This document shows, in pieces, positions 1 to 64,000 of a stretch of 64,000 nucleotides of DNA. The notes under the pieces are model-generated. The model was not told where the DNA came from. It saw only the letters and a list, made by a program, of their open reading frames with translations, and ran no database searches. The number at the start of each line of letters is the position of its first letter. Position 1 is the first letter of the stretch. Location of the stretch: contig NZ_JANQCD010000003.1 of NCBI RefSeq assembly GCF_026672275.1, positions 1-64,000 on the forward strand, written 5' to 3'. This DNA is from Marinifilum sp. D737. GTDB taxonomy: Bacteria; Bacteroidota; Bacteroidia; Bacteroidales; Marinifilaceae. The position numbers and the translations under genes are program-made.

Positions 1-108
1 GGGAAGCTTCGTCCCGAAATAGAATTTGTAAGCATTTGGGAGCCAAATGCAACAAAATTCATAATCGGGAGAGAAGATCACCCCGCCGCACTTAAGGTTT
101 TCAAGTAG
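1..108 (+). CDS. C-terminal end of an unidentified protein (5' truncated by the window)
   Basis: Frame 1 is open from the first base to a TAG at 106-108 and gives 35 residues ending in HPAALKVFK. The gene body lies upstream of the window. No family is recognisable from this tail. It is taken as coding because the frame is open to the edge and is followed by two hairpins that look like transcription terminators (135-186), after which a new gene starts. Confidence 0.5.
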   Translation, partial: GKLRPEIEFVSIWEPNATKFIIGREDHPAALKVFK

Positions 109-134
109 AAGTAGTTTGGGCTTACACGCCCTAG

Positions 135-186
135 TCCCGATAGCTATCGGGATTTTGCTGACTTTTTTATCAATGAAAAAAGTCAG
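135..186 (+). terminator. Two consecutive hairpins downstream of the partial gene
   Basis: The first hairpin is the palindrome TCCCGATAGCTATCGGGA (135-152), followed by TTTT. The second is a perfect 11-bp stem, CTGACTTTTTT (158-168) with AAAAAAGTCAG (176-186). Together they probably end transcription of the upstream gene. The first belongs to a palindrome family that recurs elsewhere in the window. Confidence 0.5.
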
Positions 187-231
187 AGCCTGTCCGGCTT
201 GAGGACTATAAATAACTAAACCAATACAATA

Positions 232-906
232 ATGTTATCACAAATACTAAAAAACAATCAACACCTCTTTACCGATATTTTCCCATTCAACTTAAATCAA
301 GAGAAGCATCACCTGCTCGATCTTTCCATCGATAATGAATTCCTCTATTCCATAGACTTAAGTTCTGTAGAGACATTGCAGCAATACATTTCGGATTGCT
401 TAAGGCAGACTGGCGCCAAATATGCCATTGGCGGATACAACGAGGACAGGTTGATTTATCGCAAGAGCAAACACTTTGGCGAGGGCGAAGATGCACGAAG
501 CATTCACCTGGGAACCGACGTTTGGTTGGCAGCCAATACCAACATTGCAGCACCTTTGGATGGTAAAATCCATAGCTTTAAAAACAACCATGCCTTTGGC
601 GATTATGGCCCAACCATCATATTAGAGCATTGTGTAGAAGGAACAACTTTCTATACCCTGTACGGACATCTCTCTGTTGAATCGCTGAAAGGGAAAAGTG
701 TAGGACAAGAGATAAAGCAAGGCGAGCTTTTTGCCGAACTGGGCAACGACCAGGAGAATGGCAATTGGCCAACCCACCTGCATTTCCAGATCATAGCCGA
801 TATGAATGGGTGTGAGGGAGATTTTCCGGGCGTTTCCAATCAAGCCGATCGAGAAAACTACCTCAACACCTGCCCTGATCCCAATTTGATTTTGAGATTG
901 AAGTGA
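232..906 (+). CDS. M23-family metallopeptidase (LytM-like), no visible signal peptide
   Basis: This 224-aa protein has a LytM/M23 endopeptidase domain at about residues 85-195. The zinc ligands of the family are visible: His92 and Asp96 in HLGTD, and His184 in THLHFQ. The probable catalytic histidines are His146 (YGHLS) and His182. M23 enzymes cleave peptide cross-links in peptidoglycan. The N-terminus shows no signal peptide or membrane segment, which is odd for a cell-wall enzyme, so it may be exported atypically or act on another substrate. It is a single gene; the next gene starts about 460 bp downstream. The family is clear, the substrate is not. Confidence 0.85.
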   Translation: MLSQILKNNQHLFTDIFPFNLNQEKHHLLDLSIDNEFLYSIDLSSVETLQQYISDCLRQTGAKYAIGGYNEDRLIYRKSKHFGEGEDARSIHLGTDVWLAANTNIAAPLDGKIHSFKNNHAFGDYGPTIILEHCVEGTTFYTLYGHLSVESLKGKSVGQEIKQGELFAELGNDQENGNWPTHLHFQIIADMNGCEGDFPGVSNQADRENYLNTCPDPNLILRLK

Positions 907-1024
907 TTATATCACCAATGGGGAGCGTATTAAGTGCTTGATTCACTGTTTTTCTGACAAAAGGAAATGGCAAGTAGTCGATTGCCCTAAAAATTAAGTT
1001 TATACAGAATGTTAAGTTTTGTCC

Positions 1025-1054
1025 TGTGCTACGAATTATGGGGTGTGTAGCACA
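1025..1054 (+). terminator. Hairpin in the spacer after the M23 gene
   Basis: TGTGCTAC (1025-1032) pairs with GTAGCACA (1047-1054), and the stem is followed by TTTATTTT. It lies about 120 bp after the M23 stop codon and may be its terminator, or part of a dispersed GTGC-rich repeat. Apart from this hairpin and the promoter candidate at 1210-1241, nothing else was found in the spacer 907-1365. Confidence 0.35.
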
Positions 1055-1209
1055 TTTATTTTCCTGTATTAAGAAAACCTTAATAATATGGTAAAGTTGA
1101 AAATCAACCTTACATTCTATATAATTGCTATAAATGATTCTTAATAAATGATAAAGTGTTTGTTAATCCTGATTAAAGGTTTTGAGTAGTGAAACCGTTA
1201 TGGAATTTA

Positions 1210-1241
1210 TTGGTTAAGTGCGAATTGATAGGGTAGTTTTG
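1210..1241 (+). promoter_or_regulatory. Candidate Bacteroidota sigma-A promoter for the S41 peptidase
   Basis: TTG at 1210-1212 and TAGTTTTG at 1234-1241 match the Bacteroidota -33 (TTG) and -7 (TAnnTTTG) elements with a 21-nt spacer, within the usual 19-21. Transcription would start near 1248, leaving a leader of about 118 nt before the ATG at 1366. The call rests on motif match only. Confidence 0.4.
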
Positions 1242-1365
1242 TAATGGTCTTATTTGGAATTAGGATGGATTGGTGAATGGGGTTGGGTGTTTTTGTTTAT
1301 ATGGTTAATTTAGAATGATTTAATTAAATAGATGATTGCTAGTTGTTTCTTCTAAAATTGTACAA

Positions 1366-2727
1366 ATGAAAAGCGTATTAATCTCGATTGTTTTCTCTGT
1401 GTTTGTATTCCAATCCGCAACAGCACAAGACTACAAACCCACTTACTTTGAAAAAGCGGAATTGATTGAAGACTTATGGTTTTTACAAAACAAGGTGGTG
1501 AACATGCATCCCTTGATTTTAAATGAAGTATTTGCATTTGAGTGGAGTATGCATGGAAATATTGTAGAAAAACAAATGCCCGATAGTATGTCGATCAACC
1601 AATTTTATGTGCATATGGCCAGGTTGTTGGGCGAATTGGAGGATACTCATACTGGCATTTCATTCCCATACAGCGAAAGAAAAAAGTACATGATTGATGG
1701 AGGAGGGCTAAGCATGCCTTTTTCCATAACAGTCAAGGATCATAGGTTGTATGTAAACGAATATTTTGCTGAAGATCGCTCGCTTGATATTGCAGGCAAG
1801 CAAATATTGGCAATTAACAACATTGCTTCGGGTCAGATTTTGCAGGACATGAGAAATACAGTAGGAGTGAGAGGTCGGGAATGTGGAGATCGATCTGTAG
1901 AGAAGATGTTTGCCATGTCTTTCTGGGCTTTGTATGGCGAAAGTAATGTTTATCGCCTAAAGCTAATGGGAGAGGATACACCGCTTGCCATAAATGGAGT
2001 TAGCAATGCCAAATACTTCGAATTGAAGAAAAAATACGGATCTTGGCAAAATCCCGAGAAGTATCACCTGGCTTTTTCAGATGATCAACAAATTGCAAAA
2101 ATGAGCATTGCCTCTTTTTATGGTGATGCGCAATACAATCAATTTTTGAAAGATGCTTTTCAAGAGATAAAAAGCAAAGGCAGCAAGCAGTTGATTATTG
2201 ATGTTAGGAATAATCCGGGAGGCAGAAGTCGCGCGGTAGATAGTTTGCTGAATTACTTAACGGATAAAAGCTACTCACAATACAAAAGCATAGGAATTAG
2301 GGTAAGTGAGGAGCTGAAAGCAAACTACAAGCAAAAGCGACCTGAATTATATACTCGTATCGAAAAACTGCCCAACGATACTTTGTTCTATATGGATAGT
2401 ACTGCCTATACCTACAAACCCAATTACAAGGAATCGGCCTTTACCGGGGAGGTATATGTTCTGATCAACGCACGATCGAATAGTGCTGCAGCAACCTTTG
2501 CAGGTGTGGTAAAAGAGAAGGGTTTGGGAAGCATTGTAGGCAACAAAGCTACAGGTGAAAACATACGTTACTATGGTGATTTCCTGATGTACAAACTGCC
2601 TAACACGAAAATCACTTTTTATGTTTCGCCAAAGGAATTTATACAGTATGGTGGCACAAATCTGAACAAGGGAGTTCAGCCTGATGTATTGATTCAAGAT
2701 TTTGAGTTTAGAGATGAGATTAATTGA
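1366..2727 (+). CDS. Exported S41-family peptidase (tail-specific/tricorn-core type)
   Basis: This 453-aa protein starts at ATG 1366, which places a signal peptide (MKSVLI... ending SATAQD) at the very N-terminus; the upstream TTG at 1336 would add ten residues in front of it and is less likely. The C-terminal half is an S41 core: DVRNNPGG in its first part, and NARSNSAAA with the probable nucleophile Ser373, followed by GNKATGE. The C-terminus (YGGTNLNKGVQPDV) is typical of the family. S41 proteases act in the periplasm or at the surface on exported proteins. No PDZ domain is obvious. A strong terminator follows directly, so it is monocistronic. Confidence 0.85.
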   Translation: MKSVLISIVFSVFVFQSATAQDYKPTYFEKAELIEDLWFLQNKVVNMHPLILNEVFAFEWSMHGNIVEKQMPDSMSINQFYVHMARLLGELEDTHTGISFPYSERKKYMIDGGGLSMPFSITVKDHRLYVNEYFAEDRSLDIAGKQILAINNIASGQILQDMRNTVGVRGRECGDRSVEKMFAMSFWALYGESNVYRLKLMGEDTPLAINGVSNAKYFELKKKYGSWQNPEKYHLAFSDDQQIAKMSIASFYGDAQYNQFLKDAFQEIKSKGSKQLIIDVRNNPGGRSRAVDSLLNYLTDKSYSQYKSIGIRVSEELKANYKQKRPELYTRIEKLPNDTLFYMDSTAYTYKPNYKESAFTGEVYVLINARSNSAAATFAGVVKEKGLGSIVGNKATGENIRYYGDFLMYKLPNTKITFYVSPKEFIQYGGTNLNKGVQPDVLIQDFEFRDEIN

Positions 2728-2762
2728 GAACATGCTTAGCATGTATTGAAAATAGAACTTTA

Positions 2763-2800
2763 AAAACCGCCACAAGATTTAATTCTTTGGCGGTTTTTTT
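2763..2800 (+). terminator. Rho-independent terminator after the S41 peptidase gene
   Basis: AAAACCGCCA (2763-2772) pairs with TGGCGGTTTT (2788-2797) and runs into a T-tract. It starts 36 bp after the stop codon. Confidence 0.85.
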
Positions 2801-2812
2801 GTGTCCAGCTCT

Positions 2813-2921
2813 CTCACCTCATGTCCCTAGCCCCTTCTTCTCGAGTAGAAGGGGAGTATACTGCAAAATCTTGGCAGCTCCAGTTCCCTCTCCTCGGAGG
2901 AGAGGGGTAGGGTGAGGAGAT
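2813..2921 (+). repeat. Double-hairpin intergenic repeat, C-rich/G-rich
   Basis: Two perfect stems stand side by side: CCCCTTCT (2831-2838) with AGAAGGGG (2847-2854), and CCCTCTCCTC (2886-2895) with GAGGAGAGGG (2897-2906). The outer parts (CTCACCTC near 2813 and GGGTGAGGAG near 2910) are also roughly complementary, so the whole block can fold back. It looks like a dispersed non-coding repeat. A 63-codon reading frame through it is not credible as a gene. Confidence 0.55.
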
Positions 2922-3149
2922 TAAATGGAATGTAATAAGAATCCAAACCATGTTGAACAACATGAATTTACATCTTTCCATTAAGAACAGAATGTCGGAA
3001 TTTTAATAGTGTAAAACCCACCTAAGAAAGGACCGTGAAGTTGAGACGTTTTACGAGTGTACCTCATAGCTTCGTCTATTAGTCCTCTTTATCTTGCGTT
3101 CTGCAAGCCTGCAAAATCAAAAACAATTGCGCTCAAACTAACACTTATC

Positions 3150-5408
3150 ATGGCAAAATTTACCAAAGAGGATGCACTTCGGTATCACGAAGGCAAACGT
3201 CCCGGGAAAATCGAGGTGATCCCAACCAAACCACATTCCACACAATTGGATTTATCGCTTGCTTACTCTCCGGGGGTGGCAGAGCCTTGCTTGCAGATCG
3301 AGGCAAATCCAAACGATGTTTACAAGTACACGGCTAAAGGTAACCTGGTAGCTGTAATTTCGAATGGTACAGCTGTTTTGGGCTTGGGCGATATTGGTGC
3401 TGAAGCAGGTAAGCCAGTGATGGAAGGGAAGGGCTTGCTGTTTAAAATTTTTGCAGATATTGATGTATTCGATATTGAGGTGGACAGCAAGGATGTAGAT
3501 GAGTTCGTGAAAATTGTAAAAGGGATTGCTCCTACTTTTGGCGGTATTAACCTGGAAGACATTAAGGCACCGGAATGTTTTGCCATCGAGGATCGCTTGA
3601 AAAAGGAATTGGACATTCCGATCATGCATGATGACCAGCATGGTACGGCAATCATTTCGGCAGCAGGTTTGTTGAATGCTGTTGAGATACAAAAGAAAAA
3701 ACTAAGCGATATAAGAATTGTAGTGAATGGAGCAGGTGCATCGGCAGTTGCCTGCACTCGTCTTTACATTGCATTGGGTGTGAAGAAAAAGAACATCATC
3801 ATGCTCGATAGCAAAGGAGTAATTCACAAATCGCGTACTGATTTAAGTGATATCAAAAAGGAATTTGTTACATCGATTAATGTGAAAACCCTGGAAGATG
3901 CCATGGATGGTGCCGATATGTTTTTGGGCTTATCGGTAGCCAACGTGCTAAAACCAAGTATGGTAAAAAGCATGGCCGATAGACCAATCGTTTTTGCACT
4001 GGCCAATCCCAATCCTGAAATTGCCTACGAACTGGCAATGAAAACCCGTAAGGATCTGGTGATGGCAACGGGTAGATCCGATCACCCGAACCAGGTAAAC
4101 AATGTGTTGGGATTCCCATTTATTTTCCGCGGAGCATTGGATGTTAAAGCTACGGGTATAAACGAGGAAATGAAAATTGCTGCCGTAAAAGCATTGGCAA
4201 AACTGGCCAAAGAGGATGTTCCTGATATCGTAAATACGGCATATCACGAAATGAATCTTAGCTATGGTAAGGATTACATTATTCCGAAACCACTTGATCC
4301 GAGATTGCTGACTGTGGTAGCTCCTGCTGTGGCCAAGGCAGCTATGGATTCAGGCATTGCAAAAGCTCCAATTCACAATTGGGAGGAGTACAAAACTCAG
4401 CTGGAACAAAGGTTGGGCAGAGACAACAAGTTGCTGCGAGCTTTAACTGACAAAGCCAAGCGAAATCCGAAACGTGTTGTATTTGCCGAAGGTGCTAATT
4501 TTAAAGTTTTAAAAGCTGCACAAACAGTTCTTCACGAGGGAATTGCAGTGCCAATATTGTTGGGTAATCCGGAACACATCCACAAAGTAATTCAAGAGAA
4601 TGATTTAGATTTGGATGGTGTACCAATTATCAATTGGAGAGGGGCGGAAGAACGCTCAAGAAGAGAGGAGTATGCGAAAATATTGTTCCGAAAGCGCAAT
4701 CGTAAAGGACTTACCTACAACGAGGCAGTTGATAAAATGACCAACCGAAATTATTTTGGTGCCATGATGGTAGAAACTGGTGAAGCTGATGCTTTCATTA
4801 GTGGATCAACATCGAAATATGCCGATACCATTAAGCCTGCAATCCAAACTGTGGGAATCAAATCCGACATCAATCACATAGCTGGTATGTATTTATTGAT
4901 GACCAGGCAAGGACCAATCTTCTTCTCGGATACAACGGTAAACCCTCGTCCCGATGCTCAAACTTTGGTGGATACCACCTTACTAACGGCTGAGGCAGTG
5001 CGCAAGTTTAATATTGAACCTGTAATTGCAATGGTTTCATACTCCAATTTTGGTTCCATTAGAGATGGCAGTCCGGTTCGAGTGCAAAAAGCAGTGGAGA
5101 TTCTTCATCACGAACATCCGGACTTGATTGTGGATGGTGACATTCAAATGAATTTTGCTTTAAATCCTGAGCTTAGAACCAAAATGTTTCCTTTCTCGAA
5201 ATTGGGTTGGCGCAGGGTGAATACCATCATATTCCCGAACCTGAGTAGTGGTAATATTGCCTATAAAATGATGCAGGAGATTGGCGGAGCAGAAGCCATT
5301 GGACCAATTCTTTTGGGTATGAACAAATCCATTCACATTGTACCATTGGAAAGTTCGGTTCGCGAGATTGTAAATATGGTAACCATTGCTGTGGTAGATG
5401 CGCAATAA
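3150..5408 (+). CDS. maeB: NADP-dependent malic enzyme with C-terminal phosphotransacetylase-like domain (MaeB type)
   Basis: It oxidatively decarboxylates malate to pyruvate with NADP+, feeding gluconeogenesis and NADPH supply. The start chosen is ATG 3150 (MAKFTKEDALRYHEGKRPGK), giving 752 aa, close to the usual length of about 760; an upstream GTG at 3057 only adds an unrelated leader. The malic N-terminal domain is at about 10-145 with Tyr39 (SLAYSPGVAEP), Lys94 and metal ligands near Glu136-Asp137 and Asp161-Asp162 (MHDDQHGTA). The NAD-binding domain follows at about 160-395. Residues ~420-750 form the phosphate acetyl/butyryl-transferase-like domain, which in MaeB is thought to be regulatory. 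It is monocistronic with its own terminator. Confidence 0.95.
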   Translation: MAKFTKEDALRYHEGKRPGKIEVIPTKPHSTQLDLSLAYSPGVAEPCLQIEANPNDVYKYTAKGNLVAVISNGTAVLGLGDIGAEAGKPVMEGKGLLFKIFADIDVFDIEVDSKDVDEFVKIVKGIAPTFGGINLEDIKAPECFAIEDRLKKELDIPIMHDDQHGTAIISAAGLLNAVEIQKKKLSDIRIVVNGAGASAVACTRLYIALGVKKKNIIMLDSKGVIHKSRTDLSDIKKEFVTSINVKTLEDAMDGADMFLGLSVANVLKPSMVKSMADRPIVFALANPNPEIAYELAMKTRKDLVMATGRSDHPNQVNNVLGFPFIFRGALDVKATGINEEMKIAAVKALAKLAKEDVPDIVNTAYHEMNLSYGKDYIIPKPLDPRLLTVVAPAVAKAAMDSGIAKAPIHNWEEYKTQLEQRLGRDNKLLRALTDKAKRNPKRVVFAEGANFKVLKAAQTVLHEGIAVPILLGNPEHIHKVIQENDLDLDGVPIINWRGAEERSRREEYAKILFRKRNRKGLTYNEAVDKMTNRNYFGAMMVETGEADAFISGSTSKYADTIKPAIQTVGIKSDINHIAGMYLLMTRQGPIFFSDTTVNPRPDAQTLVDTTLLTAEAVRKFNIEPVIAMVSYSNFGSIRDGSPVRVQKAVEILHHEHPDLIVDGDIQMNFALNPELRTKMFPFSKLGWRRVNTIIFPNLSSGNIAYKMMQEIGGAEAIGPILLGMNKSIHIVPLESSVREIVNMVTIAVVDAQ

Positions 5409-5452
5409 GTTGAATTAACCCATTAAGCATACTCAGCTTATTAATATTATTT

Positions 5453-5487
5453 AAACCTGTTGGAATATTTCTTTCTAACAGGTTTTT
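5453..5487 (+). terminator. Terminator after the malic enzyme gene
   Basis: AAACCTGTT (5453-5461) pairs with AACAGGTTT about 15 nt later and runs into TTTTATT. It lies 45 bp after the stop codon. Confidence 0.75.
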
Positions 5488-5718
5488 ATTTGCAAACCGT
5501 CGGTGTTTCGTTTGAAAAATATTATAGATAAACTGTCTAATGTCATGATAAATAGTGGGTTTAAGAATTGTTAATACCTATATTGTTTAAGGAAAAATAA
5601 AACAATACGCTATGTTTAATTTTTCTTAGCTACTGATTGTCAGGTTAAAGTGAAGGTTGATCATGCGAGAAGATACTCTTACCAAAATAACTTAGACTCA
5701 ATCTAAGTAATGAGGGGG

Positions 5719-6094
5719 TATATTTGTTCAACTCAGAAAATCTTACGAAATTTTATTTACCGTTTTAAAAATACGAGAAAGAAAAATCTGGTGTTTTTTC
5801 GGTTTACATGAAGACAGGACCCAGCTTTATGTAATGAAATTAATTACTACCCAAACCAACTATCATCCGCCCAGGAAAAGCTTTGAGCTTTTCGAGTTTT
5901 AATGTGCAAAAAATGAATCGGCATAACTGTTTCCTGTGACCGAGGAAGCGAAGCTGTGCCGAGACATCATATAAAATGAACCAGAGCGCTATACGCTGAT
6001 GAGATGATTTTAGGGCTTCAACCACCCTACAACCAGAATCATTTTAGATGCAGATCTTTTAATTCACGAGTATAAACCTTAAACTCAATCAACC
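5719..6094 (+). promoter_or_regulatory. Structured 5' leader of the polysaccharide locus, with a candidate -7 promoter element
   Basis: TATATTTG (5719-5726) matches TAnnTTTG exactly, although no good -33 TTG stands 19-21 nt before it. If used, it gives a leader of about 360 nt. Inside are a perfect 8-bp hairpin, GAAAAGCT (5875-5882) with AGCTTTTC (5886-5893), and a nested fold near 5912-5965 with outer arms TCGGCA/TGCCGA and an inner TTCCT/AGGAA. In Bacteroides, UpxY-type antiterminators act on such leaders; whether this one does is inference. No credible gene lies in 5409-6094. Confidence 0.4.
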
Positions 6095-6619
6095 ATGCAA
6101 GCCTTAAGAAGGCCTTACTTTTGGCACGCGATTTATACCAAATCGCGTGCAGAAAAGAGGCTGTACAAAGAATTGTGCTCAAAGAATATTGAGTGCTACC
6201 TTCCTTTAAAAAAAGAGCTTCGTCAGTGGAGCGATCGAACCAAATGGGTTGAAGAACCATTGATTCGATCTTATTTGTTTGTGAAAGTCAGTGAAAGGGA
6301 GTATTACAACGTAATCAATTCTGCTTACGCTGTTGGATATGTAACTTTTGGTGGCAAAGCTGTGCCTATACCTGAACATCAGATTCAGGCTCTTCGAATT
6401 TTTCTGGAGGATGAAAATCGCAAAGTAGATTTAAGTCATGAGAATTTGGAAAAAGGAGAATTGGTAGAAATAATGGGTGGTCCTTTCAAGGGAATCAAAG
6501 GCGAGATCATTCAAATAAAAGGCAAGGATCGTATTGTAATCCGATTCGATTCTTTGGGAACTTGTGTTTATACTGATATTTCGTTAGACAAGATTAAACA
6601 AGTTCAACCCGTCGCTTGA
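6095..6619 (+). CDS. UpxY/NusG-like transcription antiterminator, first gene of the polysaccharide locus
   Basis: This 174-aa NusG paralogue has an NGN domain (about 8-100; FWHAIYTKSRAEKRLYKEL is typical) and a C-terminal KOW domain (about 115-170; GELVEIMGGPFKGIKGEI). In Bacteroides, UpxY proteins head capsule operons and let RNA polymerase pass termination signals in the leader of their own locus. It stands alone at the head of a ~29-kb same-strand cluster, separated from the next gene by 196 bp holding a weak terminator-like hairpin. The likely role is locus-specific processive antitermination. No UpxZ-like partner gene follows, unlike the Bacteroides fragilis loci. Confidence 0.85.
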   Translation: MQALRRPYFWHAIYTKSRAEKRLYKELCSKNIECYLPLKKELRQWSDRTKWVEEPLIRSYLFVKVSEREYYNVINSAYAVGYVTFGGKAVPIPEHQIQALRIFLEDENRKVDLSHENLEKGELVEIMGGPFKGIKGEIIQIKGKDRIVIRFDSLGTCVYTDISLDKIKQVQPVA

Positions 6620-6624
6620 TACAA

Positions 6625-6658
6625 AGAAACTGTTTAAAGTTATCCTTCAGTTTTTTTA
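6625..6658 (+). terminator. Weak terminator-like hairpin between the antiterminator gene and the biosynthetic genes
   Basis: AAACTG (6627-6632) pairs with CAGTTT (6648-6653), followed by a T-run. The stem is only 6 bp, so termination would be partial. It could be a point where the antiterminator just encoded acts. The rest of the spacer 6620-6815 shows nothing else. Confidence 0.3.
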
Positions 6659-6815
6659 TATGAATAAATGAAGTCTAACTTCGTTAAATTCTATTTAAAT
6701 AAAACCACTATTTAAATAAAATTTGCCTGGTTACTCTTCTTTTTCATCGATAAAAAACTCTAAAAACAAATTTAAACAGCTTCTGATTACAGTATCGCAG
6801 AAATCAGAAAATTTT

Positions 6816-8102
6816 ATGAGTAAGTTTGAAGTAGTTACCACAATTGGATTGGGGTATATCGGACTTCCTACGGCCTCACTTATTGCTAGAAGTGGGATTC
6901 GTGTGCAAGGAGTAGATGTAAATCCAAAGGTAGTAGAGGCAGTAAATTTGGGTGAAATTATTATTGTAGAACCCGATTTGGATGAGTTGGTGCATCAGGT
7001 TGTAGAGGACAATTTGCTTTCCGCTTATACCGAAGTTCAGGAAGCTGATGTTTATACCATTGCGGTTCCAACTCCTTTTAAGGGAAATCACGAACCCGAT
7101 ATTTCATATGTAATGGATGCCACCAAGGCAGCAATTCCGGTATTAAAAGAAGGCGATTTATTCATTATAGAATCCACGTCACCGGTTGGAACTACCGAGA
7201 AGGTGAGAGATTTAATATATGCCAAACGCCCTGAGCTGGAAGATCGAATATTTATCGCCTATTGTCCGGAACGTGTACTTCCAGGGAATATCATTTACGA
7301 GTTGGAGAACAACGATAGGGTAATTGGTGGAATTGATGAAATGTCGACCGAAATGGCATGTGAATTCTTCCGAAACTTTGTGGTAGGAGAACTTCACAAA
7401 ACAAACTCTCGAACTGCCGAAATGTGTAAGCTGGTTGAGAATTCTTCTCGCGACGTACAAATCGCATTTGCCAACGAACTATCAGTGATTTGCGAAAAGG
7501 CAGGAATTAATGTTTGGGAGTTGATTGAATTGGCCAACAAGCATCCAAGGGTAAATATACTTAGTCCGGGTTGTGGTGTAGGTGGTCATTGCATTGCTGT
7601 AGATCCTTACTTTATTGTTTCTGAATATCCTTTGGAAAGTCAAATCATTGGTAAAGCACGCGAAATCAATAATTACAAGGCATTTTGGTGTGTCGAGAAA
7701 ATTAAAAATGCACGATTGCAGTTTCAGTTAGATCGTGGGTATGAACCCAAAATTGCAGTAATGGGATTGGCTTTTAAACCTAATATCGATGATTTAAGAG
7801 AATCGCCAGCCATGTATATCGCCAATAAAATTACGCAATCGCAACAGGATGATTACTTAATTGTTGAGCCTAATATTGAAGAGCATCCAAGCTTCCAGAT
7901 TTGTGATTACCAGATTGCTTTCGATATGGCAGATATGATTGTTTATTTGGTGGCACACAATGAGTTCAAAAACCTTCCATTTTCTGATGAGAAAGTAATT
8001 CTCGATTTCTGCGGAGTTACCAATCACCAGGAGAAAATCTTTAATGAAATTCCTGTTGAAATTCCTAAGCCAAGGGAGAACAAAAGGAAGAAGTTAAGAT
8101 AA
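6816..8102 (+). CDS. wecC: UDP-N-acetyl-D-mannosamine dehydrogenase (WecC-type)
   Basis: It oxidises UDP-ManNAc to UDP-ManNAcA with two NAD+. The start is ATG 6816 (MSKFEVVTTIGLGYIGLPTA), giving 428 aa; a longer TTG frame from 6723 adds a non-homologous leader. The Rossmann motif GLGYIG is at residues 11-16. The stretch EIIIVEPDL resembles the WecC signature, and the catalytic Cys259 sits in GVGGHCIAVDPY. The central and C-terminal UDP-sugar dehydrogenase domains are complete. The UDP-GlcNAc 2-epimerase that makes its substrate follows at once, which supports WecC over UDP-glucose dehydrogenase. Confidence 0.9.
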   Translation: MSKFEVVTTIGLGYIGLPTASLIARSGIRVQGVDVNPKVVEAVNLGEIIIVEPDLDELVHQVVEDNLLSAYTEVQEADVYTIAVPTPFKGNHEPDISYVMDATKAAIPVLKEGDLFIIESTSPVGTTEKVRDLIYAKRPELEDRIFIAYCPERVLPGNIIYELENNDRVIGGIDEMSTEMACEFFRNFVVGELHKTNSRTAEMCKLVENSSRDVQIAFANELSVICEKAGINVWELIELANKHPRVNILSPGCGVGGHCIAVDPYFIVSEYPLESQIIGKAREINNYKAFWCVEKIKNARLQFQLDRGYEPKIAVMGLAFKPNIDDLRESPAMYIANKITQSQQDDYLIVEPNIEEHPSFQICDYQIAFDMADMIVYLVAHNEFKNLPFSDEKVILDFCGVTNHQEKIFNEIPVEIPKPRENKRKKLR

Positions 8103-8128
8103 TACGGCTACTACTTTTTTACCATCTA

Positions 8129-9364
8129 ATGATTAAGAAAATGAGTGATAATAATAAATATAGAGTATTGTTGGTTTTTGGTACTCGGCCAGAAGCTATT
8201 AAAATGGCACCTTTGGTTAAGGAGTTTCAGAAATATCCGGAACAGTTTGAAACCATAGTATGTGTAACAGGCCAACACCGCGAGATGTTGGATCAGGTGT
8301 TGAATCTTTTCGAAATCGTACCTGAATATGATTTGCAAATCATGAAATCAGGTCAGGATTTATACGATGTTACCAGCCGAGTTTTAATAGGTATGAGAGA
8401 TGTATTGAAAGTGGCAGATCCAGATTTGGTTCTGGTTCATGGCGATACTACCACATCATCCACAACGGCTTTGGCGGCTTATTATCAGCAAATTCCTGTG
8501 GCTCATATCGAGGCAGGTTTGCGTACCAATAATTTGTATTCTCCTTGGCCCGAGGAAGCCAACAGACAGATTACAGGTCGTTTGGCTCAGTGGCATTTTG
8601 CACCAACCATAATGGCACAAAAGAATTTAATGGATGAAGGAATTTCAAAAAGCAGAATTGTGGTTACTGGCAATACTGTGATTGATGCGCTTCAGCTTAC
8701 GCTTACAAAAATACATCGCTCTTCGAAAGTGGTTATGGATATTGTGAATGTGTTGCAAGCCAAAGGAATTTCTACCGGTCGGGTTGCCGAGTGGGTATAT
8801 CGAACCCGCAAAATGGTATTGATTACAGGACATAGAAGGGAAAATTTTGGAAGAGGATTTTTAAATATATGTGAGTCAATTAAGTTTTTAGCTGAGAAAC
8901 ATCCGGAAGTAGATTTTGTATATCCGGTTCATTTGAATCCTAATGTTCAAAAACCAGTTTATGATATTTTAGGACAAGGAGCAGATTCAGAAAGCAACTC
9001 AAATAACAATATCTTCCTAATTGATCCGATTGATTATCTGCCATTTGTTTACCTGATGGATTTATCTTACTTGATACTTACCGATTCGGGAGGCATCCAG
9101 GAAGAGGCGCCATTCCTGGGCAAACCAGTTCTTGTAATGAGGGATACAACGGAAAGACCGGAAGCTTTAACTGCTGGAACAGTAAAGTTGGTTGGTACGG
9201 ATTCTCAGAAAATCATAGAATCGGTTGACTTGTTGTTCCATGAAGATGCAACTTATCGAAAAATGGCTCAGTCCATCAATCCATATGGTGATGGGAAAGC
9301 TTGCATCAGGATTGTACAGGAATTGAAAAAAGCATCATCCATTCGGGAACGTATTGTTGCCTAG
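8129..9364 (+). CDS. wecB: UDP-N-acetylglucosamine 2-epimerase (non-hydrolysing, WecB-type)
   Basis: It interconverts UDP-GlcNAc and UDP-ManNAc, supplying the dehydrogenase upstream. The protein is 411 aa and a second ATG four codons in (8141) is equally possible. Family motifs are clear: FGTRPEAIKMAPL near the N-terminus, GDTTTSSTTALAAYY, HIEAGLRT, ITGHRRENFG, and DSGGIQEEAPFLGKPVLVMRDTTERPE split over the C-terminal half. A stretch before ITGHRRENFG (VLQAKGISTGRVAEW) is longer than in E. coli WecB. It is 26 bp from the dehydrogenase gene and 12 bp from the flippase gene, so all are probably co-transcribed. Confidence 0.93.
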   Translation: MIKKMSDNNKYRVLLVFGTRPEAIKMAPLVKEFQKYPEQFETIVCVTGQHREMLDQVLNLFEIVPEYDLQIMKSGQDLYDVTSRVLIGMRDVLKVADPDLVLVHGDTTTSSTTALAAYYQQIPVAHIEAGLRTNNLYSPWPEEANRQITGRLAQWHFAPTIMAQKNLMDEGISKSRIVVTGNTVIDALQLTLTKIHRSSKVVMDIVNVLQAKGISTGRVAEWVYRTRKMVLITGHRRENFGRGFLNICESIKFLAEKHPEVDFVYPVHLNPNVQKPVYDILGQGADSESNSNNNIFLIDPIDYLPFVYLMDLSYLILTDSGGIQEEAPFLGKPVLVMRDTTERPEALTAGTVKLVGTDSQKIIESVDLLFHEDATYRKMAQSINPYGDGKACIRIVQELKKASSIRERIVA

Positions 9365-9376
9365 CTTTACAAAAGC

Positions 9377-10810
9377 ATGTCTGATTTAAAGAGCAAAACC
9401 ATTAAAGGCGTTTTCTGGAGCTTTGTGGAAAAGTTTGGGAGTCAATTTATCCTTTTGATATCGCAAATTATTTTGGCCAGATTGTTAGAGCCCCGGGATT
9501 TTGGTTTACTTGGGATGCTTGCCATTTTTATCGCGGTATCGCAGGCCTTTATCGATAGTGGTTTTGATAATGCTTTGATACAGAAAAAGAATGCTGATCA
9601 GATAGATTTTTCAACGGTATTCTTCTTTAATATTAGCATAGGAATAGTTCTTTACCTGATCTTGTTTTTTGCAGCTCCTTTGATTGCTGATTTTTTTAGA
9701 ACCCCTGAACTGGTGGATCTTACAAGAGTAGTTTGCTTGATTTTGGTGATCAACTCTTTTGGCTTGATTCAATTTGTAAAGTTCAAGATCGACATGAATT
9801 TTAAAGCCATTGCACAAGTTGTTGTAGCAGCAAATATTTTGTCGGCAGTATTAGGAGTTAGTTTGGCATTATTGAACTTTGGAGTATGGGCTTTGGCTGC
9901 ACAGGTAATGGGTATATATGTATTTAGAACCCTATTGTTTTGGATCAGGAGTTCCTGGCGACCAAGTCTGGTTTTTTCAATCAAGTCATTTAAAGGTTTA
10001 TTCAATTTTGGATCGAAGTTGTTGTTGTCAGGATTGATTAGTCAGACGTTTGAAAACATTTATTTGCTGGTAATTGGTAGAATGTTCTCAGCTACGGCAT
10101 TGGGATTTTACGATCAGGCTAAAAAATTTCAGCAAGTACCCGTTGCTACTTTGGCACAGGTTGTTGGCAACGTTACATTTCCTGCTTTTTCAAAAATTCA
10201 GGATGAGGATGAACGCCTTCGAATGGGATTCAGAAAACTCATTAAGCTTTTGGTCTTTATCAATTTTCCATTAATGATTGGACTGGCTGTAATGGCTGAA
10301 CCATTGTTTTCAATTGTTTTGGGAGAAAAATGGATGCCATCTGTTCCTTACTTTCAACTCTTGTGTATTGCAGGTATGATCTACACATTGCATTCATCAA
10401 ACCTGAACATTCTTAAGGTAAAAGGACGATCCGATTTATTTCTTTACCTGGAAATCATTAAAAAAATATTTGTTGTATTGGCAATTGTTATTGGCTTGCA
10501 ATGGGGAATAATGGGATTAATTATTGGACAAATAGTAACCTCTTTCATAAGCTTTTTTATCAATGCATATTATACGGGGAAATTAATTTCCTACTCAACC
10601 ATCAACCAAATTAAAGACGTGAGTCAAACCTTTTTAATCACTCTTGTGACTGCTGCAGTTATGAGCATTGGTTGGTTAATACAAAATCAGATTCTTTCAC
10701 TCTCTTTTCAGATACTGGCAGGTATCGGTACATACCTACTATTGGCTTGTGCTACAAAACAAGAAGCAGTTAGCGATGGTATTTTAATTCTTAAAGAACT
10801 TAAAACCTGA
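9377..10810 (+). CDS. wzx: Wzx-type polysaccharide flippase (WzxC-like, MOP superfamily)
   Basis: This 477-aa polytopic inner-membrane protein has about 12 hydrophobic segments. The N-terminal KTIKGVFWSFVEKFG and ARLLEPRDFGLLGMLAIF are typical of the WzxC/polysaccharide-synthesis branch. It should flip the undecaprenyl-diphosphate-linked repeat unit to the periplasmic face for the polymerase at 15963-17228. It lies 12 bp after wecB and about 40 bp before the aminotransferase gene. Confidence 0.88.
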   Translation: MSDLKSKTIKGVFWSFVEKFGSQFILLISQIILARLLEPRDFGLLGMLAIFIAVSQAFIDSGFDNALIQKKNADQIDFSTVFFFNISIGIVLYLILFFAAPLIADFFRTPELVDLTRVVCLILVINSFGLIQFVKFKIDMNFKAIAQVVVAANILSAVLGVSLALLNFGVWALAAQVMGIYVFRTLLFWIRSSWRPSLVFSIKSFKGLFNFGSKLLLSGLISQTFENIYLLVIGRMFSATALGFYDQAKKFQQVPVATLAQVVGNVTFPAFSKIQDEDERLRMGFRKLIKLLVFINFPLMIGLAVMAEPLFSIVLGEKWMPSVPYFQLLCIAGMIYTLHSSNLNILKVKGRSDLFLYLEIIKKIFVVLAIVIGLQWGIMGLIIGQIVTSFISFFINAYYTGKLISYSTINQIKDVSQTFLITLVTAAVMSIGWLIQNQILSLSFQILAGIGTYLLLACATKQEAVSDGILILKELKT

Positions 10811-10850
10811 ATTTGATTTAAAATCAGTTTAGGATAATACCGACACGAAG

Positions 10851-12035
10851 ATGGAAAAACGTAAAATATTAGTAACAAGACCTCAATTGCCACCTCTTAA
10901 CGAGTTTATTCCTTTATTGGCTGACATTTGGGATAGCAGATGGCTTACCAATAATGGAAAATATCATCAGGAATTTGAAAAGGCGTTGGCAAACTACCTG
11001 GGAGTTCCCTATGTTGTATTGTTTGCAAATGGCACCTTGGCTTTAATGGCTGCGCTGCAGTGTTTAAGAATAAAGGGAGAAGTAATTACCACACCTTATA
11101 GTTTTGTGGCCACAACGCATTCATTATGGTGGAACGATATCAAGCCTGTTTTTGTAGATATAGAGCCTGACTATTGCAATTTGGATCCCGAGAGAATTGA
11201 GGCTGCCATAACACCGGCAACTACTGCCATTCTTCCGGTTCATGTGTATGGTAATCCTTGTGAGGTAGACAAAATTCAGGACATGGCAGATTACTATGGC
11301 TTAAAGGTAATTTATGATGCAGCTCATGCCTTTGGAGTTCGATTAAAGGGGTCAAGTGTTCTGAATTATGGAGATTTATCCATTGTTAGTTTCCATGCTA
11401 CCAAGGTATTCAATACCATTGAAGGGGGAGCAATTATTTGTCATGATATCAAGACCAAGAAGCGATTGGATTACCTTAAGAATTTTGGAATTGCGAACGA
11501 AACCACAGTAGTTGCTCCGGGAATTAATGCTAAAATGAATGAATTGCAGGCGGCTTATGGATTGTTACAATTGAAATATTTCGATACCGTAATTGATGGA
11601 CGCAAGCATATCACAGAAAAGTACAAGAAAGGATTGAAGAATATTCCTGGAGTAAGATATCTGGATGAACCACAGGAGGTAGATTACAATTATTCTTATT
11701 TTCCAATATTTATTGAGGAGTCGGAATTTGGCAGAAGTAGAGATGATTTGTTTGAAGAATTAAAGAAAAATGGAATTTATGGACGAAGATATTTTTACCC
11801 ATTGATAAGTGAGTTTCCAACCTATAGAGGTTTGCCTTCGGCCAAAGGCTTAGATATTGCCTATGAGGTATCAAGGCAGATTATTTGCTTGCCTTTGTAT
11901 CCTGATTTGGCAGACGAAATCGTTGATTTGATCATTTCCATTATTTCTGAAATGGTACAAGTTGATTCAAATAAAGTACCAGTAAAGGTTCTGAAAACCT
12001 ATAAAGAGAAAAGAAAATTCCCTAAAGAAAAATAA
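10851..12035 (+). CDS. DegT/DnrJ/EryC1/StrS-family sugar aminotransferase
   Basis: This 394-aa PLP enzyme of fold type I transaminates a keto-sugar nucleotide to an amino-sugar. Lys185 in SFHATKVFNTIEGGAI is the Schiff-base lysine and Asp156 in YDAAHAFG the cofactor-nitrogen contact. The N-terminal NGTLALMAAL is the phosphate-binding region. The keto-sugar substrate is not fixed by the sequence, and no 4,6-dehydratase gene is in the locus, so the keto-sugar must be made by enzymes encoded elsewhere. Its presence indicates an extra amino-sugar in the repeat unit. Confidence 0.88.
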   Translation: MEKRKILVTRPQLPPLNEFIPLLADIWDSRWLTNNGKYHQEFEKALANYLGVPYVVLFANGTLALMAALQCLRIKGEVITTPYSFVATTHSLWWNDIKPVFVDIEPDYCNLDPERIEAAITPATTAILPVHVYGNPCEVDKIQDMADYYGLKVIYDAAHAFGVRLKGSSVLNYGDLSIVSFHATKVFNTIEGGAIICHDIKTKKRLDYLKNFGIANETTVVAPGINAKMNELQAAYGLLQLKYFDTVIDGRKHITEKYKKGLKNIPGVRYLDEPQEVDYNYSYFPIFIEESEFGRSRDDLFEELKKNGIYGRRYFYPLISEFPTYRGLPSAKGLDIAYEVSRQIICLPLYPDLADEIVDLIISIISEMVQVDSNKVPVKVLKTYKEKRKFPKEK

Positions 12036-12044
12036 ACGAGTCTT

Positions 12045-13007
12045 ATGGACAAGCCTTTGGTAAGTGTAAAAACCATAACCTACAATCACGAGAAATACAT
12101 TGCTCGGTGTATTGAAGGAATCTTGAATCAGAAAACAGATTTTGATTTCGAATATATTATCGGCGAAGATTGCAGTACGGATAAAACTATGGAGATAATA
12201 CAGGAATATGCTGTGAAATATCCTGATATTATTCGAGTAATAACAAGTGAGCAAAATGTAGGAGCAACTATTAATGATCAAAGAACGGATGATGCCTGCA
12301 GAGGGACATATGTAGCTTTTTGTGAGGGTGATGATTATTGGACTGATCCTTATAAATTGCAGAAGCAGGTTGACTTTCTGGAAGCAAATCCTGATTATGG
12401 ATTGGTCCATACCAATTTTTCATGTCAAAAAGGAGATAAATTCTTAAGAGGGGTTAGAGATGGTAAGAATTTGCCGTGTGGAAATGTTCTTTCAGATTTA
12501 ATAAGAGGGAATCACATTGCCACAGCATCGGTTTGTATGCGAAATGATTTGTTGCAGACCATTCGAATTGGAGAACCAATCAGGAAGCACAATTGGAGAA
12601 TGGGTGATTATCCTTTGTGGATAGAATCTGCTGCCAGGATGAAAGTTCATTATTTGGCCGATGATACCATTACCTATCGTATTCATGGAACGTCTGCTAC
12701 TCATGGACTGGATGTAATGGGAGATTTCAGGTTCTTTAGTGATCGATATGAGATTAAGAGACACTACATCAAGAAGTTTGGATGTGAAGATTTAGAACCA
12801 TTTATCAACAAGATGTATCATCGTGAACTGCTAAAATTTGCGATATTCTTGAAGGATGAGGATTTGAGAGAAAAGTGTCATCAGTTTTTTAAGGATTCAT
12901 CGGTTGGAGAAAGCTTTCCGTATTTAATGCTTTCGCAATATCCAATATTCGATTCGCTGTATTGCTTTGTATATACTACCCGTAAAAAATTGAAAATGGT
13001 AGTTTGA
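12045..13007 (+). CDS. Family 2 glycosyltransferase
   Basis: This 320-aa cytoplasmic GT-A enzyme begins with LVSVKTITYNHEKYI, carries the nucleotide-binding GEDCSTDKT and a metal-binding acidic motif in FCEGDDYWTDPYKLQKQ, and has a charged C-terminal tail. GT2 enzymes of this subtype add one sugar to the lipid-linked repeat unit. It lies 9 bp after the aminotransferase gene and 6 bp before the WbqC gene, so it is translationally close to both. Donor and acceptor cannot be read from the sequence. Confidence 0.88.
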   Translation: MDKPLVSVKTITYNHEKYIARCIEGILNQKTDFDFEYIIGEDCSTDKTMEIIQEYAVKYPDIIRVITSEQNVGATINDQRTDDACRGTYVAFCEGDDYWTDPYKLQKQVDFLEANPDYGLVHTNFSCQKGDKFLRGVRDGKNLPCGNVLSDLIRGNHIATASVCMRNDLLQTIRIGEPIRKHNWRMGDYPLWIESAARMKVHYLADDTITYRIHGTSATHGLDVMGDFRFFSDRYEIKRHYIKKFGCEDLEPFINKMYHRELLKFAIFLKDEDLREKCHQFFKDSSVGESFPYLMLSQYPIFDSLYCFVYTTRKKLKMVV

Positions 13008-13013
13008 TATCTT

Positions 13014-13778
13014 ATGAGACCAAATTCGTATCAAAAATTGGAGAATCAGGTAAGAACCTGCGAATTTCCACTTCCGGGAAGTGTTGCGATTATTCAACCT
13101 TATGTATTTCCTTATTTGGGATATTTTCAATTGCTTCACGCTGTTGAGAATGTCGTTTTTTACGATGATGTAAACTTTATTAAACGCGGCTGGATCAACA
13201 GAAATCAAATACTGGTGAATGGAAAGGAATTCATGTTTACCATTCCTTTGCGGAAAGCAAGTCAAAACAAACTCATCAATGAAATTGAGCTGGTAGAAAA
13301 GCAATTGTTTATTCAAAAATTTCGTCATCAACTAAAGTTAGCATACGCAAAAGCACCCTATTATCACGATGTTAAGGAGGTAATAGAATCTGTATTTGTT
13401 GGCGATTATTCAAATATAGGAGATCTTGCCATTGTAAGTATTCTTGCCGTTTACAGGTATTTGAATATGGATTTGAACTGGATGAAATCATCCGAAGAGT
13501 TTCGCGAAACAAAAGGACAAGAAAAAGCGGATAGATTGATTCATATCAGTAAGATGCTTGCTTGTGATACCTATATCAATCCGGTTGGAGGAAAATCTCT
13601 TTACCACAAAGATTATTTTGCAAAGCATAGCATAGATTTGGGCTTTATAGAATCGGGAAAAGTGAATTATAAGCAATTTGAAAATGACTTTGTTCCATAC
13701 CTTTCAATTATTGATGTACTGATGTTTAATAACAAAGCCGCGGTGATAGAATTGTTGAACAATTTCAAAATCGGATGA
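13014..13778 (+). CDS. WbqC-family protein
   Basis: This 254-aa protein matches the WbqC-like family (PF08889): VAIIQPYVFPYLGYFQLLHAVENVVFYDDV and KRGWINRNQI open the domain, and PVGGKSLY lies near the C-terminus. The family sits in O-antigen and capsule loci next to amino-sugar genes; its biochemical role is not established as far as I know. There is no signal peptide or membrane segment. It lies between GT2 and ATP-grasp genes with spacers of 6 and 19 bp, which points to modification of an amino-sugar, but that is inference. Confidence 0.85.
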   Translation: MRPNSYQKLENQVRTCEFPLPGSVAIIQPYVFPYLGYFQLLHAVENVVFYDDVNFIKRGWINRNQILVNGKEFMFTIPLRKASQNKLINEIELVEKQLFIQKFRHQLKLAYAKAPYYHDVKEVIESVFVGDYSNIGDLAIVSILAVYRYLNMDLNWMKSSEEFRETKGQEKADRLIHISKMLACDTYINPVGGKSLYHKDYFAKHSIDLGFIESGKVNYKQFENDFVPYLSIIDVLMFNNKAAVIELLNNFKIG

Positions 13779-13797
13779 TTTAATTTCTGATCACATC

Positions 13798-15003
13798 ATG
13801 CAAAATCAAACAAAAAAAATACTAATTCTTGGGGGAACCTCCTTTCAAATTCCTTGCATTAAATATGCAAAGGCCAAGGGCTTTCATGTGATTACTTGTG
13901 ACTATAATCCAGATAATCCCGGACACAAATATTCCGATGAGTTTTATAATGTTAGTACCACGGATTTGAAGGCGGTTTTAAAATTGGGACGAAAGTTGGA
14001 GATAGATGGTATTTTGGCTTATGCATCAGATCCGGCAGCACCTACCGCAGCTTATGTGGCAGAGAAAATGGGATTGCCGGGAAATCCATACAAATCGGTT
14101 AAGACACTTTCCGAAAAGGATTTGTATAAAAGCTTTTTAAGATTAAAGAAATTCAATACGCCATCGTACGGAGCTTATGGAAGTTTAAAGGACTTTTCGG
14201 GTTCCAGTGATGAATTCAGGTATCCTATTATTGTAAAGCCAGTTGACTCCAGTGGGAGCAAAGGGATTAGTGCTGTAAATGACTTTTGGGAAATGGATAA
14301 GGCAATTGATTATGCCATGAAATTCTCGCGATGTAAGAGGTTTATTGTAGAAGAGTTTATTGAAAAGAAATATCCGCAATTGGATGGGGATATTTTTGTA
14401 TATGATGGTAAAATTATTGCATACTACCTGGGAGACCAGCGGAACGATGTTGAGGTAAATCCCTTTGTTCCTTCAAGTATTAATTACCCATCCTTGTTAC
14501 CGGAACACATTCATGCTAAAATACAATCGGACTTGCAGCGAGCTATTGATTTGCTGAAAATAAAGTTTGGTGGCTTTAATATTGAAGTGATTGTAGATGA
14601 AAATGATGAGGTGTTTTTGATTGAGATTGGCGCGAGAAACGGAGGCAATTGTATTCCGGATATCATTAAATGTGCCAGTAATGTTGATATGATAAAAATG
14701 AGCGTGGATGCTTGTATGGGAGAAGAGCCCAGAATCCACAACCGTAAGGATATTGATAAGTTTTATACGACATATGTAATTCATTCCAATGTGGATGGAA
14801 AATTCAAATCGGTTAAGGTTCATGAAAATATAAGCGACTATGTTCTTGACATCAGGTTGATGGTTGAAAAGGGTGGGGATGTCTTCACGTTTAAGGGATC
14901 GAACTGTACAGTTGGAATTGGACTTCTGGAATTTCCAAACCTTGAGATACGCAACGAAATGATGGATAAGATTGAAGAATTTATAGCAGTTGAACTCGAA
15001 TAG
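13798..15003 (+). CDS. ATP-grasp ligase (first of two in the locus)
   Basis: This 401-aa protein begins with a Rossmann-like pre-ATP-grasp domain (ILILGGTSFQIPCIKYAKAKG) and continues with an ATP-grasp fold: YPIIVKPVDSSGSKGI is the phosphate-loop region, FIVEEFIE the hinge, and IEIGARNGGNCIPDI the metal-binding end. ATP-grasp enzymes join a carboxylate to an amine or thiol through an acyl-phosphate. In a polysaccharide locus with amino-sugar genes, it could attach an amino acid or other acid to a sugar amine. The substrates are unknown. Confidence 0.82.
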   Translation: MQNQTKKILILGGTSFQIPCIKYAKAKGFHVITCDYNPDNPGHKYSDEFYNVSTTDLKAVLKLGRKLEIDGILAYASDPAAPTAAYVAEKMGLPGNPYKSVKTLSEKDLYKSFLRLKKFNTPSYGAYGSLKDFSGSSDEFRYPIIVKPVDSSGSKGISAVNDFWEMDKAIDYAMKFSRCKRFIVEEFIEKKYPQLDGDIFVYDGKIIAYYLGDQRNDVEVNPFVPSSINYPSLLPEHIHAKIQSDLQRAIDLLKIKFGGFNIEVIVDENDEVFLIEIGARNGGNCIPDIIKCASNVDMIKMSVDACMGEEPRIHNRKDIDKFYTTYVIHSNVDGKFKSVKVHENISDYVLDIRLMVEKGGDVFTFKGSNCTVGIGLLEFPNLEIRNEMMDKIEEFIAVELE

Positions 15004-15006
15004 GAT

Positions 15007-15966
15007 ATGGTTAGGGCGATTGGTGGATATTTTGAGTTGGAGAACCGATTCGAATCGGAGTACTATCCGAATTTAATTCGTTTAAATACCGGACGAAACT
15101 GCCTGGAGTACATCCTAAGAGCTCGAGCATATCAAAAAATATATTTGCCTGAATATTCTTGTGATGCAGTCATGGAGCCCATTTTAAAATTGGGACTGGA
15201 ATATGAGAAGTACCCAATTAATATGCAGTTGGAACCAGATCAACTTATTGATCCGGAAAAGGATGAGGCCTTTTTGGTAATCAATTACTTTGGATTAAAA
15301 GGGAGGTATGTGAACTTTTTGACAAGGCGTATGCACAATTTAATAGTGGACAATTCTCAGGCTTTTTTTGAAGAGCCAGCGCAAGGCTTCGATACCTTTT
15401 ATTCGGCAAGAAAGTTTTTTGGAGTAAGCGATGGAGCCTATTTGAGTACCGATAGTGCACCATATATGGATTTTAAGCAAGAGGTATCGTGGAAAAGAAG
15501 TGAGCACTTGTTGCGAAGACTGGAGAATGGTCCTAATGATGGATATCCGGCATTCAAAAGAAATGAAGCGTATTTGTGTGGTCAGGAGATAAAATTGATG
15601 TCGGATTTAACCTACAGAATTCTATCGAGTATCGACTATGCTGCAGTTAAAAGCAGGAGGAATCGTAATTTTCAATATCTACACTTAAAGTTGAAAGGAT
15701 ACAATGGCTTAAGCATTAATGATGCGGATATTGATGGACCAATGGTTTATCCTTTTTATGTGGAAAATGATGATTTGCGAAAAGAATTGATGCTGCAGGA
15801 AATCTATACTGCAAGCTATTGGCCAAGTGTAACCCAAAATGTTGAATCGGATAAACTAGAATATAAATTGGCCAAATATCTCATTCCACTTCCTGTAGAT
15901 CAGCGCTACGGCTTATTAGATATGGATAGGATTTGCAAATTGATCATACAATTGTTGAAGCAATGA
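15007..15966 (+). CDS. Short DegT-like PLP-fold protein
   Basis: This 319-aa protein is only distantly like the aminotransferase at 10851 but keeps its two key residues. LIVDNSQAFF (Asp115) lines up with YDAAHAFG, and FYSARKFFGVSDGAYL (Lys136) with the Schiff-base lysine segment. It is about 75 residues shorter than standard DegT enzymes; the sequence before Asp115 and after Lys136 is divergent. It may be an active aminotransferase with a reduced fold or a PLP enzyme of other activity. Its stop codon overlaps the next start (ATGA at 15963), so it is translationally coupled to the polymerase gene. The fold assignment is inference from motif spacing. Confidence 0.65.
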   Translation: MVRAIGGYFELENRFESEYYPNLIRLNTGRNCLEYILRARAYQKIYLPEYSCDAVMEPILKLGLEYEKYPINMQLEPDQLIDPEKDEAFLVINYFGLKGRYVNFLTRRMHNLIVDNSQAFFEEPAQGFDTFYSARKFFGVSDGAYLSTDSAPYMDFKQEVSWKRSEHLLRRLENGPNDGYPAFKRNEAYLCGQEIKLMSDLTYRILSSIDYAAVKSRRNRNFQYLHLKLKGYNGLSINDADIDGPMVYPFYVENDDLRKELMLQEIYTASYWPSVTQNVESDKLEYKLAKYLIPLPVDQRYGLLDMDRICKLIIQLLKQ

Positions 15967-17228
15967 AGTATATCGAAATCGCATTTTGGTTTCTCATCTT
16001 TTTTGTAGCTTTTTACCTAAAAGGATTTACAGTTGGGGGACAGGAGTTGGTTTACTTGTGGAAACTGCCTTTACTGTTGTTCTTGATCTCGCGAGTAGTT
16101 GGTCAGGAAACAAAGCATGCCTTTTTAGTGCTGGCCTACTTATTTGCAGCTAAGAATTTGGTGAATGTATCATTCTTTAAGTTCCCGGTAGATTCTATTA
16201 TCAATTTTATAAAGTATTTAACCATACCGATTTTTGTGCATTGGATTTACCTTAATATTAATAGTGCGAGTACATTAAAAAAGTTAAGGTTGGTACCTGT
16301 CTACATGGCAGCCTTTTTTATCGTGTGCAACATTCCCTACTACCTGGGAGTGTTTGCTGCACCAGTAACCACAATGTTGTGGATGGAGGACACACAAATT
16401 GATGGATTAATTGGAATGCTCGGAGCACCACATTATACGTCGGCAGTGCTGGCAGTTGCAAGTGTAGTGCTTCTTGATTTTGTGGTTAATAAAAGAGGGA
16501 ACTTTAAAGTGAATTTTATCGTGATTCCCATCCTGATTATAGGTGTGTTTTTTCTTTTTAAAACCTATACAAGAACAGGTTGGATGATGTTTTTGGTTGG
16601 TGTTATCGTTTTATTTGCCAGAAAAGTATCTTTTAAAAACTTAGGGAAAATTGCTGTTTTTGGAGTACTGATGGCAATTGGTTTGTCGGTATTGTTTCAA
16701 ACCAACGAGGGATTTCGAAGAAGGATCATGGATGAACGGGCAGGGCAGGAAGACAAATCGGCTTATGAAACTGTAGGATCTGGTCGTATACAAATAGCTG
16801 ATATTTATCTGACCAATCTTTATGAAAGCAACTTTGTTACCTATCTGTTTGGCATGGGAATGGAAGAATCGATGCGAAGGTATGAACAGAAAGATGGCAT
16901 GCCTTTATTTGCTCACAATGGATTTATTCAAACTTTAGTTGACAATGGAATTATTGGTTTCGTGTTGTATATGTTATTTCTGATCACACTTTACAGGGCC
17001 ATTGCAGGGGCCGAAAGTAGTCACAATCAATTGACAATGGCAATGTTTTTTATGTTTCTGTCATGTTTGGCTACTCAGCAAGCCAATTATTTTCTGGTGG
17101 ATGTATTTCTTTCCATTTACATTGGAATTGCTTTGATTGAATCAAGGGTAAATCATTATATCGATTTTAAAAGGAAATCTGACATTTACAAAAACATGAA
17201 GCCCTCATATCCTTTCTATAAAAGATAA
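15963..17228 (+). CDS. wzy: Wzy-type polysaccharide polymerase / O-antigen ligase-like membrane protein
   Basis: This 421-aa protein has about ten transmembrane segments and a large periplasmic loop (about 240-310: NEGFRRRIMDERAGQ onward). It ends with the Wzy_C pattern AHNGFIQTLVDNGIIGFVLYM. TRTGWMMFLVGVIVLF before the loop is also typical. ATG 15963 was chosen because it overlaps the previous stop as ATGA and puts the first membrane segment at the N-terminus; the TTG at 15933 adds ten polar residues. It should polymerise repeat units at the periplasmic side of the inner membrane, after Wzx. It is not an exosortase. Confidence 0.82.
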   Translation: MKYIEIAFWFLIFFVAFYLKGFTVGGQELVYLWKLPLLLFLISRVVGQETKHAFLVLAYLFAAKNLVNVSFFKFPVDSIINFIKYLTIPIFVHWIYLNINSASTLKKLRLVPVYMAAFFIVCNIPYYLGVFAAPVTTMLWMEDTQIDGLIGMLGAPHYTSAVLAVASVVLLDFVVNKRGNFKVNFIVIPILIIGVFFLFKTYTRTGWMMFLVGVIVLFARKVSFKNLGKIAVFGVLMAIGLSVLFQTNEGFRRRIMDERAGQEDKSAYETVGSGRIQIADIYLTNLYESNFVTYLFGMGMEESMRRYEQKDGMPLFAHNGFIQTLVDNGIIGFVLYMLFLITLYRAIAGAESSHNQLTMAMFFMFLSCLATQQANYFLVDVFLSIYIGIALIESRVNHYIDFKRKSDIYKNMKPSYPFYKR

Positions 17229-17238
17229 GATCACATAA

Positions 17239-18381
17239 ATGTATAGCTTTAGTTTAATTACATTAGAAGACCTTCAGCAGATTGAGTATTCCAGTAAGTT
17301 TCCGGGGACTCAGACTTCTTGGATTTCAGATTGGTATCATACTTTCAAAAAGCATAACGATAATCATTTCGGGCTTGATAAAAAAGCTTACATCCTTACT
17401 GCTTATGAGGGAAATAAGTTGGTTGCCATTGTACCTTTACTGAGGCTAACGCGAACCTATTTCAAATACTTTAAATTACAGTTTCTTGAATTTCTTGGGC
17501 AGCAATGGTCAGGAATGGGGCATGATATTATTGTAATCAGGGAGCTAGAAGCTGGTTTTGTTGAAGAGCTGTTCTATTGGATCAAAAGAAACATTTCCTA
17601 TCATTTTATATTTCTTAAATATCTACCATCGGGTAGTAGCTTAAAATCTAAGTTTCGTTTTTATCGATATGCGGGAGCTCCGTTTGTTCAAACATCTTCT
17701 TTTTCCGATTACGAAAGGTTTCGATTAAAAGTGTACTCCAGAAAATTCAGAGAAGATCTTCGCAGAACCTATCGAAGAATTAAAAGAGATGGATTTAAAA
17801 TGGAGGTAGAACAACATGAAATTAATGAATACAGTTTAGCGGCCATTAGAAATATTTCTGCAAGTAAAACTACTGATGGGAAAAGTGATTTGTATGAGAA
17901 CAAACTCAAGGAAGATTTTCATTTAAAGATATACAGGCAAAACCCATCAAAAGTGGTTTTTATAAAGTTTAATGGTGAAGCTGTAGCTTATGGTACTTTG
18001 ATAGATATTAATGGACAAAGGATTGGTGTTGATTCGGCTTTTGATAGAAAATTCAGAAAATATGGAGTTGGAATTCATTGTATTGACCAGATAATTCGTG
18101 ATGGCTTTGATGACAAGGTTCAAAAATTATCATTCGGATTAGGAATGGATACCTATAAGTTTCAGTTTACCAATTGCATAGAAGAGTTTTTTATGTGCTA
18201 TGACTTTAAAATCAGATTGAAGTCGTTATTTGTGTTGCCTTATTTTCATTACCGTATAAAAAAAATGAATCAGGATGTTTCTGCAGTTATGGAGAGAAAT
18301 AAGCAGCAAGCAAAACCTGGATCAGAGAATGATAAAACCTCTAATGACAAATTCAATTTTGTTGAAAGTGTTGAGATATAG
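17239..18381 (+). CDS. FemAB/GNAT-type acyltransferase, paralogue 1 of 3
   Basis: This 380-aa soluble protein is of the BioF2-like/CelD GNAT group (PF13480). The N-terminal half carries a conserved FLEFLGQQWSGMGHDIIVI, the middle a basic KFREDLRRTYRRIKRDGF, and the C-terminal GNAT half AVAYGTLIDINGQRIGVDSAFDRKFRKYG with GVGIHCIDQIIRDG. Proteins of this group are found in exopolysaccharide loci and transfer acyl or amino-acyl groups in the better-known Fem members; the donor here is unknown. The C-terminus after ~350 is a charged low-complexity tail. Two close paralogues follow in tandem, so a triplication has occurred. Confidence 0.8.
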   Translation: MYSFSLITLEDLQQIEYSSKFPGTQTSWISDWYHTFKKHNDNHFGLDKKAYILTAYEGNKLVAIVPLLRLTRTYFKYFKLQFLEFLGQQWSGMGHDIIVIRELEAGFVEELFYWIKRNISYHFIFLKYLPSGSSLKSKFRFYRYAGAPFVQTSSFSDYERFRLKVYSRKFREDLRRTYRRIKRDGFKMEVEQHEINEYSLAAIRNISASKTTDGKSDLYENKLKEDFHLKIYRQNPSKVVFIKFNGEAVAYGTLIDINGQRIGVDSAFDRKFRKYGVGIHCIDQIIRDGFDDKVQKLSFGLGMDTYKFQFTNCIEEFFMCYDFKIRLKSLFVLPYFHYRIKKMNQDVSAVMERNKQQAKPGSENDKTSNDKFNFVESVEI

Positions 18382-18423
18382 ATTATTTATTGCTCGCAAC
18401 GAAGTTTAATGCCCTAGGTTCTA

Positions 18424-19602
18424 ATGTATCGTTTCGAAACCATTTCGATTGAAGAACTCGAAAATTTTGAATACAACACCAATTGTCCTAGCTGTAGATT
18501 CGAATGGATTTATAGTTGGTATCAGGTTTTTGAGAAAGTGGAAAACAATATTGTTGGGTTCAAAAAGAAGCCCTTCATCATTCTTGTTTATAAGGAGAAC
18601 AAGTTGGTTGCAATTGTTCCATTATTAAAATTAGTAAGGATATACTTTAAGTGTATTCGCATATCCTTTCTTGAATTTTTTGGTCAGCAATGGTCAAGTT
18701 TAGGGAATGATATTTTATTAGTGGGGGAAGTTGATAAACTCTTATATCGTGAATTAAAGCGTTGGATCAGTAAAAACATTTCCTATGATTTCATTTTCTT
18801 AAAGTACATACCAAAGCAGTCCGAATTGGTCAAGAGTTTCCGATTGTTTCATTATTCAGTTGCTCCCTGTCTGCAATTAAATAGATATAAAGAATATCAG
18901 GATTTCAATAAACAAGTATACTCTAAAAAGTTTAGAGAAGAACTTAAACGTACCTCAAGAAAGTTGGCAAGAGAAAATTTAGAGTATACCATAGAGGTTA
19001 AAGAAATTAATAAGGAAAATTTAAAATTGATTAAGCACATCTCAAAATCAAAGGAGATAGATGGCAAAAGCTTTTTATATGCCAACTCAGAAAAAGAAGC
19101 ATTTCATTTAAGTATTTATCAGAGTTTTCCATCTCAGATGATATTGCTAAAGTTAAATGATGAGATTGTTGCCTATTCTACCTCAATTGATTGGCAAGGG
19201 AAACGATTGGCAATTGATTCATCTTTTGATAGGAGATTTCGAAAATATGGTATTGGAATACACTGTGTTGATTCTTTTATCAGGAATGCATTTGATGATA
19301 AGATGAAGAAATTATCATTGGGTATGGGACATGATTCTTACAAGTTTAGGTTTTGTGACGATATGGATCAATTTTTTATGTGTTTTGATTACAAAATCAG
19401 TTGGAAATCATTATTGGCTTTGCCCTACTTTAAGTACAGATTAATTAAAATAGACAAAGAAGTACAATCAAAAATCCAAAAGATATCCGCAGTCATACAA
19501 AAAAATAAGCAAAAGAGTAGAAGCAAGGAAGAATTAGAAGTAAAAACGAACAATCAAACCTCTAATAATAGAAAAAATATTACTGAGCGTATTGAAATGT
19601 AG
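18424..19602 (+). CDS. FemAB/GNAT-type acyltransferase, paralogue 2 of 3
   Basis: This 392-aa protein is colinear with its neighbours: MYRFETISIEELENFEYN at the start, FLEFFGQQWSSLGNDILLV, KKFREELKRTSRKL, and FDRRFRKYGIGIHCVDSFIR with LSLGMGHDSYKFRF near the C-terminus. It is visibly more AT-rich and lysine-rich than paralogue 1 and has a longer charged C-terminal tail (about 350-392). All the motifs shared by the three copies are intact, so it is unlikely to be a decaying duplicate. It is separated by 42 bp from copy 1 and 39 bp from copy 3. Confidence 0.8.
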   Translation: MYRFETISIEELENFEYNTNCPSCRFEWIYSWYQVFEKVENNIVGFKKKPFIILVYKENKLVAIVPLLKLVRIYFKCIRISFLEFFGQQWSSLGNDILLVGEVDKLLYRELKRWISKNISYDFIFLKYIPKQSELVKSFRLFHYSVAPCLQLNRYKEYQDFNKQVYSKKFREELKRTSRKLARENLEYTIEVKEINKENLKLIKHISKSKEIDGKSFLYANSEKEAFHLSIYQSFPSQMILLKLNDEIVAYSTSIDWQGKRLAIDSSFDRRFRKYGIGIHCVDSFIRNAFDDKMKKLSLGMGHDSYKFRFCDDMDQFFMCFDYKISWKSLLALPYFKYRLIKIDKEVQSKIQKISAVIQKNKQKSRSKEELEVKTNNQTSNNRKNITERIEM

Positions 19603-19641
19603 AATGGTATAATATCTAAAGAGTTTAAACCCTAAAACCTA

Positions 19642-20718
19642 ATGTATAATTTTAAAACCATTTCAATTAAAGAACTTGAGAACTTGCAATACAAAGCAAA
19701 TTTTCCTAGCAATAGATTCGAATGGATTAATAGTTGGTATGAGGTTTTCGAGAAAGTGGAAAACAATGTAATAGGCTTTCAGAAGCAGGCTTATATTGTA
19801 ACTGCTTATGAAAACAACCAATTGGTAGCCATTATTCCTCTTGTAAAGCTAATTCGTAAGTTTTGTAAATGTATAAAGCTCGAATTTGTTGAGTTTCTTG
19901 GACAGCAATGGTCCTGTATTGGACATGATTTAATTGTGCTAAAAGAATTAGATTCTAGTTTTATAAAGCAGCTTCTTAGCTGGATTAAAAAGAACATTCG
20001 CTATCACTTCATTTTTTTCAAGTATGTTCCTAAAAAATCGATTCTGACAAAAGACTTTAAAATGTATCGATATTCGGGAGCTCCCATGATTTGTATTTCG
20101 GACTACAAGGATTATAATGAGTTTGCCGAAAAGGTTTATGCAAAGAAGTTTCGGAAGAAGTTAGACAGAACCTTACGAAAGATTGAAAAAGATGGATTTC
20201 GTTTAAGCTTGTCCTACGAGGAAATCAACTCATCCAATTTTGAGACCATTAAAAGAATATCGAAATCAAAAATGCTGGATGGAAAAAGCTTTGTATATGA
20301 TGATGTAAACAAGGAAAAGTTTCATAAAAGTCTGTACAGTAAGTTTCCATCGCATGTAATGTTTGCCAAGTTTAATGATTACCCGGTTGCCTATGTAGCA
20401 AATATAGATTGTGATAATGCAAGGATTGCCATTGATTGTGCTTTCGATCGCGATTATAGAATTTATGGAGTAGGCGTTCAGTGTATGGATTGTAACATTC
20501 GAAAGTCATTTTCGCTGAACAAGGAGAAATACTCTTTCGGAGTTGGCATGGATGTATATAAGTTCCAGTTCACAAAAACAGCAATGCCATTTTACATGTG
20601 TTTTGGCCTGCAGAATAGACTGAAATCATTTTTAGCAAAGCCATTTGTTTTGTATAGAGCAAAGAAATCAGATATAAAAGCCAAACAGGAATTTGAAGGA
20701 GTAGAGGAATACATATGA
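19642..20718 (+). CDS. FemAB/GNAT-type acyltransferase, paralogue 3 of 3
   Basis: This 358-aa copy starts MYNFKTISIKELENLQYK, very close to copy 2, and lacks most of the charged tail of the other two. The shared motifs are FVEFLGQQWSCIGHDLIVL, KKFRKKLDRTLRKIEKDGF and FDRDYRIYGVGVQCMD with FGVGMDVYKFQF. Its central region (SSNFETIKRISKSKMLDGKS) matches copy 2 more than copy 1. The stop overlaps the start of the deacetylase gene (ATGA at 20715), so the two are translationally coupled. A deacylation step next to acyl transfer fits remodelling of sugar amines. Confidence 0.8.
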   Translation: MYNFKTISIKELENLQYKANFPSNRFEWINSWYEVFEKVENNVIGFQKQAYIVTAYENNQLVAIIPLVKLIRKFCKCIKLEFVEFLGQQWSCIGHDLIVLKELDSSFIKQLLSWIKKNIRYHFIFFKYVPKKSILTKDFKMYRYSGAPMICISDYKDYNEFAEKVYAKKFRKKLDRTLRKIEKDGFRLSLSYEEINSSNFETIKRISKSKMLDGKSFVYDDVNKEKFHKSLYSKFPSHVMFAKFNDYPVAYVANIDCDNARIAIDCAFDRDYRIYGVGVQCMDCNIRKSFSLNKEKYSFGVGMDVYKFQFTKTAMPFYMCFGLQNRLKSFLAKPFVLYRAKKSDIKAKQEFEGVEEYI

Positions 20719-21626
20719 AGAAATTAATTGCCAACATATTGGGATACCTATTGCTGTTGATATTTGGTAAAACCGCTTTAAAACAGTTCGATAAGCAAGT
20801 GTTATCCATCTATTTTCACGATCCGTCGCTTGTCCTTTTTAAAGGAATCATCGGTTTTTTATTTTCGAAAGGCTTCAGGTTCATTTCGGAAGAAGAATAT
20901 TTTCAGATCATAAATGGAGAGAAAGATGTAAAAGGAAGAACTGCCTTTATTTCCTTTGATGATGGCTGGAAAGGCAATTTAAAATTGATTCCAATTCTTG
21001 AGAAATATCAAATACCAGCAACTTTCTTTATTCCCGTTCGACCGGTAATAACAGGAAACTTTTGGTGGGAGTATGCAGCTAAAGTGGTAGAGGAAAATCA
21101 GCAATTTAAATCAGTTGAAGAAGTAAAGAAATTACCAAATGATAGTAGGATGCAGTTAATCCGAGGTGCAGCTGCCAGATATGATTTAAAGAGATCTTGT
21201 ATCGAACTTTCGGAATTAAAACGCTTGAGTGAAAATCCATTCATTACAATTGGATCTCACACCTATCATCATCCGATTACTATAAAATGTTCGGATGAGG
21301 AGTTGGATTTTGAGTATCGTGAATCAAAAAAAACATTGGAAGAGTGGTTGTCGGTAGAAATTAATTCATTTTCCTTTCCCAATGGCGACTATAACCAAAG
21401 AGATTTGGATTTGCTGAAGAAGTACAATTACAAGATGGCTTTTACTGTAAATCCTGAATTGAATTCGAACTTCATTTCTGAGTTTCAGATTCCAAGAGTC
21501 TCCATCAATTCGAATGGAGGAAAATATGAGAACATTGCGCGCATGCTTCGGGTTTGGCACAAATTTGTTCAGCCGCTGCAGCAAAAGCAAGCATTGCTAT
21601 TCAATCCTAAATTATCAGGAAGTTAA
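20715..21626 (+). CDS. Polysaccharide deacetylase (NodB/CE4), first of two
   Basis: This 303-aa protein has a NodB fold at about 75-250. The catalytic pair is Asp82-Asp83 in SFDDGW and the metal histidines are His182 and His186 in GSHTYHHP. A conserved SFPNGDYN follows. CE4 enzymes remove N- or O-acetyl groups from sugars. The N-terminus has one hydrophobic stretch (about 7-18) but no clean signal cleavage site, so it may be membrane-anchored. It is coupled to the third acyltransferase gene through the ATGA overlap. Confidence 0.85.
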   Translation: MKKLIANILGYLLLLIFGKTALKQFDKQVLSIYFHDPSLVLFKGIIGFLFSKGFRFISEEEYFQIINGEKDVKGRTAFISFDDGWKGNLKLIPILEKYQIPATFFIPVRPVITGNFWWEYAAKVVEENQQFKSVEEVKKLPNDSRMQLIRGAAARYDLKRSCIELSELKRLSENPFITIGSHTYHHPITIKCSDEELDFEYRESKKTLEEWLSVEINSFSFPNGDYNQRDLDLLKKYNYKMAFTVNPELNSNFISEFQIPRVSINSNGGKYENIARMLRVWHKFVQPLQQKQALLFNPKLSGS

Positions 21627-21640
21627 AATCATTTAAGCGG

Positions 21641-22723
21641 ATGAAAGAGATTCTATACATAGCACCAGGGAATCAGAATTCAAAAGGGGGAATTGGATTG
21701 TGTGTAAACAATTATTCAAAACACATGTCCAACTTTAAGGTTTTGGTTACGCATCGGTTTAAGTCCAAATTGATAAATTCCTTGTGGTTCCCAATTTGTA
21801 TTGTGGAGTTGTTGTGGATTTTGATTAAAGATCGGGATATTAAAATTCTTCACATTCATGGGGCATCGAAAGGTAGTTTTTACAGGAAGTACATACTTTA
21901 TGCATTTGCAAGAGCATTTTCCAATAAGAAAATCATCTACCACATACATGGAGGTGGGTTTCGGGACTTTTACCTGGGATCGTCAAGGTTTATTCAGCGT
22001 AGAATACGATATGTAATTAATACTGCGGATATGGTGATTTGCTTGTCGGAAAAATGGAAGCACTTTTACACCAGTGCCTTTAAGCCAAAACGGATTAGAA
22101 TCTTAAATAATATGATTCTTCCTCCGCTTAACACAGAGCGAAAGCCATCCAATGATAAATTTAGCTTGTTATTCCTGGGATTAATTGGTGACAACAAAGG
22201 CATTTTCGACTTGATTAAAATTATTGCAAAAAACAGGAGCCAATTTGAGGATAAACTGGAGCTCGTGATCGCTGGAAATGGGGAAGTGGATCGATTGACC
22301 AATACCATTTCGAAATGGAAGATGCAGGAAATCATTCATTTTAAAGGTTGGGCCAACGAAGAAAAGAAAGAAGAGTTGTTCCGATCATCGGATGCATTTA
22401 TTTTGCCATCCTATAAAGAAGGTTTGCCTTTGTCCATTCTTGAAGCCATGAGCTATGGTTTGCCTATAATATCAAGTAAGGTGGGAGGGATTCCAGATTT
22501 GATTCACAAAGGGAAAAATGGAATACTTGTGGTTCCCGGTAATCAAAGAGCCATTAAAAATGCAATCGTCAAGTTGATGACAAACCAAGCTCTTTGCAAA
22601 AACTACTCACAAAATTCAACAAGAGCAGTTGTTGATTTTTATCCAGATCATGTATTAAAAACATTATTCTCAATCTACCATGAATTACAGGGGAATAAGG
22701 GATTACTTTTTGAGCAAAATTAA
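21641..22723 (+). CDS. Family 4 glycosyltransferase
   Basis: This 360-aa GT-B retaining glycosyltransferase starts ILYIAPGNQNSKGGIGLCV. It contains IIYHIHGGGF in the acceptor half and SLLFLGLIGDNKGIFDLIKII and FILPSYKEGLPLSILEAMSYGLPIISSKVGGIPDLI in the donor half; the E-x7-E-like motif lies in the last segment. It transfers one sugar in repeat-unit assembly. Its last 44 nt overlap the start of the CapK-like gene at 22680, and the overlap is real because that start is supported by a paralogue. Confidence 0.88.
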   Translation: MKEILYIAPGNQNSKGGIGLCVNNYSKHMSNFKVLVTHRFKSKLINSLWFPICIVELLWILIKDRDIKILHIHGASKGSFYRKYILYAFARAFSNKKIIYHIHGGGFRDFYLGSSRFIQRRIRYVINTADMVICLSEKWKHFYTSAFKPKRIRILNNMILPPLNTERKPSNDKFSLLFLGLIGDNKGIFDLIKIIAKNRSQFEDKLELVIAGNGEVDRLTNTISKWKMQEIIHFKGWANEEKKEELFRSSDAFILPSYKEGLPLSILEAMSYGLPIISSKVGGIPDLIHKGKNGILVVPGNQRAIKNAIVKLMTNQALCKNYSQNSTRAVVDFYPDHVLKTLFSIYHELQGNKGLLFEQN

Positions 22724-24008
22724 ATTCGGTATCGGGTTTGAAAGGGAATTGAAAAGAATAGAGAAGCTATACTCAATTAGTGAATCCCAATTGTCAGAAT
22801 TAAAAAACAAAGAATTTGTAAAGCAGTATCGAAATGCCTACCTAAATTCCAAGTTCTACAATGAGTTGTATCGAAAGCATGGCTTAAGTGTACATTCGGT
22901 AAAATCGATTGACGACGCAGAAAAAATACCAATCATTACAAAAGATGACATTAGGCATTGTGTTGATGATTTGTTGACTACAAACCGTTTGTTTGTATAC
23001 AAGGCCTTCACAAGTGGAACCACTGGTTCGCCATTAAAATTGTATCGCGATTATCAGTCGGTTTGCAAGGAATACTCCTACGGATACTATTTTCAGAATA
23101 TCCATGGATACGAGCTGGGCGATAAGGTGATATCCATAAAAGGAGATTTGGACAAGGATAAGATTTCGAGGTTTGACAAGGCCTTGAATACATTGCATTT
23201 ATCGAGTTATAATCTGAACGAAAAGAACATCCTAAAGTATTATGAATTGATTAAGGAGTTTGAACCCAAAGTGGTTAAGGCTTATCCTAGTTCATTACAG
23301 ATTTTATCGACAGAACTGTACAAAAAAGGATTGGATTTGTACATTCCGATTGCATTTACTTCATCTGAAGTATTGCACGATTGGCAACGACGAATTATTG
23401 AAAGGATACTGCATTGCGAAGTGATAGATTGGTATGGAAATTCGGAGCAAACCATTGCTTTGGGACAGGTAAAAGAAAACTTGTATCAGGATGTTCCATT
23501 GTATGGGCATATTGAGGTAAAAGAAAATCACATCATCACTACGGGATTCATCAATAAATCATTCCCACTAATTCGTTACCAGGTAGATGATATCATCGAG
23601 TTAAAGTGTGATGCGAGTTGTATTCGTTGTTGCACCGAACGAATAATGGGTCGCGACAATCAATATGTAAGGTTAAAGAATGGGCAGCAGGTTGGCTTAC
23701 TCGATCATGCATTTAATTTCAACAACATTAAAAATATTCTGGCTGCACAAATTGTTCAGAAAGTGCCAGGTGAAATCGATTTGAATATTATACCTGATTA
23801 CAATTTTACAGAGCAAGATAAGGTAGAATTGCTAAAGAATCTTACACAGTTGGTAACAGAAGATTGTAAGATTCATTACAATGAGATAACAGAGGATCAG
23901 ATCATAAAAACAAAGGCTGGTAAGTTTAATTTGATGGTTTCCTATTTGGATACCAAGGATAAGGATGCTACGGCAAAGGAGATTTTGAAGGCGATAGATA
24001 CAGCTTAA
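22680..24008 (+). CDS. CapK/phenylacetate-CoA-ligase-like adenylate-forming enzyme, copy 1
   Basis: This 442-aa protein has the AMP-binding loop FTSGTTGSPLK at about 109-119, IAFTSSEVL and DWYGNSEQT further on, and the C-terminal ATP-dependent part with RIMGRDNQYVRL. Such enzymes activate a carboxylic acid as an adenylate. CapK relatives are common in polysaccharide loci and are mostly uncharacterised. The start at 22680, overlapping the GT4 gene by 44 nt, is supported because the next paralogue (24150) aligns residue for residue from its own Met to KIKFG. The acid it activates is unknown. Confidence 0.83.
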   Translation: MNYRGIRDYFLSKIKFGIGFERELKRIEKLYSISESQLSELKNKEFVKQYRNAYLNSKFYNELYRKHGLSVHSVKSIDDAEKIPIITKDDIRHCVDDLLTTNRLFVYKAFTSGTTGSPLKLYRDYQSVCKEYSYGYYFQNIHGYELGDKVISIKGDLDKDKISRFDKALNTLHLSSYNLNEKNILKYYELIKEFEPKVVKAYPSSLQILSTELYKKGLDLYIPIAFTSSEVLHDWQRRIIERILHCEVIDWYGNSEQTIALGQVKENLYQDVPLYGHIEVKENHIITTGFINKSFPLIRYQVDDIIELKCDASCIRCCTERIMGRDNQYVRLKNGQQVGLLDHAFNFNNIKNILAAQIVQKVPGEIDLNIIPDYNFTEQDKVELLKNLTQLVTEDCKIHYNEITEDQIIKTKAGKFNLMVSYLDTKDKDATAKEILKAIDTA

Positions 24009-24018
24009 AAGATTTGTA

Positions 24019-24117
24019 AACCACGAATTTTACAGATTACACGAATAGATTCATATTTTGGTTTATGTGAATTGTTTGATGATTTATAATTCGTAAAAAT
24101 TAGTAAAATTCGTGGTT
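24019..24117. repeat. 99-bp element with 15-bp perfect inverted termini
   Basis: AACCACGAATTTTAC (24019-24033) is perfectly complementary to GTAAAATTCGTGGTT (24103-24117). The interior also has partial copies of the ACGAAT/ATTCGT motif, so the element folds into a long imperfect hairpin. It fills most of the 141-bp gap between the two CapK-like genes. It could be a miniature repeat, an mRNA-stability element or a recombination remnant from the duplication. Confidence 0.65.
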
Positions 24118-24149
24118 CATACAAAGATAATTCGTAATTAGTTGATGAT

Positions 24150-25415
24150 ATGGCAGTACAGTTAATAAAAGATTTGATTGCCTATAAAATAAAATTTGGC
24201 AGAGCATTCGAGCGTGAATTGCGACGGATTATTGAACTGGATCAAATGTCTAAAGCTGAGATTTTAGAATTGAAAAGTGAGGAGTTTGTGAAGCAATATC
24301 GTAATGCTTATACCAATGCTGAATTCTACAAACAATTCTACAAAAAGCATGGATTGAATCTTTATTCAGTAAAAGATTTGTCTGATAAGAACAAACTACC
24401 AACTATTTCGAAGCTGGATGTTCGTAATCATGCCAAAGCGATGTTGACTAAACCAAAATTGTGCGTATTTAAAGCTTATTCGAGTGGAACAACAGGTACA
24501 CCATTACAGGTTTACAGAGATTTTTCATCTACAATAAAAGAATATGCTTATGGTCATTTTTTCCAGCAAATGCATGGCTATCATTTGGGTGATCCGGTTG
24601 TATCCTTACGGGGAACTTTAAACCGAAATACATTTTCCTATTTCGATAAAAGCAATAATGTATTGTATTTGTCATCCTATCACTTAAAGTCGGAAAGAAT
24701 TGATGAATACTACAAGCTGATAAAAGATTTTAATCCCAAGGTAATTAAGGCCTATCCGAGTTCCATGCACATTCTGGCTACCGAATTGCACAAGAAAGAT
24801 TTGAGTTTAGGCATTCCGATTGCATTTACATCATCGGAAGTATTGCATGGATTTCAGAAAGAGATTGTCGAGAAAACACTGAATACAAAAATATACGATT
24901 GGTATGGCAATGCAGAGCAAACAGTTGCGCTGGGGCAGTTCGAGGATGAATTGTATCGTGAGTTTCCATTGTATTCCCATACCGAGTTCGAAGATGATCA
25001 TTTGATTACCACAAGCTTTATCAACTCTGCTTTTCCATTGATCCGTTATCGTGTTGATGATGTGGTGCAATTGGCTGATTGTAGCAATGGTATATGTGTG
25101 ATCAAAAAGATTGAAGGCAGAGACGATGATTACATTGTTTTAAAAGATGGTCAACGAATTGGTCGACTTGATTTGGCCTTTAAAAAAGCTAAGAATTTGT
25201 TAGCAGCTCAAATTGTGCAAGATGAACCTGGTATTATTCGGGTAAACCTGATTCCGGATAAGAGATTTGATAAGAGAGATTTGGATGTAATAGAATTGAA
25301 CTTGCGCGATTTACTTGGGGATGAATGCATGATTCGTTTTGATAAAATAGAAACAGATCAGTTGATTAGAACAGCCAAAGGGAAATTTAACCTTGTAGTT
25401 TCCCAGCTTAAATGA
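24150..25415 (+). CDS. CapK/phenylacetate-CoA-ligase-like adenylate-forming enzyme, copy 2
   Basis: This 421-aa paralogue of the upstream gene starts MAVQLIKDLIAYKIKFG and carries SSGTTGTPLQVYRDFSS, IAFTSSEVLHGFQKE, DWYGNAEQTVALGQ and the C-terminal IEGRDDDYIVL. Copy 1 has the cysteine-rich CDASCIRCCTERI before this last motif, whereas copy 2 has ADCSNGICVIKKI, so their substrates may differ. It is 21 residues shorter at the C-terminus. The high similarity and tandem order show local duplication. Confidence 0.83.
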   Translation: MAVQLIKDLIAYKIKFGRAFERELRRIIELDQMSKAEILELKSEEFVKQYRNAYTNAEFYKQFYKKHGLNLYSVKDLSDKNKLPTISKLDVRNHAKAMLTKPKLCVFKAYSSGTTGTPLQVYRDFSSTIKEYAYGHFFQQMHGYHLGDPVVSLRGTLNRNTFSYFDKSNNVLYLSSYHLKSERIDEYYKLIKDFNPKVIKAYPSSMHILATELHKKDLSLGIPIAFTSSEVLHGFQKEIVEKTLNTKIYDWYGNAEQTVALGQFEDELYREFPLYSHTEFEDDHLITTSFINSAFPLIRYRVDDVVQLADCSNGICVIKKIEGRDDDYIVLKDGQRIGRLDLAFKKAKNLLAAQIVQDEPGIIRVNLIPDKRFDKRDLDVIELNLRDLLGDECMIRFDKIETDQLIRTAKGKFNLVVSQLK

Positions 25416-25439
25416 TTGTAAGGAAATTTTTTGAAAAGG

Positions 25440-25690
25440 ATTAAACGCTAAGGCGCAAAGACGCAAGGATATAAATGTTGCAGGTTAAAACTAATTTTCT
25501 CGCAGATCAGCGCATTTTACAAGGCAGATTTACGCGGATTGAATTATGATGCGGTTCATGTTGAGTTATAAATATTGCACAGCGCTGCTGCTTAAAGCAT
25601 TAAAAAAGGCCAACTAAATTGTTATAGGTGCAGAGCATCGTAATATTTATAGAAAGCAGATTTTGTAGAAGAGATAGGTACAGCGTACCG
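25440..25690. repeat. Spacer with several degenerate short repeats
   Basis: The 297-bp gap before the second ATP-grasp gene holds a GCGCAAAGACGCAAGG-type motif (about 25451-25466), a TCTCGCAGATCAGCGC and GCAGATTTACGCGG pair (about 25498-25540), and a small hairpin GGTAC/GTACC near 25678-25690. These look like remnants of dispersed non-coding repeats. No gene is seen here. Confidence 0.4.
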
Positions 25691-25712
25691 TTATATTCCG
25701 CCATCAATATCA

Positions 25713-26813
25713 ATGAAAAATTATTCAGAGAAAATACTAGTTATAGGTGCAGGACCCCAGGCCTTGTTTTTGGTACGGGAGTTTAGCCGTTTGAATTATC
25801 ATGTAATTCTGGTAGGCAGAAAAAACGAAATTGCCATGCATTCGAAGTATGGGGAGAAAAAAGTAATTCGTAGCGAGGAGCATTTGGTGTTGGAACTAAA
25901 TTCATTGGCAAATACTTATCCCAAGTTAAAAGCCTATATCGCAAGCGGATTTTACTTGGCTTTTTTGATGAACCATTTCCCGCGCTTCTTTCAGTTGTAC
26001 AAGGTAATGCCGGGACATAAAGTGTCGATAGAACAATTGATGACCAAAAGCAAAACTTACAAGCTGGCAAAAAAAGTTAAGGTATTGTTTCCCCGGACTC
26101 ATGTATTGATAGATGTAGAAGATCAGAAGCTGGTAAATCAACTCAATTACCCACAAATTGTAAAATGGAACAGGGATATCTTTCTATTCACAAAGCCAAG
26201 GTTTAAAACCCAATTGATTGAAAATGTATCAGAGATGATTGATTTGCTCAAAATATTAAGTGAGCAGGAAAAAACATCGCTAATATCACAAGACTTTTTA
26301 GGTGCGGATTTAAAAAACAATTTTTCCTATGGCGCTTATGTATATGAGGGAGAGGTGAAACTGGATATTTGTGTAAACGAGGTTCGTCATTTCCGATCGG
26401 GCGTTTCATCGGTGGTTGAGGAGTATCTTGGAGCTTATGCCAGGGAAATAAAACAACAAGCAGAGGCAGTTCTGCAGCAAACTAAGTTTACCGGCTTTTT
26501 AGATGTTGAGTTTAAAATAAGAGATGGACAATTGTATTTGCTTGAAGTGAACCCTCGACCTTTTGGTTTCATTAAAATCATGAAGAAGAAATATCCTGAA
26601 TTGATTCCTTATGTAATGGGGCATAAGTTGATTGCTTATAAAAATCCGAAACCAGTAAAATGGATTAATGTACTTCGCGATATGGTATTAATTCTAAAGA
26701 ATCCAGGTGAGGGCTTTCATATGTTAAAAGTTCTGTTCGATTTTAACAAACGAACCTTCGATGTTTGGGATATTCATGATCCTTTGCCATTCTTTTATCA
26801 GATGAAGAGGTAG
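25713..26813 (+). CDS. ATP-grasp ligase (second of two)
   Basis: This 366-aa protein starts ILVIGAGPQALFLVREFSRLNYHV, a Rossmann-like pre-ATP-grasp domain, followed by the ATP-grasp fold with SLISQDFLG in the hinge region, FTGFLDVEFKIRDGQLYLLEVNPRPFGFIKI carrying the metal-binding Glu and Asn, and a C-terminal extension (KRTFDVWDIHDPLPFF). The EVNPRPFG motif is typical of carbamoyl-phosphate-synthetase-like ligases. It probably ligates an amino acid or similar acid to a sugar-linked amine. It is not closely similar to the first ATP-grasp protein, so it is not part of the duplications here. Confidence 0.82.
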   Translation: MKNYSEKILVIGAGPQALFLVREFSRLNYHVILVGRKNEIAMHSKYGEKKVIRSEEHLVLELNSLANTYPKLKAYIASGFYLAFLMNHFPRFFQLYKVMPGHKVSIEQLMTKSKTYKLAKKVKVLFPRTHVLIDVEDQKLVNQLNYPQIVKWNRDIFLFTKPRFKTQLIENVSEMIDLLKILSEQEKTSLISQDFLGADLKNNFSYGAYVYEGEVKLDICVNEVRHFRSGVSSVVEEYLGAYAREIKQQAEAVLQQTKFTGFLDVEFKIRDGQLYLLEVNPRPFGFIKIMKKKYPELIPYVMGHKLIAYKNPKPVKWINVLRDMVLILKNPGEGFHMLKVLFDFNKRTFDVWDIHDPLPFFYQMKR

Positions 26814-26865
26814 TTAATGTTCATGTAATGAATGTTTTATGTCTTTCTGGAGATGTGGGTGGAAT

Positions 26866-27160
26866 TAAAATGAAACAGACATTTAATGCATGAAACGGAA
26901 GTGTTAAAGGATAAAACGGCAATGTAAATGAATGAAACGAGCATGAGAAAGAATAAAACACAACGTGAAGAGGACAGGATAGAACATGAAATGTATATGT
27001 AGCCAATGTAAGAGGGTAAAACGAGACTGAGAGAGAATGAAACGAGCATGTAAAAGGACCAAATAAGAGATGAAATGAAATGGATCAGGCGTTTAATGGA
27101 TCGGATGAATGATGAAATGAAACGGATTAGATTGTAAATAGATCCAGCACGAGATGTAAA
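26866..27160. repeat. Degenerate direct-repeat array with a 21-bp period
   Basis: Units resemble GAAACGAGCATGTAAAAGAAT. The AAAC element begins at 26873, 26893, 26914, 26935 and 26956, again at 27019 and 27040, and a derived GGAT at 27082, 27103 and 27124, so the spacing is 20-21 bp over some 250 bp. It occupies the 469-bp gap between the second ATP-grasp gene and the deacetylase gene. No gene is assigned here. A 151-codon minus-strand frame (26837-27292) is a product of the period (7 codons) and reads as low-complexity heptads. Confidence 0.6.
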
Positions 27161-27282
27161 GGTATGGTATGAATAAGTTAATGTATTGGTTCGAACTTGA
27201 AGTGTACTTGTTATTGAGTACAAAATGTGTTTTAGAGGTAAAGATTGCAGAGATTGTCCATTGAGAAAAAAAATATACAGGA

Positions 27283-28371
27283 ATGATATCATTGTGTTTG
27301 ACCTTAGACTATGAGTTATTTGGATCGGGAAGAGGCAATGTGTTTACGCACATTATAGAGCCTACCAACCGTTTGCTGGCCATTTGTTCTACGTATGGAA
27401 TGAAGCTTACCATATTCTTCGAGGTGGTAGAATATTGGAAACTGAAGGAAGTTTATGAGAGTGGTGAATCGATGGGATACGAAAGAAACCCTGCCGAATC
27501 CATGGCCAATCAGATTAAGAAAGCTCATCAGTTGGGACATGATATTCAACTGCACATTCATCCGCAATGGGTTGATGCCCAGTATGAGGACGGAGAGTGG
27601 AAATTGAATATGGATTACTGGAGATTGCCAGAAGTGCCGGATCAGGCCAATGAGCAAATTAGTATGGGCTTAAGCGAATTGATTCGCAAAGGGAAAGAGG
27701 AATTGGAGGGGATTCTTCAACCAATAAAACCTGATTACAAGTGCAATGTGTTGCGGGCAGGTGGATACAATATCGATCCATCGGAACGATTGTTGAAAGC
27801 ATTAAAAGAGAATGAATTTATAGCCGATAGCTCGGTTTATTATGGAGGCAAAGCCGAGAGTGAGCTGTCGAAATACGATTATACCTGTGTAAAGAAGGAA
27901 ACTCCTTATTGGTTTACCAATGGCTCTTTGTTAGCTGTCAGCAAGAATGAAAAGGAGTTTGTAGAGTTGCCTGTTTTTGCAAAAAGAATCAGAAGAATTT
28001 CAAAATACGATTTGGTGAGGATTTGCTCTGCTTTAAAGAACAAGGCGAATTCTATTGAAAAGTTTAAGAACAACAGTACTAAAAAAACGAAATGGGAAAC
28101 CATCCAATTCTTAATGAATAAAGAAGCCGTTACCTGGGATTTTTGCCTGTTCTCGAAATCGAAAATGCGGAAGTTCTTTAATGCAGCTATCAAGATCAGG
28201 GAAAACTCTAAAGCATCCTTTCATCCTTTTGTATTGGTAGGACATCCAAAAGATTTCTACTACTCCGATGCCATTGAGTTTTTGGCCAAAAAAGCATCAG
28301 GAGGAAAGTTAAAGTTTTTAACGATTGGTGAAGCCATTGTTCAAATTAAAGAAACACACAAGCAGAAATGA
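27283..28371 (+). CDS. Polysaccharide-deacetylase-like protein (second, divergent)
   Basis: This 362-aa protein of the NodB/CE4 superfamily is unlike the copy at 20715. Its N-terminal CLTLDYELFGSG supplies an acidic motif (LDYE in place of FDDG) and GHDIQLHIHPQW the metal histidines. VLRAGGYNIDPSERLLKAL is the next conserved block of this subfamily. The changed acidic motif means hydrolysis is likely but not certain. Its stop overlaps the next start (ATGA at 28368), so the downstream alpha/alpha-toroid protein is translationally coupled and probably works on the same molecule. Confidence 0.78.
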   Translation: MISLCLTLDYELFGSGRGNVFTHIIEPTNRLLAICSTYGMKLTIFFEVVEYWKLKEVYESGESMGYERNPAESMANQIKKAHQLGHDIQLHIHPQWVDAQYEDGEWKLNMDYWRLPEVPDQANEQISMGLSELIRKGKEELEGILQPIKPDYKCNVLRAGGYNIDPSERLLKALKENEFIADSSVYYGGKAESELSKYDYTCVKKETPYWFTNGSLLAVSKNEKEFVELPVFAKRIRRISKYDLVRICSALKNKANSIEKFKNNSTKKTKWETIQFLMNKEAVTWDFCLFSKSKMRKFFNAAIKIRENSKASFHPFVLVGHPKDFYYSDAIEFLAKKASGGKLKFLTIGEAIVQIKETHKQK

Positions 28372-29570
28372 TAGCACAAAGTCTCGAAAAACTACGAGTA
28401 TATATAGAAGACCAAGAATACAAAGGTTGGGATCCGTATGACGGATTAAACTCCAAACTTTTTCAGTCGATTCCTTTTTTGAACAAGAGTCGACTAATGA
28501 GGTTGATATGGATTCAGGCCTTTAAAAGAAATCCAATGAATTTCCGGGATCTTGCAGGGATTAAGAAAGCTTATAATCCTAAAGGTCTTGGTTTATTTCT
28601 TAGTGGTTATTGTAAGCTTTATCAGCTTGATCGCACACAGGAGGTAAGATCCCGGATCCTTTTTTTAAGTAAAAAGATATTGGAATTGCAGTCGACAGGA
28701 TGGTCGGGAGCATGTTGGGGATACAATTTTGACTGGCAAGCCAGGGCATTTTTTCAGCCCAAAGGAACACCTTCGGTTGTGGTTACTTCATATGTTACCA
28801 ACTCCTTATTGGATGCCTACCAAATATTGGGCGATAAAGAATTATTGGAAACAGCCATTAGCGCAAAAGATTTTATTTTGAACGATTTGCATCGCAGCTA
28901 CGATGGAAATGGCGATTTTTGCTTTTCCTATTCACCTCTGGATGAAACAAGAGTATTTAATGCTTCATTGCTGGGGAGTAAAACTTTAGCTCGAATTTAT
29001 TCCATTACCAAAGATGAGGTATTGGCTGAGGAAGCAAAAAAGTCAGTTCAGTTTAGTATTAATTATCAGCACGCAGATGGATCGTGGGCATACGGAACTT
29101 TGCCTTATCATCAGTGGATTGATAATTTCCATACTGGATTTAACCTGGAGGCCTTAGCCGATTACCAGAAATATACCGAGGATGAATCCTTCCATGAGAA
29201 TATAGAAAAAGGGCTGGAATATTACCTGAATCATTTCTTTACCGAAGAGGGTATTCCTAAATACTTTAACAGTTCTACTTACCCTGTAGATATCCATTGT
29301 CCCGCACAGTTGCCAATCACCTTAAGCAAGATAGGTGCTTTTCAATCGCAGAAGGAATTAATAGATCGGGTATTGAATTGGACCATTTCAAACCTGCAAA
29401 GTTCTGAAGGATATTTCTATTTCAGAGCAGGGAAAAGCTTTAAAACCAAAATACCATACATCCGATGGGCTCAGGCCTGGATGTTTTTGGCCTTATCAAC
29501 CTATTTATTAGAAACCTTAAAAACACCGGAATATGAGAAAAAGAGTTACAATAATGAATTCGCCGGTTGA
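28368..29570 (+). CDS. Alpha/alpha-toroid-fold protein of the polysaccharide locus, function unknown
   Basis: This 400-aa soluble protein has repeated helical hairpins with aromatic and glycine-rich turns: ACWGYNFDWQARAFF, GNGDFCFSYSP, HADGSWAYGTLPYHQWIDNFHTGFNLEAL and SEGYFYFRAG. The pattern fits a six-hairpin/alpha-alpha toroid as in glycoside hydrolases, lyases and C5-epimerases. Homologues have sometimes been named aminolevulinic acid dehydratase, which nothing here supports. With ManNAcA in the pathway, a uronic-acid-modifying or glycan-cleaving role is possible. There is no signal peptide. It overlaps the next gene by 38 nt. Confidence 0.7.
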   Translation: MIAQSLEKLRVYIEDQEYKGWDPYDGLNSKLFQSIPFLNKSRLMRLIWIQAFKRNPMNFRDLAGIKKAYNPKGLGLFLSGYCKLYQLDRTQEVRSRILFLSKKILELQSTGWSGACWGYNFDWQARAFFQPKGTPSVVVTSYVTNSLLDAYQILGDKELLETAISAKDFILNDLHRSYDGNGDFCFSYSPLDETRVFNASLLGSKTLARIYSITKDEVLAEEAKKSVQFSINYQHADGSWAYGTLPYHQWIDNFHTGFNLEALADYQKYTEDESFHENIEKGLEYYLNHFFTEEGIPKYFNSSTYPVDIHCPAQLPITLSKIGAFQSQKELIDRVLNWTISNLQSSEGYFYFRAGKSFKTKIPYIRWAQAWMFLALSTYLLETLKTPEYEKKSYNNEFAG

Positions 29571-30282
29571 TGTTTTAACAATGCGCGAAACCATTGATAT
29601 TATCGATGATTCGATTCGCGAAAAAAAATCAATTCAACACATTGTGGTTAATGCAGCCAAGCTGGTTAACATGCAAGAGGATGAAGAATTGTATCAGTCG
29701 GTAGTTGATAGTGATATTATTAATGCTGATGGAATGGCTGTGGTATGGGCTGCGAGTTTGTTGGGTAAACCATTACCCGAACGTGTGGCAGGGGTTGATT
29801 TAATGCAAGAGCTTGTCATTCTTGCTTCTGAGAAAAAGTATAGGATTTTCTTTTTTGGCGGAAGGGAAGAGGTCGTTTCCGAGGTAGTTAGAAAATATAC
29901 TACGGTATTTGGAAAGGAAATTATAGCAGGATATCGCAATGGATATTTTAAAAAAGATCAGGAAGCCAATATTGCAGCTCAAATTGCAGAATCGAAAGCT
30001 GATATCTTGTTTGTAGCCATTAGTTCACCAACCAAAGAGATTTTTTTAAACACCTATAAAGACAGATTGAAAGTTCCTTTCATCATGGGTGTTGGAGGAT
30101 CGTTTGATGTTGTTGCAGGCAAAGTAAAAAGAGCACCTGTTTGGATGCAAAAAACAGGTTTGGAATGGTTCTACAGATTCTTGCAAGAACCCGGAAGAAT
30201 GTGGAAAAGATATCTGGTAACCAATTCGCTATTTATTTACTATGTATTGAGGGAGAGATTTTCAGTGAACAGTAATCAGTAA
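29533..30282 (+). CDS. WecG/TagA/CpsF-family glycosyltransferase (GT26)
   Basis: This 249-aa enzyme has the GT26 motifs NADGMAVVWAASLLGKPLPERVAGVDLM and FGGREEVVSEV, and GVGGSFDVVAGKVKRAPVWMQKTGLEWFYR near the C-terminus. Known members transfer ManNAc (TagA) or ManNAcA (WecG) to a lipid-linked acceptor. Since wecB and wecC open the same locus, UDP-ManNAcA is the likely donor. ATG 29533 was kept because the family normally begins with a short hydrophilic stretch before the PVDVLTM motif. The last codons (SVNSNQ) are encoded inside a 7-bp tandem repeat. Confidence 0.88.
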   Translation: MRKRVTIMNSPVDVLTMRETIDIIDDSIREKKSIQHIVVNAAKLVNMQEDEELYQSVVDSDIINADGMAVVWAASLLGKPLPERVAGVDLMQELVILASEKKYRIFFFGGREEVVSEVVRKYTTVFGKEIIAGYRNGYFKKDQEANIAAQIAESKADILFVAISSPTKEIFLNTYKDRLKVPFIMGVGGSFDVVAGKVKRAPVWMQKTGLEWFYRFLQEPGRMWKRYLVTNSLFIYYVLRERFSVNSNQ

Positions 30283-30332
30283 TCAGTAAACAGTGAACAG
30301 TAATCAGTAATCAGTAAACAGTAAACAGTTAT
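30263..30332. repeat. Ten tandem 7-bp repeats CAGTRAW
   Basis: The copies run CAGTGAA, CAGTAAT, CAGTAAT, CAGTAAA, then the same four again, then CAGTAAA and CAGTTAT, giving a 28-bp higher-order unit twice. The tract overlaps the final codons and the stop codon (TAA at 30280-30282) of the GT26 gene and continues into the spacer before the sugar transferase gene. Copy number may vary by slippage. Confidence 0.85.
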
Positions 30333-30423
30333 CAGTTGCACGATTAAAATGCAGCTGCCAAAGCGTAAAACAATATAAAACAAGCATAAATAAATTCACT
30401 TTATAACCTTAAATAAACCGAGC

Positions 30424-31827
30424 ATGATCAAAGGAAGAGAAAAAACACTGGCAAGGATAAGCACCATAGTTCAGGTTGCTTTATCCTTAGGCTGCTATTG
30501 GTTTGTTGCCTGGGCAACAAACAATTATATGCGGCCAGTTGAAATAGCTGCTCACGATACCAATATTGTTTATTTAATGATTATCGCAATATGGTACACT
30601 CTTATTAAAGAATTCAATTTGGGAAAGATGCTAAGGGTAAAAACCTACTCCGAATTGTTTGCTGAATATTTTGCAATGGTATTCATCAGTTCAGGCTTGT
30701 TGTATCTGGGAAGCTTGTTTTTAACCGATACTGTTCCTGTATTAATTCTGGCTTTGTTTGCTTGTTTGAATATGGCGGTTTTGTTCAGTTTTAGAATGTT
30801 GAGCTATACCATTTTCAAGAAAATTAGAGGAAAGGGATATAATACGCGGAATGTATTGATTGTAGCTGATGATGAATCATACCTGCACTTTATTGATAGA
30901 ATGTTGTTTATTCGCGATTGGGGATATCGTGTTTGGGCAATCATGTCTGATGGGAAGCACATCAAAAACAAATACGATTCGCATGTAAGAGTACTGCATG
31001 AGCATTTTCAATTGAATGAGATTATTGATGCCAATGTAGTAGATGAGGTGATTTACTGTAAGGGAAAATTTAATAACGACGAAGTGCGTGCTTTAATCTA
31101 TGCCTGTTCGGAAGTTGGAGTAACCTTTAGGGTATATTCCGAGCTATTAAGTGTAGTTAGTATGCGTTCTCATTTGACTTACTTTAAGGAACTTCCATTT
31201 TTGACTTTTGCGAACAATACCAAAAACTACTTTGCTCTAAAAGTAAAGGAAATTCTCGATTTTGTATTCTCATTCTTCATTGTTGTTTTGATTTCTCCGG
31301 TGTTACTAGGCATAGCCATTGCAATTAAAATTGAGGATGGCGGTTCCATCTTTTTCAAACAAGAAAGAGTTGGCTTAAACGGTCGATTGTTCAAGTGTTT
31401 AAAATTTAGAACCATGGTTGAGAATGCAGAAGCTCTTCGAGTGAAACTGGAAAATATGAATGAACAATCGGGACCTGTTTTTAAGATTAAAAACGACCCC
31501 AGGGTTACTCGTGTAGGAAGGTTTCTGCGCAAAACTTCACTGGATGAACTTCCACAATTCTTTAATGTATTAAAGGGAGAGATGTCGATTGTAGGTCCTC
31601 GTCCTCCAATTCCTTCTGAGGTTCAGCAATATCAACGTTGGCAAAGACGCCGTTTGAGTATGAAACCAGGAATTACCTGTATCTGGCAGGTTTCAGGAAG
31701 AAACAACATTCCTTTTGATGAGTGGATGAGATTAGACATGATGTACATCGATACCTGGTCATTAAAGCTTGATTTAATGCTTTTCCTTAGCACTATTAAA
31801 GTGGTTCTTACTGGGGATGGGCAGTAG
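30424..31827 (+). CDS. Undecaprenyl-phosphate sugar-1-phosphate transferase (WcaJ/WbaP type)
   Basis: It starts repeat-unit synthesis by moving a sugar-1-phosphate to undecaprenyl phosphate. This 467-aa protein has four to five N-terminal membrane segments (about 15-130), a cytoplasmic CoA-binding-like domain (about 135-260), a further hydrophobic stretch near 280-300, and a C-terminal catalytic domain with FFKQERVGLNGRLFKCLKFRTM, DELPQFFNVLKGEMSIVGPRPP and KPGITCIWQVSGR. This architecture is that of WcaJ-type enzymes, many of which use UDP-glucose. The actual sugar is not determined. It is the last enzyme before the export genes. Confidence 0.9.
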   Translation: MIKGREKTLARISTIVQVALSLGCYWFVAWATNNYMRPVEIAAHDTNIVYLMIIAIWYTLIKEFNLGKMLRVKTYSELFAEYFAMVFISSGLLYLGSLFLTDTVPVLILALFACLNMAVLFSFRMLSYTIFKKIRGKGYNTRNVLIVADDESYLHFIDRMLFIRDWGYRVWAIMSDGKHIKNKYDSHVRVLHEHFQLNEIIDANVVDEVIYCKGKFNNDEVRALIYACSEVGVTFRVYSELLSVVSMRSHLTYFKELPFLTFANNTKNYFALKVKEILDFVFSFFIVVLISPVLLGIAIAIKIEDGGSIFFKQERVGLNGRLFKCLKFRTMVENAEALRVKLENMNEQSGPVFKIKNDPRVTRVGRFLRKTSLDELPQFFNVLKGEMSIVGPRPPIPSEVQQYQRWQRRRLSMKPGITCIWQVSGRNNIPFDEWMRLDMMYIDTWSLKLDLMLFLSTIKVVLTGDGQ

Positions 31828-31900
31828 GCTGTTATCAGTAATCAGTTTGCAAAAAATTGCAGCTACCCTGATTTCCCTTTCAGGGGGGATTCAGGGGGGT
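31822..31900. repeat. Short CAGT heptamers and a GGGGGG-containing repeat in the spacer before wza
   Basis: CAGTAGG (which contains the stop codon of the preceding gene), CTGTTAT, CAGTAAT and CAGTTTG follow each other in 7-bp register from 31822, echoing the tract at 30263. A CCCTTTCAGGGGGG segment with a second GGGGGG lies at about 31877-31900. The rest of the 252-bp spacer is AT-rich without clear signals. Confidence 0.5.
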
Positions 31901-32079
31901 GTAATTCATTCGAAATATTATTAGTTACCAGAGAGAATTTAAATAAGATCTCCTGCTGTTTATTCTCTCAATTCTTTTTGTAAGGCATCCTTTCTTACCA
32001 GTATGATCAGGTAATATCTGATTCATAATTTAATCCCGATAACAATCGGAACCTAAAGAAATACATAAAAACCAAGACC

Positions 32080-32871
32080 ATGAATAAAAAAATTATTACC
32101 CTAATGAGCCTTGTTATAGTAATGGGTCTCATTTCCTGTCGATCAAATCAAGATCTCGTTTATTTGCAAGATGTTGATGCTGAAGTTTTGGCTCCTGAAT
32201 TTGTAATGAAGGTGCCTGAATACAAGATTAAAACCAACGATAACCTGTTCGTTAGTATAAAGTCGATGAACCCAGAAATAAGTCAGCTTTACAATCCTGC
32301 TCAGGCCATAGGAGGTCAGCAAGGAACACAAAACCTTTATAGCCAATTGCCCGATCAGTATTTGAATGGATACCAGGTAGATTCCAATGGGAACATATCC
32401 TTGCCTATAATTGGAAGCATTGGTGTTGCAGGATTAACACAGAAAGAAGCTCAGGAAAAAGTGCAAGAACATGCCGATGAGTATTTGAAAGATGCAAGTG
32501 TTAAAGTGAAGCTTCTGAATTTTAGAGTGACTGTTATGGGAGAAGTAGCAACTCCCGGAGTTTATTACAATTATAATAGCAGCTTAAGTATTCTGGAAGC
32601 ACTAAGTATGGCCAATGGAATTACCGATCATGCCAGAATAAACAGGGTATTGGTAATTAGAACCAACAATCAGGAAAGTAAAACTTACCGATTGGATTTA
32701 TCGAGTAAGAATTTCCTAAAATCGGAAGCCTTTTTTATACAGCCCAACGATGTGATTTACGTTGAACCTCATAAGATTAAGAATACCGACATGAACTCTA
32801 ATGTATACAGTTTGCTGCTTTCAACAGTATCAACAGCTGTACTGATTACCAGTTTAATAATTTCCAATTAA
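32080..32871 (+). CDS. wza: Polysaccharide export outer-membrane lipoprotein (Wza family)
   Basis: This 263-aa protein forms the outer-membrane part of the export channel. Its signal peptide ends in a lipobox (GLISC, Cys20). The Poly_export domain lies at about 50-145 (YKIKTNDNLFVSIKSMNPE) and SLBB-like repeats at about 150-235 (FRVTVMGEVATPGVY, ILEALSMANGI). It is shorter than E. coli Wza (about 380 aa) but normal for Bacteroidota. Residues ~240-260 are hydrophobic, as expected for an extra membrane segment. It is followed by the tyrosine kinase gene, the usual order. Confidence 0.92.
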   Translation: MNKKIITLMSLVIVMGLISCRSNQDLVYLQDVDAEVLAPEFVMKVPEYKIKTNDNLFVSIKSMNPEISQLYNPAQAIGGQQGTQNLYSQLPDQYLNGYQVDSNGNISLPIIGSIGVAGLTQKEAQEKVQEHADEYLKDASVKVKLLNFRVTVMGEVATPGVYYNYNSSLSILEALSMANGITDHARINRVLVIRTNNQESKTYRLDLSSKNFLKSEAFFIQPNDVIYVEPHKIKNTDMNSNVYSLLLSTVSTAVLITSLIISN

Positions 32872-32933
32872 GATAGAATTGTTATGAAACGAGCCAAGGA
32901 AAACTTCTCACACAGAGGAGTAACCAAACTGGC

Positions 32934-32964
32934 GAGTTCCTCGCGATAGTTATCGGGATGGCAA
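32934..32964. repeat. REP-like palindrome in the wza-wzc gap
   Basis: TCGCGATAGTTATCGGGA (32941-32958), flanked by GAGTTCC and TGGCAA, repeats nearly base for base at 46496-46526, where the palindrome is perfect. Confidence 0.6.
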
Positions 32965-32986
32965 TTAAAAAGTAAATTTAAGACAT

Positions 32987-35365
32987 ATGAAATACGTAGA
33001 TGAAGTAATGGACTATTTCGACAAGAAGGATAGTCCTGACGTAAAAGATTTCCTCTACAGGATTTTATCTAAGTGGAAGATATTTGTAATCTGTGGAGTA
33101 TTAGGGATTTGTATTGCCTATTTGGTGAGTAAATATTCAACCTCTGTTTATATGATGCGAAGTAGCTTGTTGGTGCATGTCGATCCTGATGAGACAAGTG
33201 CAAAGCAGATGTTTGAAGGGTATCAACTGCGAGATAAGGCAAACATTCAAAATCATGTAGAAATCTTAAAGTCCTTTACCATAAACCGTAAAGCAATGGA
33301 GAACCTTGGCTGGATAGAGTCCTGGTACAAGAAAACGTGGTTTATGGACAAAGGATTGTATCGAAATGAGCCTTTTGAAGTCATTCAACACGAAGGTACA
33401 AACCTTACCGATATACCTGTTTTTATTGAACAGGTTGATGGTCATACCTATAAAATAATAGTTGATGGCGAATCTGAATACAAAGGTGATGAAGTGAAGG
33501 TGAAGTTTGAAAAGGAAGGGTTTTTTAATCAGGCTTTTAAAAACAAGTACTTTCATTTCACGATCAAGCCTAAGAAAAAGAAAGTAGATCAGGAAGCGAA
33601 TCATTACTTTGTGTTTAATGATTTGGATAAGCTTACGCTGAAATACATGGAGAGTATGGTAATTACGGTTGCCGAGAAGAAAGCCGAATTGATTCATCTG
33701 AGAATAGATGATTCAGAACCTGCTCGAGGTGTTGATTTTCTGAACGAACTGAATTGGGTATACCTGCAGTTTAGGTTAATAGAGAAAAACAAAAAGTCAG
33801 AAAATACAGTTCGATTTATCGATTCACGATTGGAAGGGATTGTGGATTCCTTGCAGTTAGCTGGTCAGAGTTTTACCAATTTCCGTTCCAGAAACAGGAT
33901 CGTAGACCTTGGACAAGAAGCAGGGGTGGTAGTGGCTAAGATGGAGGAGTTGGAAACCCAACTCTCTCAAGCACAGATCTCATTGGAGTATTATAAAAAT
34001 TTACTTCGAAACTTGGGAGATGCCAATCAGATGAAACAAGTGGTTGCTCCTTCGGTTGCAGGAATAACCGATCCAACTCTGGATGCTTTGGTAACAAAAT
34101 TGACGGATCTTTATGGAAAGCGTGAGGTGCTTTCATACAGTGTTCAGGCAAAAAATCCAAGTTTGGTTATTTTAAACAAGGAGATAGATGTGATTCGCCA
34201 AAGTTTGGATGAAAACCTAAAATCTTTGGTTGCCAATTCCCAAATTGAGGTTTCTAGCCTAAGTGAACGAATGTCGAAGGTGAGAGATCAGTTGGCTAGA
34301 ATGCCTAAAAATGAGCAGAAGTTTATTAATATGAAGCGCAACTTCGATTTGAACAATGAGTTGTATACATTCTTGCTCAAGAAGAGAGCTGAAGCTGCTA
34401 TTGCAAAGGCTTCGAATGTTTCTGATACTCAGATTATTGATCCTGCACGATTGGCCACGATTATAAAGATTAAACCGAAACTTGCCATTAACCTGTTAAT
34501 TGGGATGTTTTTGGGTTTGGGATTTCCTTTTTTGATTATTATCCTACAAGAGTTTTTCAATGATAATATTCAAAGTAGGGAAGAGTTGGTGAAGAAAACA
34601 CATTTACCTCTTTTGGGAACCATTGCTCATAATCGTTATCCAAATAATTTGCCTGTTTTCCATCAGCCACGATCGGCAATTTCGGAGTCGTTCAGATCAC
34701 TTCGAACCAACTTGAACTATGTTCTTCCCGATCAGCCAACAAAAATAATTGGGGTTCATTCAACCATTCCTGCGGAGGGTAAATCATTTGCCACGGTTAA
34801 TTTGGCCAGTATTGTTGCCATGAACAACAAGAAAGTATTGTTGATAGGTGCGGATATGAGGAAGCCTAAGGTAGAGAAAATGTTTGATTTAGAGAATAAG
34901 GTTGGTTTAAGTACGTATCTAATTCGATACAATAAATGGCAAGAGGTGGTGCAAAATACACACATTAAGAATTTGTATTGCGTAACTTCTGGTCCTGTTC
35001 CTCCTAATCCTGCAGAATTGCTTGAAAATGGACGTTTGGAGATGTTTTTAAATGCGGTAAAAGGTAAGTTTGATTATGTGTTTATCGACAATGCTCCAAT
35101 ATCAATGGTAACAGATGGCTTTATTACTGGAAAGTTAGCAGATGCCAATCTGTTTATACTTCGACAAGGATTTAGTCATAAAGAGCAAATCAACTTTGTG
35201 AACCAAATCGCTGAAAGAGGAAGCTTGGATAATGTATCCTTGATTCTAAATGATGTAACATCAAATGGAGGATATGGGAACTATACCAATGGGGAAGGAT
35301 ATTATTATGAGGAACCATCGCCAGGAATTGTTCGAAAGCTATGGGAAAAGGTAAGCAACAATTAA
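32987..35365 (+). CDS. wzc: Wzc-type chain-length regulator and bacterial tyrosine kinase
   Basis: This 792-aa inner-membrane protein has a Wzz-type chain-length domain with two membrane segments (about 30-50 and 505-525), a long periplasmic helical region between them, and a cytoplasmic BY-kinase domain. The Walker A is STIPAEGKS with Lys599. The Walker A' reads LLIGADMRKP, so the first Asp of the usual D-x-D is Gly. A DNAPIS segment follows. The C-terminus has a Tyr cluster (GEGYYYEE), the usual autophosphorylation tail. It should gate polymer length and export together with Wza. It is the last gene of the operon. Confidence 0.92.
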   Translation: MKYVDEVMDYFDKKDSPDVKDFLYRILSKWKIFVICGVLGICIAYLVSKYSTSVYMMRSSLLVHVDPDETSAKQMFEGYQLRDKANIQNHVEILKSFTINRKAMENLGWIESWYKKTWFMDKGLYRNEPFEVIQHEGTNLTDIPVFIEQVDGHTYKIIVDGESEYKGDEVKVKFEKEGFFNQAFKNKYFHFTIKPKKKKVDQEANHYFVFNDLDKLTLKYMESMVITVAEKKAELIHLRIDDSEPARGVDFLNELNWVYLQFRLIEKNKKSENTVRFIDSRLEGIVDSLQLAGQSFTNFRSRNRIVDLGQEAGVVVAKMEELETQLSQAQISLEYYKNLLRNLGDANQMKQVVAPSVAGITDPTLDALVTKLTDLYGKREVLSYSVQAKNPSLVILNKEIDVIRQSLDENLKSLVANSQIEVSSLSERMSKVRDQLARMPKNEQKFINMKRNFDLNNELYTFLLKKRAEAAIAKASNVSDTQIIDPARLATIIKIKPKLAINLLIGMFLGLGFPFLIIILQEFFNDNIQSREELVKKTHLPLLGTIAHNRYPNNLPVFHQPRSAISESFRSLRTNLNYVLPDQPTKIIGVHSTIPAEGKSFATVNLASIVAMNNKKVLLIGADMRKPKVEKMFDLENKVGLSTYLIRYNKWQEVVQNTHIKNLYCVTSGPVPPNPAELLENGRLEMFLNAVKGKFDYVFIDNAPISMVTDGFITGKLADANLFILRQGFSHKEQINFVNQIAERGSLDNVSLILNDVTSNGGYGNYTNGEGYYYEEPSPGIVRKLWEKVSNN

Positions 35366-35372
35366 AATAAAC

Positions 35373-35400
35373 AAAGGTTCGAAAATTTTCGAACCTTTTT
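35373..35400 (+). terminator. Operon-end terminator of the polysaccharide locus
   Basis: AAAGGTTCGAAAA (35373-35385) and TTTTCGAACCTTT (35386-35398) form a perfect 13-bp palindrome ending in T's, 8 bp after the wzc stop codon. Little or no loop is left, so the tip pairs must open to form one. Confidence 0.85.
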
Positions 35401-35475
35401 CTTTTGCATAATCTTAGAAAGCTAAGATTAATTCTATAAATTTAAAGGGAGTATTATTCCCTTAATAAGAAATTC

Positions 35476-35886
35476 ATGATTATTGCTGTTGATTTTGATG
35501 GAACCATAGTGCAACATAAATACCCTCAAATAGGAGATGAAATTCCTTTTGCAATTGAAAGTTTACTTGAATTGCAAAAAGAAGGACATCAGCTAATTCT
35601 TTGGACATACCGAACAGGTGCTTTACTGTATGAAGCTGTGGATTATTGCGAAAGCAAGGGTTTAGAGTTTTATGCTGTTAATAAGAATTATCCCGAAGAG
35701 GAGTTTGATGAAAGTGTAAGTCGTAAAATTTATGCCGATTTGTATATCGACGATAGAAATATTGGGGGAATTCCTGATTGGGGAAATATCTACAACATGA
35801 TTTCGACAAAAGAAGAGGTATACCCACCAGAGAAAAAATCAGGTAGTTCGTTTACCCGATTTCTTGATAACTTATTTGGTGAATAG
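35476..35886 (+). CDS. Small HAD-superfamily hydrolase (BT0820-like)
   Basis: This 136-aa protein begins MIIAVDFDGTIV, with the HAD nucleophile and acid/base pair Asp6 and Asp8. WTYRTG (about 44-49) holds the motif II Thr or Ser, and DLYIDDRNIGG (about 91-101) the motif IV acidic pair. There is no cap domain. Structures of the BT0820 family suggest a phosphatase, but substrates are unknown as far as I know. It lies after the polysaccharide terminator and converges with the helicase gene, so it probably has its own promoter. Confidence 0.8.
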   Translation: MIIAVDFDGTIVQHKYPQIGDEIPFAIESLLELQKEGHQLILWTYRTGALLYEAVDYCESKGLEFYAVNKNYPEEEFDESVSRKIYADLYIDDRNIGGIPDWGNIYNMISTKEEVYPPEKKSGSSFTRFLDNLFGE

Positions 35887-35970
35887 AAGACAGAAAAAAA
35901 CTTAGACTACTTTAGAAAATTTTCATTTGACGAATGTTTTTGCTGATGGCTGTCTGCTGAAGGCTATAAT

Positions 35971-37284
35971 TTATCTTGAAACTTGAATCTTAATTTTCTT
36001 CTTCTTTACTCTTTCGTTCTTCAGTTTATTGGCAAGCTTATTTCCTAAACCTCTCTTTACAGCAACGAAAGAAGTATGATCCAGCACATCAATTTTTCCA
36101 AGTTCGTCTTTTTGTAAGTTTCCTTTTTTAAAGAAGAATCCAACCAAGTCTACTTTGTTGATTTTCTCCTTCTTACCTAAACCAATATAAAGGGTTTCCC
36201 AAATGGGAGCGTTGGGGATTTGCACTTCACTTTTAAGAGAGAAAAACGGAATGTCATCAGAAATAAATTCTGGAACTTTTTCTTCTTCGGCCAATACAAT
36301 AAATGAATTGCCTTTTGCATGCATTCTGGCTGTTCTACCATTTCTGTGAATAAATGCTTCCTCTACTTTTGGCAATTGGTAATGAATAATATTTTGAATT
36401 TCAGGGATATCCAAGCCTCTTGATGCCAAATCGGTAGTGATTAACAAGTGGTTGCTACCATTGCGGAACTTGATTAAAGCACGTTCTCTGTCCGCTTGTT
36501 CCAGCCCTCCATGAAATATATCACAACTGATATTTTGTTCCTTTAACAAATCAGCAATTCGTTCAACTGCATCTCTGTGATTGCAGAATACCAAGCCAGG
36601 TTGATCTCCAACAGTACAGATTAGTCTGTACAAAGCATCCAATTTGTCTTTGTCATCAGCTAACACCTTACGTTGTGTTAAGGCAATGGCCTTTTGCTTT
36701 GGCAGAAAGTTAATTTCCTTAGGAGAATTCATTCGTGCAAACTCTGGAATTTCAATTCCCTGAGTAGCCGAGGTAAGAACCTTTTTAACACTTCGAGGCA
36801 AAGATTTAATAACCTCAGTCATTTCTTTTTGGAATCCCAATTCAAGGGCCTTATCAAACTCATCAAGAATCAGAAACTTAATTCCTGAAGTGTCAAAATT
36901 CTCTCTGCGAATGTGATCGGCAACTCTACCAGGTGTTCCGATTAGAACAGAAGGTGGATTTTGCAAATTGTTCTTTTCAATTCGCATAGAGTGACCGCCG
37001 TAGCAGCAATTCACCTTATAGGAAGTTCCCATATCTTTAAAAACAGATTCAATTTGCAGAGATAACTCTCGAGCAGGTGAAAGAACAAGTGCCTGAACTC
37101 CTGTTTGATCGGAATTTAGATCTTTCAGCATTGGCAAAAGAAATGCTAGTGTTTTTCCGGAACCAGTAGGAGATAATAGAACTAAATCATTCGATTTAAC
37201 CCACGATTTGGCACAAACATTTTGCATCTCATTCAGTTGCTGAATGCCCAGCTTTTTTAAAATATCCTCAGTTTTTATTTGCAT
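35971..37284 (-). CDS. dbpA: DEAD-box RNA helicase (DbpA-like)
   Basis: This 437-aa helicase on the minus strand starts at ATG 37284 (MQIKTEDILKKLGIQQLNEMQ); an upstream frame to 37317 adds eleven unrelated residues. The Walker A is SPTGSGKT (38-45). Motif II reads DEFD (141-144) instead of DEAD, as in part of this family. TSAT, SRGLDIP and HRNGRTAR follow. The C-terminal ~75 residues (YIGLGKKEKINKVDLVGFF onward) form the DbpA RNA-binding domain, which in E. coli targets 23S rRNA helix 92, so a role in 50S assembly is likely. Confidence 0.88.
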   Translation of the reverse strand: MQIKTEDILKKLGIQQLNEMQNVCAKSWVKSNDLVLLSPTGSGKTLAFLLPMLKDLNSDQTGVQALVLSPARELSLQIESVFKDMGTSYKVNCCYGGHSMRIEKNNLQNPPSVLIGTPGRVADHIRRENFDTSGIKFLILDEFDKALELGFQKEMTEVIKSLPRSVKKVLTSATQGIEIPEFARMNSPKEINFLPKQKAIALTQRKVLADDKDKLDALYRLICTVGDQPGLVFCNHRDAVERIADLLKEQNISCDIFHGGLEQADRERALIKFRNGSNHLLITTDLASRGLDIPEIQNIIHYQLPKVEEAFIHRNGRTARMHAKGNSFIVLAEEEKVPEFISDDIPFFSLKSEVQIPNAPIWETLYIGLGKKEKINKVDLVGFFFKKGNLQKDELGKIDVLDHTSFVAVKRGLGNKLANKLKNERVKKKKIKIQVSR

Positions 37285-37341
37285 GGCGCAAAGGTAATAA
37301 CAATTGGCAGTAAACAATGATCAAAGAAGAGTTATCAGCTT

Positions 37342-37388
<47 letters not shown>

Positions 37389-37563
37389 TGCGCAGCGTGA
37401 GGAAATATAAAACTTTGCCTACTCATTGCCTTTTCTACCTTTCTACTGTTGAACTTTTCAACTATGCCTGTAACAATTAAATCAATTTTAATTAACTTAT
37501 TTGAAACATCTTCAGGCAATGTCTTTTGTAAATTGGCGTCAACGAAACTACAATTAAAAAATT

Positions 37564-37764
37564 ATGAAAGCGTATAAAGAAGGAATGTACAGAATTGAGG
37601 TAATTAATCTTGAAGGTGATGTTGTTTACTTGAGTCTTGACTCATTAAAACGATTTTGTGAAGAATCTTTGCCCGGAAATTTACCTGAGGATGCTTACAC
37701 AGTAAGAATTACTGGCAATGATGATTATTTATTTGAGAAGTTGTTGTTGGCTGAAGAGAGCTAG
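37564..37764 (+). CDS. 66-aa protein of unknown function
   Basis: This small acidic protein starts MKAYKEGMYRIEVINLEGD and ends FEKLLLAEES. I do not recognise a family. It shows alternating hydrophobic residues consistent with a small beta-sheet domain, with no signal peptide, membrane segment or cysteine motif (one Cys at 32). It is kept as a gene because it lies in a spacer free of other genes and has ordinary residue use. It is followed after 79 bp by the methyltransferase gene. Confidence 0.6.
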   Translation: MKAYKEGMYRIEVINLEGDVVYLSLDSLKRFCEESLPGNLPEDAYTVRITGNDDYLFEKLLLAEES

Positions 37765-37843
37765 GTTTCGATACAATCAAATTTTTTTACCAATGGGAAA
37801 TGTGTTAGGTTTGCGTTATAGATTATCGCTTACCTAAAACATC

Positions 37844-39289
37844 ATGACCAATAAATCATCACTTTTAAATTCATATAAAAAGCAAAAGCAATTAAGAGAA
37901 TTAAAGGCAATTTTGCCAGAGGTTTTTGAAGGAGGAGTACTGGATATTCAAAAGTTGAAAGCTTTTGTTGGTGAAGATGCTTTTATTGATCATGCAAACT
38001 ATGAACTTTCATGGTACGATAAAAAGTTAGCACTTGATTCTGCCAAAGCAAATTGTGATGCAGAGCTTGTTTACGTAAAAGATCGATCGGTTTTACCTAA
38101 AAAATCGAAGAACCTGTTTATTGAAGGGGATAATCTGGATGCTCTCAAGCTTCTTAGGAAGGATTACCAAGAGAAAATAAAATTGATATACATCGACCCT
38201 CCTTACAATACGGGTAAAAACTTTGCATTTAGCGATAATTACCATTTGGCAGCAGATGATTATCTTGAATACCTGAACCAATTTAATATTGGTAGGGTTG
38301 ATGAACTTACCCAACACAGAATTGAAAGTGGAGAAGTTCATACCCAATGGTTGAATATGATTTTCCCTAGATTGATACTTACCAAAGACCTTTTAACCGA
38401 TGATGGAGCCGTGGTAATTTCGATTGATGAATCGGAGAAAAATAATTTACAGTTGATTTGTAATGAGGTGTATGGGGAAGAGAATTTTGTAGCTTGCTTT
38501 ATTTGGGAGAACAGAAGTATTAGCAATGATTCGTCCAACTTATTCTCAACAATTCATGAGTACATTCTTGTTTATGCCAAGGATAAATCAAAGCTAAAGT
38601 TCAAGGGAGAAGAAAAGGATTTTTCGAATTACTCCAATCCCGATGATGATGCAAATGGAGAATGGATTCCCGATAACCCAAGCGCTGCAAGTGGAAATGA
38701 AAATTCAAGATTTCCGATTGTGAATCCCATCACCAAGGAAGAATATTTGCCGCCCAATGGAAGGTATTGGGCTTTTTCAAAGGCAAGAGTGGAAGAGTGG
38801 ACGAAATCAGGAAAAATGGTATTTCCAAAAGAAAAAGGAAAGCGATTTTTACTGAAGAAATATCGCAATGAATTGAAAAGTGAGAAAAAATCACTCTCAT
38901 CAATCATTACCGATATTCCAGGCTTAAAGGGAACAAAGGAGCTGAAGGAATTGTACCCCGAAGAAATACCATTTAAACATCCGAAACCTACTGATTTATT
39001 AATATTTCTTTTCGACCAGTTGTCGGGCAAGGAAGATATTGTGTTGGATATTTTTGCAGGCTCGGCCAGCACAGCTCATGCGGTTTACAAAATGAATCAA
39101 TCACAGGATTCAAATCGAAAGTTTATCTGTATCCAAAAGAATGAAAAGCTTGTTGCGAATACTGCAGGTTACAAATTGGGATTTTCTTCGATTAGTGATA
39201 TTGCAATCGACAGAATTGGAAGAGCAGGAAAATTGCAGTCTGTGAATAATTCTGGTGTAAATTATTTTAAAATCGAATATTCAGAGTAA
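37844..39289 (+). CDS. Type III-like (beta class) adenine DNA methyltransferase, orphan
   Basis: This 481-aa methyltransferase has motif IV first (IDPPYNTG, Asp118-Tyr121) and the AdoMet motif last (DIFAGSAS, Phe404-Gly406), the beta-class order that fits N6-adenine modification. The N-terminus (AKANCDAELVYVKD, LFIEGDNLDALKLL) is that of type III Mod subunits. The variable segment in between (about 240-370) should hold the target-recognition region. At 481 aa it is short for a Mod, and it ends at the FKIEYSE stretch where longer Mods continue. No Res helicase-nuclease gene is adjacent, so a regulatory or solitary methylase is likely. Confidence 0.8.
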   Translation: MTNKSSLLNSYKKQKQLRELKAILPEVFEGGVLDIQKLKAFVGEDAFIDHANYELSWYDKKLALDSAKANCDAELVYVKDRSVLPKKSKNLFIEGDNLDALKLLRKDYQEKIKLIYIDPPYNTGKNFAFSDNYHLAADDYLEYLNQFNIGRVDELTQHRIESGEVHTQWLNMIFPRLILTKDLLTDDGAVVISIDESEKNNLQLICNEVYGEENFVACFIWENRSISNDSSNLFSTIHEYILVYAKDKSKLKFKGEEKDFSNYSNPDDDANGEWIPDNPSAASGNENSRFPIVNPITKEEYLPPNGRYWAFSKARVEEWTKSGKMVFPKEKGKRFLLKKYRNELKSEKKSLSSIITDIPGLKGTKELKELYPEEIPFKHPKPTDLLIFLFDQLSGKEDIVLDIFAGSASTAHAVYKMNQSQDSNRKFICIQKNEKLVANTAGYKLGFSSISDIAIDRIGRAGKLQSVNNSGVNYFKIEYSE

Positions 39290-39388
39290 ATATTACTGGA
39301 ATATTTGAACATTCTCCGCAATTTCGACTAAATCTTAAGCTGCAATTCAGAACATTCAGTTTTATTTACTTAATAGGTAATGCAAGGC

Positions 39389-39418
39389 TTGAATTTAAGG
39401 TCAAGTTTTTTTACTTTG
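39389..39418 (+). promoter_or_regulatory. Candidate promoter for threonine dehydrogenase
   Basis: TTG at 39389-39391 is followed after 19 nt by TTACTTTG (39411-39418), one base off TAnnTTTG. This leaves a leader of about 85 nt before the start codon at 39509. Confidence 0.35.
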
Positions 39419-39508
39419 TGTGAGGCTTTTTTACAGATGTCTATTAATTAAATCTGTAGAAAAGAACAGTTTAGATTTTCAACAAAAACAACAAACACAT
39501 ACATCATC

Positions 39509-40540
39509 ATGGCTAAAATGAAAGCTCTTGTAAAATCCAAGCCAGAAAAAGGTCTTTGGATGGAAGAAGTAGATATTCCTGAAGTAGGAGTAAACGACGT
39601 TCTTGTAAAAATTAAGAAAACTGCAATTTGTGGTACCGATTTACATATTTATAAGTGGGATGAATGGTCACAGAATACCATCAAACCAGGAATGATTATT
39701 GGTCATGAATATGTGGGTGAAGTAGCACAAATTGGAGCAGGTGTTACTGGTTTCGAAATTGGCGATCGTGTAACAGGTGAAGGTCATATTGCTTGTGGAC
39801 ACTGTCGTAACTGTAGAAGAGGTCGTAAGCATGTTTGTGAAAATACGGTAGGTATCGGTGTAAACATCGATGGTATTTTTGCTGAGTATGCTGCTATTCC
39901 AGCATCGAATTTGATGAAAATGAGCGACAAAATTCCTGATGAGATGTTAGCCATTATGGATCCATTTGGAAATGCGACTCACACAGCTCTTTCATTCTCT
40001 TTGATTGGTGAAGATGTATTGGTAACTGGTGCTGGATTAATTGGTAGCATGTGTGTTGCTGTAGCAAAATTTGCAGGTGCACGATATGTTGTTGCTACGG
40101 AAACCAATCCTTTCAGAATTGAGTTGGCTAAGAAAATGGGTGCAGATCGCGTAATCAATCCAATGGAAGAAAGTTTGGATGATGTAATCAAGGATCTTGG
40201 TATGATTGGTTTCGATATAGGTTTGGAATGTTCTGGTGCTCCAGCTGCTTTTAACGATATGGTTGGTCACATGTACAACTCAGGTAAGATTTCATTATTA
40301 GGAATTTTACCATCACAAACTACTGTGAACTGGACTGATATTATTTTTAAGAGTCTTCAGTTGAAAGGAATCTATGGTCGTGAAATGTACGAAACTTGGT
40401 ACCAAATGGAACAAATGTTAATGAGTGGTTTAGATCTTTCACCTATGATTACTCACCGCTTTAAAGCTGATGAATTCCAGAAAGGTTTCGAAATTATGGA
40501 AAAAGGAGATTGCGGAAAGGTAATCTTGGATTGGGAATAA
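39509..40540 (+). CDS. tdh: L-threonine 3-dehydrogenase
   Basis: It oxidises L-threonine to 2-amino-3-ketobutyrate with NAD+. This 343-aa zinc-dependent medium-chain dehydrogenase has the catalytic zinc site Cys41 ([15 protein letters not shown]) with His66-Glu67 (GHEYVGEV), and the structural zinc cysteines Cys96, 99, 102 and 110 ([16 protein letters not shown]). The NAD loop is [19 protein letters not shown] is a strong Tdh signature against other sorbitol or alcohol dehydrogenases. No kbl (2-amino-3-ketobutyrate CoA ligase) gene is next to it, unlike E. coli. It is monocistronic with its own terminator. Confidence 0.93.
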
Positions 40541-40564
40541 AATTTACCATCAAATGATATAGAG

Positions 40565-40594
40565 AAGCTCGGTTTTATGCCGGGCTTTTTTTTC
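40565..40594 (+). terminator. Terminator after tdh
   Basis: AAGCTCGG (40565-40572) pairs with CCGGGCTT (40580-40587, one G-T wobble), followed by eight T's. It lies 25 bp after the stop codon. Confidence 0.85.
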
Positions 40595-40721
40595 TGAAAG
40601 TCTTGAAAAGTTTGAATAGTGGAAAGGTAGAAAAGTGGTAAAATTCAATGGACAATACAGTGATGAACTGATGTTTAGTTCCAGTTCCACATTCACACAA
40701 TAACAAAATTACACAATCACG

Positions 40722-40768
40722 AAAACTTTCATTTCTGATGGTGATTCGCATTTCATCATGAAAGTTTT
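40722..40768. repeat. Inverted repeat in the spacer before the first ECF sigma gene
   Basis: AAAACTTTCAT (40722-40732) is perfectly complementary to ATGAAAGTTTT (40758-40768), with a 25-nt loop. Its role is unknown. The remainder of the 439-bp spacer holds the tdh terminator and AT-rich sequence with no gene. Confidence 0.5.
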
Positions 40769-40979
40769 TATGCATCACATTTAGCTGTCAAATTGTTGTA
40801 AAGTCAAAAAAAATCTGGAGAAGTCGAATGGTTGAAAAATACAATGTTTGAGATGTAAAGAGCAAACTATCTACATTTATTGGGTGTATTACTTTGCAAT
40901 TAAGCTTTCTGTACATAGCTGTTGTAGAGAGTTTGCAGAAACCAAAAAAAATTACAAGCTTTGAGCACCTAATTCAAGC

Positions 40980-41546
40980 ATGAGAACCACCGATAAGTAC
41001 ATATGCCAATTGTTATCTACTGATAATAAGCAGGGAATGAATCTACTCTTTAAAAAGTATTTTGAATCTTTAGTGATTTGGGCTGATACTTTTTTAAACG
41101 ATATGGATCAATCTCAAGATTTAGTGCAGGAACTTTTTGTTGGCATATGGAGGAAAAGAACTTACCGAAATTGGAATCCTGATAAACTACCTTCCTATTT
41201 ACATGTTGCTGTCAAGAATTCATGTTACAATAAGCTTAGAAAAGTAGATGTACTCAAGAATACTACCGAGATTGAGAACTTTGATAAAGTCTATGAAGAA
41301 TTTGAATCCAATAAAGAAGAAATTGTAGCCAAAATTCTGGAAGAGGTAGAAAAATTACCAGAAAGAGGGCGAGAAGTGGTGAAATGCATTTACCTGAAGG
41401 GAATGAAATATCAGGAAGCTGCAGATGAGTTGAATGTCTCGATACAAACGGTAAAAACCCATTTGGTGCGCTCTCTTAAAACACTTAGATCCAGTTCTGA
41501 AAAGCTTGGAGATTTCTTTCTTCTTTACTTTTTTTCAGAAAAATAG
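40980..41546 (+). CDS. ECF RNA polymerase sigma factor (FecI-like, Bacteroidota SusCD type)
   Basis: This 188-aa sigma-70 family protein has only regions 2 and 4. Region 2 is at about 20-90 (LLFKKYFESLVIWADTFL, QDLVQELFVGIWRK) and region 4 at about 120-180 (LPERGREVVKCIYLKGMKYQEAADELNVSIQTVKTHLVRSLKTLR). It is followed after 72 bp by a FecR-type anti-sigma gene and then susC/susD, the standard arrangement in which it is released on substrate binding and switches on the transporter genes. Confidence 0.92.
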   Translation: MRTTDKYICQLLSTDNKQGMNLLFKKYFESLVIWADTFLNDMDQSQDLVQELFVGIWRKRTYRNWNPDKLPSYLHVAVKNSCYNKLRKVDVLKNTTEIENFDKVYEEFESNKEEIVAKILEEVEKLPERGREVVKCIYLKGMKYQEAADELNVSIQTVKTHLVRSLKTLRSSSEKLGDFFLLYFFSEK

Positions 41547-41618
41547 AAATTCTTGTCAACCGTTTTTCGTTTTTTCCTGTACTTGTAGTGAAAGTGCACT
41601 TAATTTACAGGAAAACAA

Positions 41619-42779
41619 ATGAATATTACCGATCAAAAATATCAGGAAATTGTAGATTACATTTCAGGAGAACTCAATGAGGAGGGTAGGAAATCTATGG
41701 AAACATGGATCAATTCTTCTGAAGAGAATCAAAAGATCTACGAAAAGATTCTGAAAAAATCTTTGTTTGTGCTTTGGAGTTTAAAATCCAACCAGATTGA
41801 CACGGATAAAGAATTGAAGAAATTCGAGAATCGACTTAATTCTCGTGTTCGTCGTATTTTCTGGTTTACAGCAGCAGCCAGCATTGCAATTATTTTAGGT
41901 TTTTCAATTCCATTTCTGTGGAATGAGTATCAGGAAAATCAAGAGTTGATTTCTATGAATCAATCGATTCAACCAGGAAAGAAAGGAGCTCAATTGATCT
42001 TATCAACAGGAAAACAGGTAGCTATTGAAGATCAGAGCAAAAGGATTAAAGAAAAGGATGGTTCATTTATTCACCTGGATGCGAAAACTGGACTGGAATA
42101 TTCTAAAGGTGAAAGAAGCTCGGGTAAGTTAATTTACAATACACTAAAAACTGATCGGGGAAATGAGTTTAGCATGCAATTGGCCGATGGAACCAGAGTG
42201 TGGCTGAATGCAGATTCAGAGTTGCGTTACCCGGTTCAGTTTACAGGTAATATTCGAAAAGTATACTTAAAAGGAGAAGCTTATTTTGATGTAGCCCATG
42301 ATGAAAAGAAGGCATTTATTGTGAATTCGTATAATCAGGAAGTAAAAGTATATGGTACGGAGTTTTGTATCAATGCCTATAAGCAGAGAGAGATAAAGAC
42401 AGTATTGGTAACAGGTTCGGTTGGTTTAAGAGCCAATCCTACAGGTGAGGAATCCAAACTAAAACCCGGAGAGTTGGGCCTGGCAGATGTAAAAGCAGGA
42501 ACAATCGAGATAAAAAAAGTAAATGTACGACCATACATTGCCTGGAAAGATGGCGACTTTGTTTTCGAGAACGAATCCTTGGAAAATATCATGCTGCGAT
42601 TGGAGCGTTGGTACAATGTGAAAGTGTTTTACATGAACGAAGAATGTAAGGATTTCCGTTTTTCCGGTGATATGAAAAGATATTCTAATGTGAGAAGTTT
42701 GTTGTATTACATACAGGAAACCTCAAATGCTAAATTCGAAATCAATAAAAATACCATTGTCGTAATGGCTAAACAGTAA
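41619..42779 (+). CDS. FecR-type anti-sigma factor
   Basis: This 386-aa single-pass inner-membrane protein has a cytoplasmic sigma-binding N-terminus (about 1-78), a membrane helix at about 81-101, a juxtamembrane PGKKGAQLILSTG segment, a FecR domain at about 170-265 (TDRGNEFSMQLADGTRVWLNADSELRYPVQF) and a DUF4974 domain at the C-terminus (FVFENESLENIMLRLERWYNVKV). It should bind the upstream sigma and receive the signal from the N-terminal STN domain of the SusC that follows. It is normal length for the family. Confidence 0.92.
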   Translation: MNITDQKYQEIVDYISGELNEEGRKSMETWINSSEENQKIYEKILKKSLFVLWSLKSNQIDTDKELKKFENRLNSRVRRIFWFTAAASIAIILGFSIPFLWNEYQENQELISMNQSIQPGKKGAQLILSTGKQVAIEDQSKRIKEKDGSFIHLDAKTGLEYSKGERSSGKLIYNTLKTDRGNEFSMQLADGTRVWLNADSELRYPVQFTGNIRKVYLKGEAYFDVAHDEKKAFIVNSYNQEVKVYGTEFCINAYKQREIKTVLVTGSVGLRANPTGEESKLKPGELGLADVKAGTIEIKKVNVRPYIAWKDGDFVFENESLENIMLRLERWYNVKVFYMNEECKDFRFSGDMKRYSNVRSLLYYIQETSNAKFEINKNTIVVMAKQ

Positions 42780-42784
42780 TAAAA

Positions 42785-42814
42785 AAACGGAAGGATTTGC
42801 AGATCTTTCCGTTT
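42785..42814 (+). terminator. Hairpin between fecR and susC, locus 1
   Basis: AAACGGAAGGAT (42785-42796) pairs with ATCTTTCCGTTT (42803-42814) over 12 bp with one wobble, starting 6 bp after the FecR stop. There is no long T-run, so it is more likely an attenuator or mRNA processing site than a full terminator. A hairpin with the same core lies at the same place in locus 2. Confidence 0.55.
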
Positions 42815-42882
42815 CGAAATCAATAATCGAATAGATACTTGGCGGTCTCTATTCAAAAGTTAACTCATTTCAATACAAAATT

Positions 42883-45800
42883 ATGAAAAAAAACCAATTG
42901 TTGGTGCATTTCCAGAAAAGGAAATGGCTAAAAATCCTATTGGAAATGAAACTTGTACTTTTTTTAACATTGGCACTCTCCCTAAGTGCAACGGCAGGAG
43001 TTTACTCGCAAAACCAGCGAGTTAGTTTCGAGTTCGAAGATGCTACAATTTTAGAGGTGCTTAACGAAATTAAAACTCAAACAGGATTGAGTTTTATTTA
43101 CAACGAAGACAAAATTCAGGAGCTGGATCGTGTTACTGTTGATGCTTCAGGTGATACTGTAGAAAACATTCTGGATGAAATCTTTAAAGAAAGCAATTTA
43201 GAATGCCGTTTTGAGGAAAATGTGATCATGCTTGTAGATCGAAAACCTCAACCTGTAATCGAAGTAGAACAAGAAAAAAAGGAAATCAAAGGAAGGGTAA
43301 CCGACAATCAAGGGGTGCCACTGCCTGGAGTATCTGTTGTAATTAAAGGAACTTCGGTTGGTGTTGCAACTGGTATTGATGGAAACTATGCTATCGTAGT
43401 TGAAAATGACAATGCAGTATTGGTATTCTCATTTGTGGGCATGATGCCACAGGAGGTTGCTTATACAGGGCAGGTCGTTCAAAATGTTACCCTTACTGTA
43501 GACTCAGAGCAAATGGCTGAGGTAGTTGTAACCGGATACCAGTCTATTTCGAGAGAAAGAGCTTCAGGAGCTTTCGAAAAAGTTGATTCGGAAGTTTTGG
43601 ATCAAAAGTCAACTTTAAATGTAGTAGATAAGTTAGAGGGACAGGCTTCAGGTGTGCTATTCGACAATGAAGGGAATATTACCATTCGAGGAATTAGTAC
43701 AATGAAAGGAAACAACAAACCTTTATATGTTGTTGATGGATTTCCTATTGAGGGTGATTTGGAAACCTTAAATCCAAATGACATTGAAAGTATGACTGTT
43801 TTGAAAGATGCTGCTGCGGCATCTATTTGGGGAGCTCGTGCTGCGAATGGTGTTATTGTAATTGTATCAAAGAAAAATGCGAAGAAAGGGAAGCCTGTGG
43901 TAGAATTTTCTTCAACTTTATCCATTGCGGATCATCCTGATTTAAACGAGTTGCCATTTGCTTCAACTGAAAAGTTTTTAGAAGTAGAGAAATTTCTAGC
44001 CGATAATGGCTGGCAAAATCTTCCATCGGGCGCAAATCAATATCCTATTACGCAAGGAATGGATACTTACTTAAAATTGAATGATGGTCAGATTACCCAA
44101 AGCCAGGCAGATGCTATCATTAATCAATTTAAAGGAGTTGATGTAAGAGATGAATTTGCTGATTTGTTCTTAAGAAAGTCTGTTCGCCAGCAATACAATC
44201 TTGCAATTAGTGGAGCAAGTGATCATAGCAATTATCGTCTGTCATTGAGTTATGATGATAACAAAACATATTCCAAGGAAAATAAAAATGATCGTTTAAT
44301 TGCGAATTTAAGAATCAATACGAAAGTTACTGATCACATTAATGTGAATGCTGGAATTTCCACTACCTTAAGAAATCAATACAACAATGGAATTGGAATT
44401 CAAAGCGTTCTTGGTGCTCCACAGTACCAAACAATTGTAGATGCCAACGGAAATTACATTCCTCAGCCACAATCTTACTATCAACCAACGAAGGAAAGTT
44501 TGGTTGCACAAGGTTATCCATACAACTGGGATTATAATTTGTATCAAGAATTTCAGAATAAGGACAATACTGTACAGCAAAAGGATATTCGTATGAATGT
44601 TGGTGTAAATGTGAAACTTATAGATGACCTTGATTTTGAAGGAAGATATCAGTATGAGTGGGGAAATGAGGAAGGTGAGAACCTATATAACGAAGAGACT
44701 TACAGGGTTCGAAGTCGAGTGAACTCATTCACTTATATTGAAGACGGAAATATCATCAGCAATTTCCCAAAAGGTCATATTTTTAGTCAGTCTTTTACAA
44801 AGTATAAAGCCTTTACTACCAGAGGGCAGTTGAATTTTAATCGTGCATTTGATGATAACAAACATCAGCTAAATACTCTTGCAGGTATGGAGATCAGAAA
44901 ATATACAAGAGAGAGATCTTCATACAGTAAATATGGGTACGATCCGCAAAGTTTGCAATATATCAGTGTAAATCACAATGAGAAATATACAACTGCCATT
45001 AGCGGAAGAAAGAGAAATATTGGGGATGATACTTCATTTGGTCATTTGGAAGACCGTTTTGTATCCTATTATGGAAACATGGCCTATACCTACAACGATA
45101 AATATACCTTAACGGCAAGTGCACGTTTGGATGATTCGAACTTATTTGGTGCAGATTCGAAATATCGTAATGTTCCACTTTGGTCAACAGGTTTGAACTG
45201 GCAGATGCATAAAGAAGATTTTATCAATCTGGACTTTGTGAATCGTTTGAATTTTAGATTAAGCTATGGTACTAATGGTAATGTTGATAAAAACACCAGT
45301 CCCTATCTGATTGCTGAAGTTGCAAAGGATTATAGTGATCAGCATCAATATGCATACTTGAAAAACCCTAAGAATCCGAATTTGCGATGGGAGAAAACAG
45401 CGGTTGTAAATGTTGGTATTGATTACTCATTGTTTTCGAATAGGTTATCTGGTTCGATTGAATATTATTCAAAAAATAGTACCGACTTATTGGGGAATGT
45501 ATCATTGAATTCAACTTATGGATTCTCAAGTGCATTAATGAATTTTGCCGAAATGAGCAATAAAGGGATTGATGCCAGTGTGAATGTAGGTGTTTTGAAT
45601 AAAGGTGTAAAATGGAATAGTATTCTGAATTTTAGTTACAATAAGAACAAAGTTGAAAAGGTTGAAATGCCTGATGAAACAGTGTCTAGTTATATTGGGG
45701 GAGTCGCCAGAGTAGGAAAACCATTGCATTACATGTATAGCTATCGTTGGGCTGGATTGTCGAATGAAGGAATGCCTCAAATTTATAATGAGAATGGTGA

Positions 45801-46386
45801 AGTGATTAATCATGAAACCCCATTAGAAGATCCAAAGGCCTTAAAATATGAAGGAAACTTGATTCCGAAGTTTTATGGAAGTTGGACAAATGTGATTAGT
45901 TATAAAGGTTTTTCTTTAAGTACATTGTTCACTTATAAGTTTGGTCACAAGTTTAGAGTGCCTACCATTAACTACTCAGATTTAAATTCTTCTTTAAATA
46001 GAAACTACGTACATGAGGATTATGTGAAGAGATGGCAAAAGCCAGGAAATGAGGCTCAAACAGATATTCCTGTTCTGCCAACAGATTTTAGTCAAATAGG
46101 TAGTTACTTTAATAGTTATACCCAATTATCAAATAATAGGGTTGAGAGTGCTTCACACATTAGATTTAAAGAAGTGATTTTGAACTATGAATTGCCTAAG
46201 AAGTTTGTGGAACCTTTAAAATTAAGAGCTCTGAATATTGGTGTGCAGGTTAGAAATTTGGGGGTTATAACATTTAATGATTCCGGTTTAGATCCTGAAT
46301 ATGTACCTCGTGTTGTACGCAATCAAAGTCTTTCAGGTATGCCTTTAAAACCAGAATATACCTTTAGCTTGAAAGCTACATTTTAA
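42883..46386 (+). CDS. SusC/RagA-family TonB-dependent outer-membrane transporter, locus 1
   Basis: This 1167-aa protein forms the outer-membrane barrel of a SusCD pair. In order: signal peptide (to about residue 43), an STN/secretin-like signalling domain (about 48-115, FEFEDATILEVLNEIK), a carboxypeptidase-regulatory-like domain (about 133-210, KGRVTDNQGVPLPGVSVVIKG), a TonB-box-like VVVTGYQ, a plug domain (about 220-330, PLYVVDGFPI, DAAAASIWGARAANGVIVI) and a C-terminal beta-barrel ending MPLKPEYTFSLKATF with the terminal Phe. The STN domain fits control through the adjacent FecR. Substrate unknown. Confidence 0.93.
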   Translation: MKKNQLLVHFQKRKWLKILLEMKLVLFLTLALSLSATAGVYSQNQRVSFEFEDATILEVLNEIKTQTGLSFIYNEDKIQELDRVTVDASGDTVENILDEIFKESNLECRFEENVIMLVDRKPQPVIEVEQEKKEIKGRVTDNQGVPLPGVSVVIKGTSVGVATGIDGNYAIVVENDNAVLVFSFVGMMPQEVAYTGQVVQNVTLTVDSEQMAEVVVTGYQSISRERASGAFEKVDSEVLDQKSTLNVVDKLEGQASGVLFDNEGNITIRGISTMKGNNKPLYVVDGFPIEGDLETLNPNDIESMTVLKDAAAASIWGARAANGVIVIVSKKNAKKGKPVVEFSSTLSIADHPDLNELPFASTEKFLEVEKFLADNGWQNLPSGANQYPITQGMDTYLKLNDGQITQSQADAIINQFKGVDVRDEFADLFLRKSVRQQYNLAISGASDHSNYRLSLSYDDNKTYSKENKNDRLIANLRINTKVTDHINVNAGISTTLRNQYNNGIGIQSVLGAPQYQTIVDANGNYIPQPQSYYQPTKESLVAQGYPYNWDYNLYQEFQNKDNTVQQKDIRMNVGVNVKLIDDLDFEGRYQYEWGNEEGENLYNEETYRVRSRVNSFTYIEDGNIISNFPKGHIFSQSFTKYKAFTTRGQLNFNRAFDDNKHQLNTLAGMEIRKYTRERSSYSKYGYDPQSLQYISVNHNEKYTTAISGRKRNIGDDTSFGHLEDRFVSYYGNMAYTYNDKYTLTASARLDDSNLFGADSKYRNVPLWSTGLNWQMHKEDFINLDFVNRLNFRLSYGTNGNVDKNTSPYLIAEVAKDYSDQHQYAYLKNPKNPNLRWEKTAVVNVGIDYSLFSNRLSGSIEYYSKNSTDLLGNVSLNSTYGFSSALMNFAEMSNKGIDASVNVGVLNKGVKWNSILNFSYNKNKVEKVEMPDETVSSYIGGVARVGKPLHYMYSYRWAGLSNEGMPQIYNENGEVINHETPLEDPKALKYEGNLIPKFYGSWTNVISYKGFSLSTLFTYKFGHKFRVPTINYSDLNSSLNRNYVHEDYVKRWQKPGNEAQTDIPVLPTDFSQIGSYFNSYTQLSNNRVESASHIRFKEVILNYELPKKFVEPLKLRALNIGVQVRNLGVITFNDSGLDPEYVPRVVRNQSLSGMPLKPEYTFSLKATF

Positions 46387-46432
46387 CTGTTAATTAAGAG
46401 GTCAATATAATCGATCTTTTAAAATAGAAAAA

Positions 46433-46630
46433 ATGAAACGAACATGAATTTTATCAAACTAAAATACTTACAGAAGTAGGAATAAAATTCATCGAGAGTT
46501 CCTCCCGATAGTTATCGGGATGGCAACGAAAGAAAATTTTAACAGATGAAACGATCATGTAAATTTTAATCTTAAAAATTACACACAGGGTAATGATTAA
46601 AATTTCTTGAGATCCCGAAAACTTTCGGGA
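46433..46630. repeat. Spacer with repeated ATGAAACGANCATG motifs and two palindromes
   Basis: The 275-bp gap between susC and susD holds ATGAAACGAACATG (46433-46446), the perfect palindrome TCCCGATAGTTATCGGGA (46503-46520), ATGAAACGATCATGTAA (46544-46560) and TCCCGAAA/TTTCGGGA (46613-46630). The first and third resemble the unit of the array at 26866-27160; the palindromes belong to the REP-like family. They may affect the SusC-to-SusD transcript ratio. Confidence 0.55.
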
Positions 46631-46661
46631 CCATGTGACAACTAAAAGATAATTTAAACAC

Positions 46662-48035
46662 ATGAAAACATACATATACATATTCGCATTACTGATGCTA
46701 TTTACATCATGTGATGATTGGTTGGATATCAAGCCAAAAGGAAAAATCATACCACAAAAGGTAGAGGATTACAGATTGTTAATGGATCAAGCAAGATCAA
46801 GAGGAGAGTCGGTTGGTGTAGTTGAGAGTTTCGGAGGAGATCTATACTTGAGTGATGATGTTGTTATTACCGATGATCGATTCGAAAGCAAGTTTAGTGA
46901 AAGTATAAGGAAAGCATACACTTTTGCCGATCATATTTATTTGGAAGAACAGGAAGATCCAGATTGGTCAACAATTTACAATCAGATCTACATGTGTAAT
47001 ATTGTTATTTCGGAAGTGAAGACCTCAACAGGAAATGAGGATGAAAAGAATCAATTGTATGCTGAGGCAATTGTGCACAGAGCTTATGCTTACCTAAACC
47101 TGGTAAATTTATATGGGAAGCATTATAATCCATCAACTGCCGCAACCGATTTAGGAGTTCCTTTGCTTCTTGAGCCATCTATTGAAGGAAGTTTGGAAAG
47201 ATCAAACGTGAAAGAGGTGTATGATTTAATTTTAAGCGACTTAGATGAGGTATACGCTGATTTGCCTGATGTTCAGGGACAATCTTACCGTCCATCAAAG
47301 GCTTCTGCCAGTGCACTTTTGGCAAGAACATACTTGTTAATGGGGGATTTTAACAAAGCATTCTCGAATGCGGATGCATCTTTATCGTACTATGATTTCA
47401 TGTACAATTACAATGAATTGCCAAAGAATGCATGGTATGCCAATATGGTTGATTTACCAGACAACTATGAGAACAAAGAACAAATCTTGTGGAAAGAACC
47501 ACAAAATTCGTATCAATTGATTTATCCAAGTCAGCAATTGAAAGATTTGTATGATATGGATAATGATTTGAGATTTGCGGGTATGTTCGAAACAGAGTGG
47601 TTTCCGCCTTATGCCGATAAGATATTTTTGCAAGAGTATTTGGTAGGGAGAACATGTGGATTGTCTGTTCCTGAAATGTTACTAATTAGAGCAGAATGTA
47701 ATGCAAGAAATGGAAATGTTGGTGATGCAATGTCTGATGTGAATTTAATACGTCAAAACAGAATAAAGACAGAAGCTTATACCGAACTAACAGCTACTGA
47801 TGCTGCAGATGCTCTACAAAAAGTAAAGCAGGAGAGAAGAAGAGAGCTTGCCTTTAAGGGGGCAAGATGGTTTGACATTAAGCGTTACAATGTATATGAT
47901 GATGCAAACATCTCTATCGATCATAGCGTAGTGGGAGAGTCGCATATTTTATCACCAGGAGATAATAAGTGGGCTCTACCAATCGCAAGAAAGTACATCT
48001 TAAAAAATCCTGAAATAGAACAAAACCCTCGTTAG
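46662..48035 (+). CDS. SusD/RagB-family surface lipoprotein, locus 1
   Basis: This 457-aa lipoprotein has a lipobox at Cys17 (LMLFTSCDDWLDIKPKG). It has the alpha-helical TPR core of SusD and conserved segments: AEAIVHRAYAYLNLVNLYGKHY, SKASASALLARTYLLMGDF, EMLLIRAECNARNG and RRRELAFKGARWFDIKRYNVY, with the C-terminal IARKYILKNPEIEQNPR. It should cap the SusC barrel at the cell surface and capture the ligand. It is slightly shorter than classical SusD. Confidence 0.92.
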   Translation: MKTYIYIFALLMLFTSCDDWLDIKPKGKIIPQKVEDYRLLMDQARSRGESVGVVESFGGDLYLSDDVVITDDRFESKFSESIRKAYTFADHIYLEEQEDPDWSTIYNQIYMCNIVISEVKTSTGNEDEKNQLYAEAIVHRAYAYLNLVNLYGKHYNPSTAATDLGVPLLLEPSIEGSLERSNVKEVYDLILSDLDEVYADLPDVQGQSYRPSKASASALLARTYLLMGDFNKAFSNADASLSYYDFMYNYNELPKNAWYANMVDLPDNYENKEQILWKEPQNSYQLIYPSQQLKDLYDMDNDLRFAGMFETEWFPPYADKIFLQEYLVGRTCGLSVPEMLLIRAECNARNGNVGDAMSDVNLIRQNRIKTEAYTELTATDAADALQKVKQERRRELAFKGARWFDIKRYNVYDDANISIDHSVVGESHILSPGDNKWALPIARKYILKNPEIEQNPR

Positions 48036-48048
48036 TAGAAAACCATAG

Positions 48049-48076
48049 TAGCCCCGAAATGAATCGGGGCTAATTC
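48049..48076 (+). terminator. Hairpin after susD, locus 1
   Basis: TAGCCCCGA (48049-48057) and TCGGGGCTA (48064-48072) form a 9-bp stem with a 6-nt loop, followed by ATTCT. It likely ends most susCD transcripts before the thioredoxin-fold gene. Confidence 0.6.
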
Positions 48077-48170
48077 TCTACACCCTACCTGCCTAAGAAA
48101 ATTTTGACATTAACTAAGAATAAATGAGTTGAGTTCATTTGCCTCGGAATTCTTGTAATAAATTATTATA

Positions 48171-49385
48171 ATGGTAATGAAAAAGATTTTAATACTACTC
48201 GTAGCCACATTCATGTGTGGTGGCCTATTTTCACAAGGTATCGAGTTCGAACATGGAACTTTTAATGAAGCTTTGGCAAAAGCAAAAAAAGAAAACAAGT
48301 TGGTTTTTATGGACTGCTACACCAGTTGGTGCGGTCCGTGTAAGTACCTTGCCATAAATATTTTTCCACAAAAGGAAGTTGGAGATTATTTCAATAAGAA
48401 TTTTGTGAATGTAAAAATGGATATGGAAAAAGGAGAAGGCATTCCTTTGTGTAAGAAATATGGCGTTAGTTCTTTTCCAACACTACTTTTTATCGATGCC
48501 AATGGTAAAACGGTACACAAGTTAGTTGGAGGGATGCCAGCCGAAGATCTAATTAAAGGTGCAAAAGCCGCATTGAATCCGGAAATGCGCATTGGAGTAC
48601 TTAGAGCCAAGTACAAGAGCGGGAACAGAGATCTGAAATTCTTAATGACATATTTGAATGCGGTAAAAGCCATATATGACAGGGAGACGATGTCTGTTGT
48701 TGCCAAAGAAATAATCAACAAAACCTCTTTGGCGAAATACATGAACAAAGAGCAGTTCTATGTGATTTCGGCAGCTAAATTTCCTTACGGATCAAAAGAG
48801 TTTGAGTACCTGTTAAAGAATAAGGATAAAGTAAAAGAGCTGACAGATGATTACGGATATGCAAGGCTATATGGAGGCGTTTACCAAAAGCACTTCCAAC
48901 AGTTTGCCAAGGAGTGTAAGAGCTTAAAAGAATTGAATGATGAAATCGACAGATGTCATAAGGAATTTCCTATTGATAATTTAGAGCATACAAAGAACAA
49001 TTTTAAGTATACCTATTATATAGCAAACGACCAATTGCAAACATGGTATGATCTTAAAATCAAAGAAGCAGAAGCATCAAAAGGCAATAAGGGAAATATT
49101 TTTTCTTATCATAGCATATGCGATGAGATTTTACGAACTCCAAAATTGGCTGCATCAGAGAAGATTGTAAATGATTTTATCAAGATTGCTCAAACATTTG
49201 CCGCCGACAGAGAAAGTGGAATCATCATGGGGAATTTAATGTTGGCAAAACTTTATCTGCAGAAGAAGGACAAAGAGAAAGCTACAAAGGCTTTTGATAT
49301 TTTCATCGCTGAAAATGACAAAGCTGGTGGTAACAATACACATCCTACTGTAACGCGGTTGAAAGAAGCAATTGATAAATTGTAA
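48171..49385 (+). CDS. Exported thioredoxin-fold protein with a long helical C-terminal part
   Basis: This 404-aa protein has a signal peptide (MVMKKILILLVATF, cleavage about residue 22) and a thioredoxin domain at about 25-135 with redox motif WCGPC (Cys54-Cys57) and the cis-Pro region SSFPTLLFID. Residues ~140-404 are mostly helical, lysine-rich and without a recognised domain. Such exported thioredoxins handle disulfides or periplasmic redox stress. It follows the SusCD pair by 136 bp behind a strong hairpin, so it may have its own promoter. ATG 48177 is an equally good start. Confidence 0.8.
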   Translation: MVMKKILILLVATFMCGGLFSQGIEFEHGTFNEALAKAKKENKLVFMDCYTSWCGPCKYLAINIFPQKEVGDYFNKNFVNVKMDMEKGEGIPLCKKYGVSSFPTLLFIDANGKTVHKLVGGMPAEDLIKGAKAALNPEMRIGVLRAKYKSGNRDLKFLMTYLNAVKAIYDRETMSVVAKEIINKTSLAKYMNKEQFYVISAAKFPYGSKEFEYLLKNKDKVKELTDDYGYARLYGGVYQKHFQQFAKECKSLKELNDEIDRCHKEFPIDNLEHTKNNFKYTYYIANDQLQTWYDLKIKEAEASKGNKGNIFSYHSICDEILRTPKLAASEKIVNDFIKIAQTFAADRESGIIMGNLMLAKLYLQKKDKEKATKAFDIFIAENDKAGGNNTHPTVTRLKEAIDKL

Positions 49386-49488
49386 TAAGGGGGTGTCTAT
49401 CTTATCGACTACTTGTAAATGATATAGAGTAAACTCAAAATTATTCTGAGAGTATAGATGAAATAGATAAGTTGATTAGTATATCGAG

Positions 49489-49517
49489 CAGCCACAATTA
49501 GGAGTGGCTGTTTTTTT
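49489..49517 (+). terminator. Terminator after the thioredoxin-fold gene
   Basis: CAGCCAC (49489-49495) pairs with GTGGCTG (49504-49510), followed by seven T's. It lies about 100 bp after the stop and between converging genes. Confidence 0.8.
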
Positions 49518-49654
49518 ATGTTCTCATGCAGACGGGATTAATCCTTTCTCTGCTTATGGAGTAAGTTCGTGGGACAGTGCCATAAAAAATATCCAACAAA
49601 ATTACTGTCTTCATTTTGTTGGATATCGTCAAATATTATATTTCCAGTTCCAGT

Positions 49655-50440
49655 TTACAATTTATTGAAATATAAAACTGGTAACTCTTTAATTTTTAAG
49701 TTCTCTTTCGAAAGCCAAACTAAAATTAAGCGCTCGGCAATAAAGCCATAAATGCGTTGGTGATAAGAGCTGTATCCCGTTAGGTCAACTCTTTTCTCTA
49801 ACTCAAACAAGATTTCGAATAACCATTCCATATAGCGATCGAATTCTGGCTTCTTCATTAAAAACATGTTACAAGCATAGATTTCATTCTTATTCATCAT
49901 ACTATTAAATGCTTCGCTGTATTCAGGAAACTTTTCCTTGATGATATCGCCCACGATATTCAAATCATTATTGGGTCTTCTAATTGCATATTGCTCACTT
50001 ACGCTTCGTTTTAACAATCGCAACTCAGGTAAGATAATGTCATGGTCTTTGAATATCTCCTTGGCAGTGGCAAGATCAAGAATTTGATCTCTTCTTTTTT
50101 GAGAATCTTTGGCGTAAATTACTCCTTTTCTCTTTTTACCCAAGCCAATCAGGAACATCATTTTTTGCATTAACTTCTCGCACCACGATTTATCGGTTTT
50201 CGAGAAATATCTGCGGTAATGTGACAATCCAATATAGTCATCTTTGGCATTTTTCCACATCCAATACATGCCTGTAGCTTCGCAAAATGAGCCATTTTTA
50301 TCAGAAATATTATCACCTGTATCGTCACCAATCATTCCCAGGTCAACTTTCGACATTCCTTTTCCTACATGTAAAGGTTCATACAAGCTATCCTTGCTAA
50401 GTTGTTTGGTTGCTTTGTGGTAAGCTACATATATCTTCAT
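49655..50440 (-). CDS. DUF4422 protein, probable glycosyltransferase
   Basis: This 261-aa protein carries the DUF4422 signature: MKIYVAYHKA at the start, GDNISDKNGSFCEATGMYWMWKN, YIGLSHYRRYF in the middle and NMFLMKKPEFDRYMEWLFEIL further on, ending GFIAERLILVWLSKENLKIKELP. Members lie in capsule and O-antigen loci and are thought to be glycosyltransferases. The UDP-galactopyranose mutase gene lies directly upstream on the same strand (49-bp gap), so it may use UDP-galactofuranose. This is context inference. There are no membrane segments. Confidence 0.8.
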   Translation of the reverse strand: MKIYVAYHKATKQLSKDSLYEPLHVGKGMSKVDLGMIGDDTGDNISDKNGSFCEATGMYWMWKNAKDDYIGLSHYRRYFSKTDKSWCEKLMQKMMFLIGLGKKRKGVIYAKDSQKRRDQILDLATAKEIFKDHDIILPELRLLKRSVSEQYAIRRPNNDLNIVGDIIKEKFPEYSEAFNSMMNKNEIYACNMFLMKKPEFDRYMEWLFEILFELEKRVDLTGYSSYHQRIYGFIAERLILVWLSKENLKIKELPVLYFNKL

Positions 50441-50489
50441 TTAACTATTCTTTATTTTGACTTCTAATTTTGTATAGATTCTTAAGCAA

Positions 50490-51593
50490 TTATAAAATTT
50501 CTTCTGCCTTATTCAAGGCCGAGGCAATTACCTTATCCATGTCGTAATATTTATACTCTCCAAGGCGGCCGCCGAAAATTACTTTCTCATCTGCCTCACC
50601 TAAGCTCTTGTACTTTTCGTATAAGGCATTATTGCGATCATCGTTGATTGGATAATATGGTTCCATTCCTTTTTCCCAATCCATTGGATATTCTCGGGTA
50701 ATTACAGTCTGAGGCTGAGTGCCAAACTCAAAATGTTTGTGTTCAATGATACGGGTAAATGGCACTTCTCTTTCGGTATAGTTCACTACGGCATTTCCCT
50801 GGTAGTTATCACAATCCTCTTTTAATTCATGCTCAAACTTTAAACTCCTATACTCAAGTTGACCGTACTGATATTCGAAATACTGATCAATTTCGCCGGT
50901 ATAGATGATTTTATCAGCAATGGATTTGTAATATTCTTTGTTTTCCAGGAAATCTACTCCCAGTTTTACTTCAGCTCCTTTTAGTAAATTTTCAACCAAC
51001 ACATTGTAGCCTCCTTTAGGGATTCCCTGGTATGGATCGTTGAAGTAATTATTGTTGTAAGTAAATCGGAAAGGTAGTCTTTTAATAATGAATGCAGGAA
51101 TCTCTGTAGCTGGTCTTCCCCATTGCTTTTCGGTGTATCCTTTGATCAGTTTCTCATAGATATCTTCACCTCCAAGAAACAAAGCCTGTTCTTCCAGGTT
51201 GCTTGGTTCAGTATCCTTATACTTTGCTCGCTGTTTATCAATTTCAGCTTTTGCTTCATCAGGTGTGATGGTTCCCCACATCTGGTAAAAAGTATTCATA
51301 TTAAAAGGAAGATTATAGATCTTTCCTTTATAATTGGCTAAAGGAGAATTTACATAGTTATTGAAACTCGCAAATTGATTCACATACTCCCAAACTTCTT
51401 CATTGCTGGTGTGAAATATGTGAGCACCGAATTTATGTACATTAATTCCGGCACGTTTTTCGCAATAGGCATTACCTGCAATATGGTCACGTTTTTCAAT
51501 GACCAATACTTTTTTCCCTTTTTTTATCGCTTGCTGAGCAAATACTGCACCATAAAGGCCTGCTCCAACAATTAGAAAGTCATACATCCGCAT
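50490..51593 (-). CDS. glf: UDP-galactopyranose mutase
   Basis: It isomerises UDP-galactopyranose to UDP-galactofuranose in a flavin-dependent reaction. This 367-aa protein begins with the FAD motif YDFLIVGAGLYGAVFA and GKKVLVIEKRDHIAGNAYCE. HKFGAHIFHTSNEEVWEYV (containing the His of the active-site region), FNMNTFYQMWG and GYTEKQWGRPATEIP are further Glf signatures, and the C-terminus carries FGGRLGEYKYYDMDKVI. ATG 51587, two codons in, is an alternative start. It is separate from the polysaccharide locus at 6-35 kb but could supply Galf to it or to lipopolysaccharide. Confidence 0.94.
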   Translation of the reverse strand: MRMYDFLIVGAGLYGAVFAQQAIKKGKKVLVIEKRDHIAGNAYCEKRAGINVHKFGAHIFHTSNEEVWEYVNQFASFNNYVNSPLANYKGKIYNLPFNMNTFYQMWGTITPDEAKAEIDKQRAKYKDTEPSNLEEQALFLGGEDIYEKLIKGYTEKQWGRPATEIPAFIIKRLPFRFTYNNNYFNDPYQGIPKGGYNVLVENLLKGAEVKLGVDFLENKEYYKSIADKIIYTGEIDQYFEYQYGQLEYRSLKFEHELKEDCDNYQGNAVVNYTEREVPFTRIIEHKHFEFGTQPQTVITREYPMDWEKGMEPYYPINDDRNNALYEKYKSLGEADEKVIFGGRLGEYKYYDMDKVIASALNKAEEIL

Positions 51594-51694
51594 TCAATTT
51601 ATAAACCGTATAGTAAGTACCATTTGATTTAAGCAAATGACGCATTTTACGGTCTGAGTCTATTAATTTCGTCGCAAGATAATCATAAAAAGGT

Positions 51695-51710
51695 TACCTA
51701 CCAGTAGGTA
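51695..51710. promoter_or_regulatory. Short palindrome upstream of glf
   Basis: TACCTAC (51695-51701) and GTAGGTA (51704-51710) are separated by CA. The site is about 100 bp upstream of the glf start and could be an operator. The rest of 51594-52032 is AT-rich, holding only the hairpin at 51958-51992. Confidence 0.25.
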
Positions 51711-51957
51711 TTCAAAAAGATCACCTGCCAACTCTCTATTTTTAATGGGAGGTATCCAAAAGAATCATAAAATTCAATAAAACAATGAAGTCTGACTACA
51801 GTGATTTTTTTAAAAATTACATTTTTACCTATTACTTCCCATAATGGGATATACATGATGATTGCTTATAATGACTTTGTGCTTACTAATTAAATGTTAT
51901 TATAAGTTCATATTAGTAGAGTAGATTTTGAAATATAAGAGAAGTGAAAACATAAAA

Positions 51958-51992
51958 AAAGGAAAGATCTCCCATTTCGAGGTCTTTCCTTT
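51958..51992 (-). terminator. Terminator of the small FecR-like gene (bidirectional form)
   Basis: AAAGGAAAGATCTC pairs with GAGGTCTTTCCTTT across a 7-nt loop, with A's on one side and T's on the other, so it can terminate either strand. It lies about 40 bp downstream of the minus-strand gene 52033-52422. Confidence 0.75.
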
Positions 51993-52032
51993 TTAATTCA
52001 AACACAAAATGATTTATTGTCAATTCAATTGC

Positions 52033-52422
52033 CTATTTCTTTTGCGGCTTTTGTGTTTTTACTGAATCCACTTTGTGGGTTTTATGTACTTTCTTCAAAC
52101 TATCAATCGAGATGTAATTGATTCCGGTAGAATCTACAATAATACGAATACCAGTAGTTTTTGAACTTACAATGGTATCGGTACTTGCACCCAGAATTAA
52201 CTTACTGCCATCCGATAGAATCAGTGTAGCTTGTTTTTTTCCAGGTTTAATTTTTTCTTCCCTATTTGCCAGCACATTTTTGCTTAGTGGCATACAAAAG
52301 GCTAATAGAATGAATACAACAGCAAGTCTTTTAATACTTGTTTTGCTGCCTTTACTCGCATTCTCATTGTCGCCTTTAAAACCCATTGCACTATTTGCTG
52401 CGGCAATCTCACTCTTCTTCAT
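52033..52422 (-). CDS. Small membrane-anchored protein with a FecR-like juxtamembrane segment
   Basis: This 129-aa protein has a ~32-residue hydrophilic N-terminus, one hydrophobic helix at about 33-52, and then KPGKKQATLILSDGSKLIL (59-77). That segment closely matches PGKKGAQLILSTG of the FecR protein at 41619-42779, with D-x-TG-x-x-Y at 97-103 also kept. The FecR and DUF4974 domains are absent, as is the sigma-binding N-terminal domain. The C-terminus is a Lys/Thr-rich tail. It could be a natural mini-FecR, a regulator competing with FecR, or a decayed fecR. The hydrophobic helix may instead be a long signal peptide. It has its own terminator and lies near the second sigma gene. Confidence 0.65.
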   Translation of the reverse strand: MKKSEIAAANSAMGFKGDNENASKGSKTSIKRLAVVFILLAFCMPLSKNVLANREEKIKPGKKQATLILSDGSKLILGASTDTIVSSKTTGIRIIVDSTGINYISIDSLKKVHKTHKVDSVKTQKPQKK

Positions 52423-52618
52423 TTTTCCCCCTTAGCGATTAAGCTGTTTATTTCTTTTTAATAATTACAATACAATAACAGTCGATTGTTAGAAATGGGT
52501 GAACGAAAAGGAAAATTTATTTGTTAAAAAACCTTTAATTTTATTTTTTGAAAGTAGATTGTGCGATTTAAGTAACAATTTGATAGTTGTTTGAGTGATT
52601 TACACACGTACAAGAAAA

Positions 52619-52822
52619 CTATTTCTTTGATGAATATTTATACTCATTTCCATTCGTATCTACCATAGGAAGTCTTTTGTTTTTCCAAGCTGCCAATCCT
52701 CCTTGTAATTTTAACTTATGCTTAGATTTTGGTTTGAGTTGTGAATATATACCAGGTTCAAATATATATAACTTCTTTTGACTTAAGGGGGTGTTAATCA
52801 GGAGATAATAATGGTTTTGCAA
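52619..52822 (-). pseudogene. Probable remnant of a rhodanese-domain gene
   Basis: The minus-strand frame contains KLKLQGGLAAWKNKRLPMVD, which is the C-terminal end of a rhodanese domain (consensus GG-x-x-x-W then LP). The catalytic-Cys loop and the N-terminal half are missing. GIYSQLKPKSKHK in front may be the collapsed preceding helix. The rest of 52423-52946 shows no complete gene. I regard it as a decayed fragment rather than a functional 67-aa protein. Confidence 0.45.
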
Positions 52823-52946
52823 GGAAAGGTTTTGTTTATTAGGTTAATGTTTATATATTAGCATTCCCCCCTTCCCAGATAAAGTTTCTTGACAACAGGT
52901 TAATCTAAACTTGTTAAAAGCTTAGAGAAAAAGAAACCCGTGACAG

Positions 52947-53525
52947 ATGATTACAGAAGAGAGATTACTTAACCAAAGAATTGCTGAACGTGACAAAAAC
53001 GCTTTTCGATTGCTGTTTGATACATACCATGCACAATTGTTTCGTTTTGCCGAATGTTATGTGTGTTCTCCAGATATAGCTGAGGATATTGTTCAGGAAG
53101 TATTTATAAAACTATGGGAAAATCCTAAAATAAAGATCTCCAGATCGCTTCGTTCTTACCTTTTTTTTATGGTGAAGAATGCTTGCATTGATCATTTACG
53201 ATCTATGAAGCTTGAAGATAAAAAGAAGTTGAAATTGGCAGAAGCACAAATTGTATCAGAATCAATAAGTGTTAATATTGATTCTGAAGTAAGTTTAAAA
53301 ATTAAGCATGCTATTGATGAGTTGCCAGCACAATGCAAAGAAGTTTATTGCTTGTCAGTATACAGTGGATTAAAACATGCCGAAATTGCCGAAGAAATGG
53401 GTATTTCGGTAAATACTGTAAAAGTGCATGTATTTAGGGCAAAAAAAATATTAAAGGAGAGACTGTATCATTTAAAAGAATTGTTGATGTTATTTACTCA
53501 CTTAATTACCAAGAATAAAAAATAG
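52947..53525 (+). CDS. ECF RNA polymerase sigma factor, locus 2
   Basis: This 192-aa protein has region 2 at about 20-88 (LFDTYHAQLFRFAECYV, DIAEDIVQEVFIKLWEN) and region 4 at about 118-170 (LPAQCKEVYCLSVYSGLKHAEIAEEMGISVNTVKVHVFRAKKIL). It is only moderately similar to the other two sigma factors here, so the loci are not recent copies. A very strong terminator (53551) separates it from its FecR partner, so sigma and anti-sigma are probably transcribed from different promoters. Confidence 0.92.
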   Translation: MITEERLLNQRIAERDKNAFRLLFDTYHAQLFRFAECYVCSPDIAEDIVQEVFIKLWENPKIKISRSLRSYLFFMVKNACIDHLRSMKLEDKKKLKLAEAQIVSESISVNIDSEVSLKIKHAIDELPAQCKEVYCLSVYSGLKHAEIAEEMGISVNTVKVHVFRAKKILKERLYHLKELLMLFTHLITKNKK

Positions 53526-53550
53526 GTTTAATATATATTCACAACAATAC

Positions 53551-53607
53551 AAGGGTTTACAAGTTTTTAAATTTTATTTTAAAAACTTGTAAACCCTTTT
53601 TTTTTTT
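53551..53607 (+). terminator. Strong terminator between the sigma and fecR genes of locus 2
   Basis: AAGGGTTTACAAGTTTTTAAA (53551-53571) is one base over 20 nt and is perfectly complementary to the arm at 53578-53598, followed by a run of T's. This 21-bp stem starts 26 bp after the sigma stop codon and is the strongest terminator in the window. Confidence 0.9.
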
Positions 53608-53675
53608 CTTCGTCTTAAGAGTAATCTAACATTACCAACCATTTGTATAAGATTTTAAATCAGTAAAAATTTTAA

Positions 53676-54848
53676 ATGAAAAATCTGGATTTAGACATTC
53701 TTCGAAAAAAGTTGGATGGCAAATTAACTTTCTCAGAAGAGAAAGAATTTCAAGAATGGTTGATGGCATCGAGAGAGAACATTGCGTTTTTCAATCATAT
53801 GAAAAACTATCGAGACAAATCAATGGAGGAAGTGAGTTTGGAATCAGTTCCGAATACAACAGATTTGTTTATGAAAAGGTTGAATCGAAGGTCGCATAAA
53901 GCGTTCATTAATAAAATGCTTAAATATGCTGCAGTTGTTCTATTGCCATTATCAATTGGAGTTGGACTTTGGGTATACTCCAATAATGAAATGAATCAAT
54001 CTTTGGTTGATCAAAATCAGATTAACAAGGAGGATATAAATCAAACGATTTTAATAACCTCCAATGGGAATACATATAAATTGGAATCGGGTGTAGAACA
54101 GGCTGTTGTGGAAGATCAGGGAGTTAAAATCAGAAAATACCTGAGAGCAGGTTTGAAGTACGAAGAGCAAGAAGGCATAAAAGCTAAATCAGTTGCTTAC
54201 AATATGCTTCATACATCAAAAGGAGATGATTATCAGCTTGAACTTTCTGATGGGACGATAGTTTATCTGAATGGCGACTCTAAATTAAAATATCCTGTAA
54301 GTTTTGGAGATAATGAAAGAAGAGTTCAATTACAAGGAGAGGCATTTTTTGATGTGAGTAAAACCGGGAAACGATTTGTTGTTGAGGTAGATGATATGGA
54401 AGTAGAGGTCTTGGGAACTCAATTCAATGTAATGGCATATGAGAATGAAAATTCAATACAAACCACATTAGTTAGTGGTAAAGTAAAAGTTTCAATTAAC
54501 ACTAATGGTATTGATGAAAGTTTAATGCTTGAGCCAGGAAATCAGGCAATTTGGAATCATAAAGAAGGGGAGTTAGGATGCAAGAAAGTTGATACAAAAC
54601 TATATACCAGTTGGGTTAATGGATATTTTAGATTTGAGGATCAACGATTGGAAGATGTTCTGAGAACAATAGCCAGATGGTATGATATAAAAGTATTTTA
54701 TCATAATCCTGATTTAAAAAACAAGAGGTTAAGCGGAAGATTGAATAAATTGAAAGGATTGGAAGTGATTTCTGATATGATTGAAAAGGTTTCTGATATA
54801 GAAATAGAAGTTAACAACAAAGTTATTGTAGTAAGTATGAAAGAATAA
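53676..54848 (+). CDS. FecR-type anti-sigma factor, locus 2
   Basis: This 390-aa single-pass protein has a sigma-binding cytoplasmic N-terminus (about 1-78), a membrane helix at about 82-101, a FecR domain (about 180-280, SKGDDYQLELSDGTIVYLNGDSKLKYPVSF, QGEAFFDVSKTG) and DUF4974 at the C-terminus (FRFEDQRLEDVLRTIARWYDIKVFY). Its juxtamembrane segment (QTILITSNGNTYKLESG) is looser than in locus 1. It should control the upstream sigma in response to the SusC encoded next. It needs its own promoter because of the terminator just upstream. Confidence 0.92.
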   Translation: MKNLDLDILRKKLDGKLTFSEEKEFQEWLMASRENIAFFNHMKNYRDKSMEEVSLESVPNTTDLFMKRLNRRSHKAFINKMLKYAAVVLLPLSIGVGLWVYSNNEMNQSLVDQNQINKEDINQTILITSNGNTYKLESGVEQAVVEDQGVKIRKYLRAGLKYEEQEGIKAKSVAYNMLHTSKGDDYQLELSDGTIVYLNGDSKLKYPVSFGDNERRVQLQGEAFFDVSKTGKRFVVEVDDMEVEVLGTQFNVMAYENENSIQTTLVSGKVKVSINTNGIDESLMLEPGNQAIWNHKEGELGCKKVDTKLYTSWVNGYFRFEDQRLEDVLRTIARWYDIKVFYHNPDLKNKRLSGRLNKLKGLEVISDMIEKVSDIEIEVNNKVIVVSMKE

Positions 54849-54853
54849 AAAGA

Positions 54854-54882
54854 AAAACCGGAAACTGCGCCAACACTTTCCG
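54854..54882 (+). terminator. Hairpin between fecR and susC, locus 2
   Basis: CGGAAA (54858-54863) pairs with TTTCCG (54876-54881), with an inner TG/CA. It starts 10 bp after the FecR stop. Position and core sequence match the hairpin of locus 1 (42785-42814), so it is probably an attenuator or processing site. Confidence 0.45.
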
Positions 54883-54946
54883 ATTTATACTCAGATAATG
54901 AATACCGTGTAGGGTATTCCATGTTTAATTACCTATTTACAAATGT

Positions 54947-57900
54947 ATGAAAAAAAACCTTTGTGAGAATCCATTTGCCTTTTTTATAAGGTGGATGAGA
55001 ATGTTACGTACAATGAGAAATGTGATGGTGTTAATTGTTGCATTTGCATTTCAAGCGAATGCAGGCATTTTTTCGCAGAGTCGGATTAGTGTACATCTTA
55101 CCAATTCCGACATTGAAGACTTAATTAGAGCCATTGAAGAGCAAACCGAATTGGATTTTTTGTATGATGCATCTAATTTTAAAGGCATTAAGCCAATTTC
55201 GGTGAATGCTCAAAATGAATTGGTAGAAAGAGTGCTGGATAAAGCACTTGAAGATACTGGTTTATCTTATGAGGTGGAACACAAAACCGTTTTGATTAGA
55301 GTGCAGGAACGAAATGCAAATACTGCTGCTCAAGAGAAAAGAAAATTGAAAGGTAAAGTTGTAGATGAAAACAATGTTTCTTTACCTGGGGTTTCAGTAA
55401 TCATTAAAGGATCAAGTATTGGTACCACTACCAATATTGATGGAGAATATGAAATCTCTTTGGATGATAAACCAGGTCAAGTTTTAATTTTTTCTTTCAT
55501 TGGATTGGAAGCTCAGGAAATTAACATTACCAACCAAACTTTTTTAAATGTTACTTTAAAATCCTCCACAGAGGACTTGGAAGAAGTGGTTGTGACCGGT
55601 TACCAAAAGATTGACAGAAAATTATTTACCGGATCGGCAGCTAAAGTAAAGATAGAAGAGGTTAAACTTGATGGAGTACCTGATGCAAGTAGGGCATTAC
55701 AAGGAACTGTTGCAGGTGTTGAAATTGAGAATGTTTCAGGTACTTTTGGAGCTGCTCCGGTAATACGCGTAAGAGGTAATGCTTCTATTAATGGTTCCAA
55801 TAAACCGCTTTGGGTAGTCGATGGAGTTGTAATGGAAGATGCCGTTGAAATTACTAACGAAGATCTTACTTCAGGGAACCTCAATACTATTCTTAGTTCA
55901 GCTTTAGTAGGTATAAACCCTGAGGATATTGAATCTTTTCAGGTATTGAAAGATGCTTCAGCTACGGCATTGTACGGTGCAAGGGCCATGAATGGAGTAG
56001 TTGTAATAACTACCAAAAAAGGAGTGGCGCAAAAAACAAGGGTAAACTACACATCAAGTTTTACTGTAAAGAGCAAACCAACCTATTCGCAATTCGATAT
56101 TATGAATTCCGGGTCGGAAATGGAAGTTTACCAGGAATTAAATGAAAAAGGATGGTTAGGCATTGCCGAAGCTGCTATAGCACGTTCTCATGGTGCAATG
56201 GGTAAAATGTATGATAAAATTGCCAAACGTGAACTGGAATGGGGGCCAAACGGATCAATCAATTATGATTATTTACAGTCATACGCCGATGCCAATACCG
56301 ACTGGTTTGATGAATTGTTCAGAAATTCTTTGCAACAGCAACATTCGGTATCGATTAATGGAGGGAATGAAAAATCAAAAGTTTATGCTTCGGTTGGATA
56401 CCTGAATGATAGCGGACAAACCATTGCCGATAATGTAAAAAACTACACAGGGCAAATTAAAGCTGATTTTAAACTTTCCGATAAAGTAAGAGTGGGTTTA
56501 AAATTATCGGGTAATGTGAGAGATCAAAAATTGCCGGGATCGAAAGATAGAGAGTTTAATGCTGTTGACGGGGTATATGAAAGAAACTTTGACATTAACC
56601 CTTTCAACTATGCCCTTTATACCAGCAGAAGTACCCGCCCAAGGGACGAAAATGGGAATCCTGAATTTTTTAGAAGAGATTATGCACCTTTCAATATTTT
56701 GCATGAGTTGGATCACAATTATGTGGATGTTGATGTGAATGAATTGATTTTCCAGGCAGATTTAACCTACAAGTTCACAAAGAACCTGAATTTTAAATCT
56801 GCAGTTCAGGGGCGTTGGTACGGAAGTAAGGCTGAACAGACCATTCATGAAAACTCAAACCAGGCTGCTGCCTATCGTGCTGATGATCCGTTGTTTCGGG
56901 AAAAAAACAGATACTTGTTTAGCGATAGAACTCATCCCGAGAAGTATCCATACTCTGTATTGCCCCAGGGTGGTTTCCTGAAAACTACCGATCACTCCCT
57001 GAACAGTTATTACATGAGAAACAGTATCGACTGGTCGTTTACAAAGAATGACAGTCATGTGTTTAACTTCCTGCTGGGACACGAGATTCGTTACAACGAT
57101 CGTGTGAAGAGCTATAATGAAGGCTGGGGATATTTGTTCGATAAAGGAGGTTTGGTTGTTTCTCATCCCGATTTTGTTAAATTCTTAGATGACAGAGGTC
57201 TGGATTATTTTTTTAGAAAACCTACCAGGGGACGCTATGTAAGTTTCTTTTTAACCGGGGCTTATTCGTACATGGGAAAATACATTTTGAATGCTACAGC
57301 AAATTATGCCGGCGACAACAGAACAGGAAAATCGAGAAATGCCAGGTATTTACCAACCTGGAATGTGAGTGGAGCCTGGAACATTAGCGAAGAAAACTGG
57401 TTCGACAAAAGCGGTATTGTTGACATGCTGAAAGTAAAAGCAACTTACGGTTTATCGGGCGATAACCCGGTAGGAGCCAGTGGTGCCTTAACTTTATATG
57501 GAAGTGAACCATTGCGCCCAACTCCTGCAGACAGGGAAACTGTATTGGTAATCGATGATCTTGAAAATGGTGAATTGACATTTGAAAAGCTTTACGAATT
57601 CAGTGCCGGTATAGAAGTGGCTTTGTTAAAAAACAGAATTTATGCCGAGTTTGAATACTACAGAAGAAACTCGAAGGATCTTTTGGGAATTGTTGAAACA
57701 AATGGAGTTGGTGGTATTCAATACAAGTATGGTAACATTGGCGAGATGAAAGTGAATGGATTTGAAGCAACCTTAAGAACCATGAATATTGAAACGCCTA
57801 ACTTCAAATGGTCAAGCATGTTTACCTTCAGTTACGGAAAAGATAAAATTACCAAGTGGGAAAACCGTGCACGAATTGGCGATGCAGTTCAAATGTTGGG

Positions 57901-58591
57901 AACCAATCTGAAAGGTTACTCACGTGGTAGTTTATTCTCCATTCCTTTTGCGGGTTTGGACTCAAACGGTGTGCCCAGGTTTTATGGCCCCGATGGGAAA
58001 ACTACGCAGTATGTAAACTGGCAGGAACGCGAGGATATTGAAAAATACCTGAAGTACGAAGGACCAACCACTCCAAGGGGATATGGTGGTTTGACCAATA
58101 GCTTCTCGTATAAGAATTTGTCATTGAGTTTCTCATTAATATACAGGTATGGAAACAAAATAAGGCTCGATAATGTGTACAGTAGTTCTTATTCAGATTA
58201 TCAGGCTTTACCTGGCGAATTGATTAATCGCTGGCAATTTAAAGGCGATGAGAAAATAACTAAGATTCCTGCTATTCTTGATATCTCAGAAGCGGAAAAA
58301 CTCGACGAAGCCGGCTTAAATCCGTATGAGCTTTATAACATGAGTACCGAGCGTGTCGCTGATGGAGACTTTATTCGGTTGAAGGATGTGAAAATCAGCT
58401 ATTCTTTTCCTAAAAGAATGTTGAAAAAAACATTCATCGAAGGAGCCAATCTTAGTCTGCAGGCTTACAATTTATGGTTGTTGTATTCCGATGATAAACT
58501 AAATGGAATCGATCCTGAATTCTACCAGTCGGGAGGTATTTCCTTGCCATTGTCGAGAACCTATACTTTTTCTTTGAATCTTAAATTTTAA
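54947..58591 (+). CDS. SusC/RagA-family TonB-dependent outer-membrane transporter, locus 2
   Basis: This 1214-aa protein has a signal peptide with an unusually long basic N-terminal region (to about 45), an STN domain (about 50-120, VHLTNSDIEDLIRAIEEQTELDFLYD), a carboxypeptidase-regulatory-like domain (about 135-210, KGKVVDENNVSLPGVSVIIKG), the TonB-box-like EEVVVTGYQ, a plug (about 220-360, PLWVVDGVVM, DASATALYGARAMNGVVVITTKKG) and a beta-barrel ending SRTYTFSLNLKF. The neighbouring metallohydrolase and DUF4302 lipoproteins suggest a peptide or metal-related substrate, not proven. Confidence 0.93.
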   Translation: MKKNLCENPFAFFIRWMRMLRTMRNVMVLIVAFAFQANAGIFSQSRISVHLTNSDIEDLIRAIEEQTELDFLYDASNFKGIKPISVNAQNELVERVLDKALEDTGLSYEVEHKTVLIRVQERNANTAAQEKRKLKGKVVDENNVSLPGVSVIIKGSSIGTTTNIDGEYEISLDDKPGQVLIFSFIGLEAQEINITNQTFLNVTLKSSTEDLEEVVVTGYQKIDRKLFTGSAAKVKIEEVKLDGVPDASRALQGTVAGVEIENVSGTFGAAPVIRVRGNASINGSNKPLWVVDGVVMEDAVEITNEDLTSGNLNTILSSALVGINPEDIESFQVLKDASATALYGARAMNGVVVITTKKGVAQKTRVNYTSSFTVKSKPTYSQFDIMNSGSEMEVYQELNEKGWLGIAEAAIARSHGAMGKMYDKIAKRELEWGPNGSINYDYLQSYADANTDWFDELFRNSLQQQHSVSINGGNEKSKVYASVGYLNDSGQTIADNVKNYTGQIKADFKLSDKVRVGLKLSGNVRDQKLPGSKDREFNAVDGVYERNFDINPFNYALYTSRSTRPRDENGNPEFFRRDYAPFNILHELDHNYVDVDVNELIFQADLTYKFTKNLNFKSAVQGRWYGSKAEQTIHENSNQAAAYRADDPLFREKNRYLFSDRTHPEKYPYSVLPQGGFLKTTDHSLNSYYMRNSIDWSFTKNDSHVFNFLLGHEIRYNDRVKSYNEGWGYLFDKGGLVVSHPDFVKFLDDRGLDYFFRKPTRGRYVSFFLTGAYSYMGKYILNATANYAGDNRTGKSRNARYLPTWNVSGAWNISEENWFDKSGIVDMLKVKATYGLSGDNPVGASGALTLYGSEPLRPTPADRETVLVIDDLENGELTFEKLYEFSAGIEVALLKNRIYAEFEYYRRNSKDLLGIVETNGVGGIQYKYGNIGEMKVNGFEATLRTMNIETPNFKWSSMFTFSYGKDKITKWENRARIGDAVQMLGTNLKGYSRGSLFSIPFAGLDSNGVPRFYGPDGKTTQYVNWQEREDIEKYLKYEGPTTPRGYGGLTNSFSYKNLSLSFSLIYRYGNKIRLDNVYSSSYSDYQALPGELINRWQFKGDEKITKIPAILDISEAEKLDEAGLNPYELYNMSTERVADGDFIRLKDVKISYSFPKRMLKKTFIEGANLSLQAYNLWLLYSDDKLNGIDPEFYQSGGISLPLSRTYTFSLNLKF

Positions 58592-58597
58592 TCAATT

Positions 58598-60043
58598 ATG
58601 AAGTTCGTAAAATATATATTGATTATTGCAGTAAGCCTTATGGGATGGAGCTGCAATGATTACCTGGATACAGCTCCTGATGAAAGGCAGGAGATAAAAA
58701 CTCTTCAAAATGTTGAGGAGTTGGTGGCAAATTCATACTCTGATGCTTCTTATTTGTTTTTGGAATGGATGACCGACAATGCAGTGGCACTTGCCAAAAA
58801 TGATCAGGAAGAATGGATGACTCAAAACTTTATGTGGCAACCTGTTACTGCCAACGAGGGTCAGGATACCCCAACTTGGTTTTGGACGAGATCCTATGCC
58901 GCAATTGCCCATGCCAACCAGGCATTGGCTTCCATCGATAAAGTACCTGATACCAACAATGCCTATAAAAAAGCAATTAAAGGAGAGGCTCTTTTATCGA
59001 GAGCATACAACCACTTTTTGCTGGCAAATGTGTTTTGCCAGGCTTATGAGGAAAGTACAGCAGCTTCCAGTTTGGGAATTCCTTACATTACAGCTCCCGA
59101 AACAAATTTGGTTGTAAGCTACGAGCGGGGAACTTTAAAAGAGGCTTACGACAAGGTGGAAAAAGACCTTTTGGAGGGGCTTTCATTAGTGTCTGACGAG
59201 TTTTATTCCGGATCGGGAAAGTACCATTTCAACAAAGGTGCTGCTTATGCTTTTGCTTCTCGTTTCTATTTGTTTAAAGGCGATTACGAGAACTGCATAA
59301 AATATTCCAACAAACTTTTGGGCGAAGGTGTTGTGGCACCTGTATTTGTACGTAATATGGAGCAGGTGTTTACAGGTACAAACTCTACTCAAATTGCAGA
59401 CAAGTTTACCGATCCCAACAACGTAGCCAACCTGTTGAATGTGAGAAAGGAATCCTTTGCACTGAGAGCTTATCGCGGCTATCAGTCAAGCTACGATGTG
59501 ATGGATGAGGTATTTGTCAACATTTGGGGAGTTACAGATTTTAGAGATTCCAGATGGGGATGGGGAGATGCCAGGGCACAACCCAAATATAAGGAGCGAT
59601 TTAAATTCACAACTGCAACTACAGGTTATGGATATCACATTCAGAATGAGCTCAGGACTGAAGAGGTGATATTTAATAGAATGGAAGCTTATGTAATGAC
59701 TAATGTTGCCGGAACAAGCGAAAATTTAGACAAGGCCCTTGCTGATTATAATGTTTTGGCAGCCAAATGTTATGAGGGTTCCCCGGTTTTAAAAGCCGAA
59801 GACATTACGAAAGAATATGGTGCATACGATGCTGCTAACATGATGAAATTCATCATTGCGGAAAGAAGAAAGGAATTGCTTCGCGAATCTATCCGCTGGT
59901 TCGATATCAAACGATTTAAGATGAGTATTACCCATACATCAGTAACCAAAGAAAGCAGCACCCTGGAGGCCGAAGATCTAAGAAAAGCAGTACAGATTCC
60001 GCAAGGAGCAATTGCCAGGGGAATTCAGGCAAATCCCCGTTAA
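58598..60043 (+). CDS. SusD/RagB-family surface lipoprotein, locus 2
   Basis: This 481-aa lipoprotein has a lipobox at Cys19 (SLMGWSCNDYLDTAPDE). SusD features are KGEALLSRAYNHFLLANVFCQAY, SFALRAYRGYQ and MMKFIIAERRKELLRESIRWFDIKRFKMS; it ends in IQANPR, like its locus-1 counterpart (EQNPR). It starts 7 bp after the susC stop, so the pair is co-translated. It should bind the substrate at the surface as a lid over the SusC channel. Confidence 0.92.
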   Translation: MKFVKYILIIAVSLMGWSCNDYLDTAPDERQEIKTLQNVEELVANSYSDASYLFLEWMTDNAVALAKNDQEEWMTQNFMWQPVTANEGQDTPTWFWTRSYAAIAHANQALASIDKVPDTNNAYKKAIKGEALLSRAYNHFLLANVFCQAYEESTAASSLGIPYITAPETNLVVSYERGTLKEAYDKVEKDLLEGLSLVSDEFYSGSGKYHFNKGAAYAFASRFYLFKGDYENCIKYSNKLLGEGVVAPVFVRNMEQVFTGTNSTQIADKFTDPNNVANLLNVRKESFALRAYRGYQSSYDVMDEVFVNIWGVTDFRDSRWGWGDARAQPKYKERFKFTTATTGYGYHIQNELRTEEVIFNRMEAYVMTNVAGTSENLDKALADYNVLAAKCYEGSPVLKAEDITKEYGAYDAANMMKFIIAERRKELLRESIRWFDIKRFKMSITHTSVTKESSTLEAEDLRKAVQIPQGAIARGIQANPR

Positions 60044-60063
60044 CATTTTAAAATGGTTCAATT

Positions 60064-61011
60064 ATGAAAAATTTACGATACAAAATAAAAGTTTGGGGAT
60101 TGGCATTGTTGCTGTCTCCCATATTCTTTACCTCATGTGACGACGATGAGAATACCAAATTTATTCCGCCAAAGCCTGAGGTATCAAACGATACCATTGA
60201 TGTTTACCTGCAAAAAAACATGCTTGATAAATACAATACCGCAGTTCGCTGGAAATGGGAAGATCGCTTTATTGATGACGATTATTCTGCTACTCCCGTT
60301 AGAAGAGATGTGGTAATTCCGGTTACCAAACTGGTAGAATATTTATGGATTGACCCTTACCGTTCGCTGGGAGAAGGTGGTAAAGCCTTTGTAAATAAGC
60401 TGTTTCCTCCTGAGTTGGTTTACATCGGATCATATATTTATAAGGAAGATGGTTCAGTACTTCTTGGCTATGCTGAAGGAGGAGCTCGTATTACACTCCT
60501 GAATCTGAATGAGTATGATTTAACGAATAAGAATTGGCTGATAAATCCGGGTGGAGGGATACTCTCAACAGTTCACCACGAATTTACTCACCTTGTTCAC
60601 CAGAATTTTGGTATGCCCGTGGGCTTTAATACCATATCGGAGAAATACAATGGCGAAGGCTGGCACAATGGAGTGAGTTTGGATGATGCCATTAAACTGG
60701 GAATGGTACGAAATTACGGTACTGCCAATGAGTATGAGGATTTTGCAGAAATTGTTTCTCATTTCCTTACCATGCCTAAAGCCGATTTCGAAACAAAGTT
60801 TATCAAGCAACAAAGTACCGATGGAATTACAGATCCCAATACAATTGCGAATATCCGGGAGCTGAACGCAGGAAGAAAACTGATTGCAGAAAAAGTGAGC
60901 CTTGTAGCCGATTTTTATAAAAACAAGTTTGATATCGACTTGTATACCTTGCGTGATACTATGGAAAAGCGGATCAATTACGTAGTTACAAACAATAAAA
61001 TTCCGGAATAA
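60064..61011 (+). CDS. SusCD-associated zinc metallohydrolase lipoprotein
   Basis: This 315-aa lipoprotein (lipobox FFTSC, Cys25) has a zinc-binding HEFTH motif (His172, Glu173, His176; STVHHEFTHLVHQNFG) typical of the substrate-import-associated zinc metallohydrolase lipoproteins found beside SusC/SusD genes. A later Glu in the EDFAEIVSHF segment (about residues 223-232) could be the third zinc ligand. It probably acts at the cell surface on a peptide-like substrate. Its stop overlaps the next start (ATGA-type overlap at 61011), so the two lipoproteins are coupled. Confidence 0.85.
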   Translation: MKNLRYKIKVWGLALLLSPIFFTSCDDDENTKFIPPKPEVSNDTIDVYLQKNMLDKYNTAVRWKWEDRFIDDDYSATPVRRDVVIPVTKLVEYLWIDPYRSLGEGGKAFVNKLFPPELVYIGSYIYKEDGSVLLGYAEGGARITLLNLNEYDLTNKNWLINPGGGILSTVHHEFTHLVHQNFGMPVGFNTISEKYNGEGWHNGVSLDDAIKLGMVRNYGTANEYEDFAEIVSHFLTMPKADFETKFIKQQSTDGITDPNTIANIRELNAGRKLIAEKVSLVADFYKNKFDIDLYTLRDTMEKRINYVVTNNKIPE

Positions 61012-62282
61012 TGAAACAGAAACTAATATACCTATTGATTCTTATGGCAGGAGTTTTTAACGCTTGCGACAATAAGGATACCGAGTACATCTTCGATAAA
61101 AGCATTAACGAACGTTTTGCCGAACTAAAGGCAAATTACAATGCCAAATTAAGAGCACCCGAGAACGGATGGGTTGGCTATTACAATGCAAATGAAAAGG
61201 CAGGAGCTTTTACTCTTCTATTAAAATTCAGAGATGATGGTACAGTAATTATGAACTCCGATTATAGAGGTGGGACAACCAACGATACCATTACGTACAA
61301 AATTGTAAAGAAACAGGACATTACACTGGTATTTGAATCGTGGTCGGTGCTTCATGCAATTTATGAAACCAATAACAACGACTTTGGTGGTGAGTATGTG
61401 TTTAACATTAGCCAGGTTAAGGATGATGAGGTGACACTAACCAGTAAAACCGATAATGGATATGGCGACGATGAAGTGACTGAACTGGTTTTAAAACCCG
61501 CATCCGTGAAGAATTGGGATCTGAGTGATGTGTATCAGAGCGAGAAAAATTTGATTGGTGGATCAAAATCGGTTTTCAGAAGTTTTAAAGCTGCAGAAAC
61601 TCCTATTGCTGCGTTTACTTACCTGGCCTCAGAAAGATCAGCATTTATCTCCTACATTGAAAATGATACTACAAAAACGGTAACGTCTCCCCTTAGAATT
61701 ACACCCAACGGATTTTGTTTTATTAAAGCCCTTACCATTAAGGGCAAAACGCTTGAATGTTTTACCTACGATACCGAGCAGGAAGTTTTTGTTGATAAAA
61801 CAAGTGGTGTTAGCCTCGGACACGATTTGGTCCCGAAACTTCCTTTGACTCCGTATGAGTTTGGAAAGAAAGGCAATGCCAGGTACAATTATTTGGAAGA
61901 AGGGAAATCGAGTATAGCATTCGTTAAATTTTATAAAGAGTATACTGCCTCTATGGAAAAACAAGGTATAACCATAAGCAGAGTGTACATGCGATCTTTA
62001 AACAAGAATGTTTCATACTTCCATATCTATACCAATTTAGGAAATGTTTGGTTCGATTTTACTTATAAAATAAAGGACGATGGACGTGTGTATTTTACCT
62101 TAACGGGTGATACAAATGCCGGAAGTTTGGCTCCTTTGTTTCAACCACTACTTGATAAGTGGTTGAATACGAATGGACATTATATTGAAGGAACAGGTGG
62201 TTTATTGAATTATCCAAATGGAACCTTCTCCTTAATCAATGCAGACGATCCTTCATTGAAGATTAATTTTTATGATTTTTAG
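61011..62282 (+). CDS. DUF4302 lipoprotein
   Basis: This 423-aa lipoprotein (lipobox VFNAC, Cys19) has the DUF4302 pattern: FAELKANYNAKLRAPENGWVGYYNANEKAGAFTLLLKF and FRDDGTVIMNSDYRG near the N-terminus, then mostly beta-rich sequence. This family accompanies SusCD pairs and the zinc metallohydrolase in Bacteroidota loci and is probably a surface substrate-binding protein; its exact job is unknown. It is the last gene of locus 2 and is followed by a terminator. Confidence 0.82.
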   Translation: MKQKLIYLLILMAGVFNACDNKDTEYIFDKSINERFAELKANYNAKLRAPENGWVGYYNANEKAGAFTLLLKFRDDGTVIMNSDYRGGTTNDTITYKIVKKQDITLVFESWSVLHAIYETNNNDFGGEYVFNISQVKDDEVTLTSKTDNGYGDDEVTELVLKPASVKNWDLSDVYQSEKNLIGGSKSVFRSFKAAETPIAAFTYLASERSAFISYIENDTTKTVTSPLRITPNGFCFIKALTIKGKTLECFTYDTEQEVFVDKTSGVSLGHDLVPKLPLTPYEFGKKGNARYNYLEEGKSSIAFVKFYKEYTASMEKQGITISRVYMRSLNKNVSYFHIYTNLGNVWFDFTYKIKDDGRVYFTLTGDTNAGSLAPLFQPLLDKWLNTNGHYIEGTGGLLNYPNGTFSLINADDPSLKINFYDF

Positions 62283-62332
62283 ATTTAGAAATTAGTAATG
62301 TGGTTAATTATTTAGACTAATGCCTCTGCAAA

Positions 62333-62360
62333 GCCCCTGCTTTCTGCAGGGGCATTTATT
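62333..62360 (+). terminator. Terminator at the end of SusCD locus 2
   Basis: GCCCCTGC (62333-62340) pairs with GCAGGGGC (62346-62353) around TTTCT, followed by ATTTATTT. It is 50 bp after the DUF4302 stop codon. Confidence 0.85.
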
Positions 62361-62896
62361 TGGAATTGAAATTATACAAAATACCCACTGCTGGTGCCAG
62401 TGTTTTTTCCCTCGTACCTGTTTACAGAGAAAATATAAATTGTTTATGCTGCATTGATCTGTGAGTGGATATTTTTCTTTTGGCCAGGGGCTAATAGCTA
62501 AAAGCTTGTTCGATTGAGATTCTTAGGCCGAACTCAGGTTAATATATAAACTCACATTGAATGGTTTTGAAGTGGTATTTTTTCATCTGTGCTTTGGATA
62601 CGGGCTTATCAGCGCCTATTATCAGCGCTTATAGTAGGCACAGATGTATTCATCGTATTTTTAGGTAGTGGATGGTACCGATTTTTTGAACAATGATGTT
62701 TCGGAATTGATCTGACAAAACATCTATAATGCTACTTTGCTTTTGGTAACTTTAAGGCGCTTCTTTAATTATGTAGGAGGGGTGCAGGTAAAGTTTTCTT
62801 AGTGAATTAAAGTTTAAATGTGATGTATATTCGAGTTTACCAATCTATCAACTCTTTTTTGGTTTGAATAAGTTGATTTCTTTCTCGAGAAATTAA
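62361..62896. other. Gene-free spacer before the third sigma gene
   Basis: No credible gene was seen. It contains CGAACTCAGGTT (62529-62540), which equals 12 bp of the terminal inverted repeat of the element at 63596-63860, and a TTATCAGCGC repeat at about 62606-62630 (two copies). Otherwise it is AT-rich sequence. Confidence 0.6.
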
Positions 62897-62932
62897 TTTG
62901 ATTTCCTTCTTCAAAAAAAACTTCTATTTTTG
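62897..62932 (+). promoter_or_regulatory. Candidate promoter of the third ECF sigma gene
   Basis: TATTTTTG (62925-62932) matches TAnnTTTG exactly and TTTG (62897-62900) may be the -33 element, though the 24-nt spacer is longer than normal. The start codon is 31 bp further on. Confidence 0.35.
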
Positions 62933-62963
62933 CTTGCGATAACCCACTATTCTAAATAACCAC

Positions 62964-63521
62964 ATGCCCGAATCAAAAGACATTTTGGATGAATTGTTGC
63001 GTAGCGGAAGTCGCAAAGCTTACGAGGCATTCTTTAAGCATTACTACCAGGATTTGTTCTTGTGGGCCAATAGCATACTAAAGGATAGCGAGGCAGCAGA
63101 GGATGTGGTTCAGGATTTTTTCATCAGTTTTTGGGAAAAGAAAAGATACAAATCGGTTACCTCTAACCTACAATCATACATTTATCGTGCTGTTAAAAAT
63201 GCGTGTTTGAATTATTTGCAACGCGAAAAAAAGTTAATTCACGATATCGAGTATCTGGAAGAAAAAGAATCAGCTCCCAAAGCCAATGAGCAAAGTATTG
63301 AGAATTCCCAACAAATTTATTCTGCCATAAACGAACTTCCTGAAAAATGTAGAGAGGTGTTTATGCTTTGCTGCGTAAGTGGTTATACCTACAACGAAGC
63401 CGCTGAAGAACTGGGAGTATCCATGAATACAGTCAGAACTCATATGGTTCGTGCATTTAAGATGTTGCGTGAAAAACTAAAATCTCCGCATTTGTTCTAT
63501 ATGCTTTTCTTTCATAAATAG
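62964..63521 (+). CDS. ECF RNA polymerase sigma factor, third
   Basis: This 185-aa protein has region 2 at about 18-85 (FFKHYYQDLFLWANSIL, EAAEDVVQDFFISFWEKK) and region 4 at about 115-175 (LPEKCREVFMLCCVSGYTYNEAAEELGVSMNTVRTHMVRAFKMLR). No fecR gene follows within the remaining 479 bp of the window; a MITE-like element occupies most of that distance. The partner may lie beyond the window or this may be an orphan. Confidence 0.92.
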   Translation: MPESKDILDELLRSGSRKAYEAFFKHYYQDLFLWANSILKDSEAAEDVVQDFFISFWEKKRYKSVTSNLQSYIYRAVKNACLNYLQREKKLIHDIEYLEEKESAPKANEQSIENSQQIYSAINELPEKCREVFMLCCVSGYTYNEAAEELGVSMNTVRTHMVRAFKMLREKLKSPHLFYMLFFHK

Positions 63522-63595
63522 CAGTCAGCTACAAGCTACAAGATGCAAGCCTTAAGAAAACAAACTGGTGACAATTGTTCAGAAGCTAAAATATA

Positions 63596-63860
63596 AACCT
63601 GAGTTCGATTAAAAATATATGCCACAGAAAGTCAGATTTATTCAAGATTTGATTTAAAAATTAAGATATAATATCGGGATATTTTGAGGGATTTTTAAAG
63701 TAAAGATTGGATGAAGATGACTTTTTAAAGAATTTGTTTGCTTTTGGCATAAATTCCCTCAAATTCTCTTTAAATATCCCGATACTCATTCGAAAATTTG
63801 AGGAAATTTCTACTCAAAATCAATTCAAACTGTGACCATATTTATAATCGAACTCAGGTT
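63596..63860. mobile_element. MITE-like fold-back element with 16-bp terminal inverted repeats
   Basis: AACCTGAGTTCGATTA (63596-63611) is perfectly complementary to TAATCGAACTCAGGTT (63845-63860). The interior is also partly palindromic: TATCGGGATATTTT near 63670 answers AAATATCCCGATA near 63772-63784, and CCACAG answers CTGTGACC near 63830. ATA stands on both flanks (63593-63595 and 63861-63863) and may be a 3-bp target duplication. At 265 bp without a coding frame it cannot encode a transposase. Confidence 0.7.
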
Positions 63861-63917
63861 ATAAGAATGAGGGACTGTGTTAGGACTTTTAACCTTTGCT
63901 CTGCGATTCGATAGCTG

Positions 63918-63936
63918 TCCAGAAAGCTTTCGGGAG
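63918..63936. repeat. Imperfect REP-like palindrome near the window end
   Basis: CCAGAAAGCTTTCGGG is a degraded relative of the TCCCGAAA/TTTCGGGA type seen at 46613. No other feature was found from 63861 to 64000. Confidence 0.35.
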
Positions 63937-64000
63937 AAGTTGAAGCCATTCCTTTTTTACCATACCATTCATAACTCATCATTTATAATTCATTATTGGT

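Follow-up and report, generated by a model that had tools for sequence, protein, structure and literature searches.

Three tandem GNAT-type acyltransferase paralogues, one of them a chimera, in a Marinifilum exopolysaccharide locus

Three tandem genes of Marinifilum sp. D737, designated A, B and C, encode paralogous acyltransferases and are placed by sequence evidence in a Wzx/Wzy exopolysaccharide locus. The favoured reading, at a probability of roughly 0.6, is that all three are HfsK-like N-acyltransferases of the GNAT superfamily which serve one Wzx/Wzy-dependent exopolysaccharide, with a deacetylase freeing the amines and a CoA-type donor. Judged from DNA identity and partition trees, B is a chimera with a 5' end of the C lineage and a remainder of the A lineage. 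The window, which is the whole stretch of DNA analysed, is 64,000 nucleotides long and contains the tandem as follows.

17239–18381, + strand: A, 380-aa Acetyltransf_6 (GNAT-type) acyltransferase that ends in a tail of about 40 aa (open reading frame; PF13480 E 9.4e-11; orthologues in Marinifilum and G011).
18424–19602, + strand: B, paralogue of 392 aa with a tail of about 50 aa, C-type 5' end and A-type body (open reading frame; PF13480 E 8.3e-12; recombination tests and partition trees).
18424–18549, + strand: 5' tract of B, its first 126 nt, of C-lineage origin (DNA identity, dS and permutation tests).
19642–20718, + strand: C, paralogue of 358 aa without a long tail, an orthologue group in five genera (open reading frame; PF13480 E 1.8e-07; C clade).

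An earlier note had described three colinear paralogues at 17239–20718, and the genes are indeed complete head-to-tail open reading frames (380, 392 and 358 aa). Pairwise alignment gave identities of 186/380, 171/358 and 171/358 (48–49%), which is far above chance. Most of the motifs that the note regarded as common are present: GQQWS (residue 87), KFR (169 in the alignment) and FDR (268) were found in A, B and C, but the longer form FLGQQWS is FFGQQWS in B. A second KFR occurs in A at residue 138. The proposed divergence of the central substrate regions holds only weakly. Residues 101–166 are 42–50% identical, versus 44–57% in the 236–296 core and 38–45% in the KFR helix, and the differences are thus distributed over the whole protein. 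The C-terminal tails do differ, as had been claimed, but the long tail was found among the 23 aligned proteins only in A and B of Marinifilum and in A of G011. The A-type copies of other genera terminate at residues 357–360, so the long tail was rejected as a defining mark of A.

All three proteins score above the 22-bit Pfam gathering threshold for PF13480 (A 42.5, B 45.9 and C 31.9 bits), and the family was matched by 23/23 aligned proteins at E 1 or better. The signature S-x-G-x-G-x-D-x-YKF is kept in every one of these proteins. The motif [RKQ]xxGxG is found at residue 273 in 22 of them, with K first in some, and reads RKYGVG in A, RKYGIG in B and RIYGVG in C. We take Q/R-x-x-G-x-G/A to be the pyrophosphate-binding motif of GNAT acyl-CoA enzymes, and the R/KxxGxG form found here is read as CoA-type. 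In the 23-protein alignment, the conserved residues of the family are intact in A, B and C with no disrupted copies, consistent with the earlier statement that all three keep the same conserved motifs. Within Marinifilum, pairwise dN/dS over 26 orthologue pairs was 0.043–0.187 (A 0.078–0.187, 10 pairs; B 0.117–0.179, 6 pairs; C 0.043–0.083, 10 pairs), which indicates purifying selection on the three genes. The intact residues together with the purifying selection suggest that A, B and C are probably active enzymes. Decayed copies were considered and rejected, since the open reading frames are intact and dN/dS is low.

The copies had been supposed to be not only active but also specialised. In the whole-length tree, the C clade contains 13 rows (support 100/99) and represents one orthologue group over five genera. 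This separateness of the C lineage across genera favours specialisation, which is likely for A and C as far as sequence comparison can tell. When eight A-type and eight C-type proteins were compared, only five separating positions were found (75, 168, 172, 200 and 314 of A), a separating position being one where at least seven of the eight proteins in each group are alike and the residue of the other group is absent. So few positions are thin evidence for different substrates.

Counting the copies in homologous loci, as had been proposed, gave one to three per acyltransferase slot, always at the same position, among 17 related loci. Single-copy slots are those of G004, G009, G025 and G049, and B is present in 4 of the 6 Marinifilum loci seen. 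Marinifilum flexuosum DSM 21950 has the locus in its three-copy form too. By-eye comparison of the loci gave no clear rule between copy number and the accessory genes WbqC, ATP-grasp and DegT. A 23-row profile searched against 395 genomes of the phylum at E 1e-10 matched only the genome of D737 itself. Tandem groups of PF13480 genes (at least three within a few kb) occur elsewhere in Bacteroidota, among the matches listed, in G504, G525, G478, G615 and G714. As the 23-row profile matched only the D737 genome, these appear to be other subfamilies; the five are not named among the matches listed for that profile.

The chimeric nature of B was indicated by several comparisons. Its first 126 bases or so share 84% DNA identity with C, versus 56% beyond. 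The dS of this tract is 0.49; in the other paralogue comparisons dS exceeds 1.7 or could not be computed. Permutation tests for recombination gave p values of 0.0019 and 0.0026 on DNA, with a weaker signal on protein (p 0.022). In partition trees, residues 1–45 of B cluster with the C copies of Marinifilum (0.937), and its sequence beyond residue 100 or so clusters with A of Marinifilum and G011 (0.938); in the tree of residues 1–100, B stays with the C copies at weak support (0.42). The tract is common to all four species that have B, with 92–98% identity among B copies. We infer that an unequal crossing-over of C with A, rather than gene conversion, gave rise to B. Other mosaics were also found. 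G044_2 consists of a C 5' end, with the C-type tract running to about residue 90–100, and an M/A 3' part, and G049_1 and G025_1 consist of an A body and the 3' end of another copy. In the whole-length tree, where the A-type rows are not all in one clade, G015_M and G044_2 stand beside C (97/97), but in the 3' partition tree they fall among A-type copies from their own genus and from G012 (0.937). These conflicting placements are read as mosaicism, which makes the whole-length tree untrustworthy for G015_M and G044_2. A tentative extension is that the slot may be a small recombining array, in which crossing-over swaps N-terminal parts and could remodel the acyl decoration of the polysaccharide between species.

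The surrounding locus encodes a flippase, polymerase, epimerase, dehydrogenase, priming transferase and export genes, and its main features are as follows.

6723–8102, + strand: UDP-sugar dehydrogenase (PF03721 E 4.8e-48).
8129–9364, + strand: UDP-GlcNAc 2-epimerase family protein, contributing to the amino-sugar supply (PF02350 E 7.5e-114).
9377–10810, + strand: Wzx-type flippase (PF13440 E 2e-93).
15933–17228, + strand: Wzy-type polymerase, directly upstream of A (PF04932 Wzy_C E 6.3e-14; start of the listed open reading frame, later in some relatives).
20715–21626, + strand: polysaccharide deacetylase (PF01522 E 4.2e-21; SFDDG and HTYHH motifs).
21641–22723, + strand: GT4 glycosyltransferase (PF00534 E 2e-38).
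22680–24008, + strand: PaaK/CapK-like adenylate-forming ligase 1, a possible acyl-activating enzyme (TSGTTGSP, YGNSE and GRDN; NCBIfam CoA-ligase matches, all below curated cut-offs).
24150–25415, + strand: PaaK/CapK-like adenylate-forming ligase 2 (TIGR02155 E 6.2e-19, below cut-off; SSGTTGTP, YGNAE and GRDD).
30424–31827, + strand: priming sugar transferase (PF02397 E 6.8e-70).

The last 4 nt of C are also the first 4 nt of the deacetylase gene, start codon included, and a deacetylase gene directly follows the acyltransferase slot in 17/17 loci. The two ligases are paralogues (about 53% identity in cross-species comparisons). In the proposed mechanism, the deacetylase would expose the amine on an amino sugar, and A, B or C would load an acyl group from a CoA-type donor onto the freed amine, so that the polysaccharide is N-acylated. 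The two ligases downstream possibly make the acyl donor. A and C would be an old duplicate pair in which separate roles are kept, with distinct substrates that may differ in the sugar, the position or the acyl group.

The note had offered, as an example, the addition of successive residues as by Fem proteins in peptidoglycan bridges. In such a Fem-like alternative, A, B and C would add successive amino acids from aminoacyl-tRNA, one each, to peptidoglycan or to a polysaccharide. Predicted structures point partly in this direction. AlphaFold2 models built from shallow alignments (14 and 15 sequences) were of low confidence (mean pLDDT 58.9 and 61.3), and with these models Weissella FemX ranked first for A and second for C in Foldseek, with long alignments. 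For the A model, FemX (1xe4) gave E 1.7e-05, TM 0.30 and identity of about 10%, and aminoacyl-tRNA users (FemX, ATE1, Sba18 and MprF) make up many of the top fold matches of this low-confidence model, so an aminoacyl donor is possible, weak as the models are. The close fits of the A model (rmsd under 4) span only about 140 residues. For the C model, also of low confidence, the top VIA matches are to single GNAT domains at residues 187–328, and the fit to FemX, a protein with two tandem GNAT domains, has an rmsd of 17. By sequence, solved structures were matched neither by A alone at E 1 nor by the 23-row profile at E 1 or E 10. One of the 23 aligned proteins weakly matches TIGR03019, the FemAB-like PEP-CTERM model (E 0.0022). 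In contrast, FemAB (PF02388) was not matched by A, B or C at E 0.1, is not among the nine families matched by the 23 aligned proteins at E 1, and was not found in the whole genome at E 0.001; the same search was positive in 3 of 14 control genomes. On these searches the peptidoglycan-bridge reading was rejected as far as FemAB membership goes. The locus is of the exopolysaccharide type, the residue 273 motif suggests CoA, and a slot that holds one, two or three copies fits poorly with three obligatory successive steps. The Fem-like alternative, which survives as a question of donor type, is improbable.

Simple redundancy, in which the copies share one reaction and unequal recombination just shifts the copy number, is unlikely although somewhat plausible. 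The varying copy number with existing single-copy slots, the recombination of the copies with each other and the small number of A/C diagnostic positions agree with it. However, C is a single orthologue group across genera, and A and C are only 48% identical within the genome with each under purifying selection, whereas pure dosage copies are expected to homogenise. The mosaics in two genera (B, G044_2, G049_1 and G025_1) could also reflect a diversity-generating array, selected for altered surface-polysaccharide decoration, for example against phage or predators. This is very improbable, as all four B-bearing species (one genome per species) have the same B 5' tract, which indicates slow change. 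N-acylation of one exopolysaccharide with a CoA-type donor stays the preferred reading.

How charged, sticky and cohesive bacterial surface polysaccharides are is affected by the acyl groups on their amino sugars. The related loci provide natural one-, two- and three-copy versions, and chimeras, of otherwise similar loci. With them, gene content can be compared directly with polysaccharide chemistry, which may reveal the protein part that sets the specificity.

Among the open-licence PMC papers listed by literature searches, none was recognised as treating the A, B and C genes. Among known systems, Weissella FemX/FemABX shares the GNAT fold and a long Foldseek alignment with the A model, but differs in its low identity, and A, B and C have a CoA-type motif and an exopolysaccharide locus without PF02388. 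TIGR03019 (FemAB family XrtA/PEP-CTERM system-associated protein) is comparable in that PEP-CTERM systems accompany exopolysaccharide loci, but A, B and C themselves do not match it at E 0.1. The BioF2-like acetyltransferase of the Actinoplanes missouriensis wps-3 cluster presumably belongs to the PF13480 family. In the available part of its description, wps-3 is an exopolysaccharide cluster that encodes, besides this acetyltransferase and a further acyl-CoA N-acyltransferase-fold protein, a polysaccharide deacetylase and a DegT-type aminotransferase (PMC13390465); it resembles the Marinifilum locus in its described gene content, and differs in phylum and gene order. The available part of the PEP-CTERM paper names deacetylases and a possible CapK protein and does not mention FemAB (PMC1569441).

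By description rather than by sequence, the closest studied precedent for A, B and C is HfsK. According to the accessible part of the HfsK paper, HfsK, CC2278 and CC1244 are three paralogous GNAT-family proteins tied to the holdfast of Caulobacter crescentus, FemX is the nearest solved structure, and the deacetylase HfsH is assigned to the same pathway (PMC5362036). HfsK binds c-di-GMP and associates with the membrane through its last 25 residues; the authors could not name the group which it transfers (PMC5362036). As far as described there, both systems have three GNAT-family paralogues per exopolysaccharide and a linked deacetylase, and the C-terminal extension of HfsK has a counterpart in A and B, but not in C. 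The HfsK genes are scattered and about 30% identical, whereas A, B and C are in tandem at 48–49% identity, with the deacetylase gene immediately after them. The available part of a study on Hirschia baltica reports that, under the conditions assayed, neither HfsK nor its paralogues contributed to holdfast binding or biofilm, and that its authors believed one paralogue to serve a different polysaccharide pathway (PMC8449245).

A, B and C are a genuine tandem trio of intact genes for probable polysaccharide acyltransferases. The three ORFs lie exactly where the earlier note had placed them:

17239-18381, plus strand: A, 380 aa
18424-19602, plus strand: B, 392 aa
19642-20718, plus strand: C, 358 aa

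Their pairwise identities in the alignment are 186/380, 171/358 and 171/358. Of the motifs described as shared, KFR and FDR are present in each protein, and FLGQQWS is so as GQQWS (FFGQQWS in B). A difference in the central regions had also been described, which is only weakly borne out, as the divergence is distributed along the whole protein. QQW (A residues 88-90) and S-x-G-x-G-x-D-x-Y-K-F (A 298-308) are kept in all of the 23 aligned proteins, and [RKQ]xxGxG at residue 273, presumably the GNAT signature for the pyrophosphate of CoA, is found in 22 of them, including A, B and C, the exception being the distant copy G009_X. Within Marinifilum, dN/dS is low for A (0.078–0.187, 10 pairs), B (0.117–0.179, 6 pairs) and C (0.043–0.083, 10 pairs), and all three copies are therefore maintained.

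The Pfam family PF13480 (Acetyltransf_6) was matched by A, B and C with 42.5, 45.9 and 31.9 bits (cut-off 22), and they account for three of the four matches found genome-wide at E 0.001. The sole other match of the own genome, G000:C39:45872-46246, was missed when A or C was the query. No NCBIfam model matched A, B or C at E 0.1. The earlier note had suggested, as one example, a Fem-like serial addition of residues. This reading is unlikely, since PF02388 (FemAB) matched none of A, B and C (E 0.1), nothing genome-wide (E 0.001) and 0/23 aligned proteins (E 1). The structure models of A (mean pLDDT 58.9, pTM 0.56) and C (61.3 and 0.46) are weak. With these models, Foldseek aligned both proteins over long stretches with FemX and further GNAT proteins of two domains, at query TM-scores of at most 0.3 (A: FemX 1xe4, E 1.7e-05; C: 6wqb, E 6.1e-06, and FemX 1xe4, E 6.9e-06). 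In VIA-align, the weak A model matched ATE1 (Z 10.8, 138 residues, 3.1 Å) and FemX 1xf8 (Z 10.3, 142 residues, 3.2 Å); the weak C model matched RimI (Z 10.9, 101 residues, 2.3 Å), and FemX 1xe4 only with Z 9.5 and an rmsd of 17.4. Beyond a predicted GNAT fold in the protein's second half, these comparisons support little.

The trio is located in a Wzx/Wzy exopolysaccharide locus. Its slot is flanked by a Wzy-type polymerase, a polysaccharide deacetylase (C overlaps its gene by 4 bases), a GT4 and two PaaK-like ligases. A UDP-sugar dehydrogenase, a UDP-GlcNAc 2-epimerase-type enzyme, a flippase, a DegT aminotransferase, a GT2, a WbqC-like protein and an ATP-grasp protein are encoded nearby, and the remaining genes encode a WecG family protein, a priming transferase, a Wza-type export protein and a Wzc-type protein. 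Other features of the locus are:

6095-6619: NusG-family gene (PF02357) that heads the locus
22680-25415: the PaaK/CapK-like ligases, a tandem pair about 53% alike, both in 16/17 related loci (one in G009)
27283-28371: protein whose LDYEL start resembles that of a deacetylase (by eye), without a Pfam match at E 0.01; homologues in related loci

UpxY-type antiterminators have a comparable place in Bacteroides capsule loci. The ligases gave NCBIfam matches below the cut-off, and each has three motifs that are presumably adenylate-forming motifs.

With A as query, matches were found in 17/144 relatives' genomes (own included), all in one family and five genera. At E 1e-10, C as query found one of 393 genomes of the order and the 23-row profile one of 395 phylum genomes, the own genome in both cases. 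In the samples searched and at this sensitivity, the subfamily is restricted to one family. A is 95% identical to its counterpart in M. flexuosum, 93% in M. fragile and 89% in M. breve, and the source genome lies within, or next to, Marinifilum. A complete slot is available from 17 loci, those of the window, M. breve and 15 other genomes (in an 18th, G054, it is broken by a contig end), always with Wzy upstream and the deacetylase and GT4 downstream. The slot holds three copies in 5/17 (window, flexuosum G001, fragile G003, breve, G015), two in 8/17 (G002, G011, G012, G023, G033, G039, G044, G052) and one in 4/17 (G004, pieced together from two contigs that overlap at their ends by 139 identical bases within the gene, and G009, G025, G049). 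G009 carries an additional distant copy outside the slot of the same locus:

L043:14755-15837: G009_X, a divergent further type about 41% identical to A, farther down the locus beside an extra GT2 gene

At E 1e-6, PF13480 matched 156/296 phylum genomes, and groups of at least three within a few kb occur, among the matches listed, in G504, G525, G478, G615 and G714. Triplication in itself is not unusual.

The most useful new points are this copy-number variation from one to three and the finding that B is a chimera. Over its first 126 bases, B of the window shows 84% DNA identity to C, and over the remainder 56%; A-B and A-C identities are 52–60% in both parts. The B-C synonymous divergence in this tract is only 0.49 (other paralogue comparisons exceeded 1.7 or gave no value), therefore protein conservation is no explanation for the identity. 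A 3SEQ-like permutation test on B gave p 0.0019 for DNA (0.0026 in a rerun) and 0.022 for protein. In protein trees, residues 1–45 of B group with Marinifilum C copies (0.937) and those after about residue 100 with Marinifilum and G011 A copies (0.938), the placement of residues 1–100 as one block being ambiguous (0.42). Crossing-over of C on one copy with A on the other would predict exactly the order A, C-start/A-end, C, and gene conversion with C as donor and B as recipient would give the same tract. The tract is present in all four species with B (81–84%), and the B copies are 92–98% identical to each other over it, so the recombination event is probably older than these species. In the whole-length tree (35 rows), the B rows are Marinifilum only (4 rows, 100/100), and a single clade of 13 rows (100/99) unites the C rows from Marinifilum, G011, G009 and two more genera. 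A single A-type clade was not recovered in this tree, the A-type rows being split into groups of 9 (87/91) and 10 including B (85/90).

Mosaic acyltransferase genes were also found in loci of a related genus:

L051:8318-9397 and L052:8904-9983: a C-type start joined to an M/A-type end; an A-type body carrying the 3' end of another copy

G044_2 (genus g12) is 92–97% identical to a C gene over the first 300 alignment columns and A/M-type thereafter, and G049 and G025 each have a single, A-type gene whose 3' end resembles that of G044_2 (starting near column 840 in G049, but confined to about columns 1047–1083 in G025); p was 0.0002 in these cases, the minimum attainable with 5000 shuffles. Thirteen trios were tested. 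For the eight suspected ones, which had been chosen after a window scan and one of which mirrors B, p did not exceed 0.0062; five unmixed controls gave 0.19–0.73.

The persistence of the C lineage and A-type copies side by side across genera argues for different substrates. Only five positions (at least 7/8 alike per group) are diagnostic of A-type versus C-type, one a charge reversal (E172/K172), and this small number and the recombination argue for caution on this point. By analogy with HfsK of Caulobacter, the adjacent deacetylase would free amines, which A, B and C might acylate, with donors perhaps supplied by the PaaK-like ligases. HfsK, the nearest studied case, is a GNAT-family protein with two paralogues about 30% identical; cross-complementation between hfsK and cc2278 fails (PMC5362036). 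In Hirschia baltica, the counterparts contributed neither to holdfast binding nor to biofilm in the conditions assayed (PMC8449245), and the role is therefore not universal.
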